The notes below the pieces were generated by a model. It was not told the DNA's origin, searched no databases, and saw only the letters and a program-made list of their open reading frames with translations. A program made the translations under genes and the position numbers. From the NCBI GenBank assembly GCA_025358925.1, contig JANYHT010000037.1, positions 1 to 64,000 of the forward strand: a DNA stretch of 64,000 nt, written 5' to 3'. Below, in pieces: positions 1-64,000 of this stretch. Within the stretch, counting starts at the first letter, position 1. The number at the start of each line of letters is the position of its first letter. Origin of the DNA: Gemmatimonadaceae bacterium (GTDB taxonomy: Bacteria; Gemmatimonadota; Gemmatimonadetes; Gemmatimonadales; Gemmatimonadaceae).

Positions 1-1482
1 TTTAAACGGCAGCGAAATCATAGCCGGCGGTAGCATCATCATACCCATGCTCATGAGCACCGACGCCACCACAGCATCAATGATGATGAACGGCAAATAA
101 ATCACAAAGCCAATTTGAAACGCCGTGCGCAGTTCACTCGCGACAAACGCCGACATCAACACATGCAACGGCACATCGTCGACCGTTTTTGGACGCGGTA
201 GCCGACTCATCTCGACAAACGCGCGAATGTCTGACTGCTTGGTTTGACGCAGCATGAATTCACGCATGGGCTTGACGCCGGTCTTCATCATCTCGACTTG
301 AGTAATCTTCCCATCAAGCCATGGTGTAATGGCGCTCTTGTTCATTTCGCTCAAGGTTGGCGCCATAACGAAACCGGTCAGCAATAGCGCGAGCGCCGAG
401 AGCAACTGCGCAGGTGGCACACTCTGCGTACCCATCGCTTGCTTCAAAAAATGCAACACAATCAGAATGCGCGTAAACCCTGTCATCATCAACAGCAACG
501 TGGGCAACAATGTGAGGAGGCCCATCATCACCACGATGCCAACAGTACCGTTCAAGTGCAGTGCGCCGTCTTTCGTATCGCCCATCTTTACATCCATCTG
601 CGGCATCACTTTCATAAACGCATCCTCGCCAGCCACGGGCGCCAGCGATGCAACACCTGCTTTCCCGTCCGCCGCCGCACTCTTTGACGAATCAAGTTGC
701 ATCGCCGACATCGGACGCTTCGACGCGGCACCACCAGGCGTCACCGATGCACCGTTACCAGTCTTGACCGGCGTCGTTGTTTTCGAAAGCCGCGCACTCC
801 CACGTGTTGTTGGTGGTATGAATACTTGCGGTGCCGTTGGTGCAACGACTGGCACGACGGGCGACACCGCGATTGGCACGACGGGCGACACCACCGGCGG
901 CGCACCTTGCGCACGCAGCACACCCGCCGACGCCTGCACCACCACGATCGCTCCAACAAACACCGCGAGCTTGGTCGCAGCACTCATCGCGCCACCGAGC
1001 ATCGCACGAAACTCGCGATCACTTCGTGCAACATTCGCCGTAACCGCGTAATTCGCGACGAGCGGTTGTTGCGGTCGTTGCGTCACGAGTAATGCCGCCT
1101 CGCGCTCGAGCGATCGCGACATCACCCGACCAAACGCACCAGGTAGAAACTTGGCCAGTGCACTCGTCGCCTCCACACTCGACGCCAATGGCGTCACGAT
1201 AGTACTCGTGCTCAACACACGCTGGCGATCGACCTCATCCAACTCAAACAACGTGCGAATGCCTCCTTCGCCCGTCGACACGGCAATCACCTTCTCGCCA
1301 ACCCGCACCACCGCGAGCCCCATCTTCGGACCAATCGCAATGCGTTGCACGACTTCCACCGGCACGCGCGTTCGCGCACTCAGCACGTTTGGACTGTAGC
1401 GCTTCAGCAACCATAAACTCACGGCGCCAAGCCCCAAGACAAACGCGAGTGCCCCAATCACGCCCAACGCCGAGAGGAGCAT
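1..1482 (-). CDS. fliP: Fused flagellar export protein FliO-FliP (partial, runs off the left edge)
   Basis: An uninterrupted minus-strand frame runs from ATG at 1482 to the window edge (494 codons); an in-frame stop at 1486-1488 fixes the start. Residues 1-165 look like FliO: one N-terminal membrane segment followed by a small soluble domain. Residue 166 (ATG at 987) opens what would normally be FliP's own signal peptide (MSAATKLAVFVGAIVVV), then a proline-rich linker, then the FliP core with GLLTLLPTLLLMMTGFTRI and later membrane segments. FliO and FliP belong to the membrane export gate of the flagellar type III secretion system. I checked every codon and found no stop between the halves. 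A separate FliP could still start at 987. FliQ/FliR would be expected beyond the edge. Confidence 0.9.
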   Translation of the reverse strand, partial: MLLSALGVIGALAFVLGLGAVSLWLLKRYSPNVLSARTRVPVEVVQRIAIGPKMGLAVVRVGEKVIAVSTGEGGIRTLFELDEVDRQRVLSTSTIVTPLASSVEATSALAKFLPGAFGRVMSRSLEREAALLVTQRPQQPLVANYAVTANVARSDREFRAMLGGAMSAATKLAVFVGAIVVVQASAGVLRAQGAPPVVSPVVPIAVSPVVPVVAPTAPQVFIPPTTRGSARLSKTTTPVKTGNGASVTPGGAASKRPMSAMQLDSSKSAAADGKAGVASLAPVAGEDAFMKVMPQMDVKMGDTKDGALHLNGTVGIVVMMGLLTLLPTLLLMMTGFTRILIVLHFLKQAMGTQSVPPAQLLSALALLLTGFVMAPTLSEMNKSAITPWLDGKITQVEMMKTGVKPMREFMLRQTKQSDIRAFVEMSRLPRPKTVDDVPLHVLMSAFVASELRTAFQIGFVIYLPFIIIDAVVASVLMSMGMMMLPPAMISLPFK

Positions 1483-1529
1483 GCGTCAGGTTGTTGGCGG
1501 AACGGTGTCGTTGCACTTCAGCATACGCA

Positions 1530-1955
1530 TCACGCTGCGTTCGCCGCTGCCATTGCGGTTGCACTCGCGAGGATACGCGTAATGCGCACACCAAAATGCT
1601 CACCCAACACCACCACTTCGCCTTCGGCAAAGCGACGGTCACCGACATAAATATCGATCGGCTCACCAGCCAGTCGATCAAGCTGCATGACTGAACCGCG
1701 ACCAAGTCGCAGAATATCCTGCACGCTCATACTCGTGCGTCCGAGTTCAATCGACACCGGAAGCGTGAGATCGAGCAGCATACCAATCGGCACTTCCGAC
1801 GTACCCGCCAGTGTCTGCTCAAATTCCGAGAACTGTGGTGGACGCGCGGTCATCGCGTGTTCGTCCGACTCGTTCGCGAGCGACGAAACGGGTTGACCAG
1901 CTGCCTTGGCCGCCTGTACGCTCGCCACCAGCGCATCGATTTCTGCGGGGTTCAT
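1530..1955 (-). CDS. fliN: Flagellar motor switch protein FliN
   Basis: A 141-residue protein with a variable N-terminal third and a C-terminal SpoA domain (about residues 60-135, LPVSIELGRTSMSVQDILRL), the hallmark of FliN. FliN forms the lower C-ring with FliM at the cytoplasmic face of the motor and helps dock the FliH-FliI export complex. Its ATG overlaps the fliM stop by four bases (ATGA), so the two are probably translationally coupled. The fliO-fliP start lies 47 bases downstream. Length is normal for the family. Confidence 0.95.
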   Translation of the reverse strand: MNPAEIDALVASVQAAKAAGQPVSSLANESDEHAMTARPPQFSEFEQTLAGTSEVPIGMLLDLTLPVSIELGRTSMSVQDILRLGRGSVMQLDRLAGEPIDIYVGDRRFAEGEVVVLGEHFGVRITRILASATAMAAANAA

Positions 1956-2962
1956 GATCTATTCGTCCGTGTTTCGGGGGCTGACGATGCACTCGGCACC
2001 GCGTCGAGAATGCGGATGGCAAGATTGCCGGCCACACGGCCGGGATGGCCGATAAAACGTTCTTGGCTTCCAGCGCGCACAATCACGCGCGCGTCACGCG
2101 GAATACCGGTGGGCACCACACTGCCAACTTCCAAGCGCGCGATATCGCGCATCGAGAGTTGAAACTCTGGCAGGCGAGCCGTGAGTGGTACTTTGGTTGC
2201 ACGCAACGATGCCTCACTGCGTTGACGCGTGGTCTCGCGTTCTTGTTCGTTCGTGATCAACTGCGCTAACCGTTGTTGCCCGCTTGACGTGAAAAACTTG
2301 TCGAGCACCGAAAAGGGCAAACACAGTAACAGCAAACTGGTCGCGCCACCGGCCGTGATTTCCACGTTGGCGACTAACACCGGGTCTTCGCGATTCACTA
2401 CCTGCAGAATTTCCGGCGACGATTCAAACGCGCTGATGTTGATGTCCATCGGCACGTGATCCTGCCAGATCTCTTGCAGCAGTGATGCGGTACGATCCGC
2501 CACGGAACGAACGGCCATGCGCTCAATCGGCGTCAGTGATCGCGTGAGCGTCGACCCCAATCCTGCGCCACCAAATAAGCGGTCGATCAAAAAATTGGAG
2601 AACTCTGGACCAACATCAATGACACCTTTCTGCCCCGTCCCTTCAACGTCGAATATGAAGGACGAGCACGGCGTCGGGAGCGATAACGTAAATTCGCCAA
2701 ACGAGAATTGCTCGACGCTTTGCAAACGGATTTCGATTTGGCCTCGAACGCGCGACACCAACCACCCTTCGAGATTTTTCACCAGTCGTTCGTACATCGC
2801 TTCTAACGTACGCAGTCGCTCTTTCGACACGCGATGCGGACGACGCCAGTCGTACACTTGCACGTCGATCGCAGCGGCGGTGTGCGGTGTGAGACGCACT
2901 CCACCACCATTACCGCCAAGCAGACGGTCGATATCGTTTTGACTAAGCGTTTCAGAGCTCAT
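1952..2962 (-). CDS. fliM: Flagellar motor switch protein FliM
   Basis: A 336-residue protein. The N-terminus MSSETLSQNDIDRLLGG is the conserved CheY-phosphate-binding peptide of FliM. It is followed by the CheC-like middle domain and a C-terminal SpoA domain (LPEFQLSMRDIARLEVGSVV). In the motor it receives the chemotaxis signal and switches rotation; cheY is in this same window at 34864. It lies between fliL (six-base gap) and fliN (four-base overlap) in one transcription unit. Confidence 0.97.
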   Translation of the reverse strand: MSSETLSQNDIDRLLGGNGGGVRLTPHTAAAIDVQVYDWRRPHRVSKERLRTLEAMYERLVKNLEGWLVSRVRGQIEIRLQSVEQFSFGEFTLSLPTPCSSFIFDVEGTGQKGVIDVGPEFSNFLIDRLFGGAGLGSTLTRSLTPIERMAVRSVADRTASLLQEIWQDHVPMDINISAFESSPEILQVVNREDPVLVANVEITAGGATSLLLLCLPFSVLDKFFTSSGQQRLAQLITNEQERETTRQRSEASLRATKVPLTARLPEFQLSMRDIARLEVGSVVPTGIPRDARVIVRAGSQERFIGHPGRVAGNLAIRILDAVPSASSAPETRTNRS

Positions 2963-2968
2963 GAGCGC

Positions 2969-3580
2969 TTACTGCACCACAAACTGCGGGAAGTACAACC
3001 GCTTCACGGCGCTCTTGCCGAATCGCGCGCAAATCACCGCTTGGATTTCCGTTTTGATCGCTTCACGCGCGGACATGTCCACGAGCTGGTCCACTGTTTT
3101 TGTGCCGAGTGCGGTGAGGATGATGTCGCGGAGTTCGGCGTCGCGGTCTTTGAAATCGGTGGATGCGGTGGGCGTTCCCGTTTCGATGGCGACTGTGAAC
3201 AGCAGGAATCGACCACCGCCGCTTGAGGCAGGATTGAGCACGAGATTTTCGAGCAAGTGAATGGATGGCGCGGACGAATCCTTGCCCTTCTCACCAGCCT
3301 TCTCGCCTTCTTTGCCGGCGGCCTTCTCGCCCGCTTTTTCGCCGCCCTTTGCTCCACTCGCTGCGTGTTCACCCGACGAATCAGCGACACCAGACTCGGC
3401 GTGCGCCGGCGCTGAACGACCCATCTTCTTCGCCACGATCGGTCCGATAAACGATGCGCCGGTGCCGCCGCCGACGGCTAATCCGACGGCGACAAGCGCG
3501 ATCAGAGGCAGTTTGGCTTTGAGCCCGGCTGGTGGCGCGGCGCCTTCGTCAACTACGGGAGTGGGTTCGTGTGCAGCCAT
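2969..3580 (-). CDS. fliL: Flagellar basal body-associated protein FliL
   Basis: A 203-residue protein with a short cytoplasmic tail, one membrane segment at about residues 24-45, a charged Lys/Glu/Gly-rich linker (KGGEKAGEKAAGKEGEKAG, about residues 78-100), and a periplasmic FliL domain ending in the typical 'VKRLYFPQFVVQ'. FliL surrounds the stators and supports torque. It is the first gene of the fliL-fliM-fliN-fliOP unit, and a sigma-54-type promoter lies just upstream (3622-3637). The linker is longer than in enteric FliL, otherwise ordinary. Confidence 0.93.
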   Translation of the reverse strand: MAAHEPTPVVDEGAAPPAGLKAKLPLIALVAVGLAVGGGTGASFIGPIVAKKMGRSAPAHAESGVADSSGEHAASGAKGGEKAGEKAAGKEGEKAGEKGKDSSAPSIHLLENLVLNPASSGGGRFLLFTVAIETGTPTASTDFKDRDAELRDIILTALGTKTVDQLVDMSAREAIKTEIQAVICARFGKSAVKRLYFPQFVVQ

Positions 3581-3621
3581 GGTCTGGTGGGGCGTGGGGG
3601 AGATCGACGCTGCAGTAGAAA

Positions 3622-3637
3622 GCAGGACCGGGGCCAG
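3622..3637 (-). promoter_or_regulatory. Putative sigma-54 promoter of the fliL operon
   Basis: Read on the minus strand the site is CTGGCCCCGGTCCTGC followed by TTT. It has the invariant GG-N10-GC spacing of -24/-12 promoters and near-consensus flanks (family consensus TTGGCAC-N5-TTGCT). Predicted start of transcription is near 3611, about 30 bases before the fliL ATG. The AT-rich stretch 3650-3760 upstream could hold activator sites. Found by eye; not scored against a matrix. Confidence 0.6.
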
Positions 3638-3822
3638 CGCATGCTCGTCGTCAATTACGAATCATCATTGTCACGTATCGCATTATGTAATAACAACTTA
3701 CAAATTATTCACGACAACTACTATTTTTACCGTAGCATTCAATGAAACGGTGATTAGCTAGGCAAAAAGCGATGGTCCGGCAGAATATGCCGCAGGGTTG
3801 GTACGAAAACGACGAAGACGAC

Positions 3823-3848
3823 GGGTGAGGGGAAGTGGCCCCCCACCC
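3823..3848 (-). terminator. GC-rich hairpin downstream of flgE
   Basis: GGGTG-A-GGGG (3823-3832) can pair with CCCC-C-CACCC (3839-3848) with one A-C mismatch and a six-base loop. It lies just after the flgE stop. There is no T-run on the minus strand after it, so intrinsic termination is uncertain; it may be a partial terminator or an RNA-stability element. Confidence 0.35.
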
Positions 3849-3895
3849 TCCGTCCTTGCGCCACGGCCCGACCCGCGGCGGCGATTACGCGTCGA

Positions 3896-5416
3896 TTACC
3901 GCTTGATCGTCATCAACTCTTGAAGCATTTCGTCCGACGTCGAGACCACTTTGCCGTTGGCTTGGAACGCACGCTGGGCCACGATCATGTTTGTGAATTC
4001 CTGCGCGAGGTCGACGTTCGACATTTCCAAGGCACCGCTGGTGAGCTGCGATTGTGAACCTTCAAGCGCGAAGCCAAGCACCGCGCCGCCAGAGTTGGCC
4101 GACTCTTGGTACATGTTGTCGCCGATGCGCAGCAAACCACTCGGGTTATTGAAATCCGACAGTACAATCTTGGCGAGCGGTGACGTCGTGCCGTTTGTGA
4201 AGAAGCCGGTGATAAGCCCAAAGCGATCAATCGAGAAGTTCTGCAACGAGCCGGACGTGTAACCGTTTTGATCGCGCAACACGGCGGTCGACGCGGTGGA
4301 CGCAAACTGCGTGAGTCCATTCACGCCGCCGTTGAGCTTTAGGTTGATCTTTACTGGATTGGCGCCAGGAACGGCGAAGTCGAGCGCGGCGGTGATGTTA
4401 GTCGACATCACGCCAGCTTGATCGAACGTGAATGTGCCACCGTTCGTGCTTGCGGCCGGCGCAGTTGGCGACATGAAGTACGAGATTTTGATCTCGGAAT
4501 TCGACGGCATGTTGGCGGTGAACTGCACCGCGGGTGGCGGGCCGGCGTTGAACGACCAATCGGCCGGCGTGGCGTACGGCGTGCCTGTCGAACTAGTCAC
4601 GCGCACATCAGCAGGCGCGATCTGATAGCCCGCCGGCGGCGTTGGTAACGCGATGTCCGCTGGCGGAGTCGCACCACTCGTTTGGAAATTTTGCGTCAGT
4701 GCGCTCGCGATCGGATCGATGCGCCAATCCCACGTGTTAGGCGCCGTCTTCCACATCTGAATCTTGATGTCGTGCTTGGAGCCTTGTGAATCGAATACGG
4801 CAATTTGCGTTTCACTCCATGCACCTTGATTGATCGGCAAGTCGCGCGTGAGCTGGTTCGTGAACGTGCCCTGAAAGATTGGCGCCGATGCGTTCAAATT
4901 GCCCGCGATCGTCGTTTCCGTGGTCGGTTTCGCCGACACCTTTTGACCAAACGGCAACTGAATATCCTTGATACCATCCAACAACACGCCATTTTCGTAC
5001 GTGCGACCTTGGACAACGAAACCATTCGTTGGCGACACCATGTTACCAAGCGCGTCTACTTGAAAATTGCCTGAGCGTGTGTAAAAGCTTTGGTTGCCTT
5101 TGCGCACTACAAAGAACGAATCGCCTTGAATCGCGACGTCGGTATTCAGACCGGTCGTTTCGAGATTGCCTTGATTGAAGATCTGATCGATCGATCCAAT
5201 CTGCATACCTAAGCCGATCTGAATTGGATTGATACCGCCTTGATCTCCAGGTGGACGGCTCGCGCCTTGGAGCAATTGTGCAAACCCTTCTTTGAACGTG
5301 ACGCGACCGGCTTTAAACGCCACGGTGTTCACGTTGGCGATGTTATTTCCGATGACATCCATGCGCACTTGGTTGTTGCGCAGGCCGGACACGCCGGCGT
5401 AGAGAGAGCGAAGCAT
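3896..5416 (-). CDS. flgE: Flagellar hook protein FlgE
   Basis: A 506-residue axial protein. The N-terminus (MLRSLYAGVSGLRNNQ, then IGNNIANVNTVAFKAGRV) and the C-terminus (NMIVAQRAFQANGKVVSTSD) are the paired coiled-coil ends shared by hook and rod proteins; the middle holds the hook D1/D2 domains. It polymerises into the hook that joins the rod to the filament, using the FlgD cap and FliK for length control, both encoded immediately upstream in the same operon. Length is at the long end for FlgE (enteric about 400). Confidence 0.96.
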   Translation of the reverse strand: MLRSLYAGVSGLRNNQVRMDVIGNNIANVNTVAFKAGRVTFKEGFAQLLQGASRPPGDQGGINPIQIGLGMQIGSIDQIFNQGNLETTGLNTDVAIQGDSFFVVRKGNQSFYTRSGNFQVDALGNMVSPTNGFVVQGRTYENGVLLDGIKDIQLPFGQKVSAKPTTETTIAGNLNASAPIFQGTFTNQLTRDLPINQGAWSETQIAVFDSQGSKHDIKIQMWKTAPNTWDWRIDPIASALTQNFQTSGATPPADIALPTPPAGYQIAPADVRVTSSTGTPYATPADWSFNAGPPPAVQFTANMPSNSEIKISYFMSPTAPAASTNGGTFTFDQAGVMSTNITAALDFAVPGANPVKINLKLNGGVNGLTQFASTASTAVLRDQNGYTSGSLQNFSIDRFGLITGFFTNGTTSPLAKIVLSDFNNPSGLLRIGDNMYQESANSGGAVLGFALEGSQSQLTSGALEMSNVDLAQEFTNMIVAQRAFQANGKVVSTSDEMLQELMTIKR

Positions 5417-5449
5417 TCGTGTGTGGTCCTCTGTGTGGGAAGGTCGCGA

Positions 5450-6226
5450 CTAGCTGCGGATCTGCGTCAGCTTGCTCATCGGAAGGCTGAGAGAATCGCC
5501 AATGATGAGGATGGGATTGCCCTTTTCGTACCGCATACCGGTGATCCGTCCGGTTGTGTAGGTCTTCACACTTTGAAACGTGCCGCCATCCGTTGCGACG
5601 CTTGCACCATACGTGTACTTCCCGGCCTTGAGCGGCGGGACAAATGTGAGATCCTTCGTGTCGAATGCCTGCTGACCGGCAACGACATTTGACAGTGCCG
5701 CGGTTGAGGTCTCGCCATTGGCACCAGTGGCCGTCACGATGCCTGCGCCATGATTAGTGCCGGCATCAATCAGCACCGTACCACTGAGCGAGCGATCAAT
5801 GAACAATTGATTGCCATCCGTCACGCCCGTCTTGCCCACCGTAGCCATCGCTGCCTGTCCTTCAATGAGTGACACAAGATTCTCATTTGCCGTTTTCTGA
5901 TCGGCCGTGAGCGCTGCGATACTTGCAGCGATCGCCGCCTCAGCTTTCCCCTGCGCATCGAATTTTGTATTCAGTTCCTGCAATTGTTCAACAGACGAGA
6001 ACTGCGCAAGCTGCGCGGCCATGTCTTTCCCATCCATCGGGTTCATCGGATCTTGATGTTTGAGCTGCGCGACGAGCAGCTTGAGAAAATCATTTTTGCC
6101 CAACGAGAGCGGATTGGTTGGAAGTGTACGTGGCGCCGAAGGTGTGGCCGGACCGACTGCCGGGTCAGGGGCGTTGGCACCGGACGTATCAGGAACGCTG
6201 CTGCCGGGTCGTATCGACGTGATCAT
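5450..6226 (-). CDS. flgD: Flagellar hook assembly scaffold FlgD
   Basis: A 258-residue protein starting [10 protein letters not shown]. The conserved FlgD core [19 protein letters not shown] and [21 protein letters not shown] is at about residues 40-75, followed by a C-terminal FlgD tudor/Ig-like region. It caps the growing hook. I chose ATG at 6226, which overlaps the fliK stop by four bases, over an upstream in-frame start that would bury 32 arginine-rich residues inside fliK. It sits between fliK and flgE, the usual hook-cassette order. Confidence 0.95.
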
Positions 6227-8082
6227 GACGCATCCTCGTTGAAGGTGCTGCGCCGACCACGCTGGTCCGCGCGTTGTTGTTGTTCGTCGCGCGCACGTCG
6301 CGCGTCGTCTTGTTTGTCCCATTCGCGCGCATTTGGTGAACGCTCGCGCTGCTGCTGCGGCGTTGCATCATTATTTGTCGTCGACGACATCGCATGCGTT
6401 CCAGGGAGGCGCAGCCCCGCACGTTCGCCAGCAAGCCGCGTCGTTTCGCCGCTATCAATACTTTTGGTTGACGTGACACGCACACTATCACTCTCTAAGC
6501 CGCGTGCAGTCAGCGCATCTTGCAATTCTGCGGTGCGCATCCGCAGCTGATCGGCGGTCACTGTATCAGTCGAGATGTGCGTGTCGACGACGTTACCACG
6601 TAAGTCGACCGTGATGCGCTGCTTCGTCCCGTCAGCGCCGTCCACATCAAGTGTCATGCGCGAGAGCGCAGCGGCAGGCGCATCATCACGTTGCTGCTGC
6701 AAATCGGAGACGCGGTCTGCTGATGCAGCGCCAGCGGGTGCCGCGTTTCGCACAATTGGATGCGTGTTGTTTGTCGTGAGCGAGGGCATTGGTGCTGCGG
6801 TGGTAAACGCCGTCGCCTCAGGTGCATTTCCGGTGCCACGCTCGCGCACACTGCCACGATCCGTGCTGGACGTACGATCATCGTTCGTGCGCGTATCGCC
6901 GCCGCGATTTGCATCAGCCTGCGTTCGTGCGCCCGCCGCAGCGTAGGCTGCGAGCGGTGCGGCTTGCTGTGACGCCGAAATATCCGGAGTGGAGTTTGTT
7001 GACGCGACGCGTGCAATCGAAGCAACACTCGCAACGCTGGCAATGCTTGCAACACGCGCGGTACCAGAAACAGTGGCTGCGTTACGACGATCAATTGCTG
7101 TTGCGGTGTCTGATGCCGCATCAAGGCTCTGTCCATCCCTCGGCAATTCCAGATGCCCTGGATCGCGCAGTCCAAGCGTGCGTAAACCTTCCTCACGTGC
7201 GATGCGTTGTAAACGCGCGAATCCCTCAGCGTTCGTCCACGCGCCGTCAACCGTCACATCCGCAGCCTCACCGCGCGTGTGCGCTGAATCGCGCGTCCAC
7301 GTGACAACGTCACCTGCTCGCGTCCGACCTTGCGCGAACAGAAAGTCTTGGCGGTCTTGCGAACGTACCGTCTCCACCACTTGCACGTCTTGGCCATACT
7401 CTGACTTCATCCGCGCGATCACGCGTTCAAGACGCGATCGGAACTCTGGCACTAACGCGTCGGTGTCGCGCACGGGCGTTGTTACGTCGCCTGTCGGTGT
7501 AACCATGTTTGCACTCGCGGCCAACAATGCGGCGTGCGGTGTTCCGGCTTGCGCGAGGAGCGCATCAAGTGCGGTACGAGCATCAGCGCCTTGTACATCA
7601 CCCATCGCCAACAACTGTTCAACGCTCGTGCCTCGCTTCCCGACAATACGCGCCAGCGTTTGTCCAGCGGTACTCGATGTGCGCGCTCCACTGAGTTCGC
7701 GGCTGGCGGGGCGAATATCACCAACCACCGCGCGATCCGTCATGATACTCTTCGCGACACTCATCGCGCGTGACATTGATTCACGGCCGTGTTTAAGAAT
7801 GCCGTAGCGCAGGGCATCCGTTGTCGTGTTCGCGGACGTCGCATCATCGCCCGCTGACACGGTGGGCGCGTCGAGTACGAGATCCAACAACGACACGCCG
7901 TTTTCTGGCGCAGCCTTCGGGGCAGGCGCGCGCAACGCGCCGTCCATGTTCGCGAGGCGCGCGAGTAGTGCTGCGAACTCCGGGGTGGTCGCGCCTACTG
8001 CTGGCGTCTCAGTACTCACCTCCCCCACATCCGTTCGACGAGCGGGAGCGGATGTTGGCGGTAGCATATTCGGAATGGTCAT
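6223..8082 (-). CDS. fliK: FliK-like hook-length control protein with an internal M15 peptidoglycan endopeptidase domain
   Basis: A 619-residue protein. The C-terminal part (about residues 475-540, [19 protein letters not shown] onward) matches the FliK flagellar-hook domain, and the gene sits between motE-like and flgD where fliK belongs. Residues about 210-315 are a different fold: [16 protein letters not shown], then [11 protein letters not shown], then DPGHLEL. This is the CwlK/VanY (M15) zinc peptidase signature, with His268, Asp275 and His310 as likely zinc ligands and Glu/Gly context intact. The region between the two domains is low complexity (Ala/Ser/Val repeats near 343-360, then Asn/Arg/Thr-rich). 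A hook ruler that also cuts peptidoglycan is not the textbook arrangement. Function of the peptidase is inferred. Confidence 0.85.
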
Positions 8083-8762
8083 GGCTTTGCGACCGTCTTT
8101 GTCTCCGGCTTACTCTCAGGCTTTCCTTCCGACTTGCTGTCCGGCTTTCCTTCCGACTTACCCTCGCCAATCCGCACCGCACCTTTCGAAATGACCGCCG
8201 CACGTTGCGGCGAAAATGACGTCAAGATCGCAGCGGCTTGTCGATCACTCATCATGCTCAGAATGGTGCGGACGTCACCGTCCGTCATTTGCTCCAACAC
8301 CTTCGATGCCTCTTTCGCTTGCATCGCGCCGAAAATCTTTGCCAGCCGCTGCTCGGGCAACGAAGCTTGGAGTACTTCGATTTTCACCAGTGGTTTCACC
8401 AGCGCGTGTGGTTCAGCACTCGCATCGACCTTCGTCGGTGCTACAGGCTTTGCATCGGCTAAACCTTTCGTTTCGGATTTGAGCGTCGCGCGTGCGGCTA
8501 CGAGCGCGCGAATGCTATCCGCCGGTGTCAGCTCTTCGTGCGCGGGCGTCGGCACACTGACCGTCGCCACACTCTCGTGCGGCGCGTGCGCTGCCGTCGA
8601 ATCGTGCTCTGCCACTTTCGTCGGCGGATTCGCTTTCACGCTATCCGCACGCTGCGATGAATCCGCCACGAATGCTTTTGACGCGCGCATGTAGGCAAAG
8701 CCTGATCCGCCGCCCACACCGGCGAGAATGGCAATCACGATTGGAATAATCAGTTGCTTCAT
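8079..8762 (-). CDS. MotE-like flagellar/motility chaperone protein
   Basis: A 227-residue protein with one N-terminal membrane anchor (about residues 5-24), a charged periplasmic linker, and a small helical domain (about 130-190: LPEQRLAKIFGAMQAKEASKV, ILSMMSDRQAAAILTSF) resembling the MgtE N-terminal domain, as in MotE. The C-terminal 35 residues are a Lys/Glu/Ser/Pro repeat tail (KSEGKPDSKSEGKPESKP). MotE stabilises stator function in other bacteria. It lies between fliJ and fliK with four-base overlaps at both ends, a common place for this family. Confidence 0.8.
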   Translation of the reverse strand: MKQLIIPIVIAILAGVGGGSGFAYMRASKAFVADSSQRADSVKANPPTKVAEHDSTAAHAPHESVATVSVPTPAHEELTPADSIRALVAARATLKSETKGLADAKPVAPTKVDASAEPHALVKPLVKIEVLQASLPEQRLAKIFGAMQAKEASKVLEQMTDGDVRTILSMMSDRQAAAILTSFSPQRAAVISKGAVRIGEGKSEGKPDSKSEGKPESKPETKTVAKP

Positions 8763-9283
8763 CGATTCGGACCATCGTTCCGGGTAGACGAACCGCCCTT
8801 CGAATTCTCGCTCGAATCCGACGACGCGTGCGCGTCATCACGGGCTTCTGCACGACGTGCGAAACGACCGAGGGCGATCTCGTCCATCTGCAGTCGATCC
8901 TGCTGTGCAACGTCGGTGCGCCACGCTTCCGCATGCCGCGCTTTGAGTCGATCCAGGACGCGACGATCGCGCGCCGCATCGTCAAGTTCACGTTGTGCGC
9001 CGCTGACCAGCGTGTCGGCCGCGACCACAGAATCTGCCGCCAGTTCAACGCGCTGCTCCAATGCCTGCAGCACGTAACCCAACTGATGCAGATGACCAAC
9101 GCGCGGTTGCGCACTTTGAGCCGCGTCCACTTCGGCACGTGAGCTTGCATGCAACGCTGTCAGCGCATCATGTGCACGACGTGCGTCATCGGCCGCTTCT
9201 TGCGCATCGGTCAGCGCTCGCGCCTTCGCCTGTTCATGCTGCTCGCGCAGCTCGAGCACACGCTGCAAACGGAAATGAAACAT
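8759..9283 (-). CDS. fliJ: Flagellar export chaperone FliJ
   Basis: A 174-residue, almost fully helical coiled-coil protein starting MFHFRLQRVLELREQHEQ, the typical FliJ N-terminus. FliJ is the stalk-like partner of the FliI ATPase and recycles export chaperones. It overlaps fliI by one base and the motE-like gene by four, so position and fold agree. The C-terminal 25 residues are Ser/Asp/Gly-rich and probably disordered. Confidence 0.9.
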   Translation of the reverse strand: MFHFRLQRVLELREQHEQAKARALTDAQEAADDARRAHDALTALHASSRAEVDAAQSAQPRVGHLHQLGYVLQALEQRVELAADSVVAADTLVSGAQRELDDAARDRRVLDRLKARHAEAWRTDVAQQDRLQMDEIALGRFARRAEARDDAHASSDSSENSKGGSSTRNDGPNR

Positions 9284-10665
9284 CAGTCGCGCCTCGCGAC
9301 TGACGCTTCGATCGACTCGGCGATTTGCGCAAGCTTGATGTATGTATCGCCGTACGGCGTACTTTGGTCGGGACGCTGCTGCAAAAACTCGAGTACCCGC
9401 GCGCGATACAGCAGCGCGGCATCAACGTACGGATCGCTGCCCTTCTGATACGCGCCGACCATAATGAGATCTTCCTTCTCGCGAAACGCTGCCTCGAGGC
9501 GGAGCATCGCACTGCCTGCGCGTCGCTGTGTCTCATTGATAATCTGATCGCGCACTCGGCTCTTGGATTCCAGCACGTCGATTGCCGGAAAATGATTCTG
9601 CGCGGCGAGTCGTCGCGTGAGTACGATGTGTCCATCAAGAATAGATCGCGCGGCATCAGCGACCGGTTCGTTGAAATCATCGCCATCGACGAGCACCGTG
9701 TAGATGCCCGTGATACCGCCGTGCGCGGCATTGCCGGCGCGCTCAAGCAAGCGTGGAAGCAACGAAAACACCGATGGCGGATATCCCTTGGTGGTCGGTG
9801 GTTCGCCGGTGGCGAGTCCAATTTCGCGCCAAGCCATCGCCACGCGCGTGACGGAGTCCACCATCAACAACACTTGCTTGCCTTGATCGCGAAAGTATTC
9901 CGCAATCGCTGTCGCAACCAATGCCCCACGCGCGCGCACAAGTGCCGACTGATCGCCGGTTGCTACAATGAGAATTGATCGCGCCAGCCCTTCCGGACCC
10001 AATGAGTTCTCGATGAAATCGCGCACCTCTCGACCACGTTCGCCTAACAGCGCAATCACGTTCACATCGGCTTTCGCTTGTCGCGCAATCATCCCGAGCA
10101 TCGTGCTCTTTCCGACACCGGAGCCTGAAAAAATGCCGATGCGCTGGCCGCGGCCGATCGTGAGAAGTCCATCGATGGCGCGCACGCCCGTTTCGAGCGG
10201 GCGATCAATGACTTCGCGTTCGAGTGGGTTCGGCGGCTCCGCAGAAAGTGGTACGCGCGTCACAACATCGAGCTTGCCTTTTCCGTCGATGGCATGACCG
10301 AGCCCGTTCAAGACGCGGCCGAGTAATCCCGGACCAACATCGACACCAAATGTGCGACCCAGTGGTTGCACACTCGATCCGGGGTGAAGGCCGTCGAGTT
10401 CGCCCAGAGGCATCAAGAGCACGCCGCGTTCATGAAACCCAACGACTTCGGCGAGGACAGAGCGGTCGCGTGAATGGCTCGTGATCCGACACAGCGAGCC
10501 GAGGCCAACATCAAGGCCCGTTGCTTCGAGGACGAGACCGACCACACGTGTGACGCGACCATATGTCGCGAAGCGATCATCGCGGTTGAGACGCGACGCC
10601 ATAGCGTGTGCGATCGGCGTCATGGATCCCGGCAGCGAGTGCGACGCTTGCGTTGCGAGGCTCAT
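9283..10665 (-). CDS. fliI: Flagellum-specific ATP synthase FliI
   Basis: A 460-residue F1-beta-like ATPase. Walker A is SGSGVGKST at residues 180-188, Walker B is in QVLLMVDSVTRVAMA, and the type III ATPase signature PPTTKGYPPSVFSLLPRLLER is present. It energises unfolding and release of export substrates at the export gate. It lies between fliH, its regulator, with a four-base overlap, and fliJ. Confidence 0.98.
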   Translation of the reverse strand: MSLATQASHSLPGSMTPIAHAMASRLNRDDRFATYGRVTRVVGLVLEATGLDVGLGSLCRITSHSRDRSVLAEVVGFHERGVLLMPLGELDGLHPGSSVQPLGRTFGVDVGPGLLGRVLNGLGHAIDGKGKLDVVTRVPLSAEPPNPLEREVIDRPLETGVRAIDGLLTIGRGQRIGIFSGSGVGKSTMLGMIARQAKADVNVIALLGERGREVRDFIENSLGPEGLARSILIVATGDQSALVRARGALVATAIAEYFRDQGKQVLLMVDSVTRVAMAWREIGLATGEPPTTKGYPPSVFSLLPRLLERAGNAAHGGITGIYTVLVDGDDFNEPVADAARSILDGHIVLTRRLAAQNHFPAIDVLESKSRVRDQIINETQRRAGSAMLRLEAAFREKEDLIMVGAYQKGSDPYVDAALLYRARVLEFLQQRPDQSTPYGDTYIKLAQIAESIEASVARRD

Positions 10666-11321
10666 GCCTGGATTTGTCCAATGCTGCGGTATGCGCGCTC
10701 GAGCGACGTATCAACGCGACCATCAATCACGCGGTCCCGGCCTTCCACCAAACAGCCGCCGCGGTGCAGGGTTTGATCTGCGATCCACCGTACGTCTTGC
10801 ATGCGGCCAGCGGCATCGGGTGTGAGCATGCTACCACACGTTGTGATGTCGTCGGGATGCAGACGAACAATAATGACTTGGTCGAGTGGGAATTCTGACA
10901 GTGCGCGACGTACCAAATCACGAACAATGGTTGGATCGATGGTGACTTCGCGTTCGACAATGTGCTGCGCGACAACAACGGCCAGTGCCGCAAGATTCTC
11001 TTCGGCATTGGCCGTCCACCGTGCTTCGTGCACTCGCACGGTGTCCAATGCGTCCGCGAGCGCCGTCAACGCTGTCGTGAGTGACGTGTCGTGTTCAGCG
11101 CGGACGGAGCGCACGGCGTCTGCGTGACCGCGTGCATACGCGGCCGCTTCAACGCGCTCGTGCGTGTCTGTATCCGAGGGTGGTGCATACTCGGTGTGGT
11201 GTTCCACGTGCGCGTGAAACGACGCGTCGTTGGACGGCATGGAAAAAATGTCCGGCATTTCGAGTTCATCGAGTGCCCAGGGGAGCGCGTGCATGGGTCG
11301 CGTCTCGTCAGATGAGGACAT
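10662..11321 (-). CDS. fliH: Flagellar assembly protein FliH
   Basis: A 219-residue protein with an acidic N-terminus, a long central helix and the FliH/YscL C-terminal domain (about 100-215; VVAQHIVEREVTIDPTIVRDL, VRWIADQTLHRGGCLVEG). It binds FliI and tethers it to FliN at the C-ring. It overlaps fliG by 14 bases and fliI by four. Sequence is divergent as usual for FliH, but context is decisive. Confidence 0.92.
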   Translation of the reverse strand: MSSSDETRPMHALPWALDELEMPDIFSMPSNDASFHAHVEHHTEYAPPSDTDTHERVEAAAYARGHADAVRSVRAEHDTSLTTALTALADALDTVRVHEARWTANAEENLAALAVVVAQHIVEREVTIDPTIVRDLVRRALSEFPLDQVIIVRLHPDDITTCGSMLTPDAAGRMQDVRWIADQTLHRGGCLVEGRDRVIDGRVDTSLERAYRSIGQIQA

Positions 11322-12351
11322 CGTCGGACCCCGAGCTGATCACGATTTCGCCAGTTTCTTCGAGCGCACGGACCTTCGAGACGATATCGGACTGCGCCGC
11401 TTCCACGTCGCGCATCTTGACGGGTCCCAAGAACTCCATTTCTTCTTTGAGGCCGGCGACAGCGCGTTGCGACATGGTGCCCATGATTTTTGTGCGGAGT
11501 TCTGGGCTCGCGGCCTTGAGGGCCAACGACAGTTGCTTGACGTCCACTTCGCGAAGCAACCGCTGGAGAGATTTGTCGTCGAGTGCACTGAGGTCTTCGA
11601 ACACGAACATGAGATTCTTGATCTGATCGCTGAGTTGCGGATCTTTCTCGGTCACGAGATCGAGGACTTCTTTCTCCAACGATGAGCTGACCAGGTTGAG
11701 GATTGCCGCGACTGCGGCTGGTCCGCCGACCGAACTCAAACCTTGCGAGAATGCGAGGTCCGCTTCACTGCCGATGGCGCGTTCCACAAGCGAGATCATT
11801 TCCGGGGCAACTTTTTCCATACGCGCAATGCGAAACATCACCTCGCCGCCCAGCGCAGGTTCAAGCTCGCGCAAAATGGCGGCGACTTGTGCAGGGTCGA
11901 GATGCGCGAGAATGAGTGCGATGGTTTGCGGATGCTCGCCGCGCAACGTGTTGCTGAGCTGTTGTGGGTCAGCGCGACGCAAACGACCAAAGCGATCGCT
12001 GTCGGCAAGTTGTCCTTGAATGCGCTTCAGAATGGCGGCGGCTTTCACGTGACCAAACGCGCGCTCAAGCACGTCGCGCGCAAATTCCACACCACCAGCA
12101 CTCAGTGAGTCGACACCAATGGTGAGTTCGAGCCACTCCGCGAGCACCATCTCCACGATGGAAGGTGGTACGCGATCAAGTTGCGCCATTTCAAGCGCAA
12201 CCACTTCGGCTTCTTCCGCCTGCAACGCTGCCGTTAACTTCGCGGCATGCTCAGAACCGATGGCCATACAGACAATGGCCACCTTCTGACGACCGGTGAG
12301 CCGTTCAGGAGCGTACTTCTCGGTGTTGGATTGGCGCGCGAGCGCAGTCAT
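11308..12351 (-). CDS. fliG: Flagellar motor switch protein FliG
   Basis: A 347-residue protein with the three FliG domains in order. The N-terminal domain binds FliF (TGRQKVAIVCMAIGSEHAAK). The middle domain has EHPQTIALILAHLDPAQVAAIL. The C-terminal domain carries the charged torque helix (about 280-330, VDVKQLSLALKAASPELRTKI). It couples stator movement to rotor turning. It follows fliF by about 20 bases. Confidence 0.97.
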   Translation of the reverse strand: MTALARQSNTEKYAPERLTGRQKVAIVCMAIGSEHAAKLTAALQAEEAEVVALEMAQLDRVPPSIVEMVLAEWLELTIGVDSLSAGGVEFARDVLERAFGHVKAAAILKRIQGQLADSDRFGRLRRADPQQLSNTLRGEHPQTIALILAHLDPAQVAAILRELEPALGGEVMFRIARMEKVAPEMISLVERAIGSEADLAFSQGLSSVGGPAAVAAILNLVSSSLEKEVLDLVTEKDPQLSDQIKNLMFVFEDLSALDDKSLQRLLREVDVKQLSLALKAASPELRTKIMGTMSQRAVAGLKEEMEFLGPVKMRDVEAAQSDIVSKVRALEETGEIVISSGSDDVLI

Positions 12352-12371
12352 CGGTTCGGTCTATCCGCCAA

Positions 12372-13952
12372 TCAGGAGTTCAGCCAACCGCGCGTCACGC
12401 GCACGGCTGCATCTGGGCGTTGATCGACCGTGGCCATGGCTTGTTCGCGTTCAAACGTGGTCGGCGGTGGCGGCAACACCGCACCCCGACGTTGATCCTC
12501 GAGCATTTGCGCTTCGGTCTCTCCGCCCGCTGATAGTGCGTTGCGCATTTGTGCGGACGGTGGCAATTCCGGATACGATGGTGACGGGGGCAGCGTGGCG
12601 CGATCAACACCTGCCATAGCAGATTTTTTCGGCTTGAGTGCGCTGAGCATGACGACCGCAACAATGAGTAGCACGACTAACGCGGAGATGGCGACGAGTG
12701 GCTTGGGATTGGCCTGCAACTTCGTCATCAAATCGGGCGTCGGCAGCGTATCGGCCTTTGGAAGTGGTGCAGGAATATCGAACGGCGCGCTCATCACCGA
12801 GATGAGATCACCGCGCGTGGAGTCCACGCCAAGTGCGTTGCGTACGAGCGTTTCGATACGCGTGATTTCTGCTGCGTTGCGTGGTGTAATGATCGGTGCG
12901 GCGAGCGACGCCTTTTTCGCAGGGTCGACCACCGGCATTGTGACTTTGTCGGCAATCAACACGGCGACGGTGAGCCGCTTCACGTTGCCAATGGCACCAC
13001 TAAAACTTTCGACGCTGTGTGTGTTTTCGTACGACGTCGATGTTTGTGACGAACTCGCGCCTTGACTTGGTGCGCTGGGCGTGACCTCGCTCTTTTGTTC
13101 GGTGGCCAACGCCTGCTTGTCTGGATCGACGGCCTGTACGGTGCGTTCAACTTTATCGAAGTTGATCGACGCGGCGACTTGCACACGCGCATTGCCCGCG
13201 CCAACAAGACTCGACAATAATTTGTCGGCCTTCTGTTGATAGTAGGTTTCTACTTCACGCTGGACGCTAAGTTGTCGACTGGAGAGACCAGTCATCGAGC
13301 CATCGTCATCCATGGTCAGGGCTTGTCCGCGTTCGTCAACGATCATGACGTGTTGCGCATCGAGGCCACCGACACTGCTCGACACTAAGCTGGCGATACC
13401 ACGCACCGTTTCTGCGCGCGGTGACTCACCGCTATTCATCGTGAGCGTGACGGAGGCCTTCGACGGCCGTTCATTTTTCTTGAACAACTGGTCGTCTTCG
13501 AGTGCGAGGTGTACCTGCACGGCTTTGACGTCACGCATCTTGCCAATCGTGCGCTCCAATTCTCCTTCAAGGGCGCGGCGGAAGTTTACACGTTGTGTGT
13601 AGTCCGTCATGCCCCACGACGGTTTATCAAAGAGTTCGAGACCAGGACGGCCGGTGTCTGGCGTGCCGTCACGCGCGAGCGCGACGCGAGCTTTCGGGAG
13701 ATCAATGCTGCTCACCAAAATCGTCGACCCTGACCCTTCCAATTCGTACACAATGCCAACTTCCGTCAGCTTATCCGTCATCTTGCCGACGTTGTCCATC
13801 GGGATGTTGCTGTAAAGCGGCACCATCATGGGTTGTGTTGCCCAGCGCGAGACGCCAAACACGAGCGCGGTGACCAACGCTCCTACAACAATGATCGCGA
13901 TTTGACGTGTGCCGCTCACACGTCCAAAGAGAGACTGCAGCAGATCGTTCAT
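12372..13952 (-). CDS. fliF: Flagellar MS-ring protein FliF
   Basis: A 526-residue protein with an N-terminal membrane segment (about 19-38), the YscJ/FliF ring-building domain (about 40-220), a periplasmic Ser/Thr-rich collar, a second membrane segment (about 424-442, LVAISALVVLLIVAVVML) and a cytoplasmic tail that binds FliG. It forms the MS ring on which the basal body nucleates. Gene order fliE-fliF-fliG is standard. Confidence 0.97.
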   Translation of the reverse strand: MNDLLQSLFGRVSGTRQIAIIVVGALVTALVFGVSRWATQPMMVPLYSNIPMDNVGKMTDKLTEVGIVYELEGSGSTILVSSIDLPKARVALARDGTPDTGRPGLELFDKPSWGMTDYTQRVNFRRALEGELERTIGKMRDVKAVQVHLALEDDQLFKKNERPSKASVTLTMNSGESPRAETVRGIASLVSSSVGGLDAQHVMIVDERGQALTMDDDGSMTGLSSRQLSVQREVETYYQQKADKLLSSLVGAGNARVQVAASINFDKVERTVQAVDPDKQALATEQKSEVTPSAPSQGASSSQTSTSYENTHSVESFSGAIGNVKRLTVAVLIADKVTMPVVDPAKKASLAAPIITPRNAAEITRIETLVRNALGVDSTRGDLISVMSAPFDIPAPLPKADTLPTPDLMTKLQANPKPLVAISALVVLLIVAVVMLSALKPKKSAMAGVDRATLPPSPSYPELPPSAQMRNALSAGGETEAQMLEDQRRGAVLPPPPTTFEREQAMATVDQRPDAAVRVTRGWLNS

Positions 13953-13955
13953 CGG

Positions 13956-14270
13956 TTACGACTGCATGTTGATGACGGATCGATAGGCTTCGACCATCTT
14001 GTTTCGCATTTCGACGAGGACATCCAGTGCGATCGTGGCTTCTTCGGTCGCCGCCATCACTTGATGCAACTCGACGTTCTCGCCACGTGCAAAGCGCTTG
14101 GTCAAATCATCGCCAATATCTTTCGCGTCGGAGACTTCGTTGAGCGCGCGCGTGAACGTATTGCCAAATGAGTTGTCCCCAATGCCCAATACGGGAACTT
14201 GCTTCGACGCGGTGTCGTCACCCGAGAGCTGAGGCAGCGAACGCGTGAGAAGGTCAATGCGCGGTTGCAT
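13956..14270 (-). CDS. fliE: Flagellar hook-basal body protein FliE
   Basis: A 104-residue protein with the FliE C-terminal helix region (HQVMAATEEATIALDVLVEMRNKMVEAYRSVI shortened here; about residues 72-102). FliE joins the MS ring to the rod and is the first axial protein exported. It lies three bases before fliF and 17 bases after an unknown protein. Normal length. Confidence 0.94.
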   Translation of the reverse strand: MQPRIDLLTRSLPQLSGDDTASKQVPVLGIGDNSFGNTFTRALNEVSDAKDIGDDLTKRFARGENVELHQVMAATEEATIALDVLVEMRNKMVEAYRSVINMQS

Positions 14271-14287
14271 GTTGTGCTGGCTCGGGC

Positions 14288-14662
14288 TCAGGCGCGCACG
14301 TCAAGCCGCACACCACGTGCGGCCGGCGGAGCGGGATTTGTTGCGGCTTTGATGCGTCCGTACGTGAGAGGGCCGGACGACGCCGTCTTCGCAAAGAAAT
14401 TGCGCTCTTCAGTTGTGAGCACGCTCCACAACGTCGGATCCGTACCAGGCGGTGCTTCCGCTGGCACGGTATGCTGCGCAGTCCCAGCGCCGGCAATCGG
14501 CGTCTGCGTCTTGAGCGCAGGACGCGCCAACGGTGATTGTGGTGCGCCAGTACGATCAGTGCCGCTCGGTAGTACGCGGTCGCTTGTTGATCGCGTCGCA
14601 TCCGGGCGGACGATAGAACCAAGGTTCGCGAGAAGCGGATTGGTAATGCTGTTGATACTCAT
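14288..14662 (-). CDS. Unknown protein between flgC and fliE
   Basis: A 124-residue protein I do not recognise. It begins MSINSITNPLLANLGSIVRP, has a proline/alanine-rich middle that is probably disordered, and one better-ordered helical stretch at about residues 77-104 (DPTLWSVLTTEERNFFAKTA). There is no signal peptide or membrane segment. It is on the same strand as its neighbours, 17 bases from fliE and 26 from flgC, so it is almost certainly co-expressed with the rod genes. A role as an export-related or rod-assembly accessory is only an inference from position. Confidence 0.7.
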   Translation of the reverse strand: MSINSITNPLLANLGSIVRPDATRSTSDRVLPSGTDRTGAPQSPLARPALKTQTPIAGAGTAQHTVPAEAPPGTDPTLWSVLTTEERNFFAKTASSGPLTYGRIKAATNPAPPAARGVRLDVRA

Positions 14663-14688
14663 GGTCGTTTATGCAGAATGCGAGTGAA

Positions 14689-15288
14689 TCAGATATCGAG
14701 TGATGCGCGGAGCATGGATTTGGCCGTTTGAAAAACAGCCGCATTCGCTTCGTACATGCGTTTCGCGTCCATGAGGCGCACCAACTCTTGTGTGGTATCG
14801 ATGTCGGGATAGCGCACGTATCCGCTCGCATCGGCATCGGGATGACCTGGCTCGTACACAAGCCGACCTTCCCCTTGATCTTCCGCAATCCCAGCGACAC
14901 GCACACCAAATTCGCCGTGCGGTCCATCGCCGTTACCATTCATCGGCAGTACGGGAACGACAACGCGTTTTGGTCCATCGCCGAAAGCCGGCGCATCGAA
15001 TGCCGAAGGACCACCCACATTGCTCGCGCCGGATGCGCTGGCTGCATTGAAGAGCGCGTTTTGCGACGTTGCCGATTCGAGAACGAGGTCGCGACGCTTG
15101 TACGGTGCGCCGTCAGGTCCACGGGTGACATCAGCGTTGGCGATGTTTTGCGCGATGGTTTCCATTCGCTGGCGCTGAGCCGCGAGTCCACTGGCGGCGA
15201 TGCCCATAGAGCGGAACATTGGACGGATGACGCTCTGGTTCTGCAACGGGAGCAATCCGAGTGGCCGCGTTGGGTCAATGCCGGACAT
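14689..15288 (-). CDS. flgC: Flagellar proximal rod protein FlgC
   Basis: A 199-residue rod protein. The core begins at Met24 (MFRSMGIAASGLAAQRQRME, then IAQNIANADVT) as in other FlgC, and the C-terminus has the paired helix (TQELVRLMDAKRMYEANAAV). I keep ATG at 15288 because it overlaps the flgB stop (TGATG), which favours coupled translation and gives a 23-residue N-terminal extension. ATG at 15219 would give the usual FlgC N-terminus. Confidence 0.93.
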   Translation of the reverse strand: MSGIDPTRPLGLLPLQNQSVIRPMFRSMGIAASGLAAQRQRMETIAQNIANADVTRGPDGAPYKRRDLVLESATSQNALFNAASASGASNVGGPSAFDAPAFGDGPKRVVVPVLPMNGNGDGPHGEFGVRVAGIAEDQGEGRLVYEPGHPDADASGYVRYPDIDTTQELVRLMDAKRMYEANAAVFQTAKSMLRASLDI

Positions 15289-15587
15289 CAGATGGTGCCT
15301 TTGATGGCGGTGCGAAGATTCTGGTATGTCTTCTCGAGTAACCGCGACGTTGCGAGAAAGCGCATCTGTTCATCGGCGAGTCCGACCATTTCGTCTTCGA
15401 CGTTGATCGGATTGGCGTTGGCGACGGCGGTCTGCCCATTTTTCGCTTCGAGCGAAAACCCGTCACTGTTCTGTAGGGTGGCCTTCGCGACACGGTCCGC
15501 GATGCTGCGTGAGCGCGCGACGCTTTCGTCGAGGCCCGTTTTCAGCGACGAGGCAGAGGTGACGCGATCGATCAGTCCAAAGAGCAT
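15288..15587 (-). CDS. flgB: Flagellar proximal rod protein FlgB (divergent, short)
   Basis: Recognised by position ahead of flgC and by the C-terminal NPINVEDEMVGLADEQMRF with LLEKTYQNLRTAIKGTI, which matches FlgB. The N-terminal rod motif (usually SNIANADTPG) is eroded here (RSIADRVAKATLQNSDG). The frame stays open to a TTG at 15650, but that TTG is the -24 element of a sigma-54 promoter, so I start at ATG 15587 (MLFGLIDRVTSASS). This gives 99 residues, shorter than the usual 120-140. The true start needs experimental proof. Confidence 0.8.
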   Translation of the reverse strand: MLFGLIDRVTSASSLKTGLDESVARSRSIADRVAKATLQNSDGFSLEAKNGQTAVANANPINVEDEMVGLADEQMRFLATSRLLEKTYQNLRTAIKGTI

Positions 15588-15634
15588 CGCAGGGTCCGGT
15601 TGTGAATGGGCGAACGTATCCGCCACCGGAAAAA

Positions 15635-15650
15635 GCAATGGTTGGGCCAA
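15635..15650 (-). promoter_or_regulatory. Putative sigma-54 promoter of the flgB-flgE operon
   Basis: Minus-strand TTGGCCCAACCATTGC followed by TTTTT matches the -24/-12 consensus TTGGCAC-N5-TTGC with the invariant GG-N10-GC spacing. Predicted start of transcription is near 15624. The NtrC-type activator gene lies immediately upstream on the same strand. An inverted repeat GATGT-TAC-ACATC at 15719-15731, about 95 bases upstream of the start, is a possible activator site. Confidence 0.7.
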
Positions 15651-16010
15651 ATCGGTGAGGCCGCGAATTAAGGAGGTTTTTCAGGTCTTCGAAGTCTTTG
15701 TAAAACTATGATGTATTTGATGTTACACATCAGGGTGAAGCGCAATTTGAAGGACAATAGTGTCGCAATTTTGAACCCGACGACAGGAGAAAACAGGAGC
15801 TACTCGGAAGTTTCTGCCGCATCATCTGCGGTCGGAACTGCCGTTTCGGTGCTCGCACTAAACGGCAACCGACGGCCGCGAATGACGCGAATTTGGACGG
15901 TATACGCTCGCGTGCCGTAATGACGGGCAGGCGACGTCGCTTTTTTTAATTGAAACAAAAGCATTCCAGCTTTGCCTCGTCGTGGACCAGTAGCCAACCG
16001 CCTCGGTCAA

Positions 16011-16052
16011 ATTCGCGTGATTCGCGTGATTCGCGTCATTCGCGGTCAGCAA
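16011..16052 (+). repeat. Tandem 9-base repeat (ATTCGCGTG) x4, dispersed family
   Basis: Four adjacent copies of ATTCGCGNN (ATTCGCGTG, ATTCGCGTG, ATTCGCGTC, ATTCGCGGT), ending ATTCGCGGTCAGCA. The same unit occurs in three copies on the opposite strand at 62746-62776, ending ATTCGCGGTCGGCA. It lies just after the stop of the activator gene. Confidence 0.8.
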
Positions 16053-16060
16053 CGCATTCC

Positions 16061-17530
16061 TTACTCGTCATCCGTCTCAGACTCGCGACCCGGCCCATTG
16101 AGCTTGTTGCGCAGCGTACGCACGCTGATGCCCAACAAGTCCGCCGCCTTCGTTCGATTATTGTCGGCAGCAGTCAGCGCATGCTGAATGAGGACGCGCT
16201 CCGCATCCGCAACATTTAACGAATTCAAGTTGATCGCCCCACCGTTCGCCCCCGCACTGCCGACGCCAACACCAACAGCGACGCGACCAACAGTCGATCC
16301 ACCACCGCTCGATCCCGAGACGGAGCGCGGACGAATCGATGGCGCTCCCAGCGAGTGCGCAAGTCCAAACCGTGTGCCTTCAAGGCAGTGCGGCTGAATC
16401 ATCGCATCGGGCGTCAGAATCACAGCGCGTTCGATAACGTGTTGTAGCTCGCGGATATTGCCGGGCCACGGATAGTGTTGCAGCGACTCGAGTGCATCCG
16501 GCGTCAGCCCCTCGATCTTCTTGCCGATCTCCGCCGCCGTGCGCATCGCGAAGCGCAGCGCTAACACCGGGATATCCTCCGGTCGATCCCGCAGTGGCGG
16601 AATGAGAATAGGGATTGTTGACAGTCGGTAATAAAGATCTTGGCGAAACGTGCCTCGGTCCGCCTCTGCCGCGAGATCGCGATTGGTCGTCGCAACAATG
16701 CGCACATCAACCTTGATCGACGACGTGCCGCCGACACGCTCAAATTCCTGCTCCTGTAACACGCGCAGAAGCTTCGCCTGCAAATCGAGTCGCATCTCTG
16801 AAATTTCGTCCAACAGTAAGGTCCCGCGATTCGCGCGCTCGAACGCGCCCTCAACTCGCTTGATCGCGCCAGTAAAGGCACCCTTCTCGTGTCCAAAGAG
16901 TGCACTTTCGACCAAACCTTCGGGCAGTGCGGCGCAATTCAACTTGATGAACGGCTTATCGCGGCGGTCGCTTTGATCGTGAATCGCGCGCGCAAACAAC
17001 TCTTTGCCGGTGCCTGACTCGCCTTGGAGCAATACCGTCGCTCTCGTGGGGGCGGCCATGGCGACCGTTTGCAAGATCCGGCGAACAATGGCGGAGTCGC
17101 CAATAATCTGTCGTTCGTTCCGAAACTGCATGACTTCCTTGCGCAGAGATTCATTTTCTCGACGCAACCGCACGTACTCCAAGGCCTGATCGACCGCGAG
17201 TTCTAACTGCTGCGGCCGCACGGGCTTGGTGATGTAGTCGATAGCCCCCGCCTTAATAGATGCGACCGCATGTTCAATACTGGCAAAGCCCGTGAGCATG
17301 ATCAACGGGATGTCATACCCCTCGCGGGCCAGCATTTGAATGAACTCCAACCCCGAGATGCCAGGCATCCGATAGTCGGAGATGATCAGATCCACGCCGC
17401 CTCGCTCCAATACTTGCAACGCCTCCGGTACGCTCCGAGCACCGACAGGCGTGTGCCCCGCCCGCTCAAGCGTATCTTCGAGCATCAAGCCAACCGCTGG
17501 CTCGTCATCGACGTGCAGGATGGTTGCCAT
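16061..17530 (-). CDS. Sigma-54-dependent response regulator, NtrC family, probable flagellar activator (FlrC/FleR/FlbD type)
   Basis: A 489-residue protein in three parts. The receiver domain (1-120) has acidic residues at 8-9, the phospho-acceptor Asp52 and Lys102. The AAA+ domain (about 140-375) has Walker A GESGTGKE (170-177), the sigma-54-contacting GAFTGA loop (218-223) and Walker B TLLLDE (237-242). After a Gly/Ser/Val-rich linker comes a Fis-type helix-turn-helix (NRTKAADLLGISVRTLRNKL). I start at ATG 17530 (MATILHVDDEP); the longer frame adds 62 residues without domain sense. No kinase is adjacent; a small NtrB-like kinase sits at 40990-41739. It lies upstream of a sigma-54-type flgB promoter, so control of the flagellar cascade is the natural inference. 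Confidence 0.9.
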   Translation of the reverse strand: MATILHVDDEPAVGLMLEDTLERAGHTPVGARSVPEALQVLERGGVDLIISDYRMPGISGLEFIQMLAREGYDIPLIMLTGFASIEHAVASIKAGAIDYITKPVRPQQLELAVDQALEYVRLRRENESLRKEVMQFRNERQIIGDSAIVRRILQTVAMAAPTRATVLLQGESGTGKELFARAIHDQSDRRDKPFIKLNCAALPEGLVESALFGHEKGAFTGAIKRVEGAFERANRGTLLLDEISEMRLDLQAKLLRVLQEQEFERVGGTSSIKVDVRIVATTNRDLAAEADRGTFRQDLYYRLSTIPILIPPLRDRPEDIPVLALRFAMRTAAEIGKKIEGLTPDALESLQHYPWPGNIRELQHVIERAVILTPDAMIQPHCLEGTRFGLAHSLGAPSIRPRSVSGSSGGGSTVGRVAVGVGVGSAGANGGAINLNSLNVADAERVLIQHALTAADNNRTKAADLLGISVRTLRNKLNGPGRESETDDE

Positions 17531-17638
17531 GCTGGGATTGCGGGGGTGGAAAATGAGAAATGAGGGTTGGTGACGCGCTCCGCGAGCAAGCGTCCCTTCC
17601 ATAACACGGCAAAACTGGCACTCGGCAAAATTAGCCGC

Positions 17639-17665
17639 TAAAGGCTGGCGGCGCGCCTCCGATAC
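17639..17665 (+). promoter_or_regulatory. Putative sigma-28 promoter of flgL-fliW
   Basis: TAAAGGCT, an 11-base spacer, then TCCGATAC. The flagellar sigma-28 consensus is TAAAGTTT-N11-GCCGATAA; 11 of 16 positions match and the spacer is exact. The predicted transcript starts near 17672, about 65 bases before the flgL ATG. Confidence 0.6.
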
Positions 17666-17738
17666 TAAAAAACATGAAAGCCGGTCACGCGTCGCTACCT
17701 GTACGGGTACTGACAACGAACCGCTCGCCCGACTGACT

Positions 17739-18650
17739 ATGCGCGTGACAAATCAGAGCCTCATCTTCACCAGCCAGAATCGCCTGCAGGCGAACATGCA
17801 GGGGATAGAGCGGCTGCGTGAAGACGTGTCGTCGGGCATTCGCTTGCGCAAAATGTCCGACGATCCGGCGTCCGGAAGCGAAGTGGTTCGCGTCAGCAGC
17901 TCCATGCGCGCGCTCGCGCAGTTTCGTCGCAACATCAATATCGGGAATGCGCAAGCGTCGGCCGAAGAGGGCGTGCTGAATGATGTGAGCAACGTGCTCA
18001 CACGGGCGATTGAGCTCGGCGTGGGGCAGTCGGGATCGACGTCGACTGCGCAGTCGAGGACGATTGTGAAGGCGGAAGTTGATCAGCTCCTCAGCCACGC
18101 CGTTGACACAGGAAATACCAAATTCGGCGACGACTATTTGTTTGGTGGCACACGCAGTGGCGAGACGCCATTTCAGTTACCAACAACCGCGAGTGGACCG
18201 TTCTCTCGGCTGCTTGACACCGGCGGATTCTCCGTGAATCCCAGCGGCAATCGCCAGATTGAGATTGGTGACAACAAATTTTCGACGCCAACACACAACG
18301 GCACGGAGGTGTTCCTCACGTCCGACGTGCTGGAATCATTGCGCGCACTCTCAACCGCGCTCGGTGCAAATAACGTTGCCGGCATTACCGCCGCAACCGA
18401 TCGCATCACCGTCTCGAATAACAACGTCCAAACACTGCTCGGTACCCAGGGCGCACGCATTAACGAACTCGATACGCAATCCGCCACCCTGAACACATTG
18501 GAATTGTCGCTGAAAGCGTACCGATCAGATTTGCGCGACACGGAAGTTGACAAGGCGCTCGTTGAGCTCACGGGCAAACAGACGATGTATCAAGCAGCAA
18601 TGAGCGCGACCTCGCGAATTCTCAGTCTCAGCTTGGCGAACTACCTCTGA
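17739..18650 (+). CDS. flgL: Flagellar hook-filament junction protein FlgL
   Basis: A 303-residue flagellin-like protein starting MRVTNQSLIFTSQNRLQANM. Flagellin-type N-terminal (residues 1-140, SGIRLRKMSDDPASGSEVVR) and C-terminal (about 215-303, MYQAAMSATSRILSLSLANYL) helical regions flank a small central domain. It forms the junction between hook and filament with FlgK, which is not in this window. fliW follows after six bases. Confidence 0.95.
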   Translation: MRVTNQSLIFTSQNRLQANMQGIERLREDVSSGIRLRKMSDDPASGSEVVRVSSSMRALAQFRRNINIGNAQASAEEGVLNDVSNVLTRAIELGVGQSGSTSTAQSRTIVKAEVDQLLSHAVDTGNTKFGDDYLFGGTRSGETPFQLPTTASGPFSRLLDTGGFSVNPSGNRQIEIGDNKFSTPTHNGTEVFLTSDVLESLRALSTALGANNVAGITAATDRITVSNNNVQTLLGTQGARINELDTQSATLNTLELSLKAYRSDLRDTEVDKALVELTGKQTMYQAAMSATSRILSLSLANYL

Positions 18651-18655
18651 CCTCC

Positions 18656-19165
18656 ATGACCACAGCTCTTCAGTCCGACGCATCTGTTAGTGACGTTGCG
18701 CTTCGTTGCATTACATCGAGCGCCATCGGCGACGTTGACGTGCCATCGTCCGCCATCATGCACTTCCCTGTTCCGCTCGGCGGCTTCCCTGATCGGCATG
18801 AGTTTGCGTTGCTGCCCGCCGCGCGTACTGGCCTGTGGTGGTTGCAGTCAACAGACGATCCCGATCTGACGTTTATTTTGGGCGATCCGTTCGTGCTCGA
18901 CGTGGCGTATGCGATTGATCTGGGTATCACCGATCGCGACATGTTGCAGATCGAACACGAGACCGATGCCTTCACGTTGGTGATGCTCACGCTCGCGCCG
19001 TACGCGGAATCGGCCACGACTGGAAATTTTCGCGCACCGCTGGTTTTCAATTTGGCGCGAGGGCGTGGACTGCAGGTTGTCAGTCGTGACGACGCGCACA
19101 ACGTGCGCCGACCGGTTGACGTGTCCGCGTACCCGTCGCAGACGCACGGACTACGTATTCGCTAG
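18656..19165 (+). CDS. fliW: Flagellar assembly factor FliW
   Basis: A 169-residue FliW-family protein; the core has GGFPDRHEFALLP, TFILGDPFVL and TGNFRAPLVFNLARGRGLQVV (about residues 40-150). In other bacteria FliW binds flagellin or CsrA and so ties flagellin translation to its export. It lies directly after flgL, as is common. The usual neighbour csrA is not seen; a glycosyltransferase follows instead. The N-terminus is about 25 residues longer than typical. Confidence 0.92.
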   Translation: MTTALQSDASVSDVALRCITSSAIGDVDVPSSAIMHFPVPLGGFPDRHEFALLPAARTGLWWLQSTDDPDLTFILGDPFVLDVAYAIDLGITDRDMLQIEHETDAFTLVMLTLAPYAESATTGNFRAPLVFNLARGRGLQVVSRDDAHNVRRPVDVSAYPSQTHGLRIR

Positions 19166-19174
19166 CGGCGCGTC

Positions 19175-20983
19175 ATGTCCGCTCTCTCCCGACCGCTCCC
19201 TCCCGACGCGGCCATCGAAAGCATCCAGTGTGGCGCGAACGGTGTGCCGCGATTTCGCGTGACGCCGCGCCCTAGTCATCGTGACTGGGCCGCGACAGTC
19301 GACGCTGAGCGCGAGGGTGGCGTTGCTGCAGAGTTCCGCATGTTCCTTGACGCACAGCTCGCCGACGACGATTTGCTGTTGGACCTTGATCCGGCGTTTG
19401 GATTTGTGTCGCTCAGCGCCGCGACAAAACCCGAAACACGCCATCACGTCCTCACGATTGCTGACGGTGAATGCGCGGCCACACTGCTGCAAAGCGACGC
19501 GCGAAGCGCGGGAGTGTCGCTAACCCTTGCCCAGCGATCGCAGGTAGAGACGGATGGATTGGCTCCGCTCGTTACGCGCTCGCATGCGCACATCGCACAA
19601 CTGTTTGTTCACGTTGCGCCAGATCGCGTTCGCACGACACTGACGTCCCTGCAATCACTGACTACGTCGGGCCACATTGCCGCAATCCTGTGCGATGCAC
19701 GCAATCTGCGCGCGGTGGACGGGGCGCTACTGTATCAAACTCTTACCCTGGCCGGGTTCGTCCCACATCAACTCGCGGAGCAGGACAACGAAGCCATTCT
19801 GATTGCAATGTCCGTTAATGACCCACCAGCACCGATCATCGCGTTGCATGCGCGTTCAATACCGCAGGTCGACGTGTCGACGTTCAGTGTGCGGGGGGTG
19901 TCGGCGGCCGCCGAACCATTTGGCCCAATCAACTTCATTGCGCCGTTCTGTCGGACCGGCTACGGTGTGACGGGCGCACATTTGTTGAAGGCGCTTGTGG
20001 AAGTCGGCGCCGACGTCGCGTACTTTCCGCTCGGTGCGGTGGATCGCCGGATTGCGGAAGTGCCGACACTTGATCGAGCGTTGGCTCGACAAGATGATTT
20101 TGATCGAAAGGCGCCGAGCGTGCGTTTGGCGCAACAGTTTGACCTTGCGACGCATGTGGGGTCGGGTGAACGCATCGGATTTCCAATCTTCGAAATCAAT
20201 CAGTTCACTGCGCGCGAACTGCATCATCTGCGAGCGCAGGATCGACTCTTCGTGTGCAGCCGTTGGGCGCGCGAGGTATTGCGCAACAATGGGATCACAC
20301 ACATCCCAATTCACGTCGTTCCCCTCGGAGTTGATCGGACAGTTTTCAATGAAATGGTCCCTTCAGTTCGGTCAATCAACGACACCGTTTTCATTCAAGT
20401 TGGGAAACTCGAACCTCGAAAAGGGCAACTCGACCTGCTGCGCGCATTTGAGGCGGCGTTTCGCCCCAATGACGCCGTGCGACTCTCCCTCTACTGTCAC
20501 AATCCGTTTGTCGACGCAGCGACGCTCGCACGAGCGCTCCATCCGTTTCGAACGTCTCCGATGTCGCGACGCATCGACCTTCACACCGACCCCCTTGCCA
20601 CTCACCACGACGTGGCCCGCGTGATGCGCGGAGCTGATTGCGGTGTGTTTTGTTCGCGGGCCGAAGGGTGGAATCTCGAAGCGCTGGAAATGCTCGCGGT
20701 GGGCAAACCCGTTATCGCAACAAACTACAGCGGTCATACCGAGTTTCTGAGTGACGAAAATGCGCATTTAATACACGTGGATCATCTGGAGATGGCCGGT
20801 GTCGGCGCGTGGGCAGCATTCGGGGCACGCCAGCATGAGCAGCTCGTCGAACACTTGCGTACCGTGCATGCCGCACGTCGTGTCGGCCCACTTGATCTCA
20901 ATCGAGCCGGCATCGACACCGCAACGCACCTTAGTTGGAAGAATGCGGCGACACAGATGCTACGCGCGTTGAACGAGCACTAA
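19175..20983 (+). CDS. Two-domain protein: FkbM/methyltransferase-like N-terminus and GT4 glycosyltransferase
   Basis: A 602-residue protein. Residues about 50-215 resemble a degenerate FkbM-type methyltransferase fold (ADDDLLLDLDPAFGFVSL), without a convincing glycine-rich SAM loop. Residues about 245-600 are a GT-B glycosyltransferase of family 4: FIAPFCRTGYGVTGAHLL, VGKLEPRKGQLDLLRAF and the nucleotide-sugar site FCSRAEGWNLEALEMLAVGKPVIAT. It starts nine bases after fliW and so probably shares the sigma-28-type promoter of flgL. A role in flagellin or other surface glycosylation is inferred from this position. Confidence 0.85.
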   Translation: MSALSRPLPPDAAIESIQCGANGVPRFRVTPRPSHRDWAATVDAEREGGVAAEFRMFLDAQLADDDLLLDLDPAFGFVSLSAATKPETRHHVLTIADGECAATLLQSDARSAGVSLTLAQRSQVETDGLAPLVTRSHAHIAQLFVHVAPDRVRTTLTSLQSLTTSGHIAAILCDARNLRAVDGALLYQTLTLAGFVPHQLAEQDNEAILIAMSVNDPPAPIIALHARSIPQVDVSTFSVRGVSAAAEPFGPINFIAPFCRTGYGVTGAHLLKALVEVGADVAYFPLGAVDRRIAEVPTLDRALARQDDFDRKAPSVRLAQQFDLATHVGSGERIGFPIFEINQFTARELHHLRAQDRLFVCSRWAREVLRNNGITHIPIHVVPLGVDRTVFNEMVPSVRSINDTVFIQVGKLEPRKGQLDLLRAFEAAFRPNDAVRLSLYCHNPFVDAATLARALHPFRTSPMSRRIDLHTDPLATHHDVARVMRGADCGVFCSRAEGWNLEALEMLAVGKPVIATNYSGHTEFLSDENAHLIHVDHLEMAGVGAWAAFGARQHEQLVEHLRTVHAARRVGPLDLNRAGIDTATHLSWKNAATQMLRALNEH

Positions 20984-21089
20984 TCGACGCATCGACGTGC
21001 GGCGAGTTCTGCCCGGCAAATGGTGCCGAATTTTCCGCGGCGTGATCAGGCAAAATACGCAAGATGATGTATTGTCTACACTTACCGCG

Positions 21090-21105
21090 TGGCACGCACA
21101 ATGCA
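21090..21105 (+). promoter_or_regulatory. Putative sigma-54 promoter of the GDPD/nucleotidyltransferase operon
   Basis: TGGCACGCACAATGCA carries a perfect -24 element (TGGCACG), the invariant GG-N10-GC spacing and a near-consensus -12 (ATGCA for TTGCA). Predicted start of transcription is near 21116, about 60 bases before the first gene of the operon. It is the best sigma-54 match I found in the window. Confidence 0.7.
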
Positions 21106-21178
21106 TTTGCAATAGTAGAAGTGCGGCCGTCGAAGCGAGTGACGCGCCGTCAAGCGACGCTGCGACATTCGCGGCACG

Positions 21179-21895
21179 ATGCTGAGGAACCCACGTCTGT
21201 TAGTCATCGCCCATCGCGCCAATCTCAACGGCGCCGAGCCACAATTCGAGAACACATTAGAACGTACTCGCGAGTGTATCGCGCGTGGATGGTCTGTGGA
21301 AACGGATATCCGTCGCGACGCGGCAGGTCGGTTTTACGTGAGTCATGATCGAGCCGAGTGGAGCGACGCGAACGACGCCGCGGCATTCTGCGCGCTCTGG
21401 CGTCACGCGCGCATACCGATCGCGCTTAACGTCAAGGAGCTTGCGTACGAAGCGGAACTAATCGCATTTCTGCGCGCACAGGATGTACTGTCGCATGTGT
21501 TTTTGTTTGATATGGAACTGTTGGAATCGACGGCGGGCGAGACGGCTCGGCGTTTTCGCAGCCTTGATGCGAACGTACGACTTGGCGCGCGTGTCAGTGA
21601 TCGCAACGAGCCCATCGCGCAGGCGCTCGCCATTCACTGCACGGAAATTGTTTGGCTCGACGAGTTTGACAGCGCCTGGGCGGTAGCGTCTGATGTTCGT
21701 CTGCTGCATGCGCACGGACGACTCGTGTATGCGGTGTCACCGGAACTACACGGCGCTTCGTCGTCGGTCATGCGACGTCGATGGACGCAGTTGATCGCGT
21801 GGGGTGTGGACGGTATTTGCACAGACGCACCAACGCAGCTCAACCGCGTACTGACGACAGCGCGAGCAGACACGCAGACGCCGGTTGCCGCATGA
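21179..21895 (+). CDS. Glycerophosphodiester phosphodiesterase-family protein
   Basis: A 238-residue TIM-barrel protein of the GDPD family. Active-site landmarks are present: AHRANLNG (the usual HRG Gly is Ala), QFENTLE, SVETDIRRD and FYVSHD. GDPDs cleave glycerol-3-phosphate esters. Here the gene opens an operon of sugar-activation enzymes behind a sigma-54-type promoter, so a role in making or trimming a glycerol-phosphate-like glycan part is possible. No signal peptide, so it is cytoplasmic. Substrate unknown. Confidence 0.85.
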   Translation: MLRNPRLLVIAHRANLNGAEPQFENTLERTRECIARGWSVETDIRRDAAGRFYVSHDRAEWSDANDAAAFCALWRHARIPIALNVKELAYEAELIAFLRAQDVLSHVFLFDMELLESTAGETARRFRSLDANVRLGARVSDRNEPIAQALAIHCTEIVWLDEFDSAWAVASDVRLLHAHGRLVYAVSPELHGASSSVMRRRWTQLIAWGVDGICTDAPTQLNRVLTTARADTQTPVAA

Positions 21896-22233
21896 ATCAT
21901 TCGCGATTAGATGCGATGCATCGTGGCTGGTTTGTTGGGGCATTCGCTCCAACCGCATTCGCTACACCTGATTGTGAGGTTGGGGTCAAACGCTATCGCG
22001 CCGGTGACGTAGAATCCGCGCACGTGCACCGCGTTGCAACCGAACTCACCGTGGTGATCTCTGGGCGTGTCCGAATGAACGGCCGAGAATTTGGCGCCGA
22101 CGATATCATCACGCTGGCACCGGGCGTGCCTGCGAATTTTGAAGTGCTGGAGGACGCTGTGACTGTTGTCGTGAAGGTTCCGTGCGTCGCTGGTGACAAG
22201 TACCCTCATCCTGACACTGGACTATCCGCATGA
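21892..22233 (+). CDS. Cupin-domain protein
   Basis: A 113-residue single cupin. The motif-1 region is KRYRAGDVESAHVHRVATELTVV with His pair and Glu; motif 2 is PGVPANFEVLEDAVTVVV. Cupins include sugar isomerases, epimerases and dioxygenases; nothing here narrows that down. ATG at 21892 overlaps the GDPD stop by four bases, and the stop overlaps the next gene by four, so it is tightly coupled inside the operon. A longer upstream frame is only GDPD shadow. Confidence 0.82.
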   Translation: MNHSRLDAMHRGWFVGAFAPTAFATPDCEVGVKRYRAGDVESAHVHRVATELTVVISGRVRMNGREFGADDIITLAPGVPANFEVLEDAVTVVVKVPCVAGDKYPHPDTGLSA

Positions 22234-22874
22234 ACACCATCAAGGCTGTTCTGTTTGATCTCGATGGTGTCCTGATTGACGCGACCGAGTGGCACTACAA
22301 GGCGCTCAATCGATCACTCGGTCTCTTCGGTTTTACGATCTCTCGCTACGACCACATGGCGACGTATAACGGATTGCCCACGCGAAAAAAACTGGAGATG
22401 CTTTCAGTAGAGTCAGGGTTGCCCACGTCACTGCATGCGCTCATCAACCGCGTCAAGCAGGTCTACACACGTGAGGAAATCCTGGCCAGCTGTTGGCCGA
22501 CGTTTGAGAAGGAGTTCATGATGAGCCGCCTGCGACGTGAGGGCTATCGGATTGCCGTCTGTTCTAACGCCATTCGCGAGAGCGTGGAACTCATGCTCGC
22601 GCGCGCTGGGCTGCTGGAGTACGTCGAGTTCATCCTCAGCAATGAAGACGTGAAGGCGCCGAAGCCGGATCCTGCGATCTACCAGCTCGCGATGTCCCGC
22701 ATGGGCATCGAAGCGCATGAGGTGGTCATCGTGGAAGACGCAGCGCATGGCATTCTCGCCGCGCGCCGCGCTGGCGCGCACGTGTGTGAGGTCGCCGGAT
22801 TCCACGAAGTGGACTATTGGCGAATTCGACGCACGATCGATGCGGTGGTGAATCCTGTTCGGCAGGCGGCATAG
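22230..22874 (+). CDS. HAD-superfamily phosphatase/phosphomutase
   Basis: A 214-residue HAD hydrolase of the beta-phosphoglucomutase-like group. Motif I is LFDLDGVLIDAT with the nucleophile Asp, motif II is SNAIRES, and motifs III/IV are KAPKPDP and VVIVEDAAHG. A helical cap lies at about residues 18-80. It probably dephosphorylates, or shifts the phosphate of, a sugar phosphate for the two nucleotidyltransferases that follow. Confidence 0.87.
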   Translation: MNTIKAVLFDLDGVLIDATEWHYKALNRSLGLFGFTISRYDHMATYNGLPTRKKLEMLSVESGLPTSLHALINRVKQVYTREEILASCWPTFEKEFMMSRLRREGYRIAVCSNAIRESVELMLARAGLLEYVEFILSNEDVKAPKPDPAIYQLAMSRMGIEAHEVVIVEDAAHGILAARRAGAHVCEVAGFHEVDYWRIRRTIDAVVNPVRQAA

Positions 22875-22878
22875 GCAC

Positions 22879-23619
22879 ATGTTGACTATCGTTATTCCAA
22901 TGGGAGGAGAGGGTCGCGCGTTTTCAGAGCGCGGCTATTCATTTCCGAAGCCGCTCATCGAAATTGATGGACGCCCGATGATCGAGTACATCGTGCGCAA
23001 TCTGTCACCATCAGAGCCGCACGAATTTGTATTTGTTTGTCGGGAAGACCATCTAAAGAAGTACGCGTTGGGCGAGGTGCTTCGGCTGGTCGCGCCCGGC
23101 TGTCATATCGTGTCCATGCCCCAGCCCACAGCGGGCGCGCTGTTCAGTGTATTGCTCGCCATGGACCACCTCTCACCGCATCATGAATTACTCGTTGCGA
23201 ACGCCGATCAGTTTATTGATCGCCCCATTGACGAGTTTCTCTTCTGCGCGCGCGGACCTGGCACCGACGGCTGTATTCTCACGTTTCCCAATACGCATCC
23301 CAAGTGGTCGTACGCCCGCATTGAAGGCGGGCAGGTGGTCGCGGTCGCTGAAAAGCGGCCAATCAGCAACAGCGCGACGGCGGGCCTGTACTATTTCCGC
23401 GAGACTCAAACATTCATTGACGCGGCCGAGCGAATGATTTCAAAAAACGCGGCATTAGGCGGTGAGTTTTTTGTCTGCCCCGTGTATAACGAGCTCATTC
23501 TTGCCGGCAGCCGCATCACCGCATTTCCGGTCGGTCGCAGCGAAATGCATTCGCTTGGCACGCCGGAAGATCTTGAGCAGTTTCGCAGCGGTCGCGCCCG
23601 GGAGCTCGCCTATGCATGA
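22879..23619 (+). CDS. Sugar nucleotidyltransferase (first of two paralogues)
   Basis: A 246-residue Rossmann-type nucleotidyltransferase: IVIPMGGEGRAFSERGYSFPKPLIEI (nucleotide-binding loop and catalytic Lys), the metal-binding ANADQFID, and EFFVCPVYNE. It should activate a sugar phosphate with an NTP. It is clearly related to the next gene but well diverged, so the pair may use two different sugars or nucleotides. Small single-domain form without an acyltransferase. Confidence 0.88.
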   Translation: MLTIVIPMGGEGRAFSERGYSFPKPLIEIDGRPMIEYIVRNLSPSEPHEFVFVCREDHLKKYALGEVLRLVAPGCHIVSMPQPTAGALFSVLLAMDHLSPHHELLVANADQFIDRPIDEFLFCARGPGTDGCILTFPNTHPKWSYARIEGGQVVAVAEKRPISNSATAGLYYFRETQTFIDAAERMISKNAALGGEFFVCPVYNELILAGSRITAFPVGRSEMHSLGTPEDLEQFRSGRARELAYA

Positions 23620-24370
23620 TGCGGTGCTCACCATTGTACTCCCCATCGCCGGTCGTGGTAGTCGGTTTGCAGAGGCAGGCTACGTTGAACCAAAGCCGCT
23701 CATTCCGATTTTTGGCACGCCGATGATTGCGCTGGTGGTGGCAAACGTTCGCCCATCACGTCCACACCGTTTCGTATTTGTGGCACAGCAGGAGCATCTC
23801 GAGGGCACGTCACTACGCAGCGTCTTGGAGCGCAGTGCGCCAGGATGCGCTATTGTGGGCATTGACCACGTAACGGACGGCGCCGCCTGTACCGTGTTGG
23901 CGGCAAAAGAATTTGTCGACAACGATCGGCCGCTGATGCTCGCGAACAGCGATCAGTACGTAGATGCGGATATTGATGCGTTCTTGGCGACGTCAGATCA
24001 CAACAACGTGGACGGGTTGATCATGACATTTCCCGCCGACCATCCGAAGTGGTCGTACGTACGTCGTGATGCAGCGCACAACGTCGTAGAAGTCCTTGAA
24101 AAACAGGTCGTGTCGAACGAAGCAACGGTGGGCATCTATAATTTCCGTCGCGGACGAGATTTCGTTACTGCGGCCGAAACAATGATTTCGCAAAACAAAC
24201 GCGTCAACGGAGAGTTCTACGTCGCACCCGTATACAATGAACTGATTAAAAATCGTGCGCATATTGTGACGCACGATATCGGGCCACGCATGCATGGTTT
24301 GGGCGTGCCGACCGATCTTGAACAATTCTTAGCATTACCATGGACGCGAGCGCGAGCGCGAGCGGCGTAG
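23612..24370 (+). CDS. Sugar nucleotidyltransferase (second paralogue)
   Basis: A 252-residue paralogue of the preceding gene: IVLPIAGRGSRFAEAGYVEPK, LANSDQYVDADID and GEFYVAPVYNELI. ATG at 23612 overlaps the previous stop by eight bases; the longer upstream frame is a shadow. It ends the plus-strand operon, 12 bases from the convergent glycosyltransferase operon. Specificity cannot be read from sequence alone. Confidence 0.87.
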   Translation: MHDAVLTIVLPIAGRGSRFAEAGYVEPKPLIPIFGTPMIALVVANVRPSRPHRFVFVAQQEHLEGTSLRSVLERSAPGCAIVGIDHVTDGAACTVLAAKEFVDNDRPLMLANSDQYVDADIDAFLATSDHNNVDGLIMTFPADHPKWSYVRRDAAHNVVEVLEKQVVSNEATVGIYNFRRGRDFVTAAETMISQNKRVNGEFYVAPVYNELIKNRAHIVTHDIGPRMHGLGVPTDLEQFLALPWTRARARAA

Positions 24371-24382
24371 ATCCGACCGACG

Positions 24383-25444
24383 CTACACGAAGATCGACGC
24401 CGCGCTCGGTTGTGTTGCCAGAAGCACCACAAGGGCTTGCCGCAGCTTCTCGCCCGAGAGACAATCCTGCGTTCCAGACAAAATGCCGACAACTGCATCG
24501 GTCATTCCGTTGACGTCCGCCGGCTCAAAGCACAGTGTGGGATTCAAATTAATTTCGCGTAACGATGAGACATTCGTGGTGATTGCGGGCACGCCTTCCT
24601 GTTGGGCTTCCAACACCGGTAACCCGAGACCCTCATACAACGAAGGAAAGAGCAAGACCGCCGACTGCTGATACAGTGCTTCGAGCTGCGCATCATCAGC
24701 ATCCCGATGCCATTGATGCGGTATGCCCGCGTCGGTCAGCTTGGCGAAGAAGTCGAGCACACTTTGCGTGGATGTACGCTCGCGCCCAACTACGTTGACG
24801 TTGAAAGTCTTTCGTTGATATGCCGCTGTCAGAATACCAGCAATCTGCTTCAGATTCTTTCGCTCGTCGAGCACGTTGACTAAAAGCACAGTGTTCGCGC
24901 TTGGCGCCCGAGCAACCGTGTCGTCGACCTCGAATGGAAAATGAGTAGTCACGGCTAACTCACTTCGCACCGGCCCGTACAAGTCGAGAAAATCCTGACG
25001 GGTGCTGGCACTGATACACGTGATCCGCTTTGCGTATTTCAGATAGTAGCGAAACCCCATGTCATGCTCGTGCGCAAATCGAAATATGCCGGACGAACTC
25101 GAGAATCGTAAACAGCCGCACGCAATCAGATTGGGCACTAAGTCATAAACGATACCGATGCACCCTGGCAATTCCGGCATGCCACGTGCGCACAGCCACG
25201 GGTTCGTGATGACGGTAGTTGCATAGTTGGCAGGCGTGGCATGATTGCCTGACCACTCCAGTGTGGTCTGACCGCTCTGCGCATCGACACCAACGTGTAA
25301 GAGTTCAATCGCGCCATTCTTTGGCGAGCCAAGTGCGACCTCAACCCCTTTCGTTTCAAGCGCGGAGATATAATGAATGATCACGCGCCGAACACCAACA
25401 TGTGCTGTTAGAAACGCTGGTTCAACGACAAACAATGCGTTCAT
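24383..25444 (-). CDS. Glycosyltransferase family 4
   Basis: A 353-residue GT-B glycosyltransferase. The acceptor-side half is about residues 1-180; the donor-side half has VLLVNVLDERKNLKQIAGIL, FPSLYEGLGLPVLEAQQEG and VPAITTNVSSLRE. Soluble, cytoplasmic. It is the last gene of the minus-strand FkbM-MT/GT-GT4 operon, starting inside the stop of the preceding gene (ATGA). Confidence 0.9.
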   Translation of the reverse strand: MNALFVVEPAFLTAHVGVRRVIIHYISALETKGVEVALGSPKNGAIELLHVGVDAQSGQTTLEWSGNHATPANYATTVITNPWLCARGMPELPGCIGIVYDLVPNLIACGCLRFSSSSGIFRFAHEHDMGFRYYLKYAKRITCISASTRQDFLDLYGPVRSELAVTTHFPFEVDDTVARAPSANTVLLVNVLDERKNLKQIAGILTAAYQRKTFNVNVVGRERTSTQSVLDFFAKLTDAGIPHQWHRDADDAQLEALYQQSAVLLFPSLYEGLGLPVLEAQQEGVPAITTNVSSLREINLNPTLCFEPADVNGMTDAVVGILSGTQDCLSGEKLRQALVVLLATQPSAASIFV

Positions 25445-27573
25445 TGCGTCACCGAATGCACATCAGCGGATAGATCAAGCGCGCGTATGAGTGCATCCGC
25501 CGCGCCACCGTTCGTTTCCTCAATGAGGCGAGTGTATTTCGGTCGACTAAAATCCTGCTCGTCTGCAGCGAGCTCGTAGCTGCGGCGTTCAAATCCGATC
25601 ACGCCCACGGCATTACTCTCTAGCATCAGCACGTCGGAGAGCAAAGTTCGCGAACTAAACCCATTCACCAACAACTCCGGCGCAAAAGCATTCAAGTCAG
25701 CGATGCATTGCAGCAGGTACGGCGCCTCTGCCGCAAATCGCTGCCAGTCGATATTCTGCAGTTCGAATCCTACGCTAGGCAACTCGGCGCACGCATCACT
25801 CAGTATACGTATGATCGCATCAGGCCGAGCATGACGCCGGAGCGCAGTAAGAAATGGTGTGAGGTCCTGTTGAGACTGACGATCCGTAGGTAGCACCACC
25901 GCGAATCGTTGCGCGCCGCGTGCGAGCGTTTGCAGATCGCACACGCACAGCGACGCTCCATCGAGCGCGGCAAACACGTTGGCGTGCGTCACGATAGTGC
26001 GCGCGCTTTCGCGTGTAACAGGAAGCGGCACCCCAAGCGTCCAACCAGCCGGCTGCATCTTGAGACCGCCCACGGCTAAGGGCGCTGTGTTCGAGCGCAC
26101 GTGCAGACGGCATACGCGTGTCAACGCGAAACATTCCTTCGAAATGTCAATGCGCAACAGCGCTGGAGAGATCGCCACCGCATGTTGCGCGATGTCGTTC
26201 ACCATTACCGCTAGTGAATCCGAGTGTCCAGAGACACTGAGCCAGAGTTCGACGGTGCTCGTTGGCCGATCCGCGAGCATAAATGCAATCTCGCCGAACA
26301 CGCCAGCGTCCAAGCGCAGACCGTCGGCGGTGACCGTGAAAGCGCTGTCGACATAAACACCCATCTCCGCAGCCGCGCGTCCCCACCGGTGTCCAAAACG
26401 CACTTGCTGTGCAAACATAAGACTGGGCGTGTGAATCTCACCATTTGCCGCAGGCGGACCGGACACATGATAGCGATCGGGCAGTGACGGCATCGGCTCA
26501 AACGATTCCATCGTACCGGCGCGCGTGACGGTCGAGCACACGGTCACGGCTCTCGCCAACCGAGGCACATGGCCTTGACTCCGCAATCTTCGCGTCAGCT
26601 CCACATCTTCCGCTTGGTTCCAAAAAAGTAACTCATTCCATCGCGTGTCCTTCAAGTGCTGCGTTTTGGCAATCATGATGCCGCCATTGATGTACAAATT
26701 GCGCGTCCAATCGCCGTACTCGAGAATCGCAGGAGGAGACCACGACCATTCGCAGCCGAGGGCCACCCAATCCGGGAATCGACGTCCGTCCGGGCGAAGT
26801 TGTCGACAGACGAGAAAGGAAAAATCACCACCAAATTCCTGCAGACGCGTGATGAAGTCTGTATTGATCGTGTAGCGGTCGTGCGCGATGATGAGATTTT
26901 CGTATCGCGCGTGATCCACAATCTGATTCTTCTTTCGAGTAATCCATCCCTGTTCGACAAACTCGTTCGTGTCGGCAACGAATACCACATTGGGAAACGC
27001 GGCGCATACGTCAGTTGCAATACATGACGGTCCGCACACCACAATTTCCGCGATGTACGCCGCAGAGTGGTCGAGCGCGAGTACGCTGGCAATAAACGCA
27101 AAGAGCTGACCCTGGCGTTTTCCGTCAGTAATAACACCGAATGAAAAAGACTCGGCGCCCATCGGACGTGGAGTGGCGCGCGTGTTCTTTACGGCAAACT
27201 GCGTCGCTCCATCTTCGTCAATAAATTCAAACTGCGGTACAATGTCTCCCCACATGTACAGTTGATTTTTCAATTCAAAAATCGAGCAAAGTTTGGTATT
27301 CGTCATACGAATGATCAGGACGCCGCCCGGCGCAAGCAACCGTAGCGCTTCGTCCACGACCAACGGCCACGCCTTGATAGTGCCCAAGTCGCGTTCGACG
27401 AGATACACCAGTTGAAACGACTGGTGGAATGTCGGTGGCATGCGAAAATCGTGCGACGGGTCGAGGATGTGCTCGCTCGCCTGCATGCGCGCCAGCGGTG
27501 GGATCTTACCGGCCCAGAAAACGCGCGCGTCGCTCGCGAGCATCGCCCTCAGTGCTGCGTCCTGCGCAATCAC
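25441..27573 (-). CDS. Large methyltransferase-like/GT2 hybrid glycosyltransferase
   Basis: A 710-residue protein starting at GTG 27573, whose GTGA overlaps the stop of the FkbM gene; the frame is open further upstream but only as shadow. Residues about 1-150 look like the end of a class I methyltransferase (RLLAPGGVLIIRMTNTKLCS). Residues about 160-410 resemble a GT2 glycosyltransferase (IIAHDRYTINTDF, then NQAEDVELTRRLRSQG). Residues about 410-710 are unfamiliar: a beta-rich stretch, then an alpha/beta part. Probably builds or modifies the glycan made by this island. Domain borders are approximate. Confidence 0.78.
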   Translation of the reverse strand: MIAQDAALRAMLASDARVFWAGKIPPLARMQASEHILDPSHDFRMPPTFHQSFQLVYLVERDLGTIKAWPLVVDEALRLLAPGGVLIIRMTNTKLCSIFELKNQLYMWGDIVPQFEFIDEDGATQFAVKNTRATPRPMGAESFSFGVITDGKRQGQLFAFIASVLALDHSAAYIAEIVVCGPSCIATDVCAAFPNVVFVADTNEFVEQGWITRKKNQIVDHARYENLIIAHDRYTINTDFITRLQEFGGDFSFLVCRQLRPDGRRFPDWVALGCEWSWSPPAILEYGDWTRNLYINGGIMIAKTQHLKDTRWNELLFWNQAEDVELTRRLRSQGHVPRLARAVTVCSTVTRAGTMESFEPMPSLPDRYHVSGPPAANGEIHTPSLMFAQQVRFGHRWGRAAAEMGVYVDSAFTVTADGLRLDAGVFGEIAFMLADRPTSTVELWLSVSGHSDSLAVMVNDIAQHAVAISPALLRIDISKECFALTRVCRLHVRSNTAPLAVGGLKMQPAGWTLGVPLPVTRESARTIVTHANVFAALDGASLCVCDLQTLARGAQRFAVVLPTDRQSQQDLTPFLTALRRHARPDAIIRILSDACAELPSVGFELQNIDWQRFAAEAPYLLQCIADLNAFAPELLVNGFSSRTLLSDVLMLESNAVGVIGFERRSYELAADEQDFSRPKYTRLIEETNGGAADALIRALDLSADVHSVTQ

Positions 27574-28460
27574 GTACGCTGCCTTAGGACCATCTGGAGC
27601 CGTTCGAGCTGCGCGTCGCGATGCCTGACCGCCTCGCCCAATCGTTGCGTCTCCGCGCATTCTCTCGCCAACGCATCCTCGATCGTGGTCAAGCGCTCCA
27701 GCACGCGTTGCATATCGGCGAGGTCGCGGTCGGGCTTCAGACTGTCCGAAGGTGCATGCCAATAGTGCTTGCCGTCATACAGTTGGATGCCGCGTAACCG
27801 AAGCGTCGCTTCTATGTCTTGCGGGTTAAGATCGTGACGACAGAAAAAAACATTGAATTCGTTCGATGCGTGGTCGTTCGGCTTAATCGCATAGATAGAA
27901 AACCCGAGCTCGTGCAGTCGAGTCATGACGGCACGCAGATCGTGCGTTTCCTGCGCGTACAGCTTTGCCTTGATCGTCGCGGGCACCTCGAGCATGCCAG
28001 CCTCCGTCCGACCGAGCAGTGCACCGAGGGATTCGAGGACGGCGAGGTCGACACCTTGTGCGTCGATCTTGATGAAGCGAATGCGTTCGGCGGAGTGAAT
28101 TTCCGGCACGGTGTCCAAACGCGTGACCGACACGTCGATTTCGTGTTCGAAGTAGAGGTCGGTGCGCGTGCGCCAGTATTCGTCAGTCGCGACACTGGTG
28201 GCGTCAAAATCGAGTAAGCTCGAGACCCCTTGGTCCGCGTGATTGGCGATGTGAAAGACCGCCGTGCGCTCCTCAGCGTCGACAGCGAATTGGAGCACGG
28301 TCAGGTTACCGATGCTTCGCTCGGCCGCGCGCGCCCGCAGTTGGTGGCAGAGTGAGGGAATCGGTTCGAAGGCCAATACATGCACGTTCGGATTTCGCTC
28401 GGCCACGTCAAGCGCAAAGCCGCCGAGATTCGCACCAACATCGATCACCAAGTCCTTCAC
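27570..28460 (-). CDS. FkbM-family SAM-dependent methyltransferase
   Basis: A 296-residue methyltransferase. The SAM loop is VIDVGANLGGFAL near the N-terminus, with VLAFEPIPSLCHQL and RIRFIKIDAQGVDLAVLESL, all typical of the FkbM family that O-methylates sugars. The last 60 residues are a charged helical, coiled-coil-like tail (RVLERLTTIEDALAREC), unusual for FkbM and perhaps used to hold partners. First gene of the operon behind the sigma-54-type promoter at 28551-28566. Confidence 0.9.
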   Translation of the reverse strand: MKDLVIDVGANLGGFALDVAERNPNVHVLAFEPIPSLCHQLRARAAERSIGNLTVLQFAVDAEERTAVFHIANHADQGVSSLLDFDATSVATDEYWRTRTDLYFEHEIDVSVTRLDTVPEIHSAERIRFIKIDAQGVDLAVLESLGALLGRTEAGMLEVPATIKAKLYAQETHDLRAVMTRLHELGFSIYAIKPNDHASNEFNVFFCRHDLNPQDIEATLRLRGIQLYDGKHYWHAPSDSLKPDRDLADMQRVLERLTTIEDALARECAETQRLGEAVRHRDAQLERLQMVLRQRT

Positions 28461-28550
28461 GGAGCTATCTCAGGGTTAACGCTGAAGTGCGCGCCGACGC
28501 AGTCGCCAATGCGCAATCAGCGGTCTGGTAGCAGAACACACGTCACAAAA

Positions 28551-28566
28551 GCAAGTGCGATGCCAA
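28551..28566 (-). promoter_or_regulatory. Putative sigma-54 promoter of the FkbM/glycosyltransferase operon
   Basis: Minus-strand TTGGCATCGCACTTGC followed by TTTTG matches the -24/-12 consensus closely with the GG-N10-GC spacing. Predicted start of transcription is near 28540, about 80 bases before the FkbM-family start. The neighbouring sequence 28565-28625 is AT-rich for this genome. Confidence 0.68.
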
Positions 28567-28678
28567 TGACATGGAAATACGTAAAGTGTTGCTGGATAAT
28601 AATGTACAAGAATATCGCCATCGATACCGTATCACAGAATGGGCAGTGGTTGCCATGCGCAGTATCGCCACTCGGCAA

Positions 28679-30100
28679 TTATTGCCGTCGTCCGTTCGTA
28701 AATTCCGGATCGGCCAGGAGCGCCGTCACTACACTCGACCAGTTGCCGGGCGTTGCTTGGCGTACGAGCCGAACGGTGGGATACCACGGCGTGCTCGTAC
28801 CGTGCAAACCCCAACGCCAATCGGGCACGGCTTGCAGCAACACCCACGTGCGAAGACCCATCGCGCCCGCCAGATGAGCGACGCCCGTGTCCGTTGTCAC
28901 GACACCGTCGAGCGATGCAAGCAGCGTTGCGGTGGCGGACCAATCCGCCACAGCGGGCGAACGTTCAAGATCAGGAAACGCAACGTCGCCGGCCGGTCCC
29001 TGTTGCAGCGAAATCCAGTGAAGGCGCCGATCGCGAAGCAATGCGGGTAGCTGTGCCACCTCAAGGTCGCGCGTGAGTCGGCCCGCAAACGCTGGATTGC
29101 CCGCCCACACGAGTCCAATTCGCGGGACGTTGTTGCGCGCGTTGTGTGATGACGAAATGTCGTGGTGCGGCGCATGGAAATACGGCACGCCTGCCCCCAA
29201 CACCGCGTCATCAAGCGCGAGTCGATGCGGGAGCGATAGCATGGGCACATGCCAATCGGTGCTGACCGCCGTCCCTCGCGCAACGGCATCAAAACCGTTG
29301 GTACGAAAGAGTGAGACGGCATCGGCATGACATTCCACGACAGCGCGCGCGGCACCACGTTCTGCTAACAGCGGAATGAATCGCGCAAACTGGAATTGAT
29401 CACCGACACCTTGTTCGGCCGTGACGAGCACCGACGCGCCGTCCAGCGGCTGACCGTGCCATGGCATTGCGGATGTTTGTGGCGTAGGAAGCGCGCGCGA
29501 CTCGAACAAGGCCCAGCCGTTGGCACTCGCGCCGCCCAACAGCGTGGTGTACGCGCGCTGCAAGTGCGTCGGTGCATGCTGTGGACGAACGGCATCGGCA
29601 CGATCTAGCCATTGCAGTGCGCCAGGTAGATCAGCGAGGTCGTGTCGCACCTGCGCGGCGGTGAGCAGGAATGCTGCGTGCTGTGGTGCGATGGTGAGAG
29701 CTCGATGCACGAAGGGCCATGCCGCGTCGGGTTGACCCATGGTTCGCATCGCACCGGCGAGTGCGGCGAGTCCAGCGGGATCGTGCGGGCGCAGCTCGAC
29801 GACGCGCGCAAAACACGCCGCTGCCTCCGCCGCCGCGCCCGCGTCCAACAACGCTGCACCGAGCGAAAGTGCGGTTGCAGCGTCGGCCCACGTCGCGTGT
29901 GTGTACGTGTGCAGCAACGCGCGGCGCACGCCTAATACATCGCCCGCCAGACGATAAACATTGGCGACCATCACGCCGAGACTCGACTCGGTGGGAAAGG
30001 CGTCCCGCACGATCGTGAAGGCGTCAATCGCGGCGGCGAAATTACCCGCTTCGAGAGCGGATTGGGCCTGTTCGAGCAGGAGGAGCTGGGCGGAATCCAT
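28679..30100 (-). CDS. TPR-repeat glycosyltransferase (heptosyltransferase/O-GlcNAc-transferase-like)
   Basis: A 473-residue protein. Residues 1-200 are tetratricopeptide repeats (ALEAGNFAAAIDAF, AAACFARVVELRPHDPAGLA). Residues about 215-470 are a GT-B fold with IGLVWAGNPAFAG, LQQGPAGD, VVTTDTGVAHLAGAMG and DWRWGLHGTSTPWYPT. Proteins of this build are common beside flagellin genes and are thought to glycosylate protein, with the repeats holding the acceptor. It is divergent from fliC, about 200 bases away, which makes flagellin the leading candidate substrate. Confidence 0.88.
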   Translation of the reverse strand: MDSAQLLLLEQAQSALEAGNFAAAIDAFTIVRDAFPTESSLGVMVANVYRLAGDVLGVRRALLHTYTHATWADAATALSLGAALLDAGAAAEAAACFARVVELRPHDPAGLAALAGAMRTMGQPDAAWPFVHRALTIAPQHAAFLLTAAQVRHDLADLPGALQWLDRADAVRPQHAPTHLQRAYTTLLGGASANGWALFESRALPTPQTSAMPWHGQPLDGASVLVTAEQGVGDQFQFARFIPLLAERGAARAVVECHADAVSLFRTNGFDAVARGTAVSTDWHVPMLSLPHRLALDDAVLGAGVPYFHAPHHDISSSHNARNNVPRIGLVWAGNPAFAGRLTRDLEVAQLPALLRDRRLHWISLQQGPAGDVAFPDLERSPAVADWSATATLLASLDGVVTTDTGVAHLAGAMGLRTWVLLQAVPDWRWGLHGTSTPWYPTVRLVRQATPGNWSSVVTALLADPEFTNGRRQ

Positions 30101-30203
30101 GCGAATTGCGAGCCGAAAGTGTGGCGAAATGCGAGAGTAAGTACCGTGCTGTGACAGCGGTTTCCGAGAGTGTGAGAGTGCTCGAAAAGTCGCTACAAAA
30201 TGC

Positions 30204-30230
30204 TCAAGTTCCTGATGGTCGCGACGACAC
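30204..30230 (+). promoter_or_regulatory. Putative sigma-28 promoter of fliC
   Basis: TCAAGTTC, an 11-base spacer, then GACGACAC. It matches 11 of 16 positions of the flagellar sigma-28 consensus with the exact spacer. The transcript would start near 30237, leaving a leader of about 70 bases with a strong ribosome site (GGAGGAT) before the ATG. Confidence 0.55.
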
Positions 30231-30308
30231 TGAGATCTGACCGCGATTCGATCATCGAGTCCGGGCGAGGCACGGATGCCTCAATTCAACATCACGGAGG
30301 ATAGTCTC

Positions 30309-31076
30309 ATGCGTATCAACACGAACGTCGGCGCACTTACGGCCTCGAAGAACATCTTCGTCAACGAAATGGCGACGAACAGCAGCATGGCGAAGTTGAG
30401 CTCAGGTTTGCGTATCAGCCGCGCGGCAGATGACGCCGCCGGCCTTTCCATTGCGAACAAGCTTCGCACGCAGAGCCGTTCGTTGACCGCCGCATCGAAT
30501 AACGCCGAGCAGGGCAGCGCGATGTTGCAGATCGCGGAAAGTGCCGCTTCGACGATCCAGAAGATCATTGAGCGTCAGAAGGAACTGATCACGCAGTCGC
30601 AATCGTCTGGCAACAACAGCACCGTGAGCGCGACCCTCGGCACTGAAATCTCCACGTTGCAGACAGAGTCGGCCCGTATTCTCGCGGCGTCAGACTTCCA
30701 AGGCGCGAACGTGTTCGCGTCGCTCACATTCCAAGTGCGTGACTCAGCGACGAGCGGTACGGTGACGGTGAACGCCGCGCTGACCTTGACGTCCTTGAGT
30801 GGTGCTTCGTCGTTGGCAAACGCTGATACGGCGCTTGACGCGGTCAACTCGACGCTCGCCAACATTGGTGCAGGTCAGTCGGTGCTCGATTACACGGTGC
30901 AGAACTTGAAGTCTGCCATCGTGAACGTCCGCGCCGCGGAGTCCGTGATCCGCGACGTCGACATGGCCGAAGAAATGGCCAACTTCACCAAGAGCAACAT
31001 CCTCAAGCAAGCAGCCGAAGCGATGTTGTCGCAGGCGAATCAAGGCAGCCAAGGCGTGTTGCAGCTCCTGCGATAA
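30309..31076 (+). CDS. fliC: Flagellin FliC (short form)
   Basis: A 255-residue flagellin: N-terminal MRINTNVGALTASKNIF and LSSGLRISRAADDAAGLSIA, C-terminal VNVRAAESVIRDVDMAEEM and NILKQAAEAMLSQANQ. Only the D0/D1 core and a short Ser/Thr-rich middle (about 100-170) are present; the variable D2/D3 domains are missing. I start at ATG 30309 because GGAGGAT lies eight bases before it; a start 33 bases upstream would add a foreign N-terminus that flagellin export does not tolerate. The middle offers many Ser/Thr sites for O-glycosylation. It is the only flagellin in the window. Confidence 0.97.
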   Translation: MRINTNVGALTASKNIFVNEMATNSSMAKLSSGLRISRAADDAAGLSIANKLRTQSRSLTAASNNAEQGSAMLQIAESAASTIQKIIERQKELITQSQSSGNNSTVSATLGTEISTLQTESARILAASDFQGANVFASLTFQVRDSATSGTVTVNAALTLTSLSGASSLANADTALDAVNSTLANIGAGQSVLDYTVQNLKSAIVNVRAAESVIRDVDMAEEMANFTKSNILKQAAEAMLSQANQGSQGVLQLLR

Positions 31077-31103
31077 GCTCGATCAGGCTGACGGATGATT
31101 AAT

Positions 31104-31136
31104 CCTCGGAGTCGGCGCAATGCGTCGGCTCCGAGG
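31104..31136 (+). terminator. Strong hairpin between fliC and fliD
   Basis: A 15-base stem (CCTCGGAGTCGGCGC pairing with GCGTCGGCTCCGAGG, two G-T/wobble positions) closes a three-base AAT loop. No T-run follows, so it could act as a partial terminator or a 3' barrier protecting the abundant fliC message, while allowing some reading into fliD, whose ribosome site starts 13 bases later. Confidence 0.6.
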
Positions 31137-31162
31137 TCCTGTCCTAAGTGGAGGTTCAGGTC

Positions 31163-33262
31163 ATGACAACCCCGGTTACACCAACAACGTCTTCGTCCAC
31201 GAGTGGTCCAACCACCGTTAGTGGGCTTGGCTCCGGCATTCAGTGGGGCGATATCGTCGATGCGACGATTCGCGCGCAAGAAGCACGCGACCTCACGCCG
31301 ATCACCAACGATATTGAAGCACGCGCCAGGCAGAAGACTGCGTGGACGCAGCTGCAGGCGTTAACGCAAACGCTCAATGATACTGCGCGACTCATACGTC
31401 GCGCGGGTTTTGGCGGCTACACCGCGAACGTGCCGACCAGCGCAACCAGCGGTCGGGCGTTGTTGACGGCGTCCGCAACGTTGAACGCCGTTGCCGGCAC
31501 GTATCGCGTTGAAGTGGCGCAGTTGGCGGACACTGCGAAGCTCGCGGGCAACAACGTGGCAAACACCGGTGCCGCACTTGGTGTGAGCGGAAATTTCACG
31601 CTGAATGGTGCCACGATTAGCGTGGTCACGACTGATACGTTGCTTGACCTACAACAGAAGCTGAACGACGCGAACACCGGTGCGACACCGACGGGCGTCA
31701 CGGCAACAGTGGTCAGTGACGGTGGTACAGCGGGTCGTCTTGTGTTGACGGCGAACGCGAGTGGATCGACCGGCATTACGTTGCGGGACGGGACGGGAGG
31801 CATCGCGCGCGAAGTTGGCCTTTTCGATTCACGTACCAAGCCAATTTCTTCGGCCACGCAAGCGGCGGCTATCGCACTCGGGCTGTCCATCTCGCCGCCA
31901 CCGGCCACTATTCGTGTTGGGAATCGCCTGATTACCGCCGACTTGGCGGTCGATTCGATTGCGTCAATCGCGGCGAAGATCAATGCTGCGGGCGGTTCGG
32001 CGTCGGTGGAACCAGAACAGTACGGAAATCAAACACGCTTTCGTTTGGTGACCGACGGTAATGTCAGCGCGGTCGTTGGCGACGCTGGCAGTCAGGCCGT
32101 GATTGATGCGTTGGGATTTGCGGCGGGGCAATCTGGTACGGTGAAGCAAACAGTGTCAACGGGCGTTTACACCGATAGTAGCGATGCGGTGGTGACAACA
32201 ATGACCGCGCTTGCCGGACTTAAACTCGATGGCGCAACGACTGCCCTTGCCGTTGGTGATGCCATCAATATTCGTGGTTTTCGCGGCGATGGAACAGCAA
32301 TCACCGTCGGGCTAGTGGTCGGTTCGTCGGACACGATGCAGTCACTGCTCGATAAGATCAACGACGCAACGACCGGCTTCGGCAGCGGCGCACGACCAGC
32401 ATCGGCCTCGCTTGGGGCTGACGGTCGTGTTCGGATGGCAGATAGTGTCGGCGGTGCGTCGCGACTCACCATGTCCCTTGCAATCACGCACGCCGATGGC
32501 ACGTCGGGATCATTAGGTGCGACGAGCATCACTACGGCCGGACGTGCGCGCGAACTGCAACAGGGAAAAGACGCAATTTTGCGTGTGGATGGACGTGAGC
32601 TAACACGCAGCTCGAATAACATCACCGACGCCATTGGTGGTGTGACGCTCGCCCTGACGACGGCCGAACCGGGCACGAGTATTGACGTCGCGATCAATCG
32701 CGACATTGACGGATCACTCACGGCCGTTCAGAAATTTGCCGATGCGTACAATGCCATCCGTGCATTTTCCGATACCCAGCGCACGTCGGGCAGTGCGCTG
32801 TACGGGAACACCTCGCTCCGCGGGATCGTGGACAGTTTTACGTCCGCGCTTCGTACCAGCGTGTCAGCAAACGTCACGTATTCTAAGCTTGCGCTGACCG
32901 GCGTTACCCTCGATCGCAACGGGCTGCTTGTGGTCGATAGGGACGCGCTCAAGACCGCGATCGCCGCTAAGCCGTTGGAAGTGGAAGCGTTGTTTGGCTT
33001 CTCGGGCATTGGCGGCGCCTTCGTTATCGCGACCGACGCGGTCACGCAATACGGCACAGGTACGATCAGTACGCAAACGCAATCGATCGCCTCCGCCACG
33101 ACGCGCTTAAAAGCACGCCAAGTCAACGCGCAACGTCGCTTGGATGAAAAACGTACCTCGCTCGTCGCGCAATTCACGAAAATGGAAACCGCTATCGCGA
33201 CACTGAATCAACGCGGCAGCGTGATTACGAGCTCGATCAAAGCGCTTCAGAGTTCTGGTTGA
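31163..33262 (+). CDS. fliD: Flagellar filament cap protein FliD
   Basis: A 699-residue cap protein. FliD N-terminal region: SGLGSGIQWGDIVDATIRAQ; C-terminal region: YNAIRAFSDTQ, NRDGLL-like VTLDRNGLLVVDRDALKTAI, and a final coiled coil. It caps the growing filament and folds incoming flagellin. ATG at 31163 follows GGAGGTT by eight bases; an in-frame start 15 bases earlier is disfavoured. It is clearly longer than enteric FliD (about 470), with repeated flagellin-hook-IN-like beta segments in the middle. Confidence 0.94.
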   Translation: MTTPVTPTTSSSTSGPTTVSGLGSGIQWGDIVDATIRAQEARDLTPITNDIEARARQKTAWTQLQALTQTLNDTARLIRRAGFGGYTANVPTSATSGRALLTASATLNAVAGTYRVEVAQLADTAKLAGNNVANTGAALGVSGNFTLNGATISVVTTDTLLDLQQKLNDANTGATPTGVTATVVSDGGTAGRLVLTANASGSTGITLRDGTGGIAREVGLFDSRTKPISSATQAAAIALGLSISPPPATIRVGNRLITADLAVDSIASIAAKINAAGGSASVEPEQYGNQTRFRLVTDGNVSAVVGDAGSQAVIDALGFAAGQSGTVKQTVSTGVYTDSSDAVVTTMTALAGLKLDGATTALAVGDAINIRGFRGDGTAITVGLVVGSSDTMQSLLDKINDATTGFGSGARPASASLGADGRVRMADSVGGASRLTMSLAITHADGTSGSLGATSITTAGRARELQQGKDAILRVDGRELTRSSNNITDAIGGVTLALTTAEPGTSIDVAINRDIDGSLTAVQKFADAYNAIRAFSDTQRTSGSALYGNTSLRGIVDSFTSALRTSVSANVTYSKLALTGVTLDRNGLLVVDRDALKTAIAAKPLEVEALFGFSGIGGAFVIATDAVTQYGTGTISTQTQSIASATTRLKARQVNAQRRLDEKRTSLVAQFTKMETAIATLNQRGSVITSSIKALQSSG

Positions 33263-33264
33263 TC

Positions 33265-33720
33265 ATGCCGATACTCCATCGTGACGCACGCAATTTCTCG
33301 ACTTCGACTTTAGCCCGGTATTCGATGTCTTACGCGACACCGTCGTCCAGTTATCGCGAAATGGAAGTGTTCTCCGCCTCGCGCGAGCGCCTGGTCGTCA
33401 TCGTTTTTGAACAACTGGTCGTCAATCTGGAACGCGCACGCATCGCCATGGAGCGCAACAATCTCGAATTACGCGTGACGTCACTCAGTCGCGCGCGTGG
33501 TCTGGTGGGTGAGTTGCTGGCGTCGCTTGATTTTGGGCAGAGCCAATCGCTCTCCACTCAGCTTGCGGACTTGTATCAGTACATGTTGTACGAACTCGTC
33601 GACGTCGGTCAGCGGGGCGATCTGCACGTGATGCGCAAGCTGGTGACCATCGCGACCTCGTTGCGTGATGGATTTGCCGGTGCTGCAGAACAGCTCAGCA
33701 CCGTCAAAAAGTCGGCGTGA
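33265..33720 (+). CDS. fliS: Flagellin export chaperone FliS
   Basis: A helical protein with the FliS pattern ATPSSSYREMEVFSASRERL and ALRDGFAGA-like C-terminus. It keeps flagellin unpolymerised before export. From ATG 33265 it has 151 residues; ATG 33325 (MSYATPSSSYREME) would give 131, closer to the usual size, but neither has a clear ribosome site. A TTG overlapping the fliD stop is less likely. Confidence 0.9.
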   Translation: MPILHRDARNFSTSTLARYSMSYATPSSSYREMEVFSASRERLVVIVFEQLVVNLERARIAMERNNLELRVTSLSRARGLVGELLASLDFGQSQSLSTQLADLYQYMLYELVDVGQRGDLHVMRKLVTIATSLRDGFAGAAEQLSTVKKSA

Positions 33721-33727
33721 GGCGCTT

Positions 33728-34195
33728 GTGAATCCGAACCTCGCACCTCGAACCGCGCGGCGACCATGGTCGCTCGCGCGCGCGAATGCCGCCCAGGAAG
33801 CGATCCGGATCTGCACGAGCGCTGACGCGATTGCGCACGAGGCTAGTGCGGCTGTCGGCGTCGATGACGATCATCTATTCAGTCTGTTGGAGCAGCGTGA
33901 ACAGATGTTGACCGATTTGTCTGAGCAGCTGTTGACCTTACGTCTCGAACGTCCAACGGCGGACAGCTCGTTGTTTGCGGCGACCGAGCGCATGGTGGAT
34001 GACGCCGACGCGTTGGTCAGCGACGTCTGCGCCGTGCTGTCTTCGACACATCGGACCACGATGGCGTTGGCGAAGCGCGTTGCAGATCGCGCGGCCGAAC
34101 TCCGTGCGGAGCTGGATTCGGTGCAACGCGCGGGTAGTGCGGGGATGGGTTATGCCGCATTTGCCCTGCCGCATCAAGTGGATCGCGTGCGATGA
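33728..34195 (+). CDS. FliT/FlgN-like flagellar chaperone
   Basis: A 155-residue helical protein from GTG 33728, eight bases after fliS. The stretch LFSLLEQREQMLTDLSEQLL (about residues 51-70) resembles the substrate-binding helices of FlgN/FliT chaperones, which escort FlgK, FlgL or FliD. Position after fliS is where fliT is usually found. No signal peptide. Assignment rests on fold pattern and context, not a diagnostic motif. Confidence 0.7.
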   Translation: MNPNLAPRTARRPWSLARANAAQEAIRICTSADAIAHEASAAVGVDDDHLFSLLEQREQMLTDLSEQLLTLRLERPTADSSLFAATERMVDDADALVSDVCAVLSSTHRTTMALAKRVADRAAELRAELDSVQRAGSAGMGYAAFALPHQVDRVR

Positions 34196-34440
34196 TGGTG
34201 GTCGATGAAGCGTCGTTTGACGGATTGCTGCGCGACAAACTCGCGGAGCTCGACGCCGATGAGCGCGAACTGCCGATCGCGACAGACGATCCGCTGGTGG
34301 AACGATTGCGCTTGGATGCCAAGCACAGAGTCCTCGCGCAGCAAGGAGGTCAACTCCAACGGCAAGGGCATCAGGTGTACCTGTCGACGCCGGAGACGCC
34401 GGTGCAACCGGTCCATCGGCAGCTTGACCTCCGGTATTAG
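34192..34440 (+). CDS. Small unknown protein in the fliS-flgM cluster
   Basis: An 82-residue protein starting MMVVDEASFDGLLRDKLAEL, whose ATG overlaps the preceding stop (ATGA). It is acidic in the first half and Gln/Arg-rich later, with no membrane segment and no cysteine. I do not recognise the family. Tight coupling to the FliT/FlgN-like gene suggests a role with it, for example as a partner or export accessory; this is inference. Confidence 0.6.
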   Translation: MMVVDEASFDGLLRDKLAELDADERELPIATDDPLVERLRLDAKHRVLAQQGGQLQRQGHQVYLSTPETPVQPVHRQLDLRY

Positions 34441-34462
34441 CAGCGCTCGACGGTCACGCGGC

Positions 34463-34490
34463 TCAAGTAATTGGGCGGATGTGCCGATAG
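34463..34490 (+). promoter_or_regulatory. Putative sigma-28 promoter of flgM
   Basis: TCAAGTAA, a 12-base spacer, then GCCGATAG. The -10 matches seven of eight consensus bases, the best -10 in the window, but the spacer is one base longer than usual. The predicted start is near 34497, directly before the flgM ribosome site GAGGAGGAAG. Confidence 0.6.
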
Positions 34491-34514
34491 TCTCACAGAT
34501 GAGGAGGAAGCTCG

Positions 34515-34823
34515 ATGCGAATTAACGGCAGCATGTTTGACCCGTTGCGTCCTGATCGACCGACAACGGCGGGCAGTCCGGCGGCGGGTCGTCCGAACGA
34601 GACAGCAGCACAGGCCAACACGGCGGTTCCGGCAAAATCGGATTCCGTCACAATTTCGACTTCCGGCCGTTCGCTGGTTGGTCGGCTTGAGGCCGACGCC
34701 AATAGCACGTTCGATCCCGAGCGTGTCGCTGAGTTGCGCACCAAGGTGTTAACCGGTGCGTACAACACGCTCGACGTGGTCGATCAGGTTGCGCGACGCA
34801 TTCTCACGCGTGGCGATCTCTAG
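34515..34823 (+). CDS. flgM: Anti-sigma-28 factor FlgM
   Basis: A 102-residue protein with a disordered N-terminal half and the FlgM C-terminal helices (SDSVTISTSGRSLVGRLEAD, then DPERVAELRTKVLTGAYNTL). FlgM holds sigma-28 until the hook is finished and FlgM is exported. It has a strong ribosome site and its own sigma-28-type promoter, which would create the usual feedback loop. The sigma-28 gene fliA is not in the window. Confidence 0.9.
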   Translation: MRINGSMFDPLRPDRPTTAGSPAAGRPNETAAQANTAVPAKSDSVTISTSGRSLVGRLEADANSTFDPERVAELRTKVLTGAYNTLDVVDQVARRILTRGDL

Positions 34824-34863
34824 TCTCAACGGCCCATACCAGCGCATCTAGGAGACTGGTCGC

Positions 34864-35235
34864 ATGAAGTTCCTTGTAGTCGACGACTCGGCGACGATGC
34901 GACGCATCGTGGTGAATTCGCTGCAGCGCATCGGATTTAGCGAGACAATTGAAGCGGGAGACGGACAGGAAGCCCTCGCCAAGTTCGACAGTTCGGTGCA
35001 GTTCGTCATTACCGACTGGAATATGCCTAACATGAGCGGCACTGAATTCACAAAAGCGCTGCGCTCACGGCCTGATGGGCAGCACGTTCCGGTATTGATG
35101 GTGACCGCGCGTTCAGTGAAAGAGGACATTCTCACGGCGATGGAGGCGGGCGTGAACAATTACATCGTGAAGCCGTTTACGCCCCAAGTGTTGAAGGAGA
35201 AGATTGATGCTCTCCTTCCGGCTGCCGCCGCGTGA
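34864..35235 (+). CDS. cheY: Chemotaxis response regulator CheY
   Basis: A 123-residue single receiver domain: KFLVVDDSATMRRIVVNSL, phospho-acceptor Asp in VITDWNMPNMSG, Thr in VLMVTARS and Lys in YIVKPFTP. Phosphorylated CheY binds FliM to change rotation. Ribosome site GGAGA lies before the ATG. First of a seven-gene chemotaxis operon. Confidence 0.97.
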   Translation: MKFLVVDDSATMRRIVVNSLQRIGFSETIEAGDGQEALAKFDSSVQFVITDWNMPNMSGTEFTKALRSRPDGQHVPVLMVTARSVKEDILTAMEAGVNNYIVKPFTPQVLKEKIDALLPAAAA

Positions 35236-35912
35236 GGACGCCCGTCATGATCAATCATCGCGCGCACGAAGTGCTCTATGAGTCAGAGGCCGCTTTGCGG
35301 TTGGTGGATCAAGAGATTCACGACCTGCGCGGCGATCCGATGCCTCACGACGCCGGCATCGCCGAGCTACCGGCCATTCTGCAGCGTGCGAATACGCAAA
35401 TTCTCGAAGTGCTATCACGTTTACGTGACACGCGCACCGCACTCCAGAGCTCAGCGTTACAAAAATTTCAAGTCACACAAGACAAACTCCGCGAAGTCAC
35501 GACGGCGACGGAGGATGCAGCGACAAATATTCTCGACGCGTGCGATCGTGCCGCGCAGATCGTGGACGTGCTCGACGCAAATGACGCGCAAGCGGTACCC
35601 AATCGCGCGGAGGCCAGCATCTTACGCGGTACGTTGCGTGACGAACTCTTTCTCATGATGAGTGCGTTGCAATTTCAAGACATCACCACGCAGCAACTCA
35701 ATCATGCATCAGCGGTTCTGGTCGACATGGAAGATCGACTGGCGGATGTTGCGCGATTGTTCGACACCAGCTTTGACGAACGGTATCGCGGCAAACGGTA
35801 CGACGCTCCAGATGAAATGACCTACGATCCCAATGCAAGTACGAAGCACATCGAAGGTCGTCAGGCGCTTGCGGACGAAATCTTCACCGGAATTCGACTG
35901 CCCGCGGCCTAA
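35232..35912 (+). CDS. cheZ: CheY-phosphate phosphatase CheZ
   Basis: A long helical hairpin protein with the CheZ active-site region LMMSALQFQDITTQQLNHAS (about residues 136-155), including the catalytic Gln, and a C-terminal CheY-binding tail. It speeds CheY dephosphorylation. GTG 35232 overlaps the cheY stop (GTGA); ATG 35247 is an alternative. Presence with CheD is less common than CheZ alone. Confidence 0.92.
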   Translation: MRTPVMINHRAHEVLYESEAALRLVDQEIHDLRGDPMPHDAGIAELPAILQRANTQILEVLSRLRDTRTALQSSALQKFQVTQDKLREVTTATEDAATNILDACDRAAQIVDVLDANDAQAVPNRAEASILRGTLRDELFLMMSALQFQDITTQQLNHASAVLVDMEDRLADVARLFDTSFDERYRGKRYDAPDEMTYDPNASTKHIEGRQALADEIFTGIRLPAA

Positions 35913-35934
35913 GCCCCCCGGCATCCCGCGGCGT

Positions 35935-35966
35935 GAACGGCTCGTGTCTTCGGATTCGAGCCGTTC
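35935..35966 (+). terminator. Perfect hairpin between cheZ and cheA
   Basis: A perfect 10-base stem (GAACGGCTCG with CGAGCCGTTC) closes a 12-base loop that itself contains C(TTCG)G, an unusually stable tetraloop. No T-run follows. It may reduce transcription into cheA or stabilise the cheY-cheZ message; there is no other feature in this 117-base gap. Confidence 0.5.
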
Positions 35967-36029
35967 GCACGTGTGCGATTGTTGACACAGACTCTCAACC
36001 CGCGGACGCGAGCTTCCGATACTTACCGC

Positions 36030-38057
36030 ATGGCACTCCTGACACTCGACGATGCGGCCACACTTCTGCTGCAGTTGGACGCGACGGATACCGTCGAACT
36101 CACGCGTCTGCGTGATGCGCTCACTGACCTCGCCTTCGAGAACGGTGTATCGCTCCCTGCGCAACCGTTCGTGGCTCGGGCCGCGCGCGTCCTCGGCATG
36201 CTTGTGAACGGAGCGGCCGCAGACATGGGTGCGGCGTTTATCGAAGTGAGCGATGCCATCGAGGCAGCCATGCGCGTGAATACCGGATCCATGCCGGCGC
36301 ACAACACGGCGGTTCTTGTAGTAGCGCCCACGCGTGACACACCGTCCGATGAAAATGCCGAGCAGCTTCCGGCGGACGCAGATCGCGAACTGCTGCCGGA
36401 CTTCATCATCGAAAGTCACGAGTGCATCGCCGCTAGCGAGGCGGCACTGTTGCGACTTGAAGACGAACCGAGCGATGTGGAAGCCGTCAATACGGTCTTT
36501 CGTGCGTTTCACACGGTAAAAGGCACGTCGGCATTTCTTGGACTGGCGCGCTTGACGGCCTTTGCACACGAAGCCGAATCGCTGCTCAGCCGAGTGCGCG
36601 AAAAAGAAATCGCGTACACGCGATCGTGCGCGGACCTCTCGCTCCGCTCTGTCGACATGTTGAAAGAATTGCTCGCTGCAGTGGAAGCCGCGCTGGCTGC
36701 CGATGGAGCGTTGACGGTTCCCGTCGGATATCACGAACTGGTGTACGCACTCGCGCACTATGACGCGTCAACAACGTTACCAGCGAAGCAGCACGCGACG
36801 GCTACCGTCGCTCCAAAGTCCGCACGCATTGAGGCGGGGAGTGACGCAACCATTCGCGTGCGCACAGATCGTCTCGATCGCTTGATCGATATGGTCGGTG
36901 AGCTGGTGATTGCGCAATCGATGATCGCCAGTGATGAGCTGTTCGAAAATCGGACGCGGCATGCATTGCAGCGCAAAGTCGCGCACGCTGGAAAAATCGT
37001 GCGTGAGTTACAGGCTCTGAGCATGTCAATGCGTATGGTGAAGCTACGAACAACGTTTCAGAAGCTGACACGCGTTGTGCGTGATACATCGGTGAAGGCC
37101 GGCAAAGAGGTGCAGTTTGTCACCGACGGCAATGATGTGGAGATTGATCGTACGTTGGCCGATCTGCTCGGTGATCCCTTGGTGCACATGGTGAGAAACG
37201 CGGTGGATCACGGCGTGGAAGGCCCTGACGAGCGCGAACGTGCGGGGAAGGCGCGCGAAGGCGTGGTACGACTATCAGCGTTTTATGCGTCCGGCAATGT
37301 GGTCGTAGAGCTCGTCGATGACGGTCGCGGATTGCATCGCGAGAAGTTGGTGCGCACAGCGATAGAAAAGGGACTGATTGAATCTGACCGGGGCATGTCC
37401 GACAACGATGTATTTGCGTTGATTTTTGCACCCGGATTTTCAACCGCCGATGCGGTCACTGATCTGTCTGGACGCGGCGTCGGCATGGATGTCGTGCGCC
37501 GGAATCTTGAGTCCATCCGCGGTCGCGTGGAGATTCGCTCTTCGCCCGGTCGCGGCACCACGTTTTCCATGCGTCTGCCACTCACGCTCGCCGTGACGGA
37601 TGGCATGTTGGTGCGCGTCGGAGCGGAGCGTTTTGTCATTCCGCTCACGAACATCCACATGAGTTTTCGTCCAGAGCGCTCCATGCTGTCAACGGTAGCC
37701 GGCAAAGGCGAAGTTGTGTTGCTGCGCGGTGCATTGATGCCAATCATCCGCTTGCATCGTCTCTTTGATGTGGTCGATGCGATCGAGAGTCCGCTCGATG
37801 GTTTGCTGATGATTGTCGGCGAAGGCGAACGTCGATCGGCGTTGCTGGTTGATGAGCTCCTCGGTCAGCAGCAGGTGGTCGCAAAGACCCTTGGTGCCGC
37901 ACTCGGCAAGGTACCCGGTGTGAGTGGCGGCGCAATTCTTGGGGACGGGCGCGTTGGATTGATTTTGGACGTGAACGAGACCATTGCGCTCGAGCGCAGC
38001 AGTAAGATGACGCCGTTACGGCAAGTTCGAAATCATCACCGCGACGCTGCGGCATAA
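36030..38057 (+). CDS. cheA: Chemotaxis histidine kinase CheA
   Basis: A 675-residue kinase from ATG 36030. Domains: an N-terminal helical region (1-110) with no clear match; an HPt domain with phospho-accepting His161 in FRAFHTVKGTSAF; a dimerisation helix pair; the HATPase with HMVRNAVDHGVEGPDER (N box), DDGRGLHREKL and SGRGVGMDVV; and a CheW-like domain (about 540-665). The usual CheY-binding P2 domain is short or absent. An upstream GTG (35973) would add 19 residues without a ribosome site. Confidence 0.95.
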   Translation: MALLTLDDAATLLLQLDATDTVELTRLRDALTDLAFENGVSLPAQPFVARAARVLGMLVNGAAADMGAAFIEVSDAIEAAMRVNTGSMPAHNTAVLVVAPTRDTPSDENAEQLPADADRELLPDFIIESHECIAASEAALLRLEDEPSDVEAVNTVFRAFHTVKGTSAFLGLARLTAFAHEAESLLSRVREKEIAYTRSCADLSLRSVDMLKELLAAVEAALAADGALTVPVGYHELVYALAHYDASTTLPAKQHATATVAPKSARIEAGSDATIRVRTDRLDRLIDMVGELVIAQSMIASDELFENRTRHALQRKVAHAGKIVRELQALSMSMRMVKLRTTFQKLTRVVRDTSVKAGKEVQFVTDGNDVEIDRTLADLLGDPLVHMVRNAVDHGVEGPDERERAGKAREGVVRLSAFYASGNVVVELVDDGRGLHREKLVRTAIEKGLIESDRGMSDNDVFALIFAPGFSTADAVTDLSGRGVGMDVVRRNLESIRGRVEIRSSPGRGTTFSMRLPLTLAVTDGMLVRVGAERFVIPLTNIHMSFRPERSMLSTVAGKGEVVLLRGALMPIIRLHRLFDVVDAIESPLDGLLMIVGEGERRSALLVDELLGQQQVVAKTLGAALGKVPGVSGGAILGDGRVGLILDVNETIALERSSKMTPLRQVRNHHRDAAA

Positions 38058-38094
38058 GCCACACAAGATAGACCTCTTCACTACTGAGTGAGTC

Positions 38095-38589
38095 ATGCGT
38101 ACGCAGCAGGATGGACCGGGCGGTAACACGCGCGTTGGCAAATATCTCACGTTCTATCTCGCGAATGAGGAGTACGGGTTAGAGATCCTCAAGGTCAGCG
38201 AAATTATTGGCATGCAACCTATCACGCGCGTGCCACGTATGCCGGATTTTGTGCGTGGTGTGATCAATCTGCGTGGGAAAGTCATTCCCATCACTGACCT
38301 ACGTGCAAAATTTGGGATGACGCAAGATGGCGTGACCGATGGCTGCATCATTGTGGTGCAAATGCAGGGCGTGCAAACGGGCATTGTGGTCGATCGCGTG
38401 AGCGAGGTGGTGGCGATCACCGACGGTGATGTGGAGGACGCACCGAACTTTGGTGCGGGAATTCGCACGGAGTTCCTGCTCGGCATCGGCAAGGCCGGTG
38501 GTCGCGTTCGACTGCTGCTCGACATCGACCGAGTGCTCGCAGCCGGTGAACTCGACATACTCGAGGCAGTTCCGGCACACGCGTACTGA
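38095..38589 (+). CDS. cheW: Chemotaxis coupling protein CheW
   Basis: A 164-residue CheW: YLTFYLANEEYGLEILKVSE, the conserved RGVINLRGKVIPITDLRAKF, and TGIVVDRVSEVVAI. It links CheA to chemoreceptors, none of which is encoded in this window. 37 bases after cheA. Confidence 0.97.
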   Translation: MRTQQDGPGGNTRVGKYLTFYLANEEYGLEILKVSEIIGMQPITRVPRMPDFVRGVINLRGKVIPITDLRAKFGMTQDGVTDGCIIVVQMQGVQTGIVVDRVSEVVAITDGDVEDAPNFGAGIRTEFLLGIGKAGGRVRLLLDIDRVLAAGELDILEAVPAHAY

Positions 38590-38602
38590 GCGCGGTGACG
38601 CG

Positions 38603-39451
38603 ATGACGTCGATATCACGGCCAACGATCCCGGATGTAGTATTCGCGGAGTGCGAATTGACTGCCGTGCAGTTCACGCGAATTACGCGTTGGCTGTACGA
38701 GCATGCCGGCATTCGAATGCGCGAAGGGAAAGAAGGGTTGGTCCGGGCAAGACTGACGCGCCGATTGCGTGCGCTCGGTCTGACGGACTTTGAGACGTAT
38801 CTGCATCGTGTCGAATCGGAGCCGGACCGATGCGAGTTCGTGGAAATGATTGATGTACTTACCACTAACAAAACGAGTTTTCTGCGCGAGGTAGCACACT
38901 TTGACTATCTGCGCACCTCCGTATTGCCAAGCCTGACGGGATCCGTGCGGGTGTGGAGCGCCGGATGTTCCACCGGCGAGGAGGCGTATACGTTGGCGAT
39001 GCTCCTGAACGAGACGTATCCGCACATTGCGACGCGCGATGTGCGTGTGCTTGCAACGGATATCAGTCGCCGCGTACTAACGACAGCCAAATCAGCCGCG
39101 TATGCCGCAGACACTATGATCGACGTTCCAAGCCCGTGGGTGCAGCGCTATTGGACGCAGCGCGAAGATGCGCACGGCCGTCCGGTGTATGAAGCGATGG
39201 CGACACTTCGTCGCCTCGTGAATTTCGCAAAACTCAATCTGATGGACACATGGCCGATGCAAGGACCGTTCGATGCCATTTTTTGCCGCAATGTGATGAT
39301 CTATTTTGACAAGAATACGCAGCAACGGCTGGTAGAACGGTTTTGGGGTATGCTGCGACCTGGAGGGCATTTATTTGTTGGTCACAGTGAAAGTTTGACA
39401 GGGCTCACACACCGCTTTCGCTATGTGCAGCCTGCGGTGTACGTAAAGTAG
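38603..39451 (+). CDS. cheR: Chemoreceptor methyltransferase CheR
   Basis: A 282-residue methyltransferase: N-terminal CheR helices (LTAVQFTRITRWLYEHAGIR), NKTSFLREVAHFDYLR, SAM loop WSAGCSTGEEAYTLAML and FCRNVMIYFDK. It adds methyl groups to receptor glutamates. ATG 38603 is preferred; the frame is open back into cheW but only as a shadow. Confidence 0.96.
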   Translation: MTSISRPTIPDVVFAECELTAVQFTRITRWLYEHAGIRMREGKEGLVRARLTRRLRALGLTDFETYLHRVESEPDRCEFVEMIDVLTTNKTSFLREVAHFDYLRTSVLPSLTGSVRVWSAGCSTGEEAYTLAMLLNETYPHIATRDVRVLATDISRRVLTTAKSAAYAADTMIDVPSPWVQRYWTQREDAHGRPVYEAMATLRRLVNFAKLNLMDTWPMQGPFDAIFCRNVMIYFDKNTQQRLVERFWGMLRPGGHLFVGHSESLTGLTHRFRYVQPAVYVK

Positions 39452-39452
39452 G

Positions 39453-39959
39453 ATGTCCGTGCTCGCCCAGCGCGTCGAACGCGTCGTTGGCATTGCCGAG
39501 TGCAAGGTTTCGGCAACCGCTGGCGAACGATTGATTACGTATGCGCTTGGCAGTTGTCTCGGTATCGTGGTGTTCGATCCGCTCGCGCAGGTGGCTGGCC
39601 TGTTGCACGTGATGCTCCCGACGGGAACGATTGACGAACCACAACGGCGAGCACAGCCTGCCATGTTCGTCGACAGTGGGCTGCCGATGCTGTTTAAAGC
39701 ATGCTACGCATTGGGTGCGCAGAAATCGCGGATGCGCATTGTTGTCGCGGGTGGTGCGCATGCGGGCGCTTCGGTGCACGCAGATCGTTTCAAAATTGGT
39801 TTGCACAATGTGCGCGCGCTTGATTCGCTGTTGCGTCGCAACGGCGTCGAGGTGCAAGCCAGCGATCTGGGCGGCTGGCAAATCTCACGCAACTTGTGGA
39901 TTGACGTTGCGAATGGCGACGTCACTGTGTGCGTGAACGGTGTGGAGCGAAGGCTCTAG
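39453..39959 (+). CDS. cheD: Chemoreceptor glutamine deamidase CheD
   Basis: A 168-residue CheD with the catalytic triad region: Thr and Cys in LITYALGSCLGIVVFDP and His in GLLHVMLPTG, plus VVAGGAHAGAS. It deamidates receptor glutamines and in some bacteria interacts with CheC. The start lies one base after the cheR stop, and cheB follows after one base. Confidence 0.94.
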   Translation: MSVLAQRVERVVGIAECKVSATAGERLITYALGSCLGIVVFDPLAQVAGLLHVMLPTGTIDEPQRRAQPAMFVDSGLPMLFKACYALGAQKSRMRIVVAGGAHAGASVHADRFKIGLHNVRALDSLLRRNGVEVQASDLGGWQISRNLWIDVANGDVTVCVNGVERRL

Positions 39960-39960
39960 C

Positions 39961-41007
39961 ATGGCGGCCGTGCGGGTGTTGATTGTCGACGATTCTGCGC
40001 TCGTGCGTCGTGTGCTGTCTGAAGCACTTTCGAAACATGCGGACATTGAAGTGGTCGGCACTGCCACCGATCCGTATGACGCACGCGAACGCATCGTCGA
40101 ATTGCGTCCCGATGTCATCACGCTCGACATCGAGATGCCGCGCATGGACGGACTGTCGTTTCTGTCCAAACTCATGGAACACTTTCCGCTTCCGGTCGTT
40201 GTCGTGAGCTCGCTGACACCGCACAACAGCGAAACGGCACTGCGCGCGCTCGCGCTTGGCGCGGTGGACGTGATCGCGAAGCCCGGATCGTCGCTTGCGA
40301 CGAGTGATATTGGCGGAGCACTCGTCAGCGCGGTGCGAGCGGCATCCTTCGCGCGTGTCACCCGACGCATCGACTCAACGAACGTCGTCGCGATGGCTCC
40401 GCGCGGAGCGATCGCCGGCATTGTTGCGACGAACAAGATCATCGCACTCGGTGCCTCCACCGGCGGGACGCAGGCACTTGAACATGTGTTGCGGCAATTT
40501 CCGGTGGACGCGCCCGGCACCGTGATTGTGCAGCACATGCCTGAACACTTCACGGCGTCTTTTGCGAAGCGGCTCGACAGCGTTTGCGCCATGCGCGTCC
40601 AGGAAGCATGCGACGGCGACTATGTAATTCCCGGTCTTGCGTTGATCGCCCCTGGTGGCAAACATCTCATCGTACAAGCCAGCGGCGCGCGGTGGGTGGC
40701 CCGTGTCAAAGATGGCCCGCGCGTACATCACCAACGGCCCGCAGTCGATGTGCTATTTCAAAGCGTCGCGCGCAGCGGCGGACGCAATGCCGTAGCCGCG
40801 CTCCTCACCGGTATGGGAGTGGATGGTGCCAAAGGCATGTTGGCAATGCGCGAGGCCGGTGCGTATACCGTCGCGCAAGATGAGGCCACGTCCGTTGTAT
40901 ATGGAATGCCTCGCGAAGCGGTCGCACTCAATGCGGCGGTTGATGTGTTGCCGCTTCCAGATATTGCCGACGCGCTACTCAGCGCTACGTTACTCGACGC
41001 ACGGTAA
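39961..41007 (+). CDS. cheB: Chemoreceptor methylesterase CheB
   Basis: A 348-residue CheB: receiver domain (VRVLIVDDSALVRRVLSEAL, Asp in VITLDIEMPRMDG) and methylesterase domain with Ser in ALGASTGGTQALE, His in IVQHMPEHFTASFA and Asp in LTGMGVDGAKG. ATG 39961 is chosen over an in-frame start inside cheD. Its last 18 bases overlap the end of a convergent histidine kinase gene. Confidence 0.97.
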   Translation: MAAVRVLIVDDSALVRRVLSEALSKHADIEVVGTATDPYDARERIVELRPDVITLDIEMPRMDGLSFLSKLMEHFPLPVVVVSSLTPHNSETALRALALGAVDVIAKPGSSLATSDIGGALVSAVRAASFARVTRRIDSTNVVAMAPRGAIAGIVATNKIIALGASTGGTQALEHVLRQFPVDAPGTVIVQHMPEHFTASFAKRLDSVCAMRVQEACDGDYVIPGLALIAPGGKHLIVQASGARWVARVKDGPRVHHQRPAVDVLFQSVARSGGRNAVAALLTGMGVDGAKGMLAMREAGAYTVAQDEATSVVYGMPREAVALNAAVDVLPLPDIADALLSATLLDAR

Positions 41008-41739
41008 CACGAGGGATACGCGCGTCTCGCCGTTCACGCGCTCGCGCTCGATATGACCGCCGGCGGCCCGTGCATACGCCGACGCATTGGCGAGGCCAAA
41101 TCCCGCGCCGCGTTCGCCGCGCTTCGTTGTCACAAACGGATCTTCGGCATTTGCTGATACCGACGTCTCAAACCCCGCGCCGTGGTCTGCCACCGTCAGT
41201 ACGAACAGCGGCGCGATGGATGCGGATGCGCGCATCGTCAGCGTGACGGTCACCGTTTGGTGTGACGCCGACGCCTCGCGCGCGTTGCAGACGAGCGCTG
41301 TGATTGTGTCGGTCAACCACACGCGGTCGACGTGTATCCGCATGCCTGTCGTGCCGACGAGCACCAACCGCAATTCCGCGCTGTTGTGCGTGGATTGCGT
41401 AAACGCCTGCAGCGTTTCGTGAGCCGCCGCGTCCGCATCGATGACGTCGGCACGCGCATTCGTAGCGCGAGCAAAGTGCACCATGCGTTGCAAGTACGCC
41501 ACCATCGCATCCGCTGCACGATGAATTTCTGTCGCATCGGCATGCACGCTACTTCCGCGAGGCAACTCGGCTTCCAGTAATTCACTGTACGTGCGTACCA
41601 CCGTCGCGAAGTTATTCAAGTCATGCGTCATTTTTCGCGCAAACAGTCCGAGTGCCGCCTGACGTTGCCGCGCGATGCGCTCCGCGTGTACTGGTTCGTC
41701 ACTCGGCGCCGCCGGATCACCTGTTGTGGAATTGTCCAT
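40990..41739 (-). CDS. NtrB-like histidine kinase without a sensor domain
   Basis: A 249-residue soluble kinase. The H box is LFARKMTHDLNNFATVVRTY (about residues 30-49), of the NtrB/FlrB-like HD-LNN kind; the ATPase part has TALVCNAREASAS (N box), VADHGAGFE (G1) and GERGAGFGLANASAYARAAG (G2). There is no PAS or membrane sensor segment. I start at ATG 41739 (MDNSTTGDPAAP). It stands alone, converging on cheB. The NtrC-type flagellar activator at 16061-17530 has no adjacent kinase, so the two may be partners; this is inference. Confidence 0.85.
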   Translation of the reverse strand: MDNSTTGDPAAPSDEPVHAERIARQRQAALGLFARKMTHDLNNFATVVRTYSELLEAELPRGSSVHADATEIHRAADAMVAYLQRMVHFARATNARADVIDADAAAHETLQAFTQSTHNSAELRLVLVGTTGMRIHVDRVWLTDTITALVCNAREASASHQTVTVTLTMRASASIAPLFVLTVADHGAGFETSVSANAEDPFVTTKRGERGAGFGLANASAYARAAGGHIERERVNGETRVSLVLPCVE

Positions 41740-41860
41740 CGTCAATGGAAGAAAGGGACAGGGGGAACGATTGACAACCGTTTCGATGCAGGAAGCAGGC
41801 ATGGACAGACGCCGATTTCGTCGTATCGTTGGTGCAACACTCTGCCACCTGAGGAATCGG

Positions 41861-42454
41861 ATGCCTGCTTTTCGTGCCCGTAGTGCTCTGTTGTTCGCGC
41901 TCGCCGTCGGTCCCGTTGCCGTCTCCGCGCAAGTCCTGCCGTCGACGGTCGATCAAATCAATGCGGCGATTCTCGCGCTGCCCAAAGACATGCGTGAGGG
42001 TGCCGGTGTGATGGGGTACCGCACCGCTGGCAAGTTGGAAATGCTCCGCCCATCCAAGAACGGCATGCTCTGCCTCGCCGATGACCCTTCCGATAAGCAG
42101 TTCCACGTGTCGTGCTACCACGATTCGATGGAGCCGTTCATGGCGCGCGGTCGAGCGCTCCGCGAGTCGGGCGTGAAAGGAGCGCAGGTCGATACGGTGC
42201 GCTTCGCGGAAGTAAAGTCTGGCAAGCTCAAAATGCCGTCCGCGCCTGCCTCGCTGTATCAGCTGTTCGGACCCGATGGTGACTACGACGCAGCGACCGG
42301 AACCGCCGCGAAATCGAAGCCACTGTTCGTGGTCTACATTCCATTTGCGACAGAAGCGACAACCGGTTTGTCGACCAAGCCGTCGGATTCGAAGCCGTGG
42401 CTGATGTTGCCCGGTACGCCAAAAGCACACATCATGTTTAGTCTGACGATGTAA
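41861..42454 (+). CDS. Exported protein of unknown function
   Basis: A 197-residue protein with a clear signal peptide (RARSALLFALAVGPVAVSAQ, cleavage near residue 25) and a soluble domain with two cysteines (NGMLCLADDP and HVSCYHDS). Start at ATG 41861 follows GAGGAATCGG. The frame is open further upstream but over the kinase region. I do not recognise a family; alternation of Cys suggests one disulfide in the periplasm. Its stop overlaps the next gene by one base. Confidence 0.75.
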   Translation: MPAFRARSALLFALAVGPVAVSAQVLPSTVDQINAAILALPKDMREGAGVMGYRTAGKLEMLRPSKNGMLCLADDPSDKQFHVSCYHDSMEPFMARGRALRESGVKGAQVDTVRFAEVKSGKLKMPSAPASLYQLFGPDGDYDAATGTAAKSKPLFVVYIPFATEATTGLSTKPSDSKPWLMLPGTPKAHIMFSLTM

Positions 42455-43116
42455 TGCCAAGGCGGGCAGCGCGCGTGCTGCTTACCGCGCGCACCGTCAG
42501 CGTCGGCGTGCAAGCGCTGCACGACGCTGACGACCGTCTGGCGGTGGCCATTGAGCGTGTGGGTCCGTGCACGATGCGAGTGAACAACGATGGCACGCAT
42601 TTCGATCATCTCGCGCGTGCCATCGTGTATCAGCAGCTTTCCGGCAGCGCAGCCGGCACTATCCATGGTCGATTTGTCGAACGCTGTGGCGAGGGCGGAT
42701 CGCCCACACCGGAGCATGTACTCTTGCATGACGAGACGGTGCTCCGTGGCTGTGGACTCTCAACCGCAAAAACCGCGGCCATTCGAGACCTCGCGCGGCA
42801 TGTCGTTGATCGACGGCTGCCGCTCGATATTGTTGAAACGCTTGATGATGAAGCGATCATTGAGGCATTGGTGCAGGTGCGAGGTATTGGACCATGGACC
42901 GCGCAAATGTTCTTGATGTTCCGACTCGGTCGGCCAGATGTGCTTCCAGTACTCGACCTTGGCGTGCGAAAAGGCGCTCAACGCATATATCGCATGCGCG
43001 CTCTCCCCGAGATTGAGAGGCTTGAGAAAGTGGCCAGGAAATGGCGACCGTGGTCGTCGATCGCCAGTTGGTATTGCTGGCGCGTGCTCGATTTGGAAAA
43101 CGTAGGCGGTTGGTAG
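42454..43116 (+). CDS. DNA-3-methyladenine glycosylase II (AlkA family)
   Basis: A 220-residue HhH-GPD glycosylase: AIVYQQLSGSAAGTI, the helix-hairpin-helix VRGIGPWTAQMFLMF and catalytic Asp in PDVLPVLDLGVRKG. It removes alkylated bases in base-excision repair. It lacks the N-terminal AlkA_N domain, as in many bacterial short AlkA forms. The frame begins one base into the previous gene's stop. Confidence 0.92.
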   Translation: MPRRAARVLLTARTVSVGVQALHDADDRLAVAIERVGPCTMRVNNDGTHFDHLARAIVYQQLSGSAAGTIHGRFVERCGEGGSPTPEHVLLHDETVLRGCGLSTAKTAAIRDLARHVVDRRLPLDIVETLDDEAIIEALVQVRGIGPWTAQMFLMFRLGRPDVLPVLDLGVRKGAQRIYRMRALPEIERLEKVARKWRPWSSIASWYCWRVLDLENVGGW

Positions 43117-43189
43117 CAGCGCCAACCATTGCGAACAATGGCACGATACGACGCGTTGATCGTGGGTATCATGCAACCATCACTCGCCT

Positions 43190-44611
43190 ATGACCGCACA
43201 GATTTTCAGTAAGACGCTTCACGTACCGGTGCCCGTCGAAACGCTGTTCGCGTGGCACGAGCGACCGGGCGCATTCGAGCGACTTTCTCCGCCGTGGGAT
43301 ACGCCTCGCGTACTTGAGCACACCGGTGGCATTCGTGACGGAGCGAAAGTTACGCTGCAGGTTCACGCGGGTCCGATACCGACCACGTGGACTGTTGAGC
43401 ACCACGACTACATCGTCAATCGACAATTTCGCGACGTGATGACGAGCGGTCCGTTCGCGCAATGGCAACATACGCACCGCTTTGCACCAGATGGAGTTGC
43501 CGCAAGCACGCTCGAAGATCACATCGAATATGCGTTGCCACTCGGCGCAGTCGGCAGCGCCGTTGGTGGCGGGTACTCTGCGTTAACATTGGCCCGCGTG
43601 TTTCAATATAGACACGAGCTATTGGCCGCAGATCTCGCGCGACACGCAGCGTATGCGGATCGTCCACGCATGCGCATTGCCATCACTGGTGCCTCGGGAT
43701 TTATCGGCACACAGCTCGCTGCCTTTCTTTCAACGGGCGGCCATGATGTGTTGCGCATCGGTCGTGGCGCGGTGGTGCCTGGTCGGGTAGACGTCAGTTG
43801 GGATCCCGCGCGCAAAGTGCTGGATCCGCGCGCTTTAGAAGGCGTTGACGCCGTTATTCACCTCGCTGGTGCGTCGATCGCCGAACGATGGACCACTGAA
43901 CATCGTGCCGCGATTCGTGCCAGTCGGATTGAAGGGACGTCGCTTTTGGCACACACCCTAGCGCAGCTCACGCGGAAGCCGACGGTGTTGCTCAGCGGCT
44001 CGGCGATTGGCATCTATGGCAGTCGCGGTGTCGAGGTGCTCGACGAATCAAGTGCATACGGCACAGGCTATTTGGCAGACGTGTGCAAAGCGTGGGAAGC
44101 GGCAACAGAACCAGCCAGTCGTGCTGGCATTCGCGTAGTACACATGCGCACGGGCATTGTCCAAGGCGCCGCCGGTGGCGCCTTGGCGGTACAATTGCCG
44201 CTCTTCCGGCTTGGGCTTGGCGGCCATTTGGCCAGTGGAACACAATGGATCAGCCCAATCGCGCTCGACGACGAAATTGGTGCTATGTACCACTGCCTCA
44301 TGCACGACGACGTGACCGGTTCAGTCAATCTGGTCTCACCGAATGCGCTCACGAATGCGGCGTATACGCGGGTGCTCGCGAAGGTGCTGCATCGACCATC
44401 GCTCGTCACCGTACCGGCTTTCGCGCTGCGGATGGTGCTCGGCGCCGAAATGGCCGACGCGACAGCGCTGGCCAGTCAACGTGTGGTGCCAACGATACTG
44501 CTGCGTTCGGGCTTTCTATTTCGGTTGCCGGAGGTGGCGGCCATGCTGCGGTTTGAGCTGGGGATTAGGGATCAGGGAAGGACGGACACCATTTCGTGCA
44601 ACACGACGTAG
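43190..44611 (+). CDS. SRPBCC domain fused to a TIGR01777-type NAD(P)-dependent epimerase
   Basis: A 473-residue fusion. Residues 1-150 are a START/SRPBCC ligand-binding domain (VPVPVETLFAWHERPGAFER, LEDHIEYALPLGAVG). Residues about 160-465 are an SDR of the YfcH/SDR39U1 group: ITGASGFIGTQLAAFL, VIHLAGASIAERWT, SGSAIGIYG and the C-terminal DUF1731-like part. The SDR is normally the shorter free-standing protein. The last 15 codons run through a short repeat (44561-44578), so the C-terminus may be extended by it. Substrate unknown. Confidence 0.88.
   Translation: MTAQIFSKTLHVPVPVETLFAWHERPGAFERLSPPWDTPRVLEHTGGIRDGAKVTLQVHAGPIPTTWTVEHHDYIVNRQFRDVMTSGPFAQWQHTHRFAPDGVAASTLEDHIEYALPLGAVGSAVGGGYSALTLARVFQYRHELLAADLARHAAYADRPRMRIAITGASGFIGTQLAAFLSTGGHDVLRIGRGAVVPGRVDVSWDPARKVLDPRALEGVDAVIHLAGASIAERWTTEHRAAIRASRIEGTSLLAHTLAQLTRKPTVLLSGSAIGIYGSRGVEVLDESSAYGTGYLADVCKAWEAATEPASRAGIRVVHMRTGIVQGAAGGALAVQLPLFRLGLGGHLASGTQWISPIALDDEIGAMYHCLMHDDVTGSVNLVSPNALTNAAYTRVLAKVLHRPSLVTVPAFALRMVLGAEMADATALASQRVVPTILLRSGFLFRLPEVAAMLRFELGIRDQGRTDTISCNTT
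44561..44578 (+). repeat. Short TAGGGA-type repeat at the epimerase C-terminus
   Basis: GGGAT-TAGGGAT-CAGGGA: a short form of the 7-base repeat found in five units at 50042-50078. Here it lies inside the end of an open reading frame. Confidence 0.6.
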
Positions 44612-44625
44612 TATTCAACATACAT

Positions 44626-44886
44626 ATGAACGCCATCATGCTCGAGAGCGGACTGTTTATCGCCACACTGGCGGTACTGGCCGCTCTTTTCGTTACCGTC
44701 GTGAAGATGACGCCGTTTGGAAAGCGGATTACACAAACCGCGAACCGAAAGCGCATCGAGAAACAGTTGGACCTCACATGCCCGATTCACGGACTGCAGC
44801 GCGAAGACCAACTCGTGCGGTTGCCGTCGGGCGAAGCACTGTGTCCTCATTGCTACCAGGAGGCTGTCGATGGCCACGTCGATTGA
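44626..44886 (+). CDS. Small membrane protein with a zinc-ribbon-like C-terminus
   Basis: An 86-residue protein: one N-terminal membrane segment (LFIATLAVLAALFVTVV), a basic stretch, then CPIHG and CPHC, a four-ligand zinc-ribbon pattern. No known family. Its end overlaps the next gene by 17 bases, so it is probably co-translated with the SPFH protein; a role as its membrane partner is inference. A GTG at 44596 would add ten residues. Confidence 0.65.
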   Translation: MNAIMLESGLFIATLAVLAALFVTVVKMTPFGKRITQTANRKRIEKQLDLTCPIHGLQREDQLVRLPSGEALCPHCYQEAVDGHVD

Positions 44887-45847
44887 TACGACGCTCGAAG
44901 GGATTCGTAGTTCGATGCGCAACTCGATGTCCGGCGTTTCGGGCGGAGGTGGGTTAAGCGGCGGCGGGAGCGGTGGCGGGCGCGCACTTCGACTTGCGCT
45001 CGGTGCGGTAGTGTTGGTCGCCCTCTTCCTTTTTTCGAAGTCCACGGTGACGTACATCGAACCGGGACACGTGGGCATCGTGATTCATCGCGGCGGCGGC
45101 GGCGTCGATCCGCAGCCATTAGGCCCGGGATTTCATCTGCGCAATCCGTTGCTGACGCAAATCACCGAGTATCCGACATTCATGCAAACGCTTCTGCTTG
45201 CAAAGGACCCAACTGAAGGCTCCGCGAACAACGAAGAGATTAACGTGAACTCGATCGAGGGACAGCCGTTGTCGCTGGACATCTCGATGTCATTTGAATT
45301 ACGCCCCGATAAGGTGCCGCAGCTGTACTCTACATTTAGAACCGACGTTTACACGATTCAGCACGGCTTCATCAAACAGGCCATTCGACAGTCGTTGCAA
45401 GAAGTGGTAGGCAACGAAGAAATTGCGGCGATCCTCGGTCCGAAGAAAGCCGAAGTGGTTGCGCGCACCCAGGCCGCATTGCAGAAGCGCGTTGACCCAT
45501 ACGGTATCGATGTGAAGCAGTTCACGCTCAACGAATTTCGCGCGCCGAAAGCTGTGATGGATGCGATTTCGTTGAAAAACGTGATGCAACAACAGGCACT
45601 GACGGCGCAAAACGAATTGCAGAAAAACACCTTTCAAGCGCAGGGCGACAGCATCAAGGCGGTTGGCCGCGCGAAGGCTATTCTTGCTGAGGCGGAAGCA
45701 CAGGCGAAGGCGAATGATTTGCTGTCGCGGAGCATTACGTCCAACCTCGTGCAGTACGAAATGGCGAAGCGTTGGAACGGGCAGATGCCAACAGTGACGG
45801 GTGGTGCGATGCCCCTGCTGCAGTTGCCCGGCAGCGGCAAGCCGTAA
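44870..45847 (+). CDS. SPFH/prohibitin-family membrane protein
   Basis: A 325-residue protein: a Gly-rich cytoplasmic N-terminus, one membrane segment (LALGAVVLVALFLFSKS, about 50-70), an SPFH domain (about 75-240, YIEPGHVGIVIHRGGGGVDP, LSLDISMSFELRPDKV) and a coiled tail rich in Ala/Gln/Glu. Resembles prohibitins and HflC, which form membrane-microdomain cages and regulate proteases. ATG 44870 follows AGGAGG by eight bases. No ftsH nearby. Confidence 0.88.
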   Translation: MATSIDTTLEGIRSSMRNSMSGVSGGGGLSGGGSGGGRALRLALGAVVLVALFLFSKSTVTYIEPGHVGIVIHRGGGGVDPQPLGPGFHLRNPLLTQITEYPTFMQTLLLAKDPTEGSANNEEINVNSIEGQPLSLDISMSFELRPDKVPQLYSTFRTDVYTIQHGFIKQAIRQSLQEVVGNEEIAAILGPKKAEVVARTQAALQKRVDPYGIDVKQFTLNEFRAPKAVMDAISLKNVMQQQALTAQNELQKNTFQAQGDSIKAVGRAKAILAEAEAQAKANDLLSRSITSNLVQYEMAKRWNGQMPTVTGGAMPLLQLPGSGKP

Positions 45848-45868
45848 CGTTCACGACACAAGACGCAT

Positions 45869-46360
45869 ATGCCGAAGGTAAGTTTTGACACGCTGCCGCC
45901 GTCGGCACGCGTGTGGGTGTTTGGAGCGGCCGCGCCGGTGGTCGGCGCGGCGCTCGAACGGTTGCTGCACATCGTGGACGACCATCTGCGCGAATGGCGT
46001 GCACACGGGACGCCGCTGGTGTGCGCGCATGTATGGCGTGATGATCGTTTTCTTGCCGTGGCGGTGGACGAAGCGGCCACCGATGCATCCGGTTGCTCAA
46101 TTGATGGACTCTTTCGCACGTTAGCGGGCGCCGAGTCACAAATCGGGACGTCACTGGTTGGTGGCGGTATGATTTTTTGGCGCGACACTGCGGGTGTTGT
46201 GCAGATGGCGACGCGCAGTGCGTTTGTCGCTGCAGCTGCCAATGGCGTTGTGGTTGCGGATACGTCAGTCTTTGACACGACGGTCACGACTGTCGGTGAA
46301 TGGCGATCGCAGTTTGAGCGGCCGGCGCGCGAGAGTTGGCATGCGCGGTTGATCAAGTAG
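45869..46360 (+). CDS. Conserved protein of unknown function (often mis-named 'ABC transporter ATPase')
   Basis: A 163-residue soluble protein. The pattern LPPSARVWVFGAAAPVV, WRAHGTPLVCAHVWRDDRFL and VDEAATDASGCSIDGLFRTL matches a family known mainly from Bacteroidetes and relatives and usually labelled 'ABC transporter ATPase'. It has no Walker motif, so that label is unsupported. The invariant ASGCSID motif suggests a functional cysteine. Alone between the SPFH gene and a convergent operon. Confidence 0.7.
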   Translation: MPKVSFDTLPPSARVWVFGAAAPVVGAALERLLHIVDDHLREWRAHGTPLVCAHVWRDDRFLAVAVDEAATDASGCSIDGLFRTLAGAESQIGTSLVGGGMIFWRDTAGVVQMATRSAFVAAAANGVVVADTSVFDTTVTTVGEWRSQFERPARESWHARLIK

Positions 46361-46367
46361 CGGACGA

Positions 46368-47471
46368 CTATCGCAGCCAGTCGTCCAGATGTTCGGCGAC
46401 GAACGCGTCGTCATTCAAATCACCAACGCGCGTTGCGAATCCCGCAATCGCGTCTGCTTGACCCGCAGACAATCTTTCGTGCGGATCAAGCGTCCATGTA
46501 CCACGCACCAAGCCTTGTAGGCGTAGCACTTCGAGAATGCCGGGCAGGCAACCAGCGTAAGCATTGCCGGCATCGAAGATCACCGCGTTTGCCATGGTGA
46601 GTTCCGCGCCACGCGACAACCATGCAGTGGGCAACGATGTTGATGCGCTTGCGCGCCACGCCCGAATGTCATTGAGCAGCGCAACCGCGCGGTGTGTCCA
46701 CACTGCCCATTGACCAAGCAAACCGCCAACGAAGTGTCGTGTCGTAGCGCGACCAACTGTGCGTACTGGCACATCAGTCACCAAGTCGCTGACAATGGAA
46801 TCATCGTTGCCGGTGTACAGCGCAATGTCGTCACGGCCCGCGTCAGCGATGGCACGAACTACGTCGAGTGTAGCGTAGCGGTCAAACGGCGCCACTTTGA
46901 TCGCGACAACGTTGGCAATCTCTGCGAACTCACGCCAGAACGCATATGATAAGCGACGACCATTAACCGCCGGTTGCAAGTAAAAGCCAAAGAGCGGAAA
47001 TGCTTCGGCGACGTGTCGACAATGGTGCATGACCGCCTTATCATTGGCGTCGCGCCAAGCGCCGAGTGAGAGCAGCCCGCAATGGTAGCCGAGCATTCGT
47101 GCAATCTCGGCTTCTTTGATGGCCTGTTTGGTGTCGCCAATAATTCCGGCAATACGCACAAATGGTCGAACAATTCCGCTGTCGATCGCCGCAGCGGTGA
47201 GTGCTGACTTCGCCGTCTCTGCCGCGAGTTCGAGCACTGGGCGATACAATCCAACTGCTGGGTCATGAATGGCAAATCCCGTGGTGTGCACTCCAACGGC
47301 CATGCCGCCTGCACCGGAGGCGACATAGTAGCGTGTGAGTGCGCGTTGGGAACGCTCGTCCATCGTGCGATGCGGTGTGAGCGCGAGGGGATGGGCCGGT
47401 ATGACGTGACCAGCGGCGAGATGACGTCGCACGTTTATCGGCTCTGGCAGCGGGTCGTCAGAAACGGCCAT
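46368..47471 (-). CDS. Dihydrodipicolinate synthase/N-acetylneuraminate lyase family protein
   Basis: A 367-residue TIM-barrel aldolase. Family landmarks: the Tyr in GFYLQPAVNGRR and the Schiff-base Lys in NVVAIKVAPFDRYATL. It is longer than DapA (about 295), with extra C-terminal helices. It overlaps the NAD-dependent epimerase gene by 14 bases; this pair recurs in Gemmatimonadota-like genomes (recalled, not searched). ATG 47471 is chosen over a start 123 bases upstream inside the neighbour. Substrate is probably a hydroxy-2-oxo acid, unknown. Confidence 0.83.
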   Translation of the reverse strand: MAVSDDPLPEPINVRRHLAAGHVIPAHPLALTPHRTMDERSQRALTRYYVASGAGGMAVGVHTTGFAIHDPAVGLYRPVLELAAETAKSALTAAAIDSGIVRPFVRIAGIIGDTKQAIKEAEIARMLGYHCGLLSLGAWRDANDKAVMHHCRHVAEAFPLFGFYLQPAVNGRRLSYAFWREFAEIANVVAIKVAPFDRYATLDVVRAIADAGRDDIALYTGNDDSIVSDLVTDVPVRTVGRATTRHFVGGLLGQWAVWTHRAVALLNDIRAWRASASTSLPTAWLSRGAELTMANAVIFDAGNAYAGCLPGILEVLRLQGLVRGTWTLDPHERLSAGQADAIAGFATRVGDLNDDAFVAEHLDDWLR

Positions 47472-48501
47472 CGCGCACCTCAAACTTTGTGGGCTTGCCA
47501 AGCAATCGACCGTCTTGGCGAATCCATGCAATCGCCCACGCGATGAGCGTGTCCAGCGGAAGGGCATCGAACGGCAACTCGGCGTGCAACGCATGAACGT
47601 TCGCTACGAGCGCATCCGCGCCGACGTCGTCCGCGAAGTGTGGCGTGACGCCGAGCAGTGCTCCGATGCGTTCCGCCACATCGCGAATACTTATTGCGGG
47701 GCCGGACACGTTGAGCGCGGTTGCCGGTAGCGTGGTTGCCGCGAGCGCGCGCAACGCCAGTCGATTCGCGTCCGTTTGCCAGATCACATTCGCGATGGGT
47801 GTCGCGAGTGAAATGGTGTCGCCGCGCAGCACGCGCAGCACGAGATCGGTGATAACGCCGTACCGCAAATCGCACGCATAAAACAATCGAAATAACAACA
47901 GCGGCGACCCAGTGCGACGCGCGACTGATTCGAATACTCGTTCACGCCCAACGCACGAGGCGGCGTATTCCCCATCGGGCGCAAGCGTATCGCCTTCGCG
48001 TGATCCTCCAGCGTCAACACGAGTGCGTGCGTACACATTGCCGGTCGAAAAACACACAATGCGCGCGCGCGCGAAATGCTCGGCGGCATGTGTCGACGCC
48101 ACGACGTTTTGCGTCCACGTGCCAACGGGATCACCCGTCGTGCCAAACTTCTGTCCCGCTAACCACAGCACGTTGGGAGCGAATGGGAGCGACGCAACGG
48201 CGCGCGGATCGGCGAGGTCAGCCCGAATGATGTCGACACCGTACGATTCGAGCGTGGTCGCTACGCTCGCATCGGAGAATCGAGAAACGGCAATGACACG
48301 ACGCGCGCCCCGTCCATCGCGCGACGCCCCAGCAGCATCAAGCGCCCGACGCGCCATACGGGCGAGTGTCGGTCCCATCTTACCGCCAGCGCCAAGTACG
48401 ATGATGTCACCATCAAGCGAGGTGAGGGCTTGCATCGTGGAATCGTCCGGCGACGACAGAACGTCGTTGAGGGCGAGCTCATTCTCAGGCGCAGGCCGCA
48501 C
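47458..48501 (-). CDS. NAD(P)-dependent epimerase/dehydratase-like protein
   Basis: A 347-residue Rossmann protein: nucleotide loop DIIVLGAGGKMGPTLARMA, NVLWLAGQKFG, and CFSTGNVYARTRV in the place of the SDR active-site region. I start at GTG 48501, which has a TGGAG ribosome site and overlaps the acyltransferase end by 17 bases; ATG 48522 is possible. Co-transcribed with the DapA-like gene, so both may act on the same sugar acid. Confidence 0.83.
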   Translation of the reverse strand: MRPAPENELALNDVLSSPDDSTMQALTSLDGDIIVLGAGGKMGPTLARMARRALDAAGASRDGRGARRVIAVSRFSDASVATTLESYGVDIIRADLADPRAVASLPFAPNVLWLAGQKFGTTGDPVGTWTQNVVASTHAAEHFARARIVCFSTGNVYARTRVDAGGSREGDTLAPDGEYAASCVGRERVFESVARRTGSPLLLFRLFYACDLRYGVITDLVLRVLRGDTISLATPIANVIWQTDANRLALRALAATTLPATALNVSGPAISIRDVAERIGALLGVTPHFADDVGADALVANVHALHAELPFDALPLDTLIAWAIAWIRQDGRLLGKPTKFEVRDGRF

Positions 48502-49264
48502 TCGGCTCCACCACCCCGCCAACCGGTAGCCCCAAATCTTGCGCGAGTGCGCGACGCCCAGCTTCGATGCGCTCGCGCGTTTGTTGTTTAAGCGCCGGGA
48601 GATCGGAAAGTGTCAAGCCTGCCGTCTCGATTGGTGCAAGCATCTGCGCGACCGCGCGGGCAGGCAAAAACTGAAACGTACCTTTCGCCATAGCGTTCCG
48701 CGTACCCGCGACAGCGATTGGCAAAATAGGTGCACCGGCTTCAATGGCCAGACGAAATGCGCCGTCTTTAAACGGTAACATCTCCCAATCGCGCGAGCGC
48801 GTGCCTTCAGGAAAGATCATGATCGACACTTTCTTCGCGAGCCGATCGCGACACTGCTTGACCGCGTCGACGGCCGATTCGCGTTTGCCGCGAATGATGC
48901 GGATGTCACCGGCCATCTGCATCATCCAGCCCATGCACGGAATCTTGAACACGGTGTCTTTACTAAGCCATTTCATTTCCCACGGAAAACAACTGATCAA
49001 AAACACATCCGCATATGATTCATGATTGGCGACGACCACGTACGGACGTCGCGGATCGCACAGCGGTCCGCCGCGCGTCCGAAATCGCCACAACGGATTG
49101 AGCTTGAGCGCCGTCACGGCGACGAGCCGGAACGCCCGACCCGCCGCATAGCGTCCCTTGTCAAATGGTGCGGTGCACGCGAAAACGAGAGCCACGATAG
49201 GTGTGCCAACAATGACACAACTCACCATCGACACCCACGCCCACGCGTTCAACACCCAGAGCAT
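48485..49264 (-). CDS. plsC: 1-acyl-sn-glycerol-3-phosphate acyltransferase
   Basis: A 259-residue PlsC-family acyltransferase with an N-terminal membrane anchor (about 5-30), motif I NHESYAD (HX4D), motif II and motif III in FPEGTRS, and PILPIAVAGT. It makes phosphatidic acid for membrane lipid. Coupled to the following CDGSH gene by a one-base overlap. Confidence 0.93.
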   Translation of the reverse strand: MLWVLNAWAWVSMVSCVIVGTPIVALVFACTAPFDKGRYAAGRAFRLVAVTALKLNPLWRFRTRGGPLCDPRRPYVVVANHESYADVFLISCFPWEMKWLSKDTVFKIPCMGWMMQMAGDIRIIRGKRESAVDAVKQCRDRLAKKVSIMIFPEGTRSRDWEMLPFKDGAFRLAIEAGAPILPIAVAGTRNAMAKGTFQFLPARAVAQMLAPIETAGLTLSDLPALKQQTRERIEAGRRALAQDLGLPVGGVVEPSAACA

Positions 49265-49530
49265 CAGCCTACAACGAGCTTGGGGGCGTGCGCGGAGGCA
49301 TCAAATGCCTCGCGAGCAGCGTTGGCACCGACAAATCCAATCTTCGAATGTGTCCCGTCGCAAAACGGCTTGACGGCAGACGCTCCGCAGCGGCACAGCA
49401 ACATCGGTTTCCCTTCCGCGGAGCGCGGCGGCACAACGTTGCCTTCGTGATCGACCAAGCGAATCATCGCTACCAGATCTGGGGCGATGACGAGTGGGCC
49501 GTTATTCCGTATGGCGATCGTAACTGTCAT
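49264..49530 (-). CDS. CDGSH iron-sulfur domain protein
   Basis: An 88-residue protein with CRCGASAVKPFCDGTH, the [2Fe-2S] CDGSH motif with the final Ser replaced by Thr in the 'DGTH' position, which is tolerated. It is small, soluble and redox active by family. Just after sufE (four-base overlap) and before plsC. Confidence 0.9.
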   Translation of the reverse strand: MTVTIAIRNNGPLVIAPDLVAMIRLVDHEGNVVPPRSAEGKPMLLCRCGASAVKPFCDGTHSKIGFVGANAAREAFDASAHAPKLVVG

Positions 49531-49997
49531 GTGTTGGGTCGTGGTGTTGATGAAGTAGCAATCCCGCGCGCGTGCCGCTTGATGCGATCAACCATGGCCG
49601 CCAAACCTGATTCGCGGGCGCCGAGTCCGATATCTTGCATAAGCAGACGTACGAAATCTGGCGGAAGGGCAAGCGCAACGGCGGGTGGCTGGTCGTTAAT
49701 AGCGGAAAACGTAATGGCGAGGACTGCCGCTATCGTCGGAGATTGTCGCGCGTTCACGTCGGCGAAGAAATGCAACGTGCCGTCGGCATTATGTTCGGGG
49801 AAGAGGTCGACGCGCGTTTGACATTCGGACACCGTGAACGCACTCCGGTCAAGCACCGCGAGACGCGCTGGCAGCGGTTCAAGCTTCTTTGACCACGCCA
49901 AGAGTGCCTGCATCTTGTCCTCCCGACCGAGCGTCCGAAACTGGCGCAGGGTTTTCGCGAGCGACGGGGGTAATGATTCGGTGGCGATGTCGGACAT
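49527..49997 (-). CDS. sufE: Fe-S cluster assembly protein SufE
   Basis: A 156-residue SufE: LAKTLRQFRTLGREDKMQALL, catalytic Cys in AFTVSECQTRVDLFPEHN, and C-terminal SGLAAMVDRIKRHAR. It accepts sulfur from SufS; sufS and the SufBCD genes are not in this window. Overlaps the CDGSH gene by four bases. Confidence 0.92.
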   Translation of the reverse strand: MSDIATESLPPSLAKTLRQFRTLGREDKMQALLAWSKKLEPLPARLAVLDRSAFTVSECQTRVDLFPEHNADGTLHFFADVNARQSPTIAAVLAITFSAINDQPPAVALALPPDFVRLLMQDIGLGARESGLAAMVDRIKRHARGIATSSTPRPNT

Positions 49998-50041
49998 AGG
50001 CGAAGTGAATGTGATGGCGGTCTGGCGAGCAAGGGTGGAGC

Positions 50042-50078
50042 TAGGGAATAGGGATTAGGGATTAGGGACTAGGGAATG
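50042..50078 (+). repeat. Tandem 7-base repeat (TAGGGAN) x5
   Basis: Five adjacent units TAGGGAA, TAGGGAT, TAGGGAT, TAGGGAC, TAGGGAA upstream of sufE and before the exporter genes; a shorter copy is at 44561-44578. Function unknown; heptamer repeats of this sort occur between genes in several bacterial lineages. Confidence 0.75.
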
Positions 50079-50125
50079 GAGAAAAGCGATTGACGCGTGC
50101 GGGTCCGTCCCGAAGGTTTCCGAGT

Positions 50126-51109
50126 GTGAACACTCCCCGGCACCAACGGCACGCATTGCGTCACACGCTTCCGCTTTGCCTCAGTGTCCTCGTGGGCTGC
50201 GGCCGACCTGCCGTGCCCGACACAGCAGTCGGTACGCTCGAAATGGTCGAAACCGATATCGGGCCACTTCAGCTTGCGCGCGCGGTGCGCGTGCTTGTGC
50301 AGGAGGGGGATCATGTGCGGGTTGGCGATACGCTCGCAATCTTCGCGACACCCACGATGGTTGCCGTACAGGCACAGGCGGATGCGCGTGTGCAATCGGC
50401 GCAACAGGCAGAGCGTGAACTCATACGCGGTGCACGCCCGGCCGAACTCTTGCGCGCGGAGGCCGACGTTAAAGCTGCTGATGCGGACGTAGACCGAACC
50501 GCTGCCGACTTGTCCCGCCTCGAACCGCTCGCCGCGCGTGGTGACATTAGCCGCGCGCAACTCGATGCCGCGCGGGCTGCGGCGCGCAGTAGCGCGAGCA
50601 AACGCGATGCTGTGCGCGAAACGCTGCGACTCGTGCGCGAAGGACCGCGCAATGAACGTCGACTCGCCGCCGCCGCCGACGCGCGCGGTGCAAACGCGGC
50701 CGCAGCCGCAGTGCGCGCAAATACGAACGATCTCGTACTGGTCGCGCCAATTGACGGCGTTATCACCAGCAGAAACGTCGAACCTGGCGAAGTGATGAGT
50801 CCTGGGCAAAGTGCGATCTCCATCGGCCAACCTTCACGACCCTGGGCGCGTATTTACGTCTCACAGTTTGTGCTCCCGCGATTGCACCTTGGTGATACCG
50901 TGACCGCGCAGCTTGACGGTGATACCGTCACGCGCCGAGGTCGCATCGCCGCCATCGCAAGCAAAGCAGAATTCACACCGCGTGTTGCGTTGACCGAGAA
51001 AGAACGTGCCGATCTCCTGTTTGGCGTAAAAATAGAATTTGTGGATCCTACCGATCAGTTAAAAGCAGGACTTCCCGTCACCATCATGCTGCCGCGCGGC
51101 AACAAGTGA
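50126..51109 (+). CDS. HlyD-family membrane-fusion lipoprotein
   Basis: A 327-residue adaptor: signal peptide with lipobox SVLVGCG (Cys about residue 24), lipoyl half (VRVLVQEGDHVRVGDTLAIF), a long coiled coil (about 75-180) and a second half with VAPIDGVITSRNVEPGEVM. Forms the periplasmic part of an exporter with the two ABC genes that follow. GTG 50126 has a GAAGG ribosome site; a TTG upstream is less likely. Confidence 0.88.
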   Translation: MNTPRHQRHALRHTLPLCLSVLVGCGRPAVPDTAVGTLEMVETDIGPLQLARAVRVLVQEGDHVRVGDTLAIFATPTMVAVQAQADARVQSAQQAERELIRGARPAELLRAEADVKAADADVDRTAADLSRLEPLAARGDISRAQLDAARAAARSSASKRDAVRETLRLVREGPRNERRLAAAADARGANAAAAAVRANTNDLVLVAPIDGVITSRNVEPGEVMSPGQSAISIGQPSRPWARIYVSQFVLPRLHLGDTVTAQLDGDTVTRRGRIAAIASKAEFTPRVALTEKERADLLFGVKIEFVDPTDQLKAGLPVTIMLPRGNK

Positions 51110-51894
51110 CAACGCCAAGCGCGCATACACACATTGGCAACACGTTACGACCCGTCGTAGAAACGCGCGCGCTCAGCAAACGATATGGTGCCGTATACGC
51201 CGTTGACGGTCTCGATCTCGCCATCGCGCGCGGTGAAGTATTCGGACTCCTCGGCCCGAATGGGTCGGGCAAGACGACCACCATTCGCATGCTGTGTGGA
51301 CTGGTGGCGCCCACGAGTGGCAGCGCCACGGTGGCCGATTTCGATGTCGGTACACAGGCGGAACAGGTGCGACAACGTATTGGCTACATGTCGCAACGAT
51401 ACGGTTTGTACGATGAACTCACTGTGTATGAAAATCTGCGGTTCTACGCCTCCGTCTACGGCTTGCTCGGTGCAGCGCGAACACGTCGATTGGAGGAGCA
51501 TATGCAGGCGCTCGGACTCAGCGCGCAGCGCGCGCAAATTGCCGGCACGTTAAGCGGTGGATGGAAGCAGCGACTCGCCTTAGCGTGCGCAACCGCGCAC
51601 AACCCACGACTCCTGTTCCTCGACGAGCCGACCGCCGGCGTTGATCCCGCCGCGCGACGCACATTTTGGGAAACGATTTATTCCCTCGCGAGCAACGGGA
51701 CGACCATTCTCGTGACCACACATTACATGGACGAAGCGGCGCGGTGCCATCGTCTCGCGTTTCTCTCGCGCGGGCACCTCATCGCCATCGGCACACCACA
51801 AGAAATTCTTGCGCAATTCGGTGCGGACAACATCGAAGACGTGTTTGTGATGTTGCAGCAGCGCGATGAGCAAACGGCGACCACGGGCGCTTGA
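51106..51894 (+). CDS. ABC transporter ATP-binding protein
   Basis: A 262-residue ABC ATPase: Walker A GPNGSGKTTT, signature LSGGWKQRLALA, Walker B LLFLDEPTAGVDP, His in TTHYMDEA. Of the drug/multi-substrate export type (YbhF-like). GTG 51106 overlaps the HlyD stop (GTGA). Confidence 0.95.
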   Translation: MTTPSAHTHIGNTLRPVVETRALSKRYGAVYAVDGLDLAIARGEVFGLLGPNGSGKTTTIRMLCGLVAPTSGSATVADFDVGTQAEQVRQRIGYMSQRYGLYDELTVYENLRFYASVYGLLGAARTRRLEEHMQALGLSAQRAQIAGTLSGGWKQRLALACATAHNPRLLFLDEPTAGVDPAARRTFWETIYSLASNGTTILVTTHYMDEAARCHRLAFLSRGHLIAIGTPQEILAQFGADNIEDVFVMLQQRDEQTATTGA

Positions 51895-51896
51895 GT

Positions 51897-53021
51897 ATGT
51901 GGGAGCGACTACGTCGTTGGACTGTGTGGCCAATGCTGTGGAAAGAGTCCATCAGTCTGCGTCGTGACCGGCTGACGTTCGCGATGATGACGGGATTGCC
52001 TGCTGTTCAGTTGTTGCTCTTTGGCTACGCGATTCAAACAGACGTACGTCGACTGCCAACCGTAGTGCTTGATCAGTCACGCACGTTTGAAAGTCGGGCG
52101 CTCATTCAGGTGCTACAAAACACGGACAACTTTCGCGTGGTTGCGGCGGTGCCAGATCGCACGACGGCGCGACGCTGGATTGAGCGCGGTGCCGCGCGTG
52201 TCGCGTTGGTCATTCCTCCCGAGTATCAACGTAATATTCGGCGCGGGCATACTGGTGAAGCGCAATTGTTGATCGACGCTGCTGATCCACAATCGTCCGG
52301 CGCGGCAATTTCCGGCGCGCAGTTAGCGGCGTCAGCACGTGGATCGCAATTGCTCGCTACTCGCTACGCGATCACCCCACCCGTGGTCATCCAAGTGCGA
52401 CCGTGGTATAACCCAGCGCAGCAGAGCGCGATGTTCATCGTGCCCGGCATCGTTGGCGTCTTGCTCACCATCACCATGACGCTGACTACGTCCACGGCCA
52501 TTGTGCGGGAACGTGAACGGGGCACGCTCGAACAACTCATCGTGACACCAATTGGAAAGACCAGCCTCATGCTAGGAAAGCTCGTGCCATTTTTGGTCGT
52601 CGGTTACGTCCAAATGTCAGTAGTGTTGGTACTAGGACGCCTCTTCTTTGACATCCCGATCGCTGGCAGTCTTCTGCTGCTGTATTCGCTGTCCTTTGTT
52701 TTCATAGTGGCAAGCCTAGGCATTGGCCTGCTCATTTCGACCATCGCGCGAAGTCAGGTCCAGGCGATGCAGCTGAGTTTTTTCTTTATGCTCCCCAACA
52801 TTTTGTTATCCGGATACATCTTTCCGCGCGCCGCCATGCCGGAGCCGGCGCAGTGGCTTGGCGCGTTGCTGCCGCTGACATGGTTCTTAGAAATACTGCG
52901 AGGCATTTTGCTCAAAGGAGTCGGGCTCGCCGAGTTGTGGTCAGAATTGATTATTCTGTCGGTATTCGCAATCCTGCTTCTCACGGTTTCCGTACGGCGA
53001 TTCGCAAAGACGTTGGACTGA
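51897..53021 (+). CDS. ABC-2 type permease
   Basis: A 374-residue permease with one N-terminal membrane segment, a large extracytoplasmic domain (about 40-170) and five C-terminal segments; LPLTWFLEILRGILLKGVGL is typical of YbhS/R. ATG 51897 is preferred to a TTG two codons earlier. Completes an HlyD-ATPase-permease exporter; only one permease gene is present, so it probably works as a homodimer. Confidence 0.93.
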   Translation: MWERLRRWTVWPMLWKESISLRRDRLTFAMMTGLPAVQLLLFGYAIQTDVRRLPTVVLDQSRTFESRALIQVLQNTDNFRVVAAVPDRTTARRWIERGAARVALVIPPEYQRNIRRGHTGEAQLLIDAADPQSSGAAISGAQLAASARGSQLLATRYAITPPVVIQVRPWYNPAQQSAMFIVPGIVGVLLTITMTLTTSTAIVRERERGTLEQLIVTPIGKTSLMLGKLVPFLVVGYVQMSVVLVLGRLFFDIPIAGSLLLLYSLSFVFIVASLGIGLLISTIARSQVQAMQLSFFFMLPNILLSGYIFPRAAMPEPAQWLGALLPLTWFLEILRGILLKGVGLAELWSELIILSVFAILLLTVSVRRFAKTLD

Positions 53022-53116
53022 GTCACGCGGAACGATTGTCTCTGTCTGGCCGTATCTCGTGCAGTTGTGTTCTGCCCATCGTCGTTCGACCTACCATCTC
53101 TCTCATTCACCGTACC

Positions 53117-54040
53117 ATGCTGATCCGACGCTCCGACGACTTGAAATCGTCGGATATCACACCCGAGTCCGTCTGCCTTGATCGACGCCAATTTGTTGGT
53201 ACGGCCGGTGCGCTCGCACTCGGTTCCGTGCTCACACCGGCGACGTTACAGGCGCTCAGTCGCACCGGTGGACAGCCAGGGACAAGCGAGAAACTTACTC
53301 GCGAAGCGGACGCGACCAGTTACAACAATTTCTACGAGTTCGGCACTGATAAAGATGAACCAAAAGATCAGGCCAAAAATTTTATAACCAAGCCGTGGAC
53401 CATTTCAGTGGACGGCATGGTCAAGCAGCCAAAGACATTTGCGTTCGACGATCTGATCAAGGGACTCGCGCTGCAGGATCGCGTCTATCGTCATCGCTGT
53501 GTCGAAGCGTGGTCAATGGTCATTCCGTGGCAGGGCGTGCAGGTGCGCGATGTGATCAATCGTTGCGACCCGTTGCCCAGCGCAAAGTTTGTAGAGTTTA
53601 CCACGCTGCTCGATCCGACCCGCATGCCCGGTCAGCGCCGATCAGTTTTGCCGTGGCCGTACACGGAAGCATTGCGACTGGACGAAGCGATGCACCCGCT
53701 CGCGTTGCTGGTGACGGGTATGTACGGCAAGCCGTTGCCCAATCAAAATGGAGCGCCGCTCAAGTTAGTGGTGCCGTGGAAATACGGATTCAAGGGCGGC
53801 AAATCTATTGTGCGCCTCCGCTTCACCGACACGATGCCGCACACGACGTGGAACGATGCAGCGCCGAGTGAATATGGTTTTTTCGCGAATGTGAATCCGA
53901 CGGTCGATCATCCACGGTGGACGCAAGCGAAAGAGCGTCGCATTGGGCAGTTTCTTAAAATTCCGACGTTGATGTTCAACGGGTACGGCCAACAAGTCGC
54001 GTCGCTCTATTCGGGCATGGACTTAAGGAAATCCTATTGA
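53117..54040 (+). CDS. msrP: Protein-methionine-sulfoxide reductase catalytic subunit MsrP
   Basis: A 307-residue molybdopterin protein with a Tat-type signal (DRRQFVGTAGALALG), the molybdenum-ligating Cys in VYRHRCVEAWSMVIPW, and LVVPWKYGFKGGKSIV. It repairs oxidised methionines in periplasmic proteins using electrons from MsrQ, encoded next. ATG 53117 is chosen over an upstream shadow frame. Confidence 0.95.
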   Translation: MLIRRSDDLKSSDITPESVCLDRRQFVGTAGALALGSVLTPATLQALSRTGGQPGTSEKLTREADATSYNNFYEFGTDKDEPKDQAKNFITKPWTISVDGMVKQPKTFAFDDLIKGLALQDRVYRHRCVEAWSMVIPWQGVQVRDVINRCDPLPSAKFVEFTTLLDPTRMPGQRRSVLPWPYTEALRLDEAMHPLALLVTGMYGKPLPNQNGAPLKLVVPWKYGFKGGKSIVRLRFTDTMPHTTWNDAAPSEYGFFANVNPTVDHPRWTQAKERRIGQFLKIPTLMFNGYGQQVASLYSGMDLRKSY

Positions 54041-54045
54041 GTTCC

Positions 54046-54726
54046 ATGAATCGCGCAGCAATCGACGCGCAGCTCACGCGGATTGAACCGTGGATGCGTC
54101 GATGGCTGCGGCCCGCGCTGTGGGCGCTGGTGCTGGTGCCCGCGCCCGTCTTGGTCGCGCAGGCGTTACTCGATCAACTGGGCGCCAACCCCATTCGCGA
54201 GACCGAACACTTCACGGGCGAGTGGGCGCTGCGTTTACTCGCGTGCTCCTTAGCCGTGACGCCACTGATGCGCCTAACGCATTGGGGATGGCTCGTGACG
54301 CAGCGCCGATTTCTCGGTCTCGCCGCATTCTATTGGGCGATGGCGCACCTGTGCGTCTACATTGGTCTCGATATGTTTTTCGATGTCCATGACATCGTCA
54401 CGGACGTGCTCAAGCACTTGTACATCACGTTGGGCATGCTCGCGTTTCTGCTTATGATCCCGTTGGCGATCACGTCAACGAAAGCGTGGATTAAGCGACT
54501 CGGCGGGCGCAAATGGAATGTGTTGCATCGACTTGTGTACGTGTCAGCAGTAGCGGCCTGCATTCACTATATCTGGGGCCAAAAGAAGGACATTGAGGAG
54601 CCATTAATGTACGCGGGGGTGTTTGCCGTGCTCTTCGCGTTTCGCATTTTTTGGCCGCGAAGGGGCGCGAAGTCGCGTGCGACGGAGCGAGGCACCGATG
54701 ACAAAACGCCATCGCCAGCGGTGTGA
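54046..54726 (+). CDS. msrQ: Heme-binding membrane subunit MsrQ
   Basis: A 226-residue integral membrane protein with about six segments and the heme-ligating histidine region (YWAMAHLCVYIGLDM, HRLVYVSAVAACIHYIWGQK). Passes electrons from quinone or flavin to MsrP. ATG 54046 is five bases after the msrP stop; TTG 54037 overlaps it. Confidence 0.94.
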   Translation: MNRAAIDAQLTRIEPWMRRWLRPALWALVLVPAPVLVAQALLDQLGANPIRETEHFTGEWALRLLACSLAVTPLMRLTHWGWLVTQRRFLGLAAFYWAMAHLCVYIGLDMFFDVHDIVTDVLKHLYITLGMLAFLLMIPLAITSTKAWIKRLGGRKWNVLHRLVYVSAVAACIHYIWGQKKDIEEPLMYAGVFAVLFAFRIFWPRRGAKSRATERGTDDKTPSPAV

Positions 54727-54856
54727 CGGTTTGGGCGGTGTAAGCGTCCTGTAGGTGGAGATTACGGACCCTGACGCCGATGTTGGTTGTCGGGTCCGCG
54801 CGCGTCTGTCACTGACTGATCGCGCACGGCCGCAATCGTATCCCCTACTCCTCCCA

Positions 54857-57688
54857 ATGGCCACGACATCCGACGTTTTTACGCGTCGATCAGGCCAGTA
54901 TCCGAGCGTTGCGGTCCGCGCATCGCAGAGCGTTCCGGCTGTTCCGTTGGATGTGTTTCCACGGAGCTGGAACACGGTACTGTTCGTTGGCATGATCGCG
55001 TACGCCGCTGTCATGGCGACTTGGCTGACGGCAAATACGCTGTTGAGCGAACCGCTCGACGTACTGCGCACGTTGGCACCGCACGCACTCACGTCTACGG
55101 CCTCCGTCCTGGCTTTCCGCGCGGCAAGCGCGCGGACACTCGACCATGGCGCGCGCCGATTTTGGCGATCCGTCGGACTGTCGCAACTGATTTTCGTATT
55201 GCGTGATGTGTCCCTGCTGCTCGCCCACGGCGGAACACACGCGCGCTCAGATGCTACACCGTTCATCTCGCAGTTGCTGCTACTCTATGCACTGCTACAA
55301 TTGCCGAGTGCACCGCGAACCGCGTCTGATCGCAGCAAATTGGCGCTCGATGTGGCGACGGTATTGATAGGTGGATTGCTTGTCGTGTGGGTGGATTGGT
55401 ACTCGGCGCAGACGCATGGGCTGCAGTACACGCTGCGCGCATTTGTGCTGCCGCACGCCGCGGCGATTGGGGATCTCTTACTCCTATTTATCGCGTCGTT
55501 AGGATGGCGACGTACGGCGTTGCAGCACCAAGCGAACGTGTTGGTTCTACTGTCCGTCGCCCTGCTGGTGCACTTTCTGGCAAATGTTGCCATGGTCGTC
55601 CAAATGATGGGCGGCGCCGACGTGAACAATTGGGAAATTGCTGCGGCGCCGATCAGTACAGTGCTTATCGCGCTCGCGGCGTGGGTAAAGTGCGCGACCG
55701 TGTCGCAGCGCCAAGTGCGAGCGTACACCATGACATCGCATTCCCAAGCGGATAGTAGTCTGATTCCCTTCGCGGCTGTCTTACCTGGATTTGTCCTATT
55801 GTTGGTCGCCGCTTTTAACCAGACGGCGCAGCCATTGGGCGGGCTCGCGGTTGGTGCGGCTGCTTTAACTGGTCTTGCGTTTGTCCGACAACTGTTGTCA
55901 GCACGCGAAACCGTGCGGGCGCTGCAGGAATCGACCGCGCGTAACAATGAGGCGCGATTTCGCGCGCTCGTTCAGCACTCAAGTGATGTCATTACCATAG
56001 TCGATGCCGACGGTACGATTCGATACGTGAGTCCGTCTGTCGCGACCGTGCTTGGTCATGATCCAGCGAAGCTACTCAACACGTCGCTCGCCTCGTTGCT
56101 ACATCCCGACGATGTTGCGTCGGCGACGGCGTTTCTCGCCGACCTCGCCCTCACGCCGCGCACGCGGAACGTGGCCCTCGCGACGGCCGGCGCGCGTTCG
56201 CAGGAGTGGCGTATCGCCCACGTTAACGGGAGTTGGATGACCGTGGACAACGTGGGTACGAATTTGTTAGCGGAGCCGGTGATTGGTGGACTCGTGCTGA
56301 ACACGCGCGACGTTACCGAGCAAGCGGTCATCAAGCATCAATATATGCATCAGGCATTTCACGATCCGCTGACAGATCTGGCGAATCGCTCACTGTTTCT
56401 ATATCAGGTTGGCAGCGCCCTCGCGCGCGCCGCGCGACCCGGTACTCCAGTCACCGTAATCTTCCTCGATCTCGATAATTTTAAAACTGTTAACGATTCA
56501 CTTGGACATGCCGAAGGAGATCGCATGCTCGTCGAGGCTGCGCGTCGCCTCTCGCAGTGTGTGCGGGAGAGTGACCTCATTGCCCGACTCGGCGGGGACG
56601 AATTTGCGGTTTTGGTTGAACAGATGGATTACGACGGTGACGTGTTGGCCATCGCTGATCGTATCCGCGACGCTCTGGCAGAACCGTTTGAGTTAGTTGG
56701 TCGACAGGTGACGGTCAGCGCCAGTATTGGCATCGCTCGGAACAGCGCGCAGTGTACGACGAGTGATCTGGTACGGAATGCCGATCTGGCGATGTACGTT
56801 GCCAAAACGAGAGGCAAAGGGCAGTACGTATTGTTTGAGCCCAGCATGCACGAAGCGGCGCTGGAGCGATTGGTCGTCGAAGTTGATTTGCGTCGCGCCA
56901 TCGAACGCGAAGAGTTTTTTCTTGAGTATCAGCCTATTGTCGTCCTCGAGACCGGCGAGATCATCGGAGCGGAGGCCCTCGTTCGCTGGTGCTGCCGAGA
57001 GCGCGGAACGGTACCGCCGAGTGTGTTCATTCCGATTGCGGAAGAAACGGGATTGATCACGGCACTCGGGCGTTGGGTTTTGCGCCGTGCGTGTCGAACA
57101 GCCAAGCAATGGGAGCGCGAGCGTGGGTCGACGATGCGTATCACCGTCAATTTGTCCGGACGTCAACTACAGGAACCGGGCGTTGTCGAAGACGTGCGGT
57201 TGGCCCTCGTGGACTCGGGTCTAGACCCAAGTCACCTCGTGCTCGAGATTACAGAGAGCATGCTGATGCACAATACCGACATGTCGATGACGCGCCTGAT
57301 GGCGCTCAAATCACTCGGCATTTCACTGGCAATTGACGATTTCGGAACCGGATACTCCTCGCTAAGCTATCTTCAACGCTACCCGATCGACATTCTCAAG
57401 ATCGATAAGGCGTTTGTGGATGTCATCGACAGAGGAGGCGAAGGTCCGGTGTTGGCCAGTGCGATCGTGGCGCTTGGGGAAACGTTGCGGCTGAATACCG
57501 TGGCGGAAGGCATTGAGCGTGAGTCACAACGTGCGCAATTAATTGCGCTGGGTTGTGAACTCGGACAAGGATTTTTGTTCTCCAAACCGCTCGACGCGGA
57601 GGAATTTTGGGCGCTTCTGCAATCCCGTGCGACAGACTCGTCCGGCGCCGCGCATCGGCCTCGTGAATTAGGTGCACAAGCCGCTTAA
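54857..57688 (+). CDS. Membrane GGDEF-EAL protein with a PAS domain
   Basis: A 943-residue protein: about eight N-terminal membrane segments (40-330), a PAS domain (about 360-470), a GGDEF domain with RLGGDEFAVL intact, and an EAL domain with IIGAEALVRW, NLSGRQLQEP and DDFGTGYSSLSYL intact. Both c-di-GMP synthesis and breakdown could be active. A 30-base hairpin (GGACCC...GGGTCC) lies upstream near 54768. ATG 54857 is chosen. Confidence 0.94.
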   Translation: MATTSDVFTRRSGQYPSVAVRASQSVPAVPLDVFPRSWNTVLFVGMIAYAAVMATWLTANTLLSEPLDVLRTLAPHALTSTASVLAFRAASARTLDHGARRFWRSVGLSQLIFVLRDVSLLLAHGGTHARSDATPFISQLLLLYALLQLPSAPRTASDRSKLALDVATVLIGGLLVVWVDWYSAQTHGLQYTLRAFVLPHAAAIGDLLLLFIASLGWRRTALQHQANVLVLLSVALLVHFLANVAMVVQMMGGADVNNWEIAAAPISTVLIALAAWVKCATVSQRQVRAYTMTSHSQADSSLIPFAAVLPGFVLLLVAAFNQTAQPLGGLAVGAAALTGLAFVRQLLSARETVRALQESTARNNEARFRALVQHSSDVITIVDADGTIRYVSPSVATVLGHDPAKLLNTSLASLLHPDDVASATAFLADLALTPRTRNVALATAGARSQEWRIAHVNGSWMTVDNVGTNLLAEPVIGGLVLNTRDVTEQAVIKHQYMHQAFHDPLTDLANRSLFLYQVGSALARAARPGTPVTVIFLDLDNFKTVNDSLGHAEGDRMLVEAARRLSQCVRESDLIARLGGDEFAVLVEQMDYDGDVLAIADRIRDALAEPFELVGRQVTVSASIGIARNSAQCTTSDLVRNADLAMYVAKTRGKGQYVLFEPSMHEAALERLVVEVDLRRAIEREEFFLEYQPIVVLETGEIIGAEALVRWCCRERGTVPPSVFIPIAEETGLITALGRWVLRRACRTAKQWERERGSTMRITVNLSGRQLQEPGVVEDVRLALVDSGLDPSHLVLEITESMLMHNTDMSMTRLMALKSLGISLAIDDFGTGYSSLSYLQRYPIDILKIDKAFVDVIDRGGEGPVLASAIVALGETLRLNTVAEGIERESQRAQLIALGCELGQGFLFSKPLDAEEFWALLQSRATDSSGAAHRPRELGAQAA

Positions 57689-58865
57689 AGGCGATGTAGG
57701 ACCAACGCTCGTCTCGTTCGATGCATTTGCTGTAACGGCACCCGGCCTGGCACCGCTGGTCGCTCGTGAACTCACAACGATGGGCATTGTGCCGCGTGCA
57801 GTGAGTGATGCGGGCGTTGCCTTTGATGCGGATGCCGAAAGTTTGCTGCGCGCCAATCTCTGGTCGCGCATGTCGAGCCGCGTGTTAGTACGGCTGGCAA
57901 CGTTTGAAGCACGCGACTTTGCGACGCTCGAAAAACTTGCAACGCGCATGTCATGGGGGCGCGTGCTGGCGCCTGGTTCGCTGGCGCGCCTGCGCGTCAC
58001 GTGTCGCAAGTCGCGACTCTACCACTCCGATGCGGTCGCGGAGCGCATCGCACGCGGTATCGAGCGCTCGATCAAAGGCGCTCGTGTCGAAGCCCATTCG
58101 CCGGATGAAGAAGACGCTGACGTTGCGACGGCCGCACAGCTGATCGTCGTGCGTTTTGATCACGATCAATGCACAATCAGTGCGGATAGCTCGGGCGAGT
58201 TGCTTCATCGCCGCGGGTGGCGGCAAGCAATCGCGAAGGCGCCGCTGCGTGAAACACTCGCGGCGGCCATGCTGACTGCGTGTGAGTGGACCGGTGAAGT
58301 TCCGCTCGTCGATCCCTTTTGCGGATCGGGGACGATCGGCATCGAGGCGGCTCTCATCGCGCGCAATATTGCGCCCGGGTTGCACCGCACCTTTGCGCTG
58401 GAGCAATGGCCGGGGCACGACGCGGTGGAAGCCACCCGTGTGCGTGCAGACGCACGGGCAGCCATGCGACCATCCAATGGTGTGCACATTGTCCTTACCG
58501 ACCGCGATGCAGGCGCCTGTGAAGCAACGCAAGCGAACGCTGAACGGGCCGGCGTATTAGACGATATCGCGATTGCACAACAACCGCTCTCGGAGACTGA
58601 TCTTGCAGCAATTGGTGAGGCGGGTCTCGTCCTCACCAACCCACCCTATGGTCTTCGTGTTAGTGACGGCGCCGACTTGCGCAGTTTGTTCGCGCGTATG
58701 GGCGATGTGCTGCGCGCGGGCGGGAAGGGCTGGCGCCTTGCCATGCTCGTGCCCGACAAGCAACTCTCGGCGCAACTGCGTATCCCGATGGACACGCGGT
58801 TGCGCACGAGTAATGGCGGAATTGCGGTGACGGTCGAGATGACGCGTGCGAAAGGCACGCGGTAG
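57672..58865 (+). CDS. THUMP-domain class I RNA methyltransferase (RlmL N-terminal-half type)
   Basis: A 397-residue protein: a ferredoxin-like/THUMP N-terminus (VSFDAFAVTAPGLAPLVARE) and a methyltransferase with PLVDPFCGSGTIGIEAALI and the base-flipping NPPYG. Resembles the RlmL part of E. coli RlmKL, which makes m2G2445 in 23S rRNA. GTG 57672 overlaps the GGDEF-EAL gene by 17 bases. Confidence 0.9.
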   Translation: MHKPLKGDVGPTLVSFDAFAVTAPGLAPLVARELTTMGIVPRAVSDAGVAFDADAESLLRANLWSRMSSRVLVRLATFEARDFATLEKLATRMSWGRVLAPGSLARLRVTCRKSRLYHSDAVAERIARGIERSIKGARVEAHSPDEEDADVATAAQLIVVRFDHDQCTISADSSGELLHRRGWRQAIAKAPLRETLAAAMLTACEWTGEVPLVDPFCGSGTIGIEAALIARNIAPGLHRTFALEQWPGHDAVEATRVRADARAAMRPSNGVHIVLTDRDAGACEATQANAERAGVLDDIAIAQQPLSETDLAAIGEAGLVLTNPPYGLRVSDGADLRSLFARMGDVLRAGGKGWRLAMLVPDKQLSAQLRIPMDTRLRTSNGGIAVTVEMTRAKGTR

Positions 58866-58868
58866 CGC

Positions 58869-59306
58869 CTACACGCGATAGTCGTCGGCGCGCCAGGACT
58901 TGATCTGCGATTTGATCTCTTTGCCTGTCATCGCCGGATTCGCGATCACCTGACGCACGAGTTCCGGTACCTCTGCGTCTGACGCGAAGCGGATTGCGAT
59001 GAGGTGCGCGGGATGGATCGACGAAATACTTGCTTGCAAATCCGCCGGGAGGATGCGTGCGAAGCGCGTCTGTTCCTCGAAACGAATGACGCGATTCTGC
59101 GCCTGTAGTGCAAAGACGCGCGCGTACCACGTTGTCCCAACGAGTGCGAGCGCACCCACGAGTTCAAAATGCGTGGTGGCGTCACGTTGTGTCAGCGCGC
59201 GATAGATGGCCCACACGAGATAAACAACGGCGAGGAGAACGGTGACATAGTGATAGCCCGGTACGAATCGCGCGTGATTGCCGAAGTTTTGATTGTCGCT
59301 GGACAC
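58869..59306 (-). CDS. DUF6526-like membrane protein
   Basis: A 145-residue protein beginning MSSDNQNFGNHARFVPGYHY with two membrane segments (about 20-40 and 48-65) and a soluble tail with FEEQTRFARILP. Matches a family of unknown function seen in Bacteroidetes, Acidobacteria and relatives. Convergent with the RNA methyltransferase gene, three bases away. Confidence 0.75.
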   Translation of the reverse strand: MSSDNQNFGNHARFVPGYHYVTVLLAVVYLVWAIYRALTQRDATTHFELVGALALVGTTWYARVFALQAQNRVIRFEEQTRFARILPADLQASISSIHPAHLIAIRFASDAEVPELVRQVIANPAMTGKEIKSQIKSWRADDYRV

Positions 59307-59351
59307 GGAAAAATCCTATGAGAAGGGAAAAGATGCAGCAGCGAGTTTCGC

Positions 59352-59903
59352 CTAACGCTGATCCATTCGCAAGCGCACCGCGTCAATTGTCGCCGTGGCG
59401 AGCGCAAATCGCGCTTCCCAGTTCCCGTGAATATGCGTGACGTTTGCGTGAAAGCGGGCGAGGGTCTCCACAAATTGCTGCTGTATATCGTCACGATGAT
59501 CACCACGGTCTCGCACCGGGTCGGCAACCCACGGGACGTCAGTGTCGAGGAGGAAATACATATCCGCGAGCCGAGTGCGCGCGGCATCCTCAATGAATGA
59601 CGGACACTGCCCGAAATAGTGATGACTGTAGACGACCGTGCTTACGAGGTCGGTGTCCTGTATTAACAGTGACGTGGCACGCGCAATGTATGTGTCTTCG
59701 AGCGCCATCTGCCCGCGCGCAATGGGTTCGGTGTCGTGCTCAGTGAGCGATGCCCCTTTGGCAATCGCGTAGTCACGCACGAACTCCGGAACGAACGCGA
59801 CACCATAGTGCGCGGCGAGCTGCATAGCCAACGTCGTCTTGCCAACCGACTCTGACCCGGTCAGAACGATGCGGGTGACGTGCGGGAGCGCGATCGTTTC
59901 CAT
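59352..59903 (-). CDS. NadR-like AAA kinase
   Basis: A 183-residue P-loop kinase: VLTGSESVGKTTLAMQLAAH (Walker A), VPEFVRDYA and a Lid-like region. It resembles the ribosylnicotinamide-kinase half of NadR. Overlaps pnuC by 43 bases, so the two are co-expressed; together they form an import-and-phosphorylate pair for nicotinamide riboside or, given the TPP riboswitch next door, possibly thiamine. Confidence 0.85.
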   Translation of the reverse strand: METIALPHVTRIVLTGSESVGKTTLAMQLAAHYGVAFVPEFVRDYAIAKGASLTEHDTEPIARGQMALEDTYIARATSLLIQDTDLVSTVVYSHHYFGQCPSFIEDAARTRLADMYFLLDTDVPWVADPVRDRGDHRDDIQQQFVETLARFHANVTHIHGNWEARFALATATIDAVRLRMDQR

Positions 59904-60472
59904 TCGAAGTGGCCAAAGATGGCGAGGACGAGAAATACGGCGTACAACACGGCCGTGAGGCGCAGTCCGCGCACGATGAATAGTCCCACATACACCGCAT
60001 CGAGCGCCGCCCATAACGCCCAGTTTTCCAACAATTTCCGTGTCATCATCCACTGCGCCACGAGGCTCAACGCCACCAGTGCCGCATCAAGCAGCGGTAA
60101 TTTCGCGCCGGGGATGCGGGATGTTATGGTGAACAGCACGAACCACGTGCCGAGCGCGATCAACAACAGCACGGTGGCGAGGCGAAGCGACGTGCGCGCT
60201 ACCAGTACTGGCGCACGCTCGGTGCCGCCGTAGAGCCAGTGCCACCAGCCGTAAAAGGACAGTACGAAATACACGACCTGCAAGCCGGTGTCGGAATACA
60301 AGCCCGCGCGGCCAAACACCACGATGTAAAAGCCCGCGTTGAGCACGCCGAACGGCCAATTCCAGATGTTCTCGCGTGTGGCGAGATACACGCTCAGTAC
60401 GCCGCAGACAAAGCCAAACAGTTCCGCGCAGGAGCTGCCGTGCGTGATGAGCCAGTCGCAAAAGTCGTTCAT
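59861..60472 (-). CDS. PnuC/PnuT-family vitamin transporter
   Basis: A 203-residue membrane protein with about seven segments and the PnuC motif WNWPFGVLNAGFYIVVFG. Family members carry nicotinamide riboside (PnuC) or thiamine (PnuT). ATG 60472 is used; a GTG at 60502 adds ten residues. It is divergent from a TPP-riboswitch-controlled TonB receptor only about 50 bases away. Confidence 0.88.
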   Translation of the reverse strand: MNDFCDWLITHGSSCAELFGFVCGVLSVYLATRENIWNWPFGVLNAGFYIVVFGRAGLYSDTGLQVVYFVLSFYGWWHWLYGGTERAPVLVARTSLRLATVLLLIALGTWFVLFTITSRIPGAKLPLLDAALVALSLVAQWMMTRKLLENWALWAALDAVYVGLFIVRGLRLTAVLYAVFLVLAIFGHFEWKRSRSRTSPASF

Positions 60473-60521
60473 AAATGGAAAGCTATCCACGGGCGCGTGC
60501 ACCGATTATGGTTGATGCACA

Positions 60522-60605
60522 TGACCGGGGTGCCACGCCGCTAATGAGCGTTGGCTGAGAGAGTCCCGTAGAACCTGATCCGGCTCGTACCGGCGTAGGG
60601 AGTCC
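60522..60605 (+). promoter_or_regulatory. TPP riboswitch
   Basis: The conserved thi-box elements are present in order: GGGGTGCC, GGCTGAGAGA, ACCTGATCCGG and CCGGCGTAGGGAG. The last element contains the ribosome site for the receptor gene, whose ATG is five bases later, so thiamine pyrophosphate binding probably blocks translation. Confidence 0.92.
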
Positions 60606-60609
60606 AACG

Positions 60610-62739
60610 ATGTCCAGCACCACTCGGATGCGCAGCGCGCATTCGCGGATGCGCGTGAGCGCCGCATCTTCCCACGTAGTTTTCAACACATTTGTCGCCG
60701 CGTGTGTCGCCCTGTGTTCAGGCGTCTCATCGCTCAGCGCGCAATCCACCACCGACACGACCCGCCAAGTGGTCGCCGATTCTGCGCGGCGAATTGAACG
60801 CGTGGTGGTCAACGCCATCCGTGCATCGGACGCTGCGCCAATCGCACAAAAAACGATTGGTCGCGCAACAATCACACAGCGTCAATTCGGACAGGAGGTC
60901 CCCATGTTGCTCCAGGGGGCGTCGCCCTCGCTGACGGCTGATACGGAAACCGGCACGAACTGGGGTTATAGCCATCTGCGGCTACGTGGTATTGACCAGA
61001 CACGTATCAACATTACGATCGACGGCGTCCCGTTGAATGATCCGGAAGACCAAGTGCTGTATTTCGCCAACTTTGCCGATTTGATGTCCAACGTGCAATC
61101 GGTACAAGTGCAGCGCGGGGTTGGCACGAGTACCGCCGGCACAGCGTCGTATGCAGGGTCGGTGAATTTTGAAACGATGCCCATTGCGCAACCTGCGCCA
61201 AGTGGCGATCTGCAACTGCAGCTTGGATCGTTCGGCGCGCAGCGCGTCAGCGCTGGTTTTGGCTCGGGCCTTTTGGCGAATGGATTCGCGGTGTACGGTC
61301 GAGTAAGCGCGCTCCGCACGGATGGATATCGCGACCACAGTGGTGTGCAGGGGCGCACCGCATTTGTTGGTGCCGGTTGGTTTGGATCGCGCGACATCAT
61401 CAAGCTGACAACGTTGGTGGGCCTGCTCGCCGACACCTTGTCGTACACCGGCGCGACGTCGGCACAATTGCAGCAAAATCGCCGCTTCAACCCCTTGGCG
61501 ACCGATGAGTTGGATCAATTCGGCCAACAAATGGTGGCGCTCGCGTACACGCGCATCGTGAGCTCGGCGACGTCGCTGAATACCACGGTCTATCGCAATT
61601 CTGCGAGTGGGAACTACGATTATTTCGAATTGCCGGATCGCTACCGGTTCAACTTGGCGCACACGTGGTACGGTGTGACCAGTGTGGTCACGCATGAGCA
61701 GGGTGACCTGCAACTCAATGCGGGCGTGAACGCGAATTTGTATCAGCGCGCGCATCGCGGATATCTCAAGCCTGATATCACGTTGTATGACAACACTGGA
61801 CACAAAGACGACGCAAACATTTTCGCGAAAGCCTCGTACAACGCGGGGCGCGCGCGCTGGTTCGTCGACGTGCAAGCGCGACACGCACAATTTCGATACG
61901 TGCCGGACAAGAATGCCGGCATCAGCGAGCGCAGTATCAATTGGAGTTTCTTCAACCCCAAGGTTGGTGTGACGATACAGATCGCCAACGGCGTGTCGGC
62001 GTTTGCCTCGTTTGGTGCGACCACGCGCGAGCCGGCACGCAGCGATTTGTTCGCCGGCGATGATGATTTGACTGCGGATAACGTGGCAGCCTATGGAGAT
62101 TTTACGCGGGTGAAGCCTGAGACCGTGCACGATGCGGAAGTCGGCATCAATATGACGAAGTCGACGTACGAGTTGCACGCGAACGTCTACAACATGGCGT
62201 TTCGTAATGACATCGAACGTATCGGCGCGCCGACAGCTTCGGGCGCCATCTTACGTCGCAACGTGGGATCGAGCTATCGGCGGGGCCTCGAGTTTGACGG
62301 CCTGTGGCGTGGGGTGTCGCGACTGGTGCTGAGCGCGAACGCCGCGTGGAGCATGAATCGTATCAAGCAATTCACGGACTCGTCGCGTGGCACGCCGGTG
62401 CTGCGTCTCAACGTGGAGCCACTGCTCACACCCCGATTCGTTACGACGCAGCGCGCGGAGTTCGCGGTAACGCGACACGTCGCGCTGAGCGCGGAAGCGC
62501 GTTACCAATCGGAGGCTTTTCTCGATAACACGAGTAGTCGCGATCGAGTGCTGCCGGATTTCTTCACGGTTGATGCATCGGCGCGTTTTATGGTCGCGCG
62601 CTATGCGCTCGTAGTGCGCGGCGCCAACCTTGGCGATACACAAAAATTTGGCAGTGGGTCTGTGTCGTCGTCGGGGAAAGTGCGGTACTTCGTGCTGCCG
62701 GCACGCAGTGTGTTCGTAACCGCTGAGGTGACGTTCTAA
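60610..62739 (+). CDS. TonB-dependent outer membrane receptor, thiamine-regulated
   Basis: A 709-residue receptor: signal peptide ending near SSLSAQ, plug domain (about 65-190, LRLRGIDQTRINITIDG, PLNDPEDQVLYFANFADLM) and a 22-strand barrel ending in SVFVTAEVTF with terminal Phe. Control by a TPP riboswitch points to thiamine or a thiamine precursor as substrate. The divergent pnuC-like gene could complete the uptake route. Confidence 0.93.
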   Translation: MSSTTRMRSAHSRMRVSAASSHVVFNTFVAACVALCSGVSSLSAQSTTDTTRQVVADSARRIERVVVNAIRASDAAPIAQKTIGRATITQRQFGQEVPMLLQGASPSLTADTETGTNWGYSHLRLRGIDQTRINITIDGVPLNDPEDQVLYFANFADLMSNVQSVQVQRGVGTSTAGTASYAGSVNFETMPIAQPAPSGDLQLQLGSFGAQRVSAGFGSGLLANGFAVYGRVSALRTDGYRDHSGVQGRTAFVGAGWFGSRDIIKLTTLVGLLADTLSYTGATSAQLQQNRRFNPLATDELDQFGQQMVALAYTRIVSSATSLNTTVYRNSASGNYDYFELPDRYRFNLAHTWYGVTSVVTHEQGDLQLNAGVNANLYQRAHRGYLKPDITLYDNTGHKDDANIFAKASYNAGRARWFVDVQARHAQFRYVPDKNAGISERSINWSFFNPKVGVTIQIANGVSAFASFGATTREPARSDLFAGDDDLTADNVAAYGDFTRVKPETVHDAEVGINMTKSTYELHANVYNMAFRNDIERIGAPTASGAILRRNVGSSYRRGLEFDGLWRGVSRLVLSANAAWSMNRIKQFTDSSRGTPVLRLNVEPLLTPRFVTTQRAEFAVTRHVALSAEARYQSEAFLDNTSSRDRVLPDFFTVDASARFMVARYALVVRGANLGDTQKFGSGSVSSSGKVRYFVLPARSVFVTAEVTF

Positions 62740-62745
62740 CAGAAC

Positions 62746-62776
62746 TGCCGACCGCGAATTTCACGAATTTCGCGAA
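62746..62776 (-). repeat. Second copy of the 9-base repeat family
   Basis: On the minus strand ATTCGCGAA, ATTCGTGAA, ATTCGCGGT, ending ATTCGCGGTCGGCA, the same unit and end as the repeat at 16011-16052. It lies just after the TonB receptor stop. A separate 7-base palindrome (GTCGACG-TGACG-CGTCGAC) at 62856-62874 is the only other structure in this gap. Confidence 0.75.
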
Positions 62777-62943
62777 TCTGCTCCGAGCGGCGACGACTGT
62801 TGCTGCCACGCGGACACACTCACTTTTTTGTTGTTTACAAAAAACGATCACCGCAGTCGACGTGACGCGTCGACAGACTCCTGCGCATCGTTCAAATTCG
62901 CGGCGGGTCGCTGTTCAGAACTGAACGTCAATAGCACAGTCAC

Positions 62944-63375
62944 CTACAACACGACCAGCTGTGCTGCGCTTGCGCCCCGCACCGCTTTACGCGCGATTGA
63001 CTGATCAAAGGTCACGAGCCGACCACCGTGCTTCACTGCCAGTGCGAGCAGATACACGTCAGTCAATTGACGCGGGCCGTGTACTCGAGTTGAGTCGATC
63101 AATTGCGCATCCAGAACACTGACGTCGTCCGGCCAAAAGTTATGCACCGTTGCGGTGGTCGCTTCCCGCAATCGCTCGACAACTTCATGCACCGCATGGG
63201 CATTCGGATAGCCCGGATGCGACATGATCCGCACGCAGCCATTTTGCGTGATTGGACACGACGACCAGCCAATGCCCGCGTTCGCCGCGAACCACTGAAG
63301 CGCCACGTGGTGTGACGCGTGGTCGCTGTCGAGCAGGGCAATCAGCACGTTGACGTCGAGCAACGCGCGCATCAA
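62944..63375 (-). CDS. VapC-family PIN-domain toxin
   Basis: A 143-residue PIN nuclease: acidic Asp in RALLDVNVLIALLD, Glu/Asp further on, and TDVYLLALAVKHGGRLVTFD at the C-terminus. It probably cleaves RNA and is held by the antitoxin encoded just upstream (four-base overlap). Confidence 0.9.
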   Translation of the reverse strand: MMRALLDVNVLIALLDSDHASHHVALQWFAANAGIGWSSCPITQNGCVRIMSHPGYPNAHAVHEVVERLREATTATVHNFWPDDVSVLDAQLIDSTRVHGPRQLTDVYLLALAVKHGGRLVTFDQSIARKAVRGASAAQLVVL

Positions 63376-63614
63376 TCCGCGTCGTCGTTGCGCAGTTGAT
63401 CGATGAGGTTGTTGCTGATCATTGTGCCACGCGGTGCGAACGGTCGCACGCCGTACACCGCGACGGCCTCATTCACCGCCAACGGTTGCTGCGGGGCGGT
63501 CAGCGCCTGTCGCAGCAGCTCTGAGACGACTTGTCCGGCGGTTTTATGTTCGCGCCGAGCGCGCTCTTTCGCGGCATTAAGTACGTCATCGTCGATATCT
63601 AAGGTGGTGCGCAT
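63372..63614 (-). CDS. VapB-family antitoxin
   Basis: An 80-residue protein: N-terminal ribbon-helix-helix (RTTLDIDDDVLNAAKERARR) and a C-terminal toxin-binding tail (VRPFAPRGTMISNNLID). It should repress its own operon and block VapC. Its start has no gene before it on this strand for about 90 bases. Confidence 0.88.
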   Translation of the reverse strand: MRTTLDIDDDVLNAAKERARREHKTAGQVVSELLRQALTAPQQPLAVNEAVAVYGVRPFAPRGTMISNNLIDQLRNDDAD

Positions 63615-63708
63615 GCATCAGATGCTAATACATCTCACAAGTAATGTACAAGACTCGACCATCTTCGCTTTTTTGTTTATCGAGGAATCATCACGACGGT
63701 CGAAACGG

Positions 63709-63876
63709 CTACACACCCTTCCCCATCCGACATTTGTCACTGCAATAGCGTACCCGTTCCCAATCCCTTTCCCATTTTTTGCGCCACGAAAACGGGCGAC
63801 CACACCGAACACACGTTTTGTCTGGATGACCCTGCACGCCGCCGTCGCGCGGCCGATTCGATTCTCGTCGTGGCAT
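63709..63876 (-). CDS. DUF2256 zinc-binding protein
   Basis: A 55-residue protein: [20 protein letters not shown] then [10 protein letters not shown], the diagnostic C-x2-C...C-x3-C pattern of DUF2256. Start ATG 63876 follows GAGAG; a GTG 39 bases later is the alternative. DUF2256 genes are often beside photolyase/cryptochrome genes, which may lie beyond the window. Function unknown. Confidence 0.85.
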
Positions 63877-64000
63877 CTCTCACGAAGCGGACAACCTCGC
63901 ATCCATGTTCCAATACTTAAAAACCGTGCGCGGCACACCAAACGCGTGCATGTTGACCACATGCGCTCACACATCATCGCCCGCCTCGCGGTTACCGCCT

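Follow-up and report, generated by a model that had tools for sequence, protein, structure and literature searches.

fliO and fliP form a single gene across class Gemmatimonadetes, probably encoding a precursor that is cleaved into two flagellar export proteins

The flagellar genes fliO and fliP, which are separate in most bacteria, are one gene across the class Gemmatimonadetes, and the fused gene is the normal state there. Judging from its sequence, the gene probably encodes a single precursor that is cut by signal peptidase I into FliO and FliP. We describe the fusion in one genome, its distribution among relatives, the selection acting on the junction, and the internal FliP signal peptide with its conserved candidate cleavage site.

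Results

A single reading frame for FliO and FliP

The window, i.e. the whole stretch of DNA analysed, comprises 64,000 nucleotides of a Gemmatimonadaceae bacterium (assembly GCA_025358925.1, contig JANYHT010000037.1), and its first base is the first base of the contig (G000:C1). A minus-strand reading frame (1..1482) begins with an ATG at 1482, runs free of stop codons for 494 codons and is cut off by the contig edge while still open; about 22 codons are missing up to the expected stop. In the nearest relative (G018) the same frame continues unbroken through to the stop and measures 517 codons from stop to stop. The last approximately 22 FliP codons had no match elsewhere in the window genome assembly; a 651-base probe from the nearest relative matched only 79 bases, at the contig edge. 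FliO and FliP have one match each in the window genome, both inside this frame, and the first-pass annotation, which had read FliO and FliP as one continuous frame with no stop between them, is confirmed by the translation and by the Pfam domains. Both domains thus share one frame, the translation of which is indicated by selection on the junction (see below).

The FliO part consists of a predicted transmembrane segment (residues 6-26, positions 1405..1467, minus strand), assigned from hydropathy and a model helix at residues 2-29, and a small cytoplasmic beta domain (residues 24-87, positions 1222..1413, minus strand; PF04347, E 2.1e-9), which is also supported by model strands. The PF04347 match reached 37.8 bits against a curated cut-off of 22, whereas NCBIfam FliO_TIGR (TIGR03500) gave 36.4, below its cut-off of 55.25, so that the window FliO part is a weak match to that family. 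The FliP domain (residues 319-494, positions 1..528, minus strand; PF00813, E 1.2e-66) is cut off by the contig end. Its PF00813 match scored 224.7 bits (curated cut-off 26.9), and despite the truncation the NCBIfam fliP equivalog TIGR01103 scored 223.1 (cut-off 217.45). The FliP part also matches the solved FliP chains 9k29, 8wk3 and 6s3l with 45-50% identity over about 160-195 columns.

In a structure model of the fusion (mean pLDDT 68), the helix and beta domain of FliO are present, together with a helix that takes in the signal peptide, a tail predicted to be disordered and the FliP fold. In the FliO part, helix 2-29 is followed by four strands at residues 42-80, with a block pLDDT of mostly 63-85 and of 45 in the loop between. 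The predicted structure thus agrees with the FliO core described in PMC12403147, one membrane helix and, after it, a small beta domain. A helix spanning residues 146-191 passes unbroken through the signal peptide at moderate confidence; on contact between FliO and FliP the model gives no reliable information.

The genes upstream, all on the minus strand, are fliN (1530..1955; PF01052, E 2.1e-24), fliM (1952..2962; PF02154, E 2.8e-37) and fliL (2969..3580; PF03748, E 8.9e-15). The fliQ gene of the window genome lies on another contig (G000:C69:1129-1347, L187) and is not preceded by fliP. Indeed, fliQ often does not adjoin fliP in the window genus: by eye, no FliQ frame was seen just 3' of fliP in four same-genus relatives (L004, L005, L013, L020), fliQ lies about 500 bases downstream of fliP in G028, and it follows immediately in G057, a member of another family.

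Distribution of the fusion

A scan of 395 genomes of the phylum detected FliP in 103, and a scan of relatives added two, giving 105 genomes with 106 loci (one genome has two) once two short additional FliP fragments, one in G025 and one in G351, had been removed. One hundred loci belong to class Gemmatimonadetes and six to another class (f11). Nine of the 100 stop at a contig edge before FliO, leaving 91 that reach the FliO part. As the first-pass annotation had advised, the frame was followed through these relatives: FliO and FliP are fused in frame in 86 of the 91 loci (85 genomes), which come from six family codes (f1, f2 and f4-f7). Separate genes with a stop in between, which would have spoken against the fusion, were found in only one genus (g24), whose four loci have overlapping stop and start codons. 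The one remaining locus, in G006, is frame-broken by several single-base indels relative to its neighbour G008, most likely assembly errors. Within the window genus, 21 of 25 FliP-bearing genomes carry the fusion, the other four being three contig-edge cases and G006. All six f11 loci lack FliO beside FliP, and the best FliO match in each of these six genomes is on another contig.

Two further observations concern copy number. G325 carries two fused copies (L096, L097) on two contigs, both in frame. G025 has a second, partial FliP match (G025:C7:448442-448579; profile positions 146-191) about 3.3 kb after its full fused gene, a fragment duplicate.

Outside the phylum, a scan of named genomes was evaluated for its best 80 loci, 79 of them non-Gemmatimonadetes, in a sample that is uneven, with Bacillota foremost. 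Among these matches listed, none of the 79 loci was fused; in 74 FliO lies upstream of FliP, always in another frame or with a stop between, and in five no FliO was seen, two of these being at a contig edge. Plasmid records gave 298 FliP matches, none covering 80% of the query, although FliO is too divergent for such coverage to discriminate. The first-pass view that the fusion is not a standard arrangement therefore holds for the other phyla sampled; it fails within the class, where fusion is normal, and a fusion has also been reported for Buchnera (see Discussion).

The junction and the internal signal peptide

Between the FliO domain and the signal peptide lies a predicted junction helix (residues 146-171, positions 970..1047, minus strand), assigned from the model and from selection on the junction; its aligned motif is the FliO C-terminus in the split genus. 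Over an 81-codon junction the window and its nearest relative differ by 19 synonymous and 7 nonsynonymous changes (dN/dS 0.11), and across 11 fused pairs dN/dS ranges from 0.11 to 0.44, all purifying. GC content at third positions is 0.835 in the junction and 0.844 in FliO. The signal-peptide stretch itself is loosely constrained: its few sites give dN/dS of 0.03-2.32, and in one pair the ratio is undefined. Shuffling left the window junction free of stops in 4% of trials. Among the 86 junctions, about 39 are expected to be open when shuffled, as compared to 86 observed; these 86 are fused by definition, and purifying selection is the fairer evidence. The junction evolves as coding sequence in the fused frame.

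The signal peptide of FliP sits inside the chain, as the first-pass annotation had stated, with its hydrophobic core at residues 172-182 (937..969, minus strand). The FliP boundary given there (residue 166, base 987) corresponds to an internal ATG just before this core. In most of the fused proteins a basic or helical stretch is followed by the hydrophobic core and then by Ala-Gln, which in the window is the proposed signal peptidase I site Ala191-Gln192 (907..912, minus strand). Salmonella FliP is cleaved at the same residue pair (PMC12403130). Ala-Gln occurs at most 18 residues after the core in 78 of the 86 fused proteins, as compared to a mean of 15.9 and a maximum of 28 in 2000 shuffles. 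The other eight lack Ala-Gln in the tested stretch, in which other small-residue sites were seen by eye. As the linkers are Ala-rich, single Ala-Gln sites are weak evidence, and the residue at -3 of the proposed cut in the window is Leu (L-R-A/Q). FliP thus has its signal peptide and Ala-Gln site at an internal instead of an N-terminal position; a cytoplasmic domain followed by an internal signal peptide and a conserved candidate cleavage site is, at the level of sequence, what a precursor split by signal peptidase would possess.

For comparison, N-terminal signal-peptide-like ORFs of the window genus were collected from the window and from 400 kb of the single-contig same-genus genome G029 (L189-L208). 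Ala-Gln was present at similar spacing in 27 of 71 (shuffled mean 7.2, maximum 16). The N-terminal signal peptides of this genus favour Gln after the cut, which resembles the Gln-after-cut rule known for Bacteroidetes (PMC5837995).

Residues 192-309 (556..909, minus strand) form a low-complexity linker rich in Ala, Pro and Val, identified by composition and low model confidence and expected to be periplasmic. Across the class fusions about 66-207 residues separate the hydrophobic core from the FliP domain (two misplaced rows left out). A long, Ala/Pro-rich periplasmic tail of FliP is seen in the window genus, and by eye short motifs within it are kept among relatives (around NGA...RPM...DS and MPQMD). 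Because of this tail of about 118 residues, free FliP is expected at about 34 kDa (32.1 kDa within the window plus about 22 missing residues) rather than at the 25-30 kDa predicted in the first-pass annotation.

Relationship of the split genus

In the four genomes of g24, FliP begins at a GTG that overlaps the FliO stop, and the same kind of signal peptide follows directly. The C-terminal motif of g24 FliO aligns by eye with the junction helix of the fused proteins. In a FliP tree of 107 rows, the neighbour of the split genus is a fused one (SH-aLRT 91), with two changes of state implied. A tree that unites all fused loci in one clade was not rejected by an AU test (p 0.688), and its likelihood was even higher; the FliP tree of 107 rows is therefore unable to show that the split is secondary. 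In a class-only tree of FliO plus FliP (49 of 106 loci, rooted on f2 by choice), g24 stands beside the fused genus g25 (90/85), and both lie in a clade (80/92) from which the fused families f2, f4, f5 and f7 are absent. This position, together with the family code of g24 (f1), favours a later split, and the simplest reading is that the g24 genes arose from the fused state.

Discussion

We propose that the ribosome would make one chain, beginning with the FliO membrane helix, whose N-terminus would be outside, and continuing with the FliO cytoplasmic domain and the junction helix. The FliP signal peptide would then take the chain back across the membrane, to be followed by the disordered periplasmic tail and the FliP channel domain. 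Cleavage by signal peptidase I behind the signal peptide, at the conserved Ala-Gln, would release an ordinary FliP, and FliO would retain the used signal peptide as its second membrane helix. In this way the fusion would put one FliO, the chaperone, beside each FliP, its client, at birth, and cleavage would let FliO leave. We lean, if only slightly, towards the full form of this proposal: that the class makes chaperone and client as one precursor split by signal peptidase, each FliP arising together with a FliO of its own, from which cleavage releases it, that FliO keeps the spent signal peptide, and that one genus has reverted to two genes with coupled translation. A possible benefit would be the equal and co-located synthesis of both proteins. 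The first-pass annotation had assumed that a fusion would lock the two gate parts at a one-to-one ratio. This is not supported: since one precursor would be cut into FliO and FliP, synthesis would be one-to-one and the finished gate not necessarily so.

The fusion could also stay uncleaved, the former signal peptide then serving as an extra membrane helix that tethers FliO to FliP and gives one FliO per FliP in the finished gate. A single conserved frame and the helix predicted, at moderate confidence, to run continuously through the signal peptide (residues 146-191) are compatible with such a tether. We nevertheless consider it unlikely, as Ala-Gln is kept in 78 of 86 proteins within an otherwise fast-changing stretch, and as FliO, which stabilises FliP, is absent from the finished Salmonella basal body (PMC5542435). 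In Salmonella the channel bears a beta-cap formed by the first part of mature FliP (PMC12403130); a tether might hinder this cap, though a tail of about 118 residues intervenes here.

Another conceivable outcome is two products, the full FliO-FliP and extra FliP from an internal start, so that FliP would exceed FliO. The window has two internal ATGs (1002-1000 and 987-985; positions 985..1002, minus strand), which lie 11 and 6 codons ahead of the core. No other candidate FliP start is present within 30 codons of the core, and the Shine-Dalgarno-like matches of the two ATGs measure only 3 and 4 bases. Some possible internal start exists in 73 of the 86 fused loci, window included, 35 of them with a Shine-Dalgarno-like match of at least 4 bases, and the split genus does start FliP at that place, with GTG. 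However, the 31 codons that precede the core show no enrichment of start codons (0.056 per codon, as compared to 0.054 in the downstream linker, over the 86 fused loci). Within 30 codons upstream of the core, ATG, GTG and TTG are all absent in 13 of the 86, and 41 lack an ATG. Shine-Dalgarno-like matches of at least 5 bases precede an internal start in only 3 of 86 loci, though FliO's own start fares little better (7 of 86). We therefore regard two products as quite improbable. As to a separate FliP start at 987, which the first-pass annotation had suggested, the ATG is there and internal initiation is possible in the window genome; such initiation is not conserved.

That an assembly or sequencing error removed a stop codon between fliO and fliP, as the position at a contig edge and the frame-breaking single-base indels in the fused gene of the relative G006 might suggest and as the first-pass annotation had cautioned, is refuted by the same frame in 85 genomes, including the single-contig genomes G020, G028 and G029.

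As compared to the separate fliO and fliP of Salmonella, Bacillus and most bacteria, the precursor proposed here has the same two families in the same order and topology, and Salmonella FliP has the same Ala-Gln residues (PMC12403130); the proposed precursor differs in having one frame and many residues that separate the signal peptide from the channel domain. A fliO-fliP gene fusion in Buchnera sp. APS is stated in PMC2947984, citing Shigenobu 2000. It fits a fusion that PMC8109811 lists Buchnera fliP without fliO and gives 43 kDa for FliP; in the parts covered, neither this paper nor PMC3246468 discusses a fliO-fliP fusion. Buchnera, known to us in this respect from the published statement, is thus alike in having FliO and FliP in one gene. 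It is a reduced gammaproteobacterial symbiont, whereas the fusion in Gemmatimonadetes is class-wide in an unrelated group, with an internal signal peptide conserved within Gemmatimonadetes. A survey of FliO in 30,238 genomes (PMC12403147) does not contain the term 'gemmatimonad' in its main text and, in the parts covered, supplements aside, does not describe a FliO-FliP fusion. A search of one literature collection found no published report of the fusion in Gemmatimonadetes. The fusion as a kind is already known from one symbiont; as far as these searches show, its breadth is new, as are the internal signal peptide conserved in the class and the genus with split genes.

An engineered FliR-FlhB fusion in Salmonella, cited in PMC5542437, likewise joins two export-gate membrane proteins in one chain. 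Its partners differ from those described here. No cleavable signal peptide is known to stand between them. The fbcH cytochrome b/c1 precursor of Bradyrhizobium is cut at an internal signal peptide into two proteins. It resembles what we propose for FliO-FliP, namely a bacterial precursor from which signal peptidase makes two proteins; the proteins themselves are unrelated.

The fused class together with its apparently re-split genus constitutes a natural experiment on how FliO helps FliP, be it as chaperone, as ring scaffold or transiently. A need for cleavage would mean that FliO has to leave the gate; without such a need, the gate can tolerate five FliO copies inside it. The natural fusion also supplies paired FliO and FliP sequences for locating their contact surface, and it matters for surveys of genomes in which FliO and FliP are each counted as a protein of their own.

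Follow-up and report, generated by a model that had tools for sequence, protein, structure and literature searches.

FlmG of Caulobacter crescentus, a cytoplasmic flagellin O-glycosyltransferase that docks flagellin via its TPR domain, is a soluble protein of TPR and GT-B-like parts, and it is served by a dedicated pathway in which a NeuB synthase leads to pseudaminic acid (PMC7591256). In Enterobacteriaceae and Geobacillus, flagellin glycosylation islands are highly variable blocks of sugar-synthesis and glycosyltransferase genes at the flagellin locus, some of them with an FkbM gene (PMC4875605, PMC5109656). The window analysed here, a 64,000-nucleotide stretch of a Gemmatimonadaceae bacterium (contig JANYHT010000037.1), likewise carries genes for glycosyltransferases and sugar synthesis inserted into its flagellin locus, among them one for a TPR-glycosyltransferase and one for an FkbM enzyme. 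In contrast to the FlmG system, it has a different five-gene set without NeuB, several additional glycosyltransferases besides the FkbM enzyme, and a transferase gene that abuts fliC. Whereas the slot in Enterobacteriaceae lies between fliC and fliA, here it lies between fliW and fliC, in a different phylum, in a genus that keeps the TPR-glycosyltransferase in nearly all islands; the words "cupin" and "phosphodiesterase" are absent from the texts of PMC4875605 and PMC5109656, and both kinds of protein are encoded in the window. Because such islands and FlmG-type transferases have been described (PMC7591256, PMC4875605, PMC5109656), the system does not represent a new kind, although a preliminary description of this DNA had named it a candidate for an undescribed system. 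From its sequence it appears to be a variant of the known flagellin glycosylation island, built on a widespread pathway, genes B to F, which is its novel part. A literature search found no paper on flagellin glycosylation in Gemmatimonadota, which gain a clear genetic locus for this putative modification.

The left flank of the slot is formed by flgL (17739..18650, forward strand) and its border by fliW (18656..19165, forward), which occupy the same location in genus relatives at 58-67% and 43-52% identity, respectively. The interval to fliC holds ten intact genes, A to J, of the kinds previously listed, rather than the nine counted before, and its G+C content (54-64%) is near that of the flanks. 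Gene A (19175..20983, forward) encodes a 602-residue GT4 glycosyltransferase (PF13692, 4e-13) with an N-terminal domain of unassigned type; homologues with 46-53% identity are present in the islands of four relatives. At the other end, the genus alignment shows a conserved sigma-28-like promoter, TCAAGTTC-N11-GACGACAC (30204..30230, forward), at a distance of 104-108 bp upstream from fliC. The start of fliC (30309..31076, forward) was placed by a conserved GGAGGA, and its product, the presumed acceptor, is a short flagellin of 255 residues with invariant ends and a variable, Ser/Thr-rich centre.

Outside J, the contents of the slot are swapped between species of the genus: clustering of 177 slot proteins gave 101 groups, of which 64 have a single member, and complete slots at this fixed site span 1.3 to 17.4 kb. 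In the minimal slots (L092 and L095), one TPR-glycosyltransferase stands alone between fliW and fliC, and sister species have PseB, PseC, PseF and PseI above equivalog cut-offs in the same interval. Sequence comparison thus supports the slot as a variable glycosylation locus across the genus, which includes cultured, flagellated species. Cassettes of other types (pseudaminic acid, dTDP-sugars, acyl transfer) would refill the space between fliW and J-fliC, so that the flagellar glycan would change between species while J is kept. A true NeuB (E<1e-70) is present in five relatives. The genome of the window has only two weak matches to PF03102 and no true NeuB-family synthase, which bears out the earlier view that a pseudaminic or legionaminic acid pathway is absent; the one PF03102 match examined is a DAHP synthase.

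The product of J (28679..30100, reverse strand; 473 residues) has N-terminal repeats that match TPR_19 and TPR_14 above cut-off, and in its structural model (pLDDT 92) residues 1-199 form helical repeats with matches to the TPR of OGT, followed by a glycosyltransferase-like domain. The best full-length Foldseek matches in the PDB are the protein O-glycosyltransferases SPINDLY and OGT (1e-11); TM-scores against their whole chains are low (0.36 at best), and VIA-align matches mainly cover the TPR part and carry little information on the glycosyltransferase half, which is below every Pfam cut-off (GT9, 19.6 versus 22 bits). On this model J resembles FlmG, the likeness being one of architecture. 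A J-type gene divergently adjoins fliC in 21 of the 22 genus relatives whose contigs extend upstream of fliC, mostly with 39-57% identity to J, two having a paralogue of 30-31%; in L255, a relative outside the genus whose flagellin is also short, J is absent from that place. A homologue with 40% identity is found amid pse genes close to an annotated flagellin in Azospirillum brasilense, and J is therefore linked genetically to flagellin in the genus and to a flagellin sugar pathway in Azospirillum. As orthologous J-type transferases adjoin very different sugar cassettes, the acceptance range of TPR-type enzymes can be asked about directly.

Genes B to F, all on the forward strand, form a compact set. 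B (21179..21895) encodes a GDPD-fold, phosphodiesterase-like enzyme of 238 residues that is barely over the Pfam cut-off (PF03009, 24.1 versus 23.6 bits) and has the catalytic His/Arg, Glu, Asp and His; H12, R13, E41, D43, H56 and K86 are each kept by 90% or more of 74 sequences. C (21895..22233), a small cupin of 112 residues, has no Pfam match, but shares 54-55% identity with proteins from this gene set elsewhere, including an annotated cupin, and its HxH...E motif (H43, H45, E50) is conserved in 75 sequences. The 214-residue product of D (22230..22874) is a HAD enzyme of the beta-phosphoglucomutase/sugar-phosphatase type (PF13419, 2e-32; TIGR02009, 2e-28, yet under its cut-off), with HAD motifs conserved in 75 sequences. 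E (22879..23619, 246 residues; PF12804, 4e-14) and F (23612..24370, 252 residues; PF00483, 2e-9) are paralogous NTP transferases (PF12804/PF00483), as had been proposed, although E is not a second ordinary one: F is a canonical sugar-1-phosphate-type enzyme with a conserved GxGxRF (G14, G16 and R18 in 90% or more of 80 sequences), whereas E reads MGGEGRAF in the window and GxGxR is lost or altered across its homologues.

All five genes are present in 68 of the 80 fetched loci, and the set recurs in capsule, LPS and flagellin loci of about nine phyla, mostly in polysaccharide loci; it is therefore not specific to the flagellum, and its product could feed another glycan too. A WavE-type gene accompanies 33 of the 68 complete sets and an H-like glycosyltransferase 18. 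Flagellar genes flank only L116 and L120 among the five-gene loci, so that B to F alone do not mark a flagellar locus. The flagellin of L115 was missed by tblastn with the FliC of the window and is known from the record annotation only. Proteobacterial sets, such as those of Ruegeria (L104) and Pseudomonas alcaligenes (L106), comprise the same five families (24-58% identity) and have H-like or WavE-type proteins close by, but unlike the window they adjoin genes for O-antigen ligase, flippase or ABC transporters, and the genes of the set mostly follow the order BDECF or FBDEC instead of BCDEF. A literature search found no relevant description of the set. Its product is probably a residue that is activated with a nucleotide and is not a nonulosonic acid. 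Tentatively, and with rather less confidence, B to F may constitute an undescribed multi-phylum pathway to a nucleotide-activated residue unlike known flagellar sugars, perhaps a phosphorylated or polyol-like one, and E would be a partner without catalytic activity; the residue would replace pseudaminic acid on flagellin here, and genes B to I might pass as a block from one flagellin locus to another across phyla. One product identification for this pathway would annotate its loci in all phyla.

Genes G, H and I are on the reverse strand. G (24383..25444) encodes a GT4 glycosyltransferase of 353 residues (PF00534, 2e-15), and I (27570..28460) an FkbM methyltransferase of 296 residues (TIGR01444, 4e-22). 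H encodes a multidomain protein without a Pfam match, and a search in plasmids found none for it. Foldseek matches to GT-A enzymes indicate a GT-A fold in the middle domain of its model (pLDDT 69), the other domains of which are too uncertain to name; the methyltransferase part of the "methyltransferase/GT2 hybrid" proposed earlier was not confirmed by this low-confidence model. H had been drawn as overlapping I by 190 bp, but its likely start is 27543 (25441..27543, 700 residues), because codon 7 of the longer frame is a stop in L116, and because a single frame covers both I and H in L120. The latter locus, from a Verrucomicrobiota MAG (Opitutae), has eight of the ten genes in one block (B-C-D-E-F-I-H-G) beside two flagellins, 49-72% identical to those of the window (52% for G). 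It differs in that all its genes are on a single strand, I and H are fused and G opens a longer frame; J was not found on its 16.6 kb contig.

The region is very probably a locus for O-glycosylation of flagellin in a Gemmatimonas-type bacterium, with J transferring and B to F making the activated residue. Flagellin is the likely acceptor, as was thought, given a genus-wide glycosylation slot with pseudaminic acid genes in sisters and a B-I block beside flagellins in another phylum. Gene content, conservation and linkage are shown by the sequences, as are the TPR fold of J, the absence of NeuB and purifying selection, whereas the acceptor, the transfer, the order of steps and the nature of the sugar are inferred. 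D and B would process a phosphorylated precursor, which C possibly isomerises, and F, partnered by the divergent E, would couple the residue to a nucleotide. In the cytoplasm, the TPR domain of J would dock flagellin, and J, like FlmG, would attach the first residue to Ser/Thr in the short FliC; H with the methyltransferase I, G and A may then transfer, extend and methylate the glycan prior to FliC export.

A locus for a surface polysaccharide (LPS or capsule) that lies among flagellar genes by chance, and in which J and the other glycosyltransferases build a lipid-linked glycan, would fit the usual surroundings of B to F and of H-like glycosyltransferases, often with WavE-type genes; it is nevertheless improbable, since polymerase, flippase, ABC exporter and ligase genes are absent from the ten, throughout the genus a J-type gene stays linked to fliC as the other slot contents change, pseudaminic acid genes occupy the same slot in relatives, and the B-I block adjoins flagellins in another phylum. 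The preliminary description had taken a location mostly beside LPS or capsule loci as evidence against a flagellar role, and this location applies to B to F across phyla, but not to the slot, J or the B-I block. Somewhat less unlikely is a flagellin that bears a phosphodiester-linked polyol (glycerol phosphate or similar) from B to F instead of a sugar. The glycerol-phosphate-like chemistry proposed before was a guess from the names GDPD and HAD only; the conserved GDPD catalytic residues and HAD motifs would suit it, and the superfamily of F includes cytidylyltransferases, but the set is without a polyol dehydrogenase or phosphotransferase, D is closest to the beta-phosphoglucomutase/sugar-phosphatase group, and the linked transferase H is GT-A-like.

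That the island is decaying or silent in an uncultured genome, without a working modification, is very improbable despite its very narrow distribution within the phylum and the missing catalytic signature of E. Compared with the closely related locus L116, dN/dS is 0.01-0.19 for all ten genes (computed for J over residues 99-473) at an island dS of 0.4-0.9, and no corrected frame has an internal stop, so the ten genes are real; A has a ratio of 0.17, and E, at 0.011, is the most constrained of all. The flagellin O-glycosylation reading agrees with this purifying selection, which also explains why C, D and E are 97-99% identical between the window and L116 at the protein level: a recent exchange of these three genes was rejected, the DNA being only about 90-94% identical.

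The interval between fliW (18656-19165) and fliC (30309-31076) in this 4.0-Mb genome contains ten genes, not nine as stated in the preliminary description: A (GT4), B (GDPD), C (cupin), D (HAD), E and F (nucleotidyltransferases) on the plus strand, followed by G (GT4), H (GT-A glycosyltransferase), I (FkbM methyltransferase) and J (TPR-glycosyltransferase) on the minus strand. Domain searches bore out the functional categories assigned to them, and E and F are indeed paralogous, E being a divergent member from which the GxGxR signature of nucleotidyltransferases has been lost. A contig of a Gemmatimonadaceae metagenome-assembled genome (MAG), L116, carries flgL-fliW-A-B-C-D-E-F-G-H-I-J in the identical order, and every gene compared between the two loci has a dS of 0.3-0.9, a dN/dS of 0.01-0.19 and a corrected frame free of internal stops. 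In L116 a stop at codon 7 interrupts the longer frame previously proposed for H, and I and H form a single frame in an Opitutae (Verrucomicrobiota) MAG contig, L120; the start of H was therefore corrected to approximately 27543. Constraint is strongest on C, D and E (dN/dS 0.032, 0.016 and 0.011, respectively). Having lost its nucleotide-binding signature, yet having the lowest dN/dS of the island, E (22879-23619) may be a pseudo-enzyme or have an altered activity. The most diverged coding stretch relative to L116 is the C-terminal half of H (25700-26600), at 72-79% DNA identity versus about 91% around D and E.

The analysis covered 29 relatives in the genus; DNA upstream of fliC from genus genomes was compared with the proteins of the window, and 22 relatives had at least one readable gene there. 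Some of these genomes are fragmented MAGs, and the sister genomes are not independent samples. In 21 of these 22, a TPR-glycosyltransferase homologous to J adjoins fliC and is transcribed away from it; in two of the 21 (L092 and L095), the fliW-fliC interval contains nothing but a more divergent J (30-31% identity). The exception, L101, has J-type genes about 7 kb away from its tandem flagellin genes, an arrangement of flagellins also seen in L087. Complete slots range from 1.3 to 17.4 kb. Clustering the 177 slot proteins (the window's among them) at 35% identity gave 101 groups, of which 64 have a single member. The J cluster alone is nearly universal; A is common to five genomes, and B through I of the window did not cluster with any other slot in this comparison, which did not include L116, a member of another collection. 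Judged by its genes, the slot is a putative variable glycosylation locus.

The slots of relatives contain other cassettes: PseC, PseF and PseI in L044 and PseB, PseC and PseF in L093, all above NCBIfam equivalog cut-offs, with PseG- and NeuB-type proteins below cut-off in these two slots; RmlB in L090, RmlA in L091, WecB in L096, a DegT aminotransferase with a hexapeptide protein in L082, and an asparagine-synthase type in L088. Matches to true NeuB (E 1e-73 to 1e-86) occur in five relatives; in three of them (G180, G307 and G068) the match shares a contig with fliC and lies 8-17 kb upstream of that gene. True NeuB is absent from the window's genome, which has two weak matches, one of which was checked and is a DAHP synthase. 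In the position that B-F occupy in this genome, relatives thus appear to have the classical nonulosonic pathway of flagella. LuxC/LuxE/AMP-ligase types in the L097 slot (10294-14850), and genes for a fatty acid-CoA ligase, an SDR and a ketoacyl-synthase near flagellin and pse genes in an Azospirillum locus (L115, 14.8-19.0 kb), make acyl decoration of flagellar sugars possible.

In the AlphaFold model of J (pLDDT 92), a TPR superhelix precedes a glycosyltransferase-like domain. Foldseek matched it best to SPINDLY, a protein O-fucosyltransferase, and to O-GlcNAc transferases; the whole-chain TM-scores are low and leave the relative placement of the domains unsupported. In Azospirillum brasilense Sp7, a J homologue (40% identity over 346 residues) lies among pseG and pseI, near a gene annotated as flagellin. 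From these structural matches and this gene context, J probably works like FlmG, the cytoplasmic flagellin O-glycosyltransferase of Caulobacter crescentus, which docks flagellin through its TPR domain (PMC7591256). The order flgL-fliW-fliC-fliD is widely kept in other genera of the phylum (L251-L266). Of the six loci read that encode a short flagellin (approximately 251-259 aa), five have a J-type gene in the fliW-fliC interval or adjoining fliC; with longer flagellins such a gene is usually absent there (present in two of ten, both times in a very long frame). The glycans may substitute for the outer domains that short flagellins lack.

The nearest plasmid relatives of E and F are accompanied by a HAD phosphatase and a phosphodiesterase-like protein of 200-240 aa, often also by a small cupin. 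Scanning a collection of species genomes with an E/F alignment yielded 80 loci, attributed by record title to Pseudomonadota, Bacillota, Planctomycetota, Acidobacteriota, Verrucomicrobiota, Cyanobacteria, Elusimicrobia, Synergistaceae and Gemmatimonadota. All five genes are present in 68 loci, in the orders FBDEC (34), BDECF (28), BCDEF (four, including L116) and CFBDE (two); E is missing in Elusimicrobia. Catalytic residues are kept in the GDPD, HAD and F homologues, and the GxGxR signature is lost in the E homologues. A WavE-type gene accompanies 33 of the 68 complete sets. In L120, B-C-D-E-F-I-H-G lie on one strand with 49-72% identity to the window, where G forms the first part of a 1406-residue frame that continues with other glycosyltransferase-like sequence; about 0.7 kb past this frame are two flagellin genes on the opposite strand. 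Aquabacterium and Paraburkholderia also combine I, H and G with the five genes in related arrangements, but their flanks contain no flagellin. Elsewhere H is rare: neither the other Gemmatimonadota genomes sampled nor a further 235 genomes from the class to which L120 belongs yielded a full-length homologue.

By family membership, F would make an NDP-activated residue, B would cleave a phosphodiester, C may isomerise, I would methylate, and D, which falls in the beta-phosphoglucomutase group below the equivalog cut-off, would act on a sugar phosphate as a phosphatase or mutase. H would transfer the product of the five genes, since an H-like glycosyltransferase accompanies 18 of the 68 complete sets. 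Flagellin glycosylation islands of the same kind have been described in Enterobacteriaceae and Geobacillus (PMC4875605, PMC5109656). What is new is a predicted genus-wide glycosylation slot that keeps a TPR transferase, in a genus that is probably Gemmatimonas, and a widespread, apparently undescribed five-gene pathway putatively used for flagellin; no description of the set was found in the literature searched, which is weak evidence of absence.

The fliC leader (30204-30308) is conserved throughout the genus, with a sigma-28-like promoter followed by a GAGGC-ACGGAT-GCCTC hairpin that has GGA in its loop, and ACGGAGGAT at the ribosome site on the 3' side of the hairpin, making two CsrA-type ACGGA motifs. 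The leader as a whole does not have an unusual fold (z -0.96). Of 30 genomes of the genus, 27 carry a single copy of csrA. Control of flagellin by FliW and CsrA is known in Bacillus, and the leader motifs, csrA and the location of fliW at the island border fit such control here.
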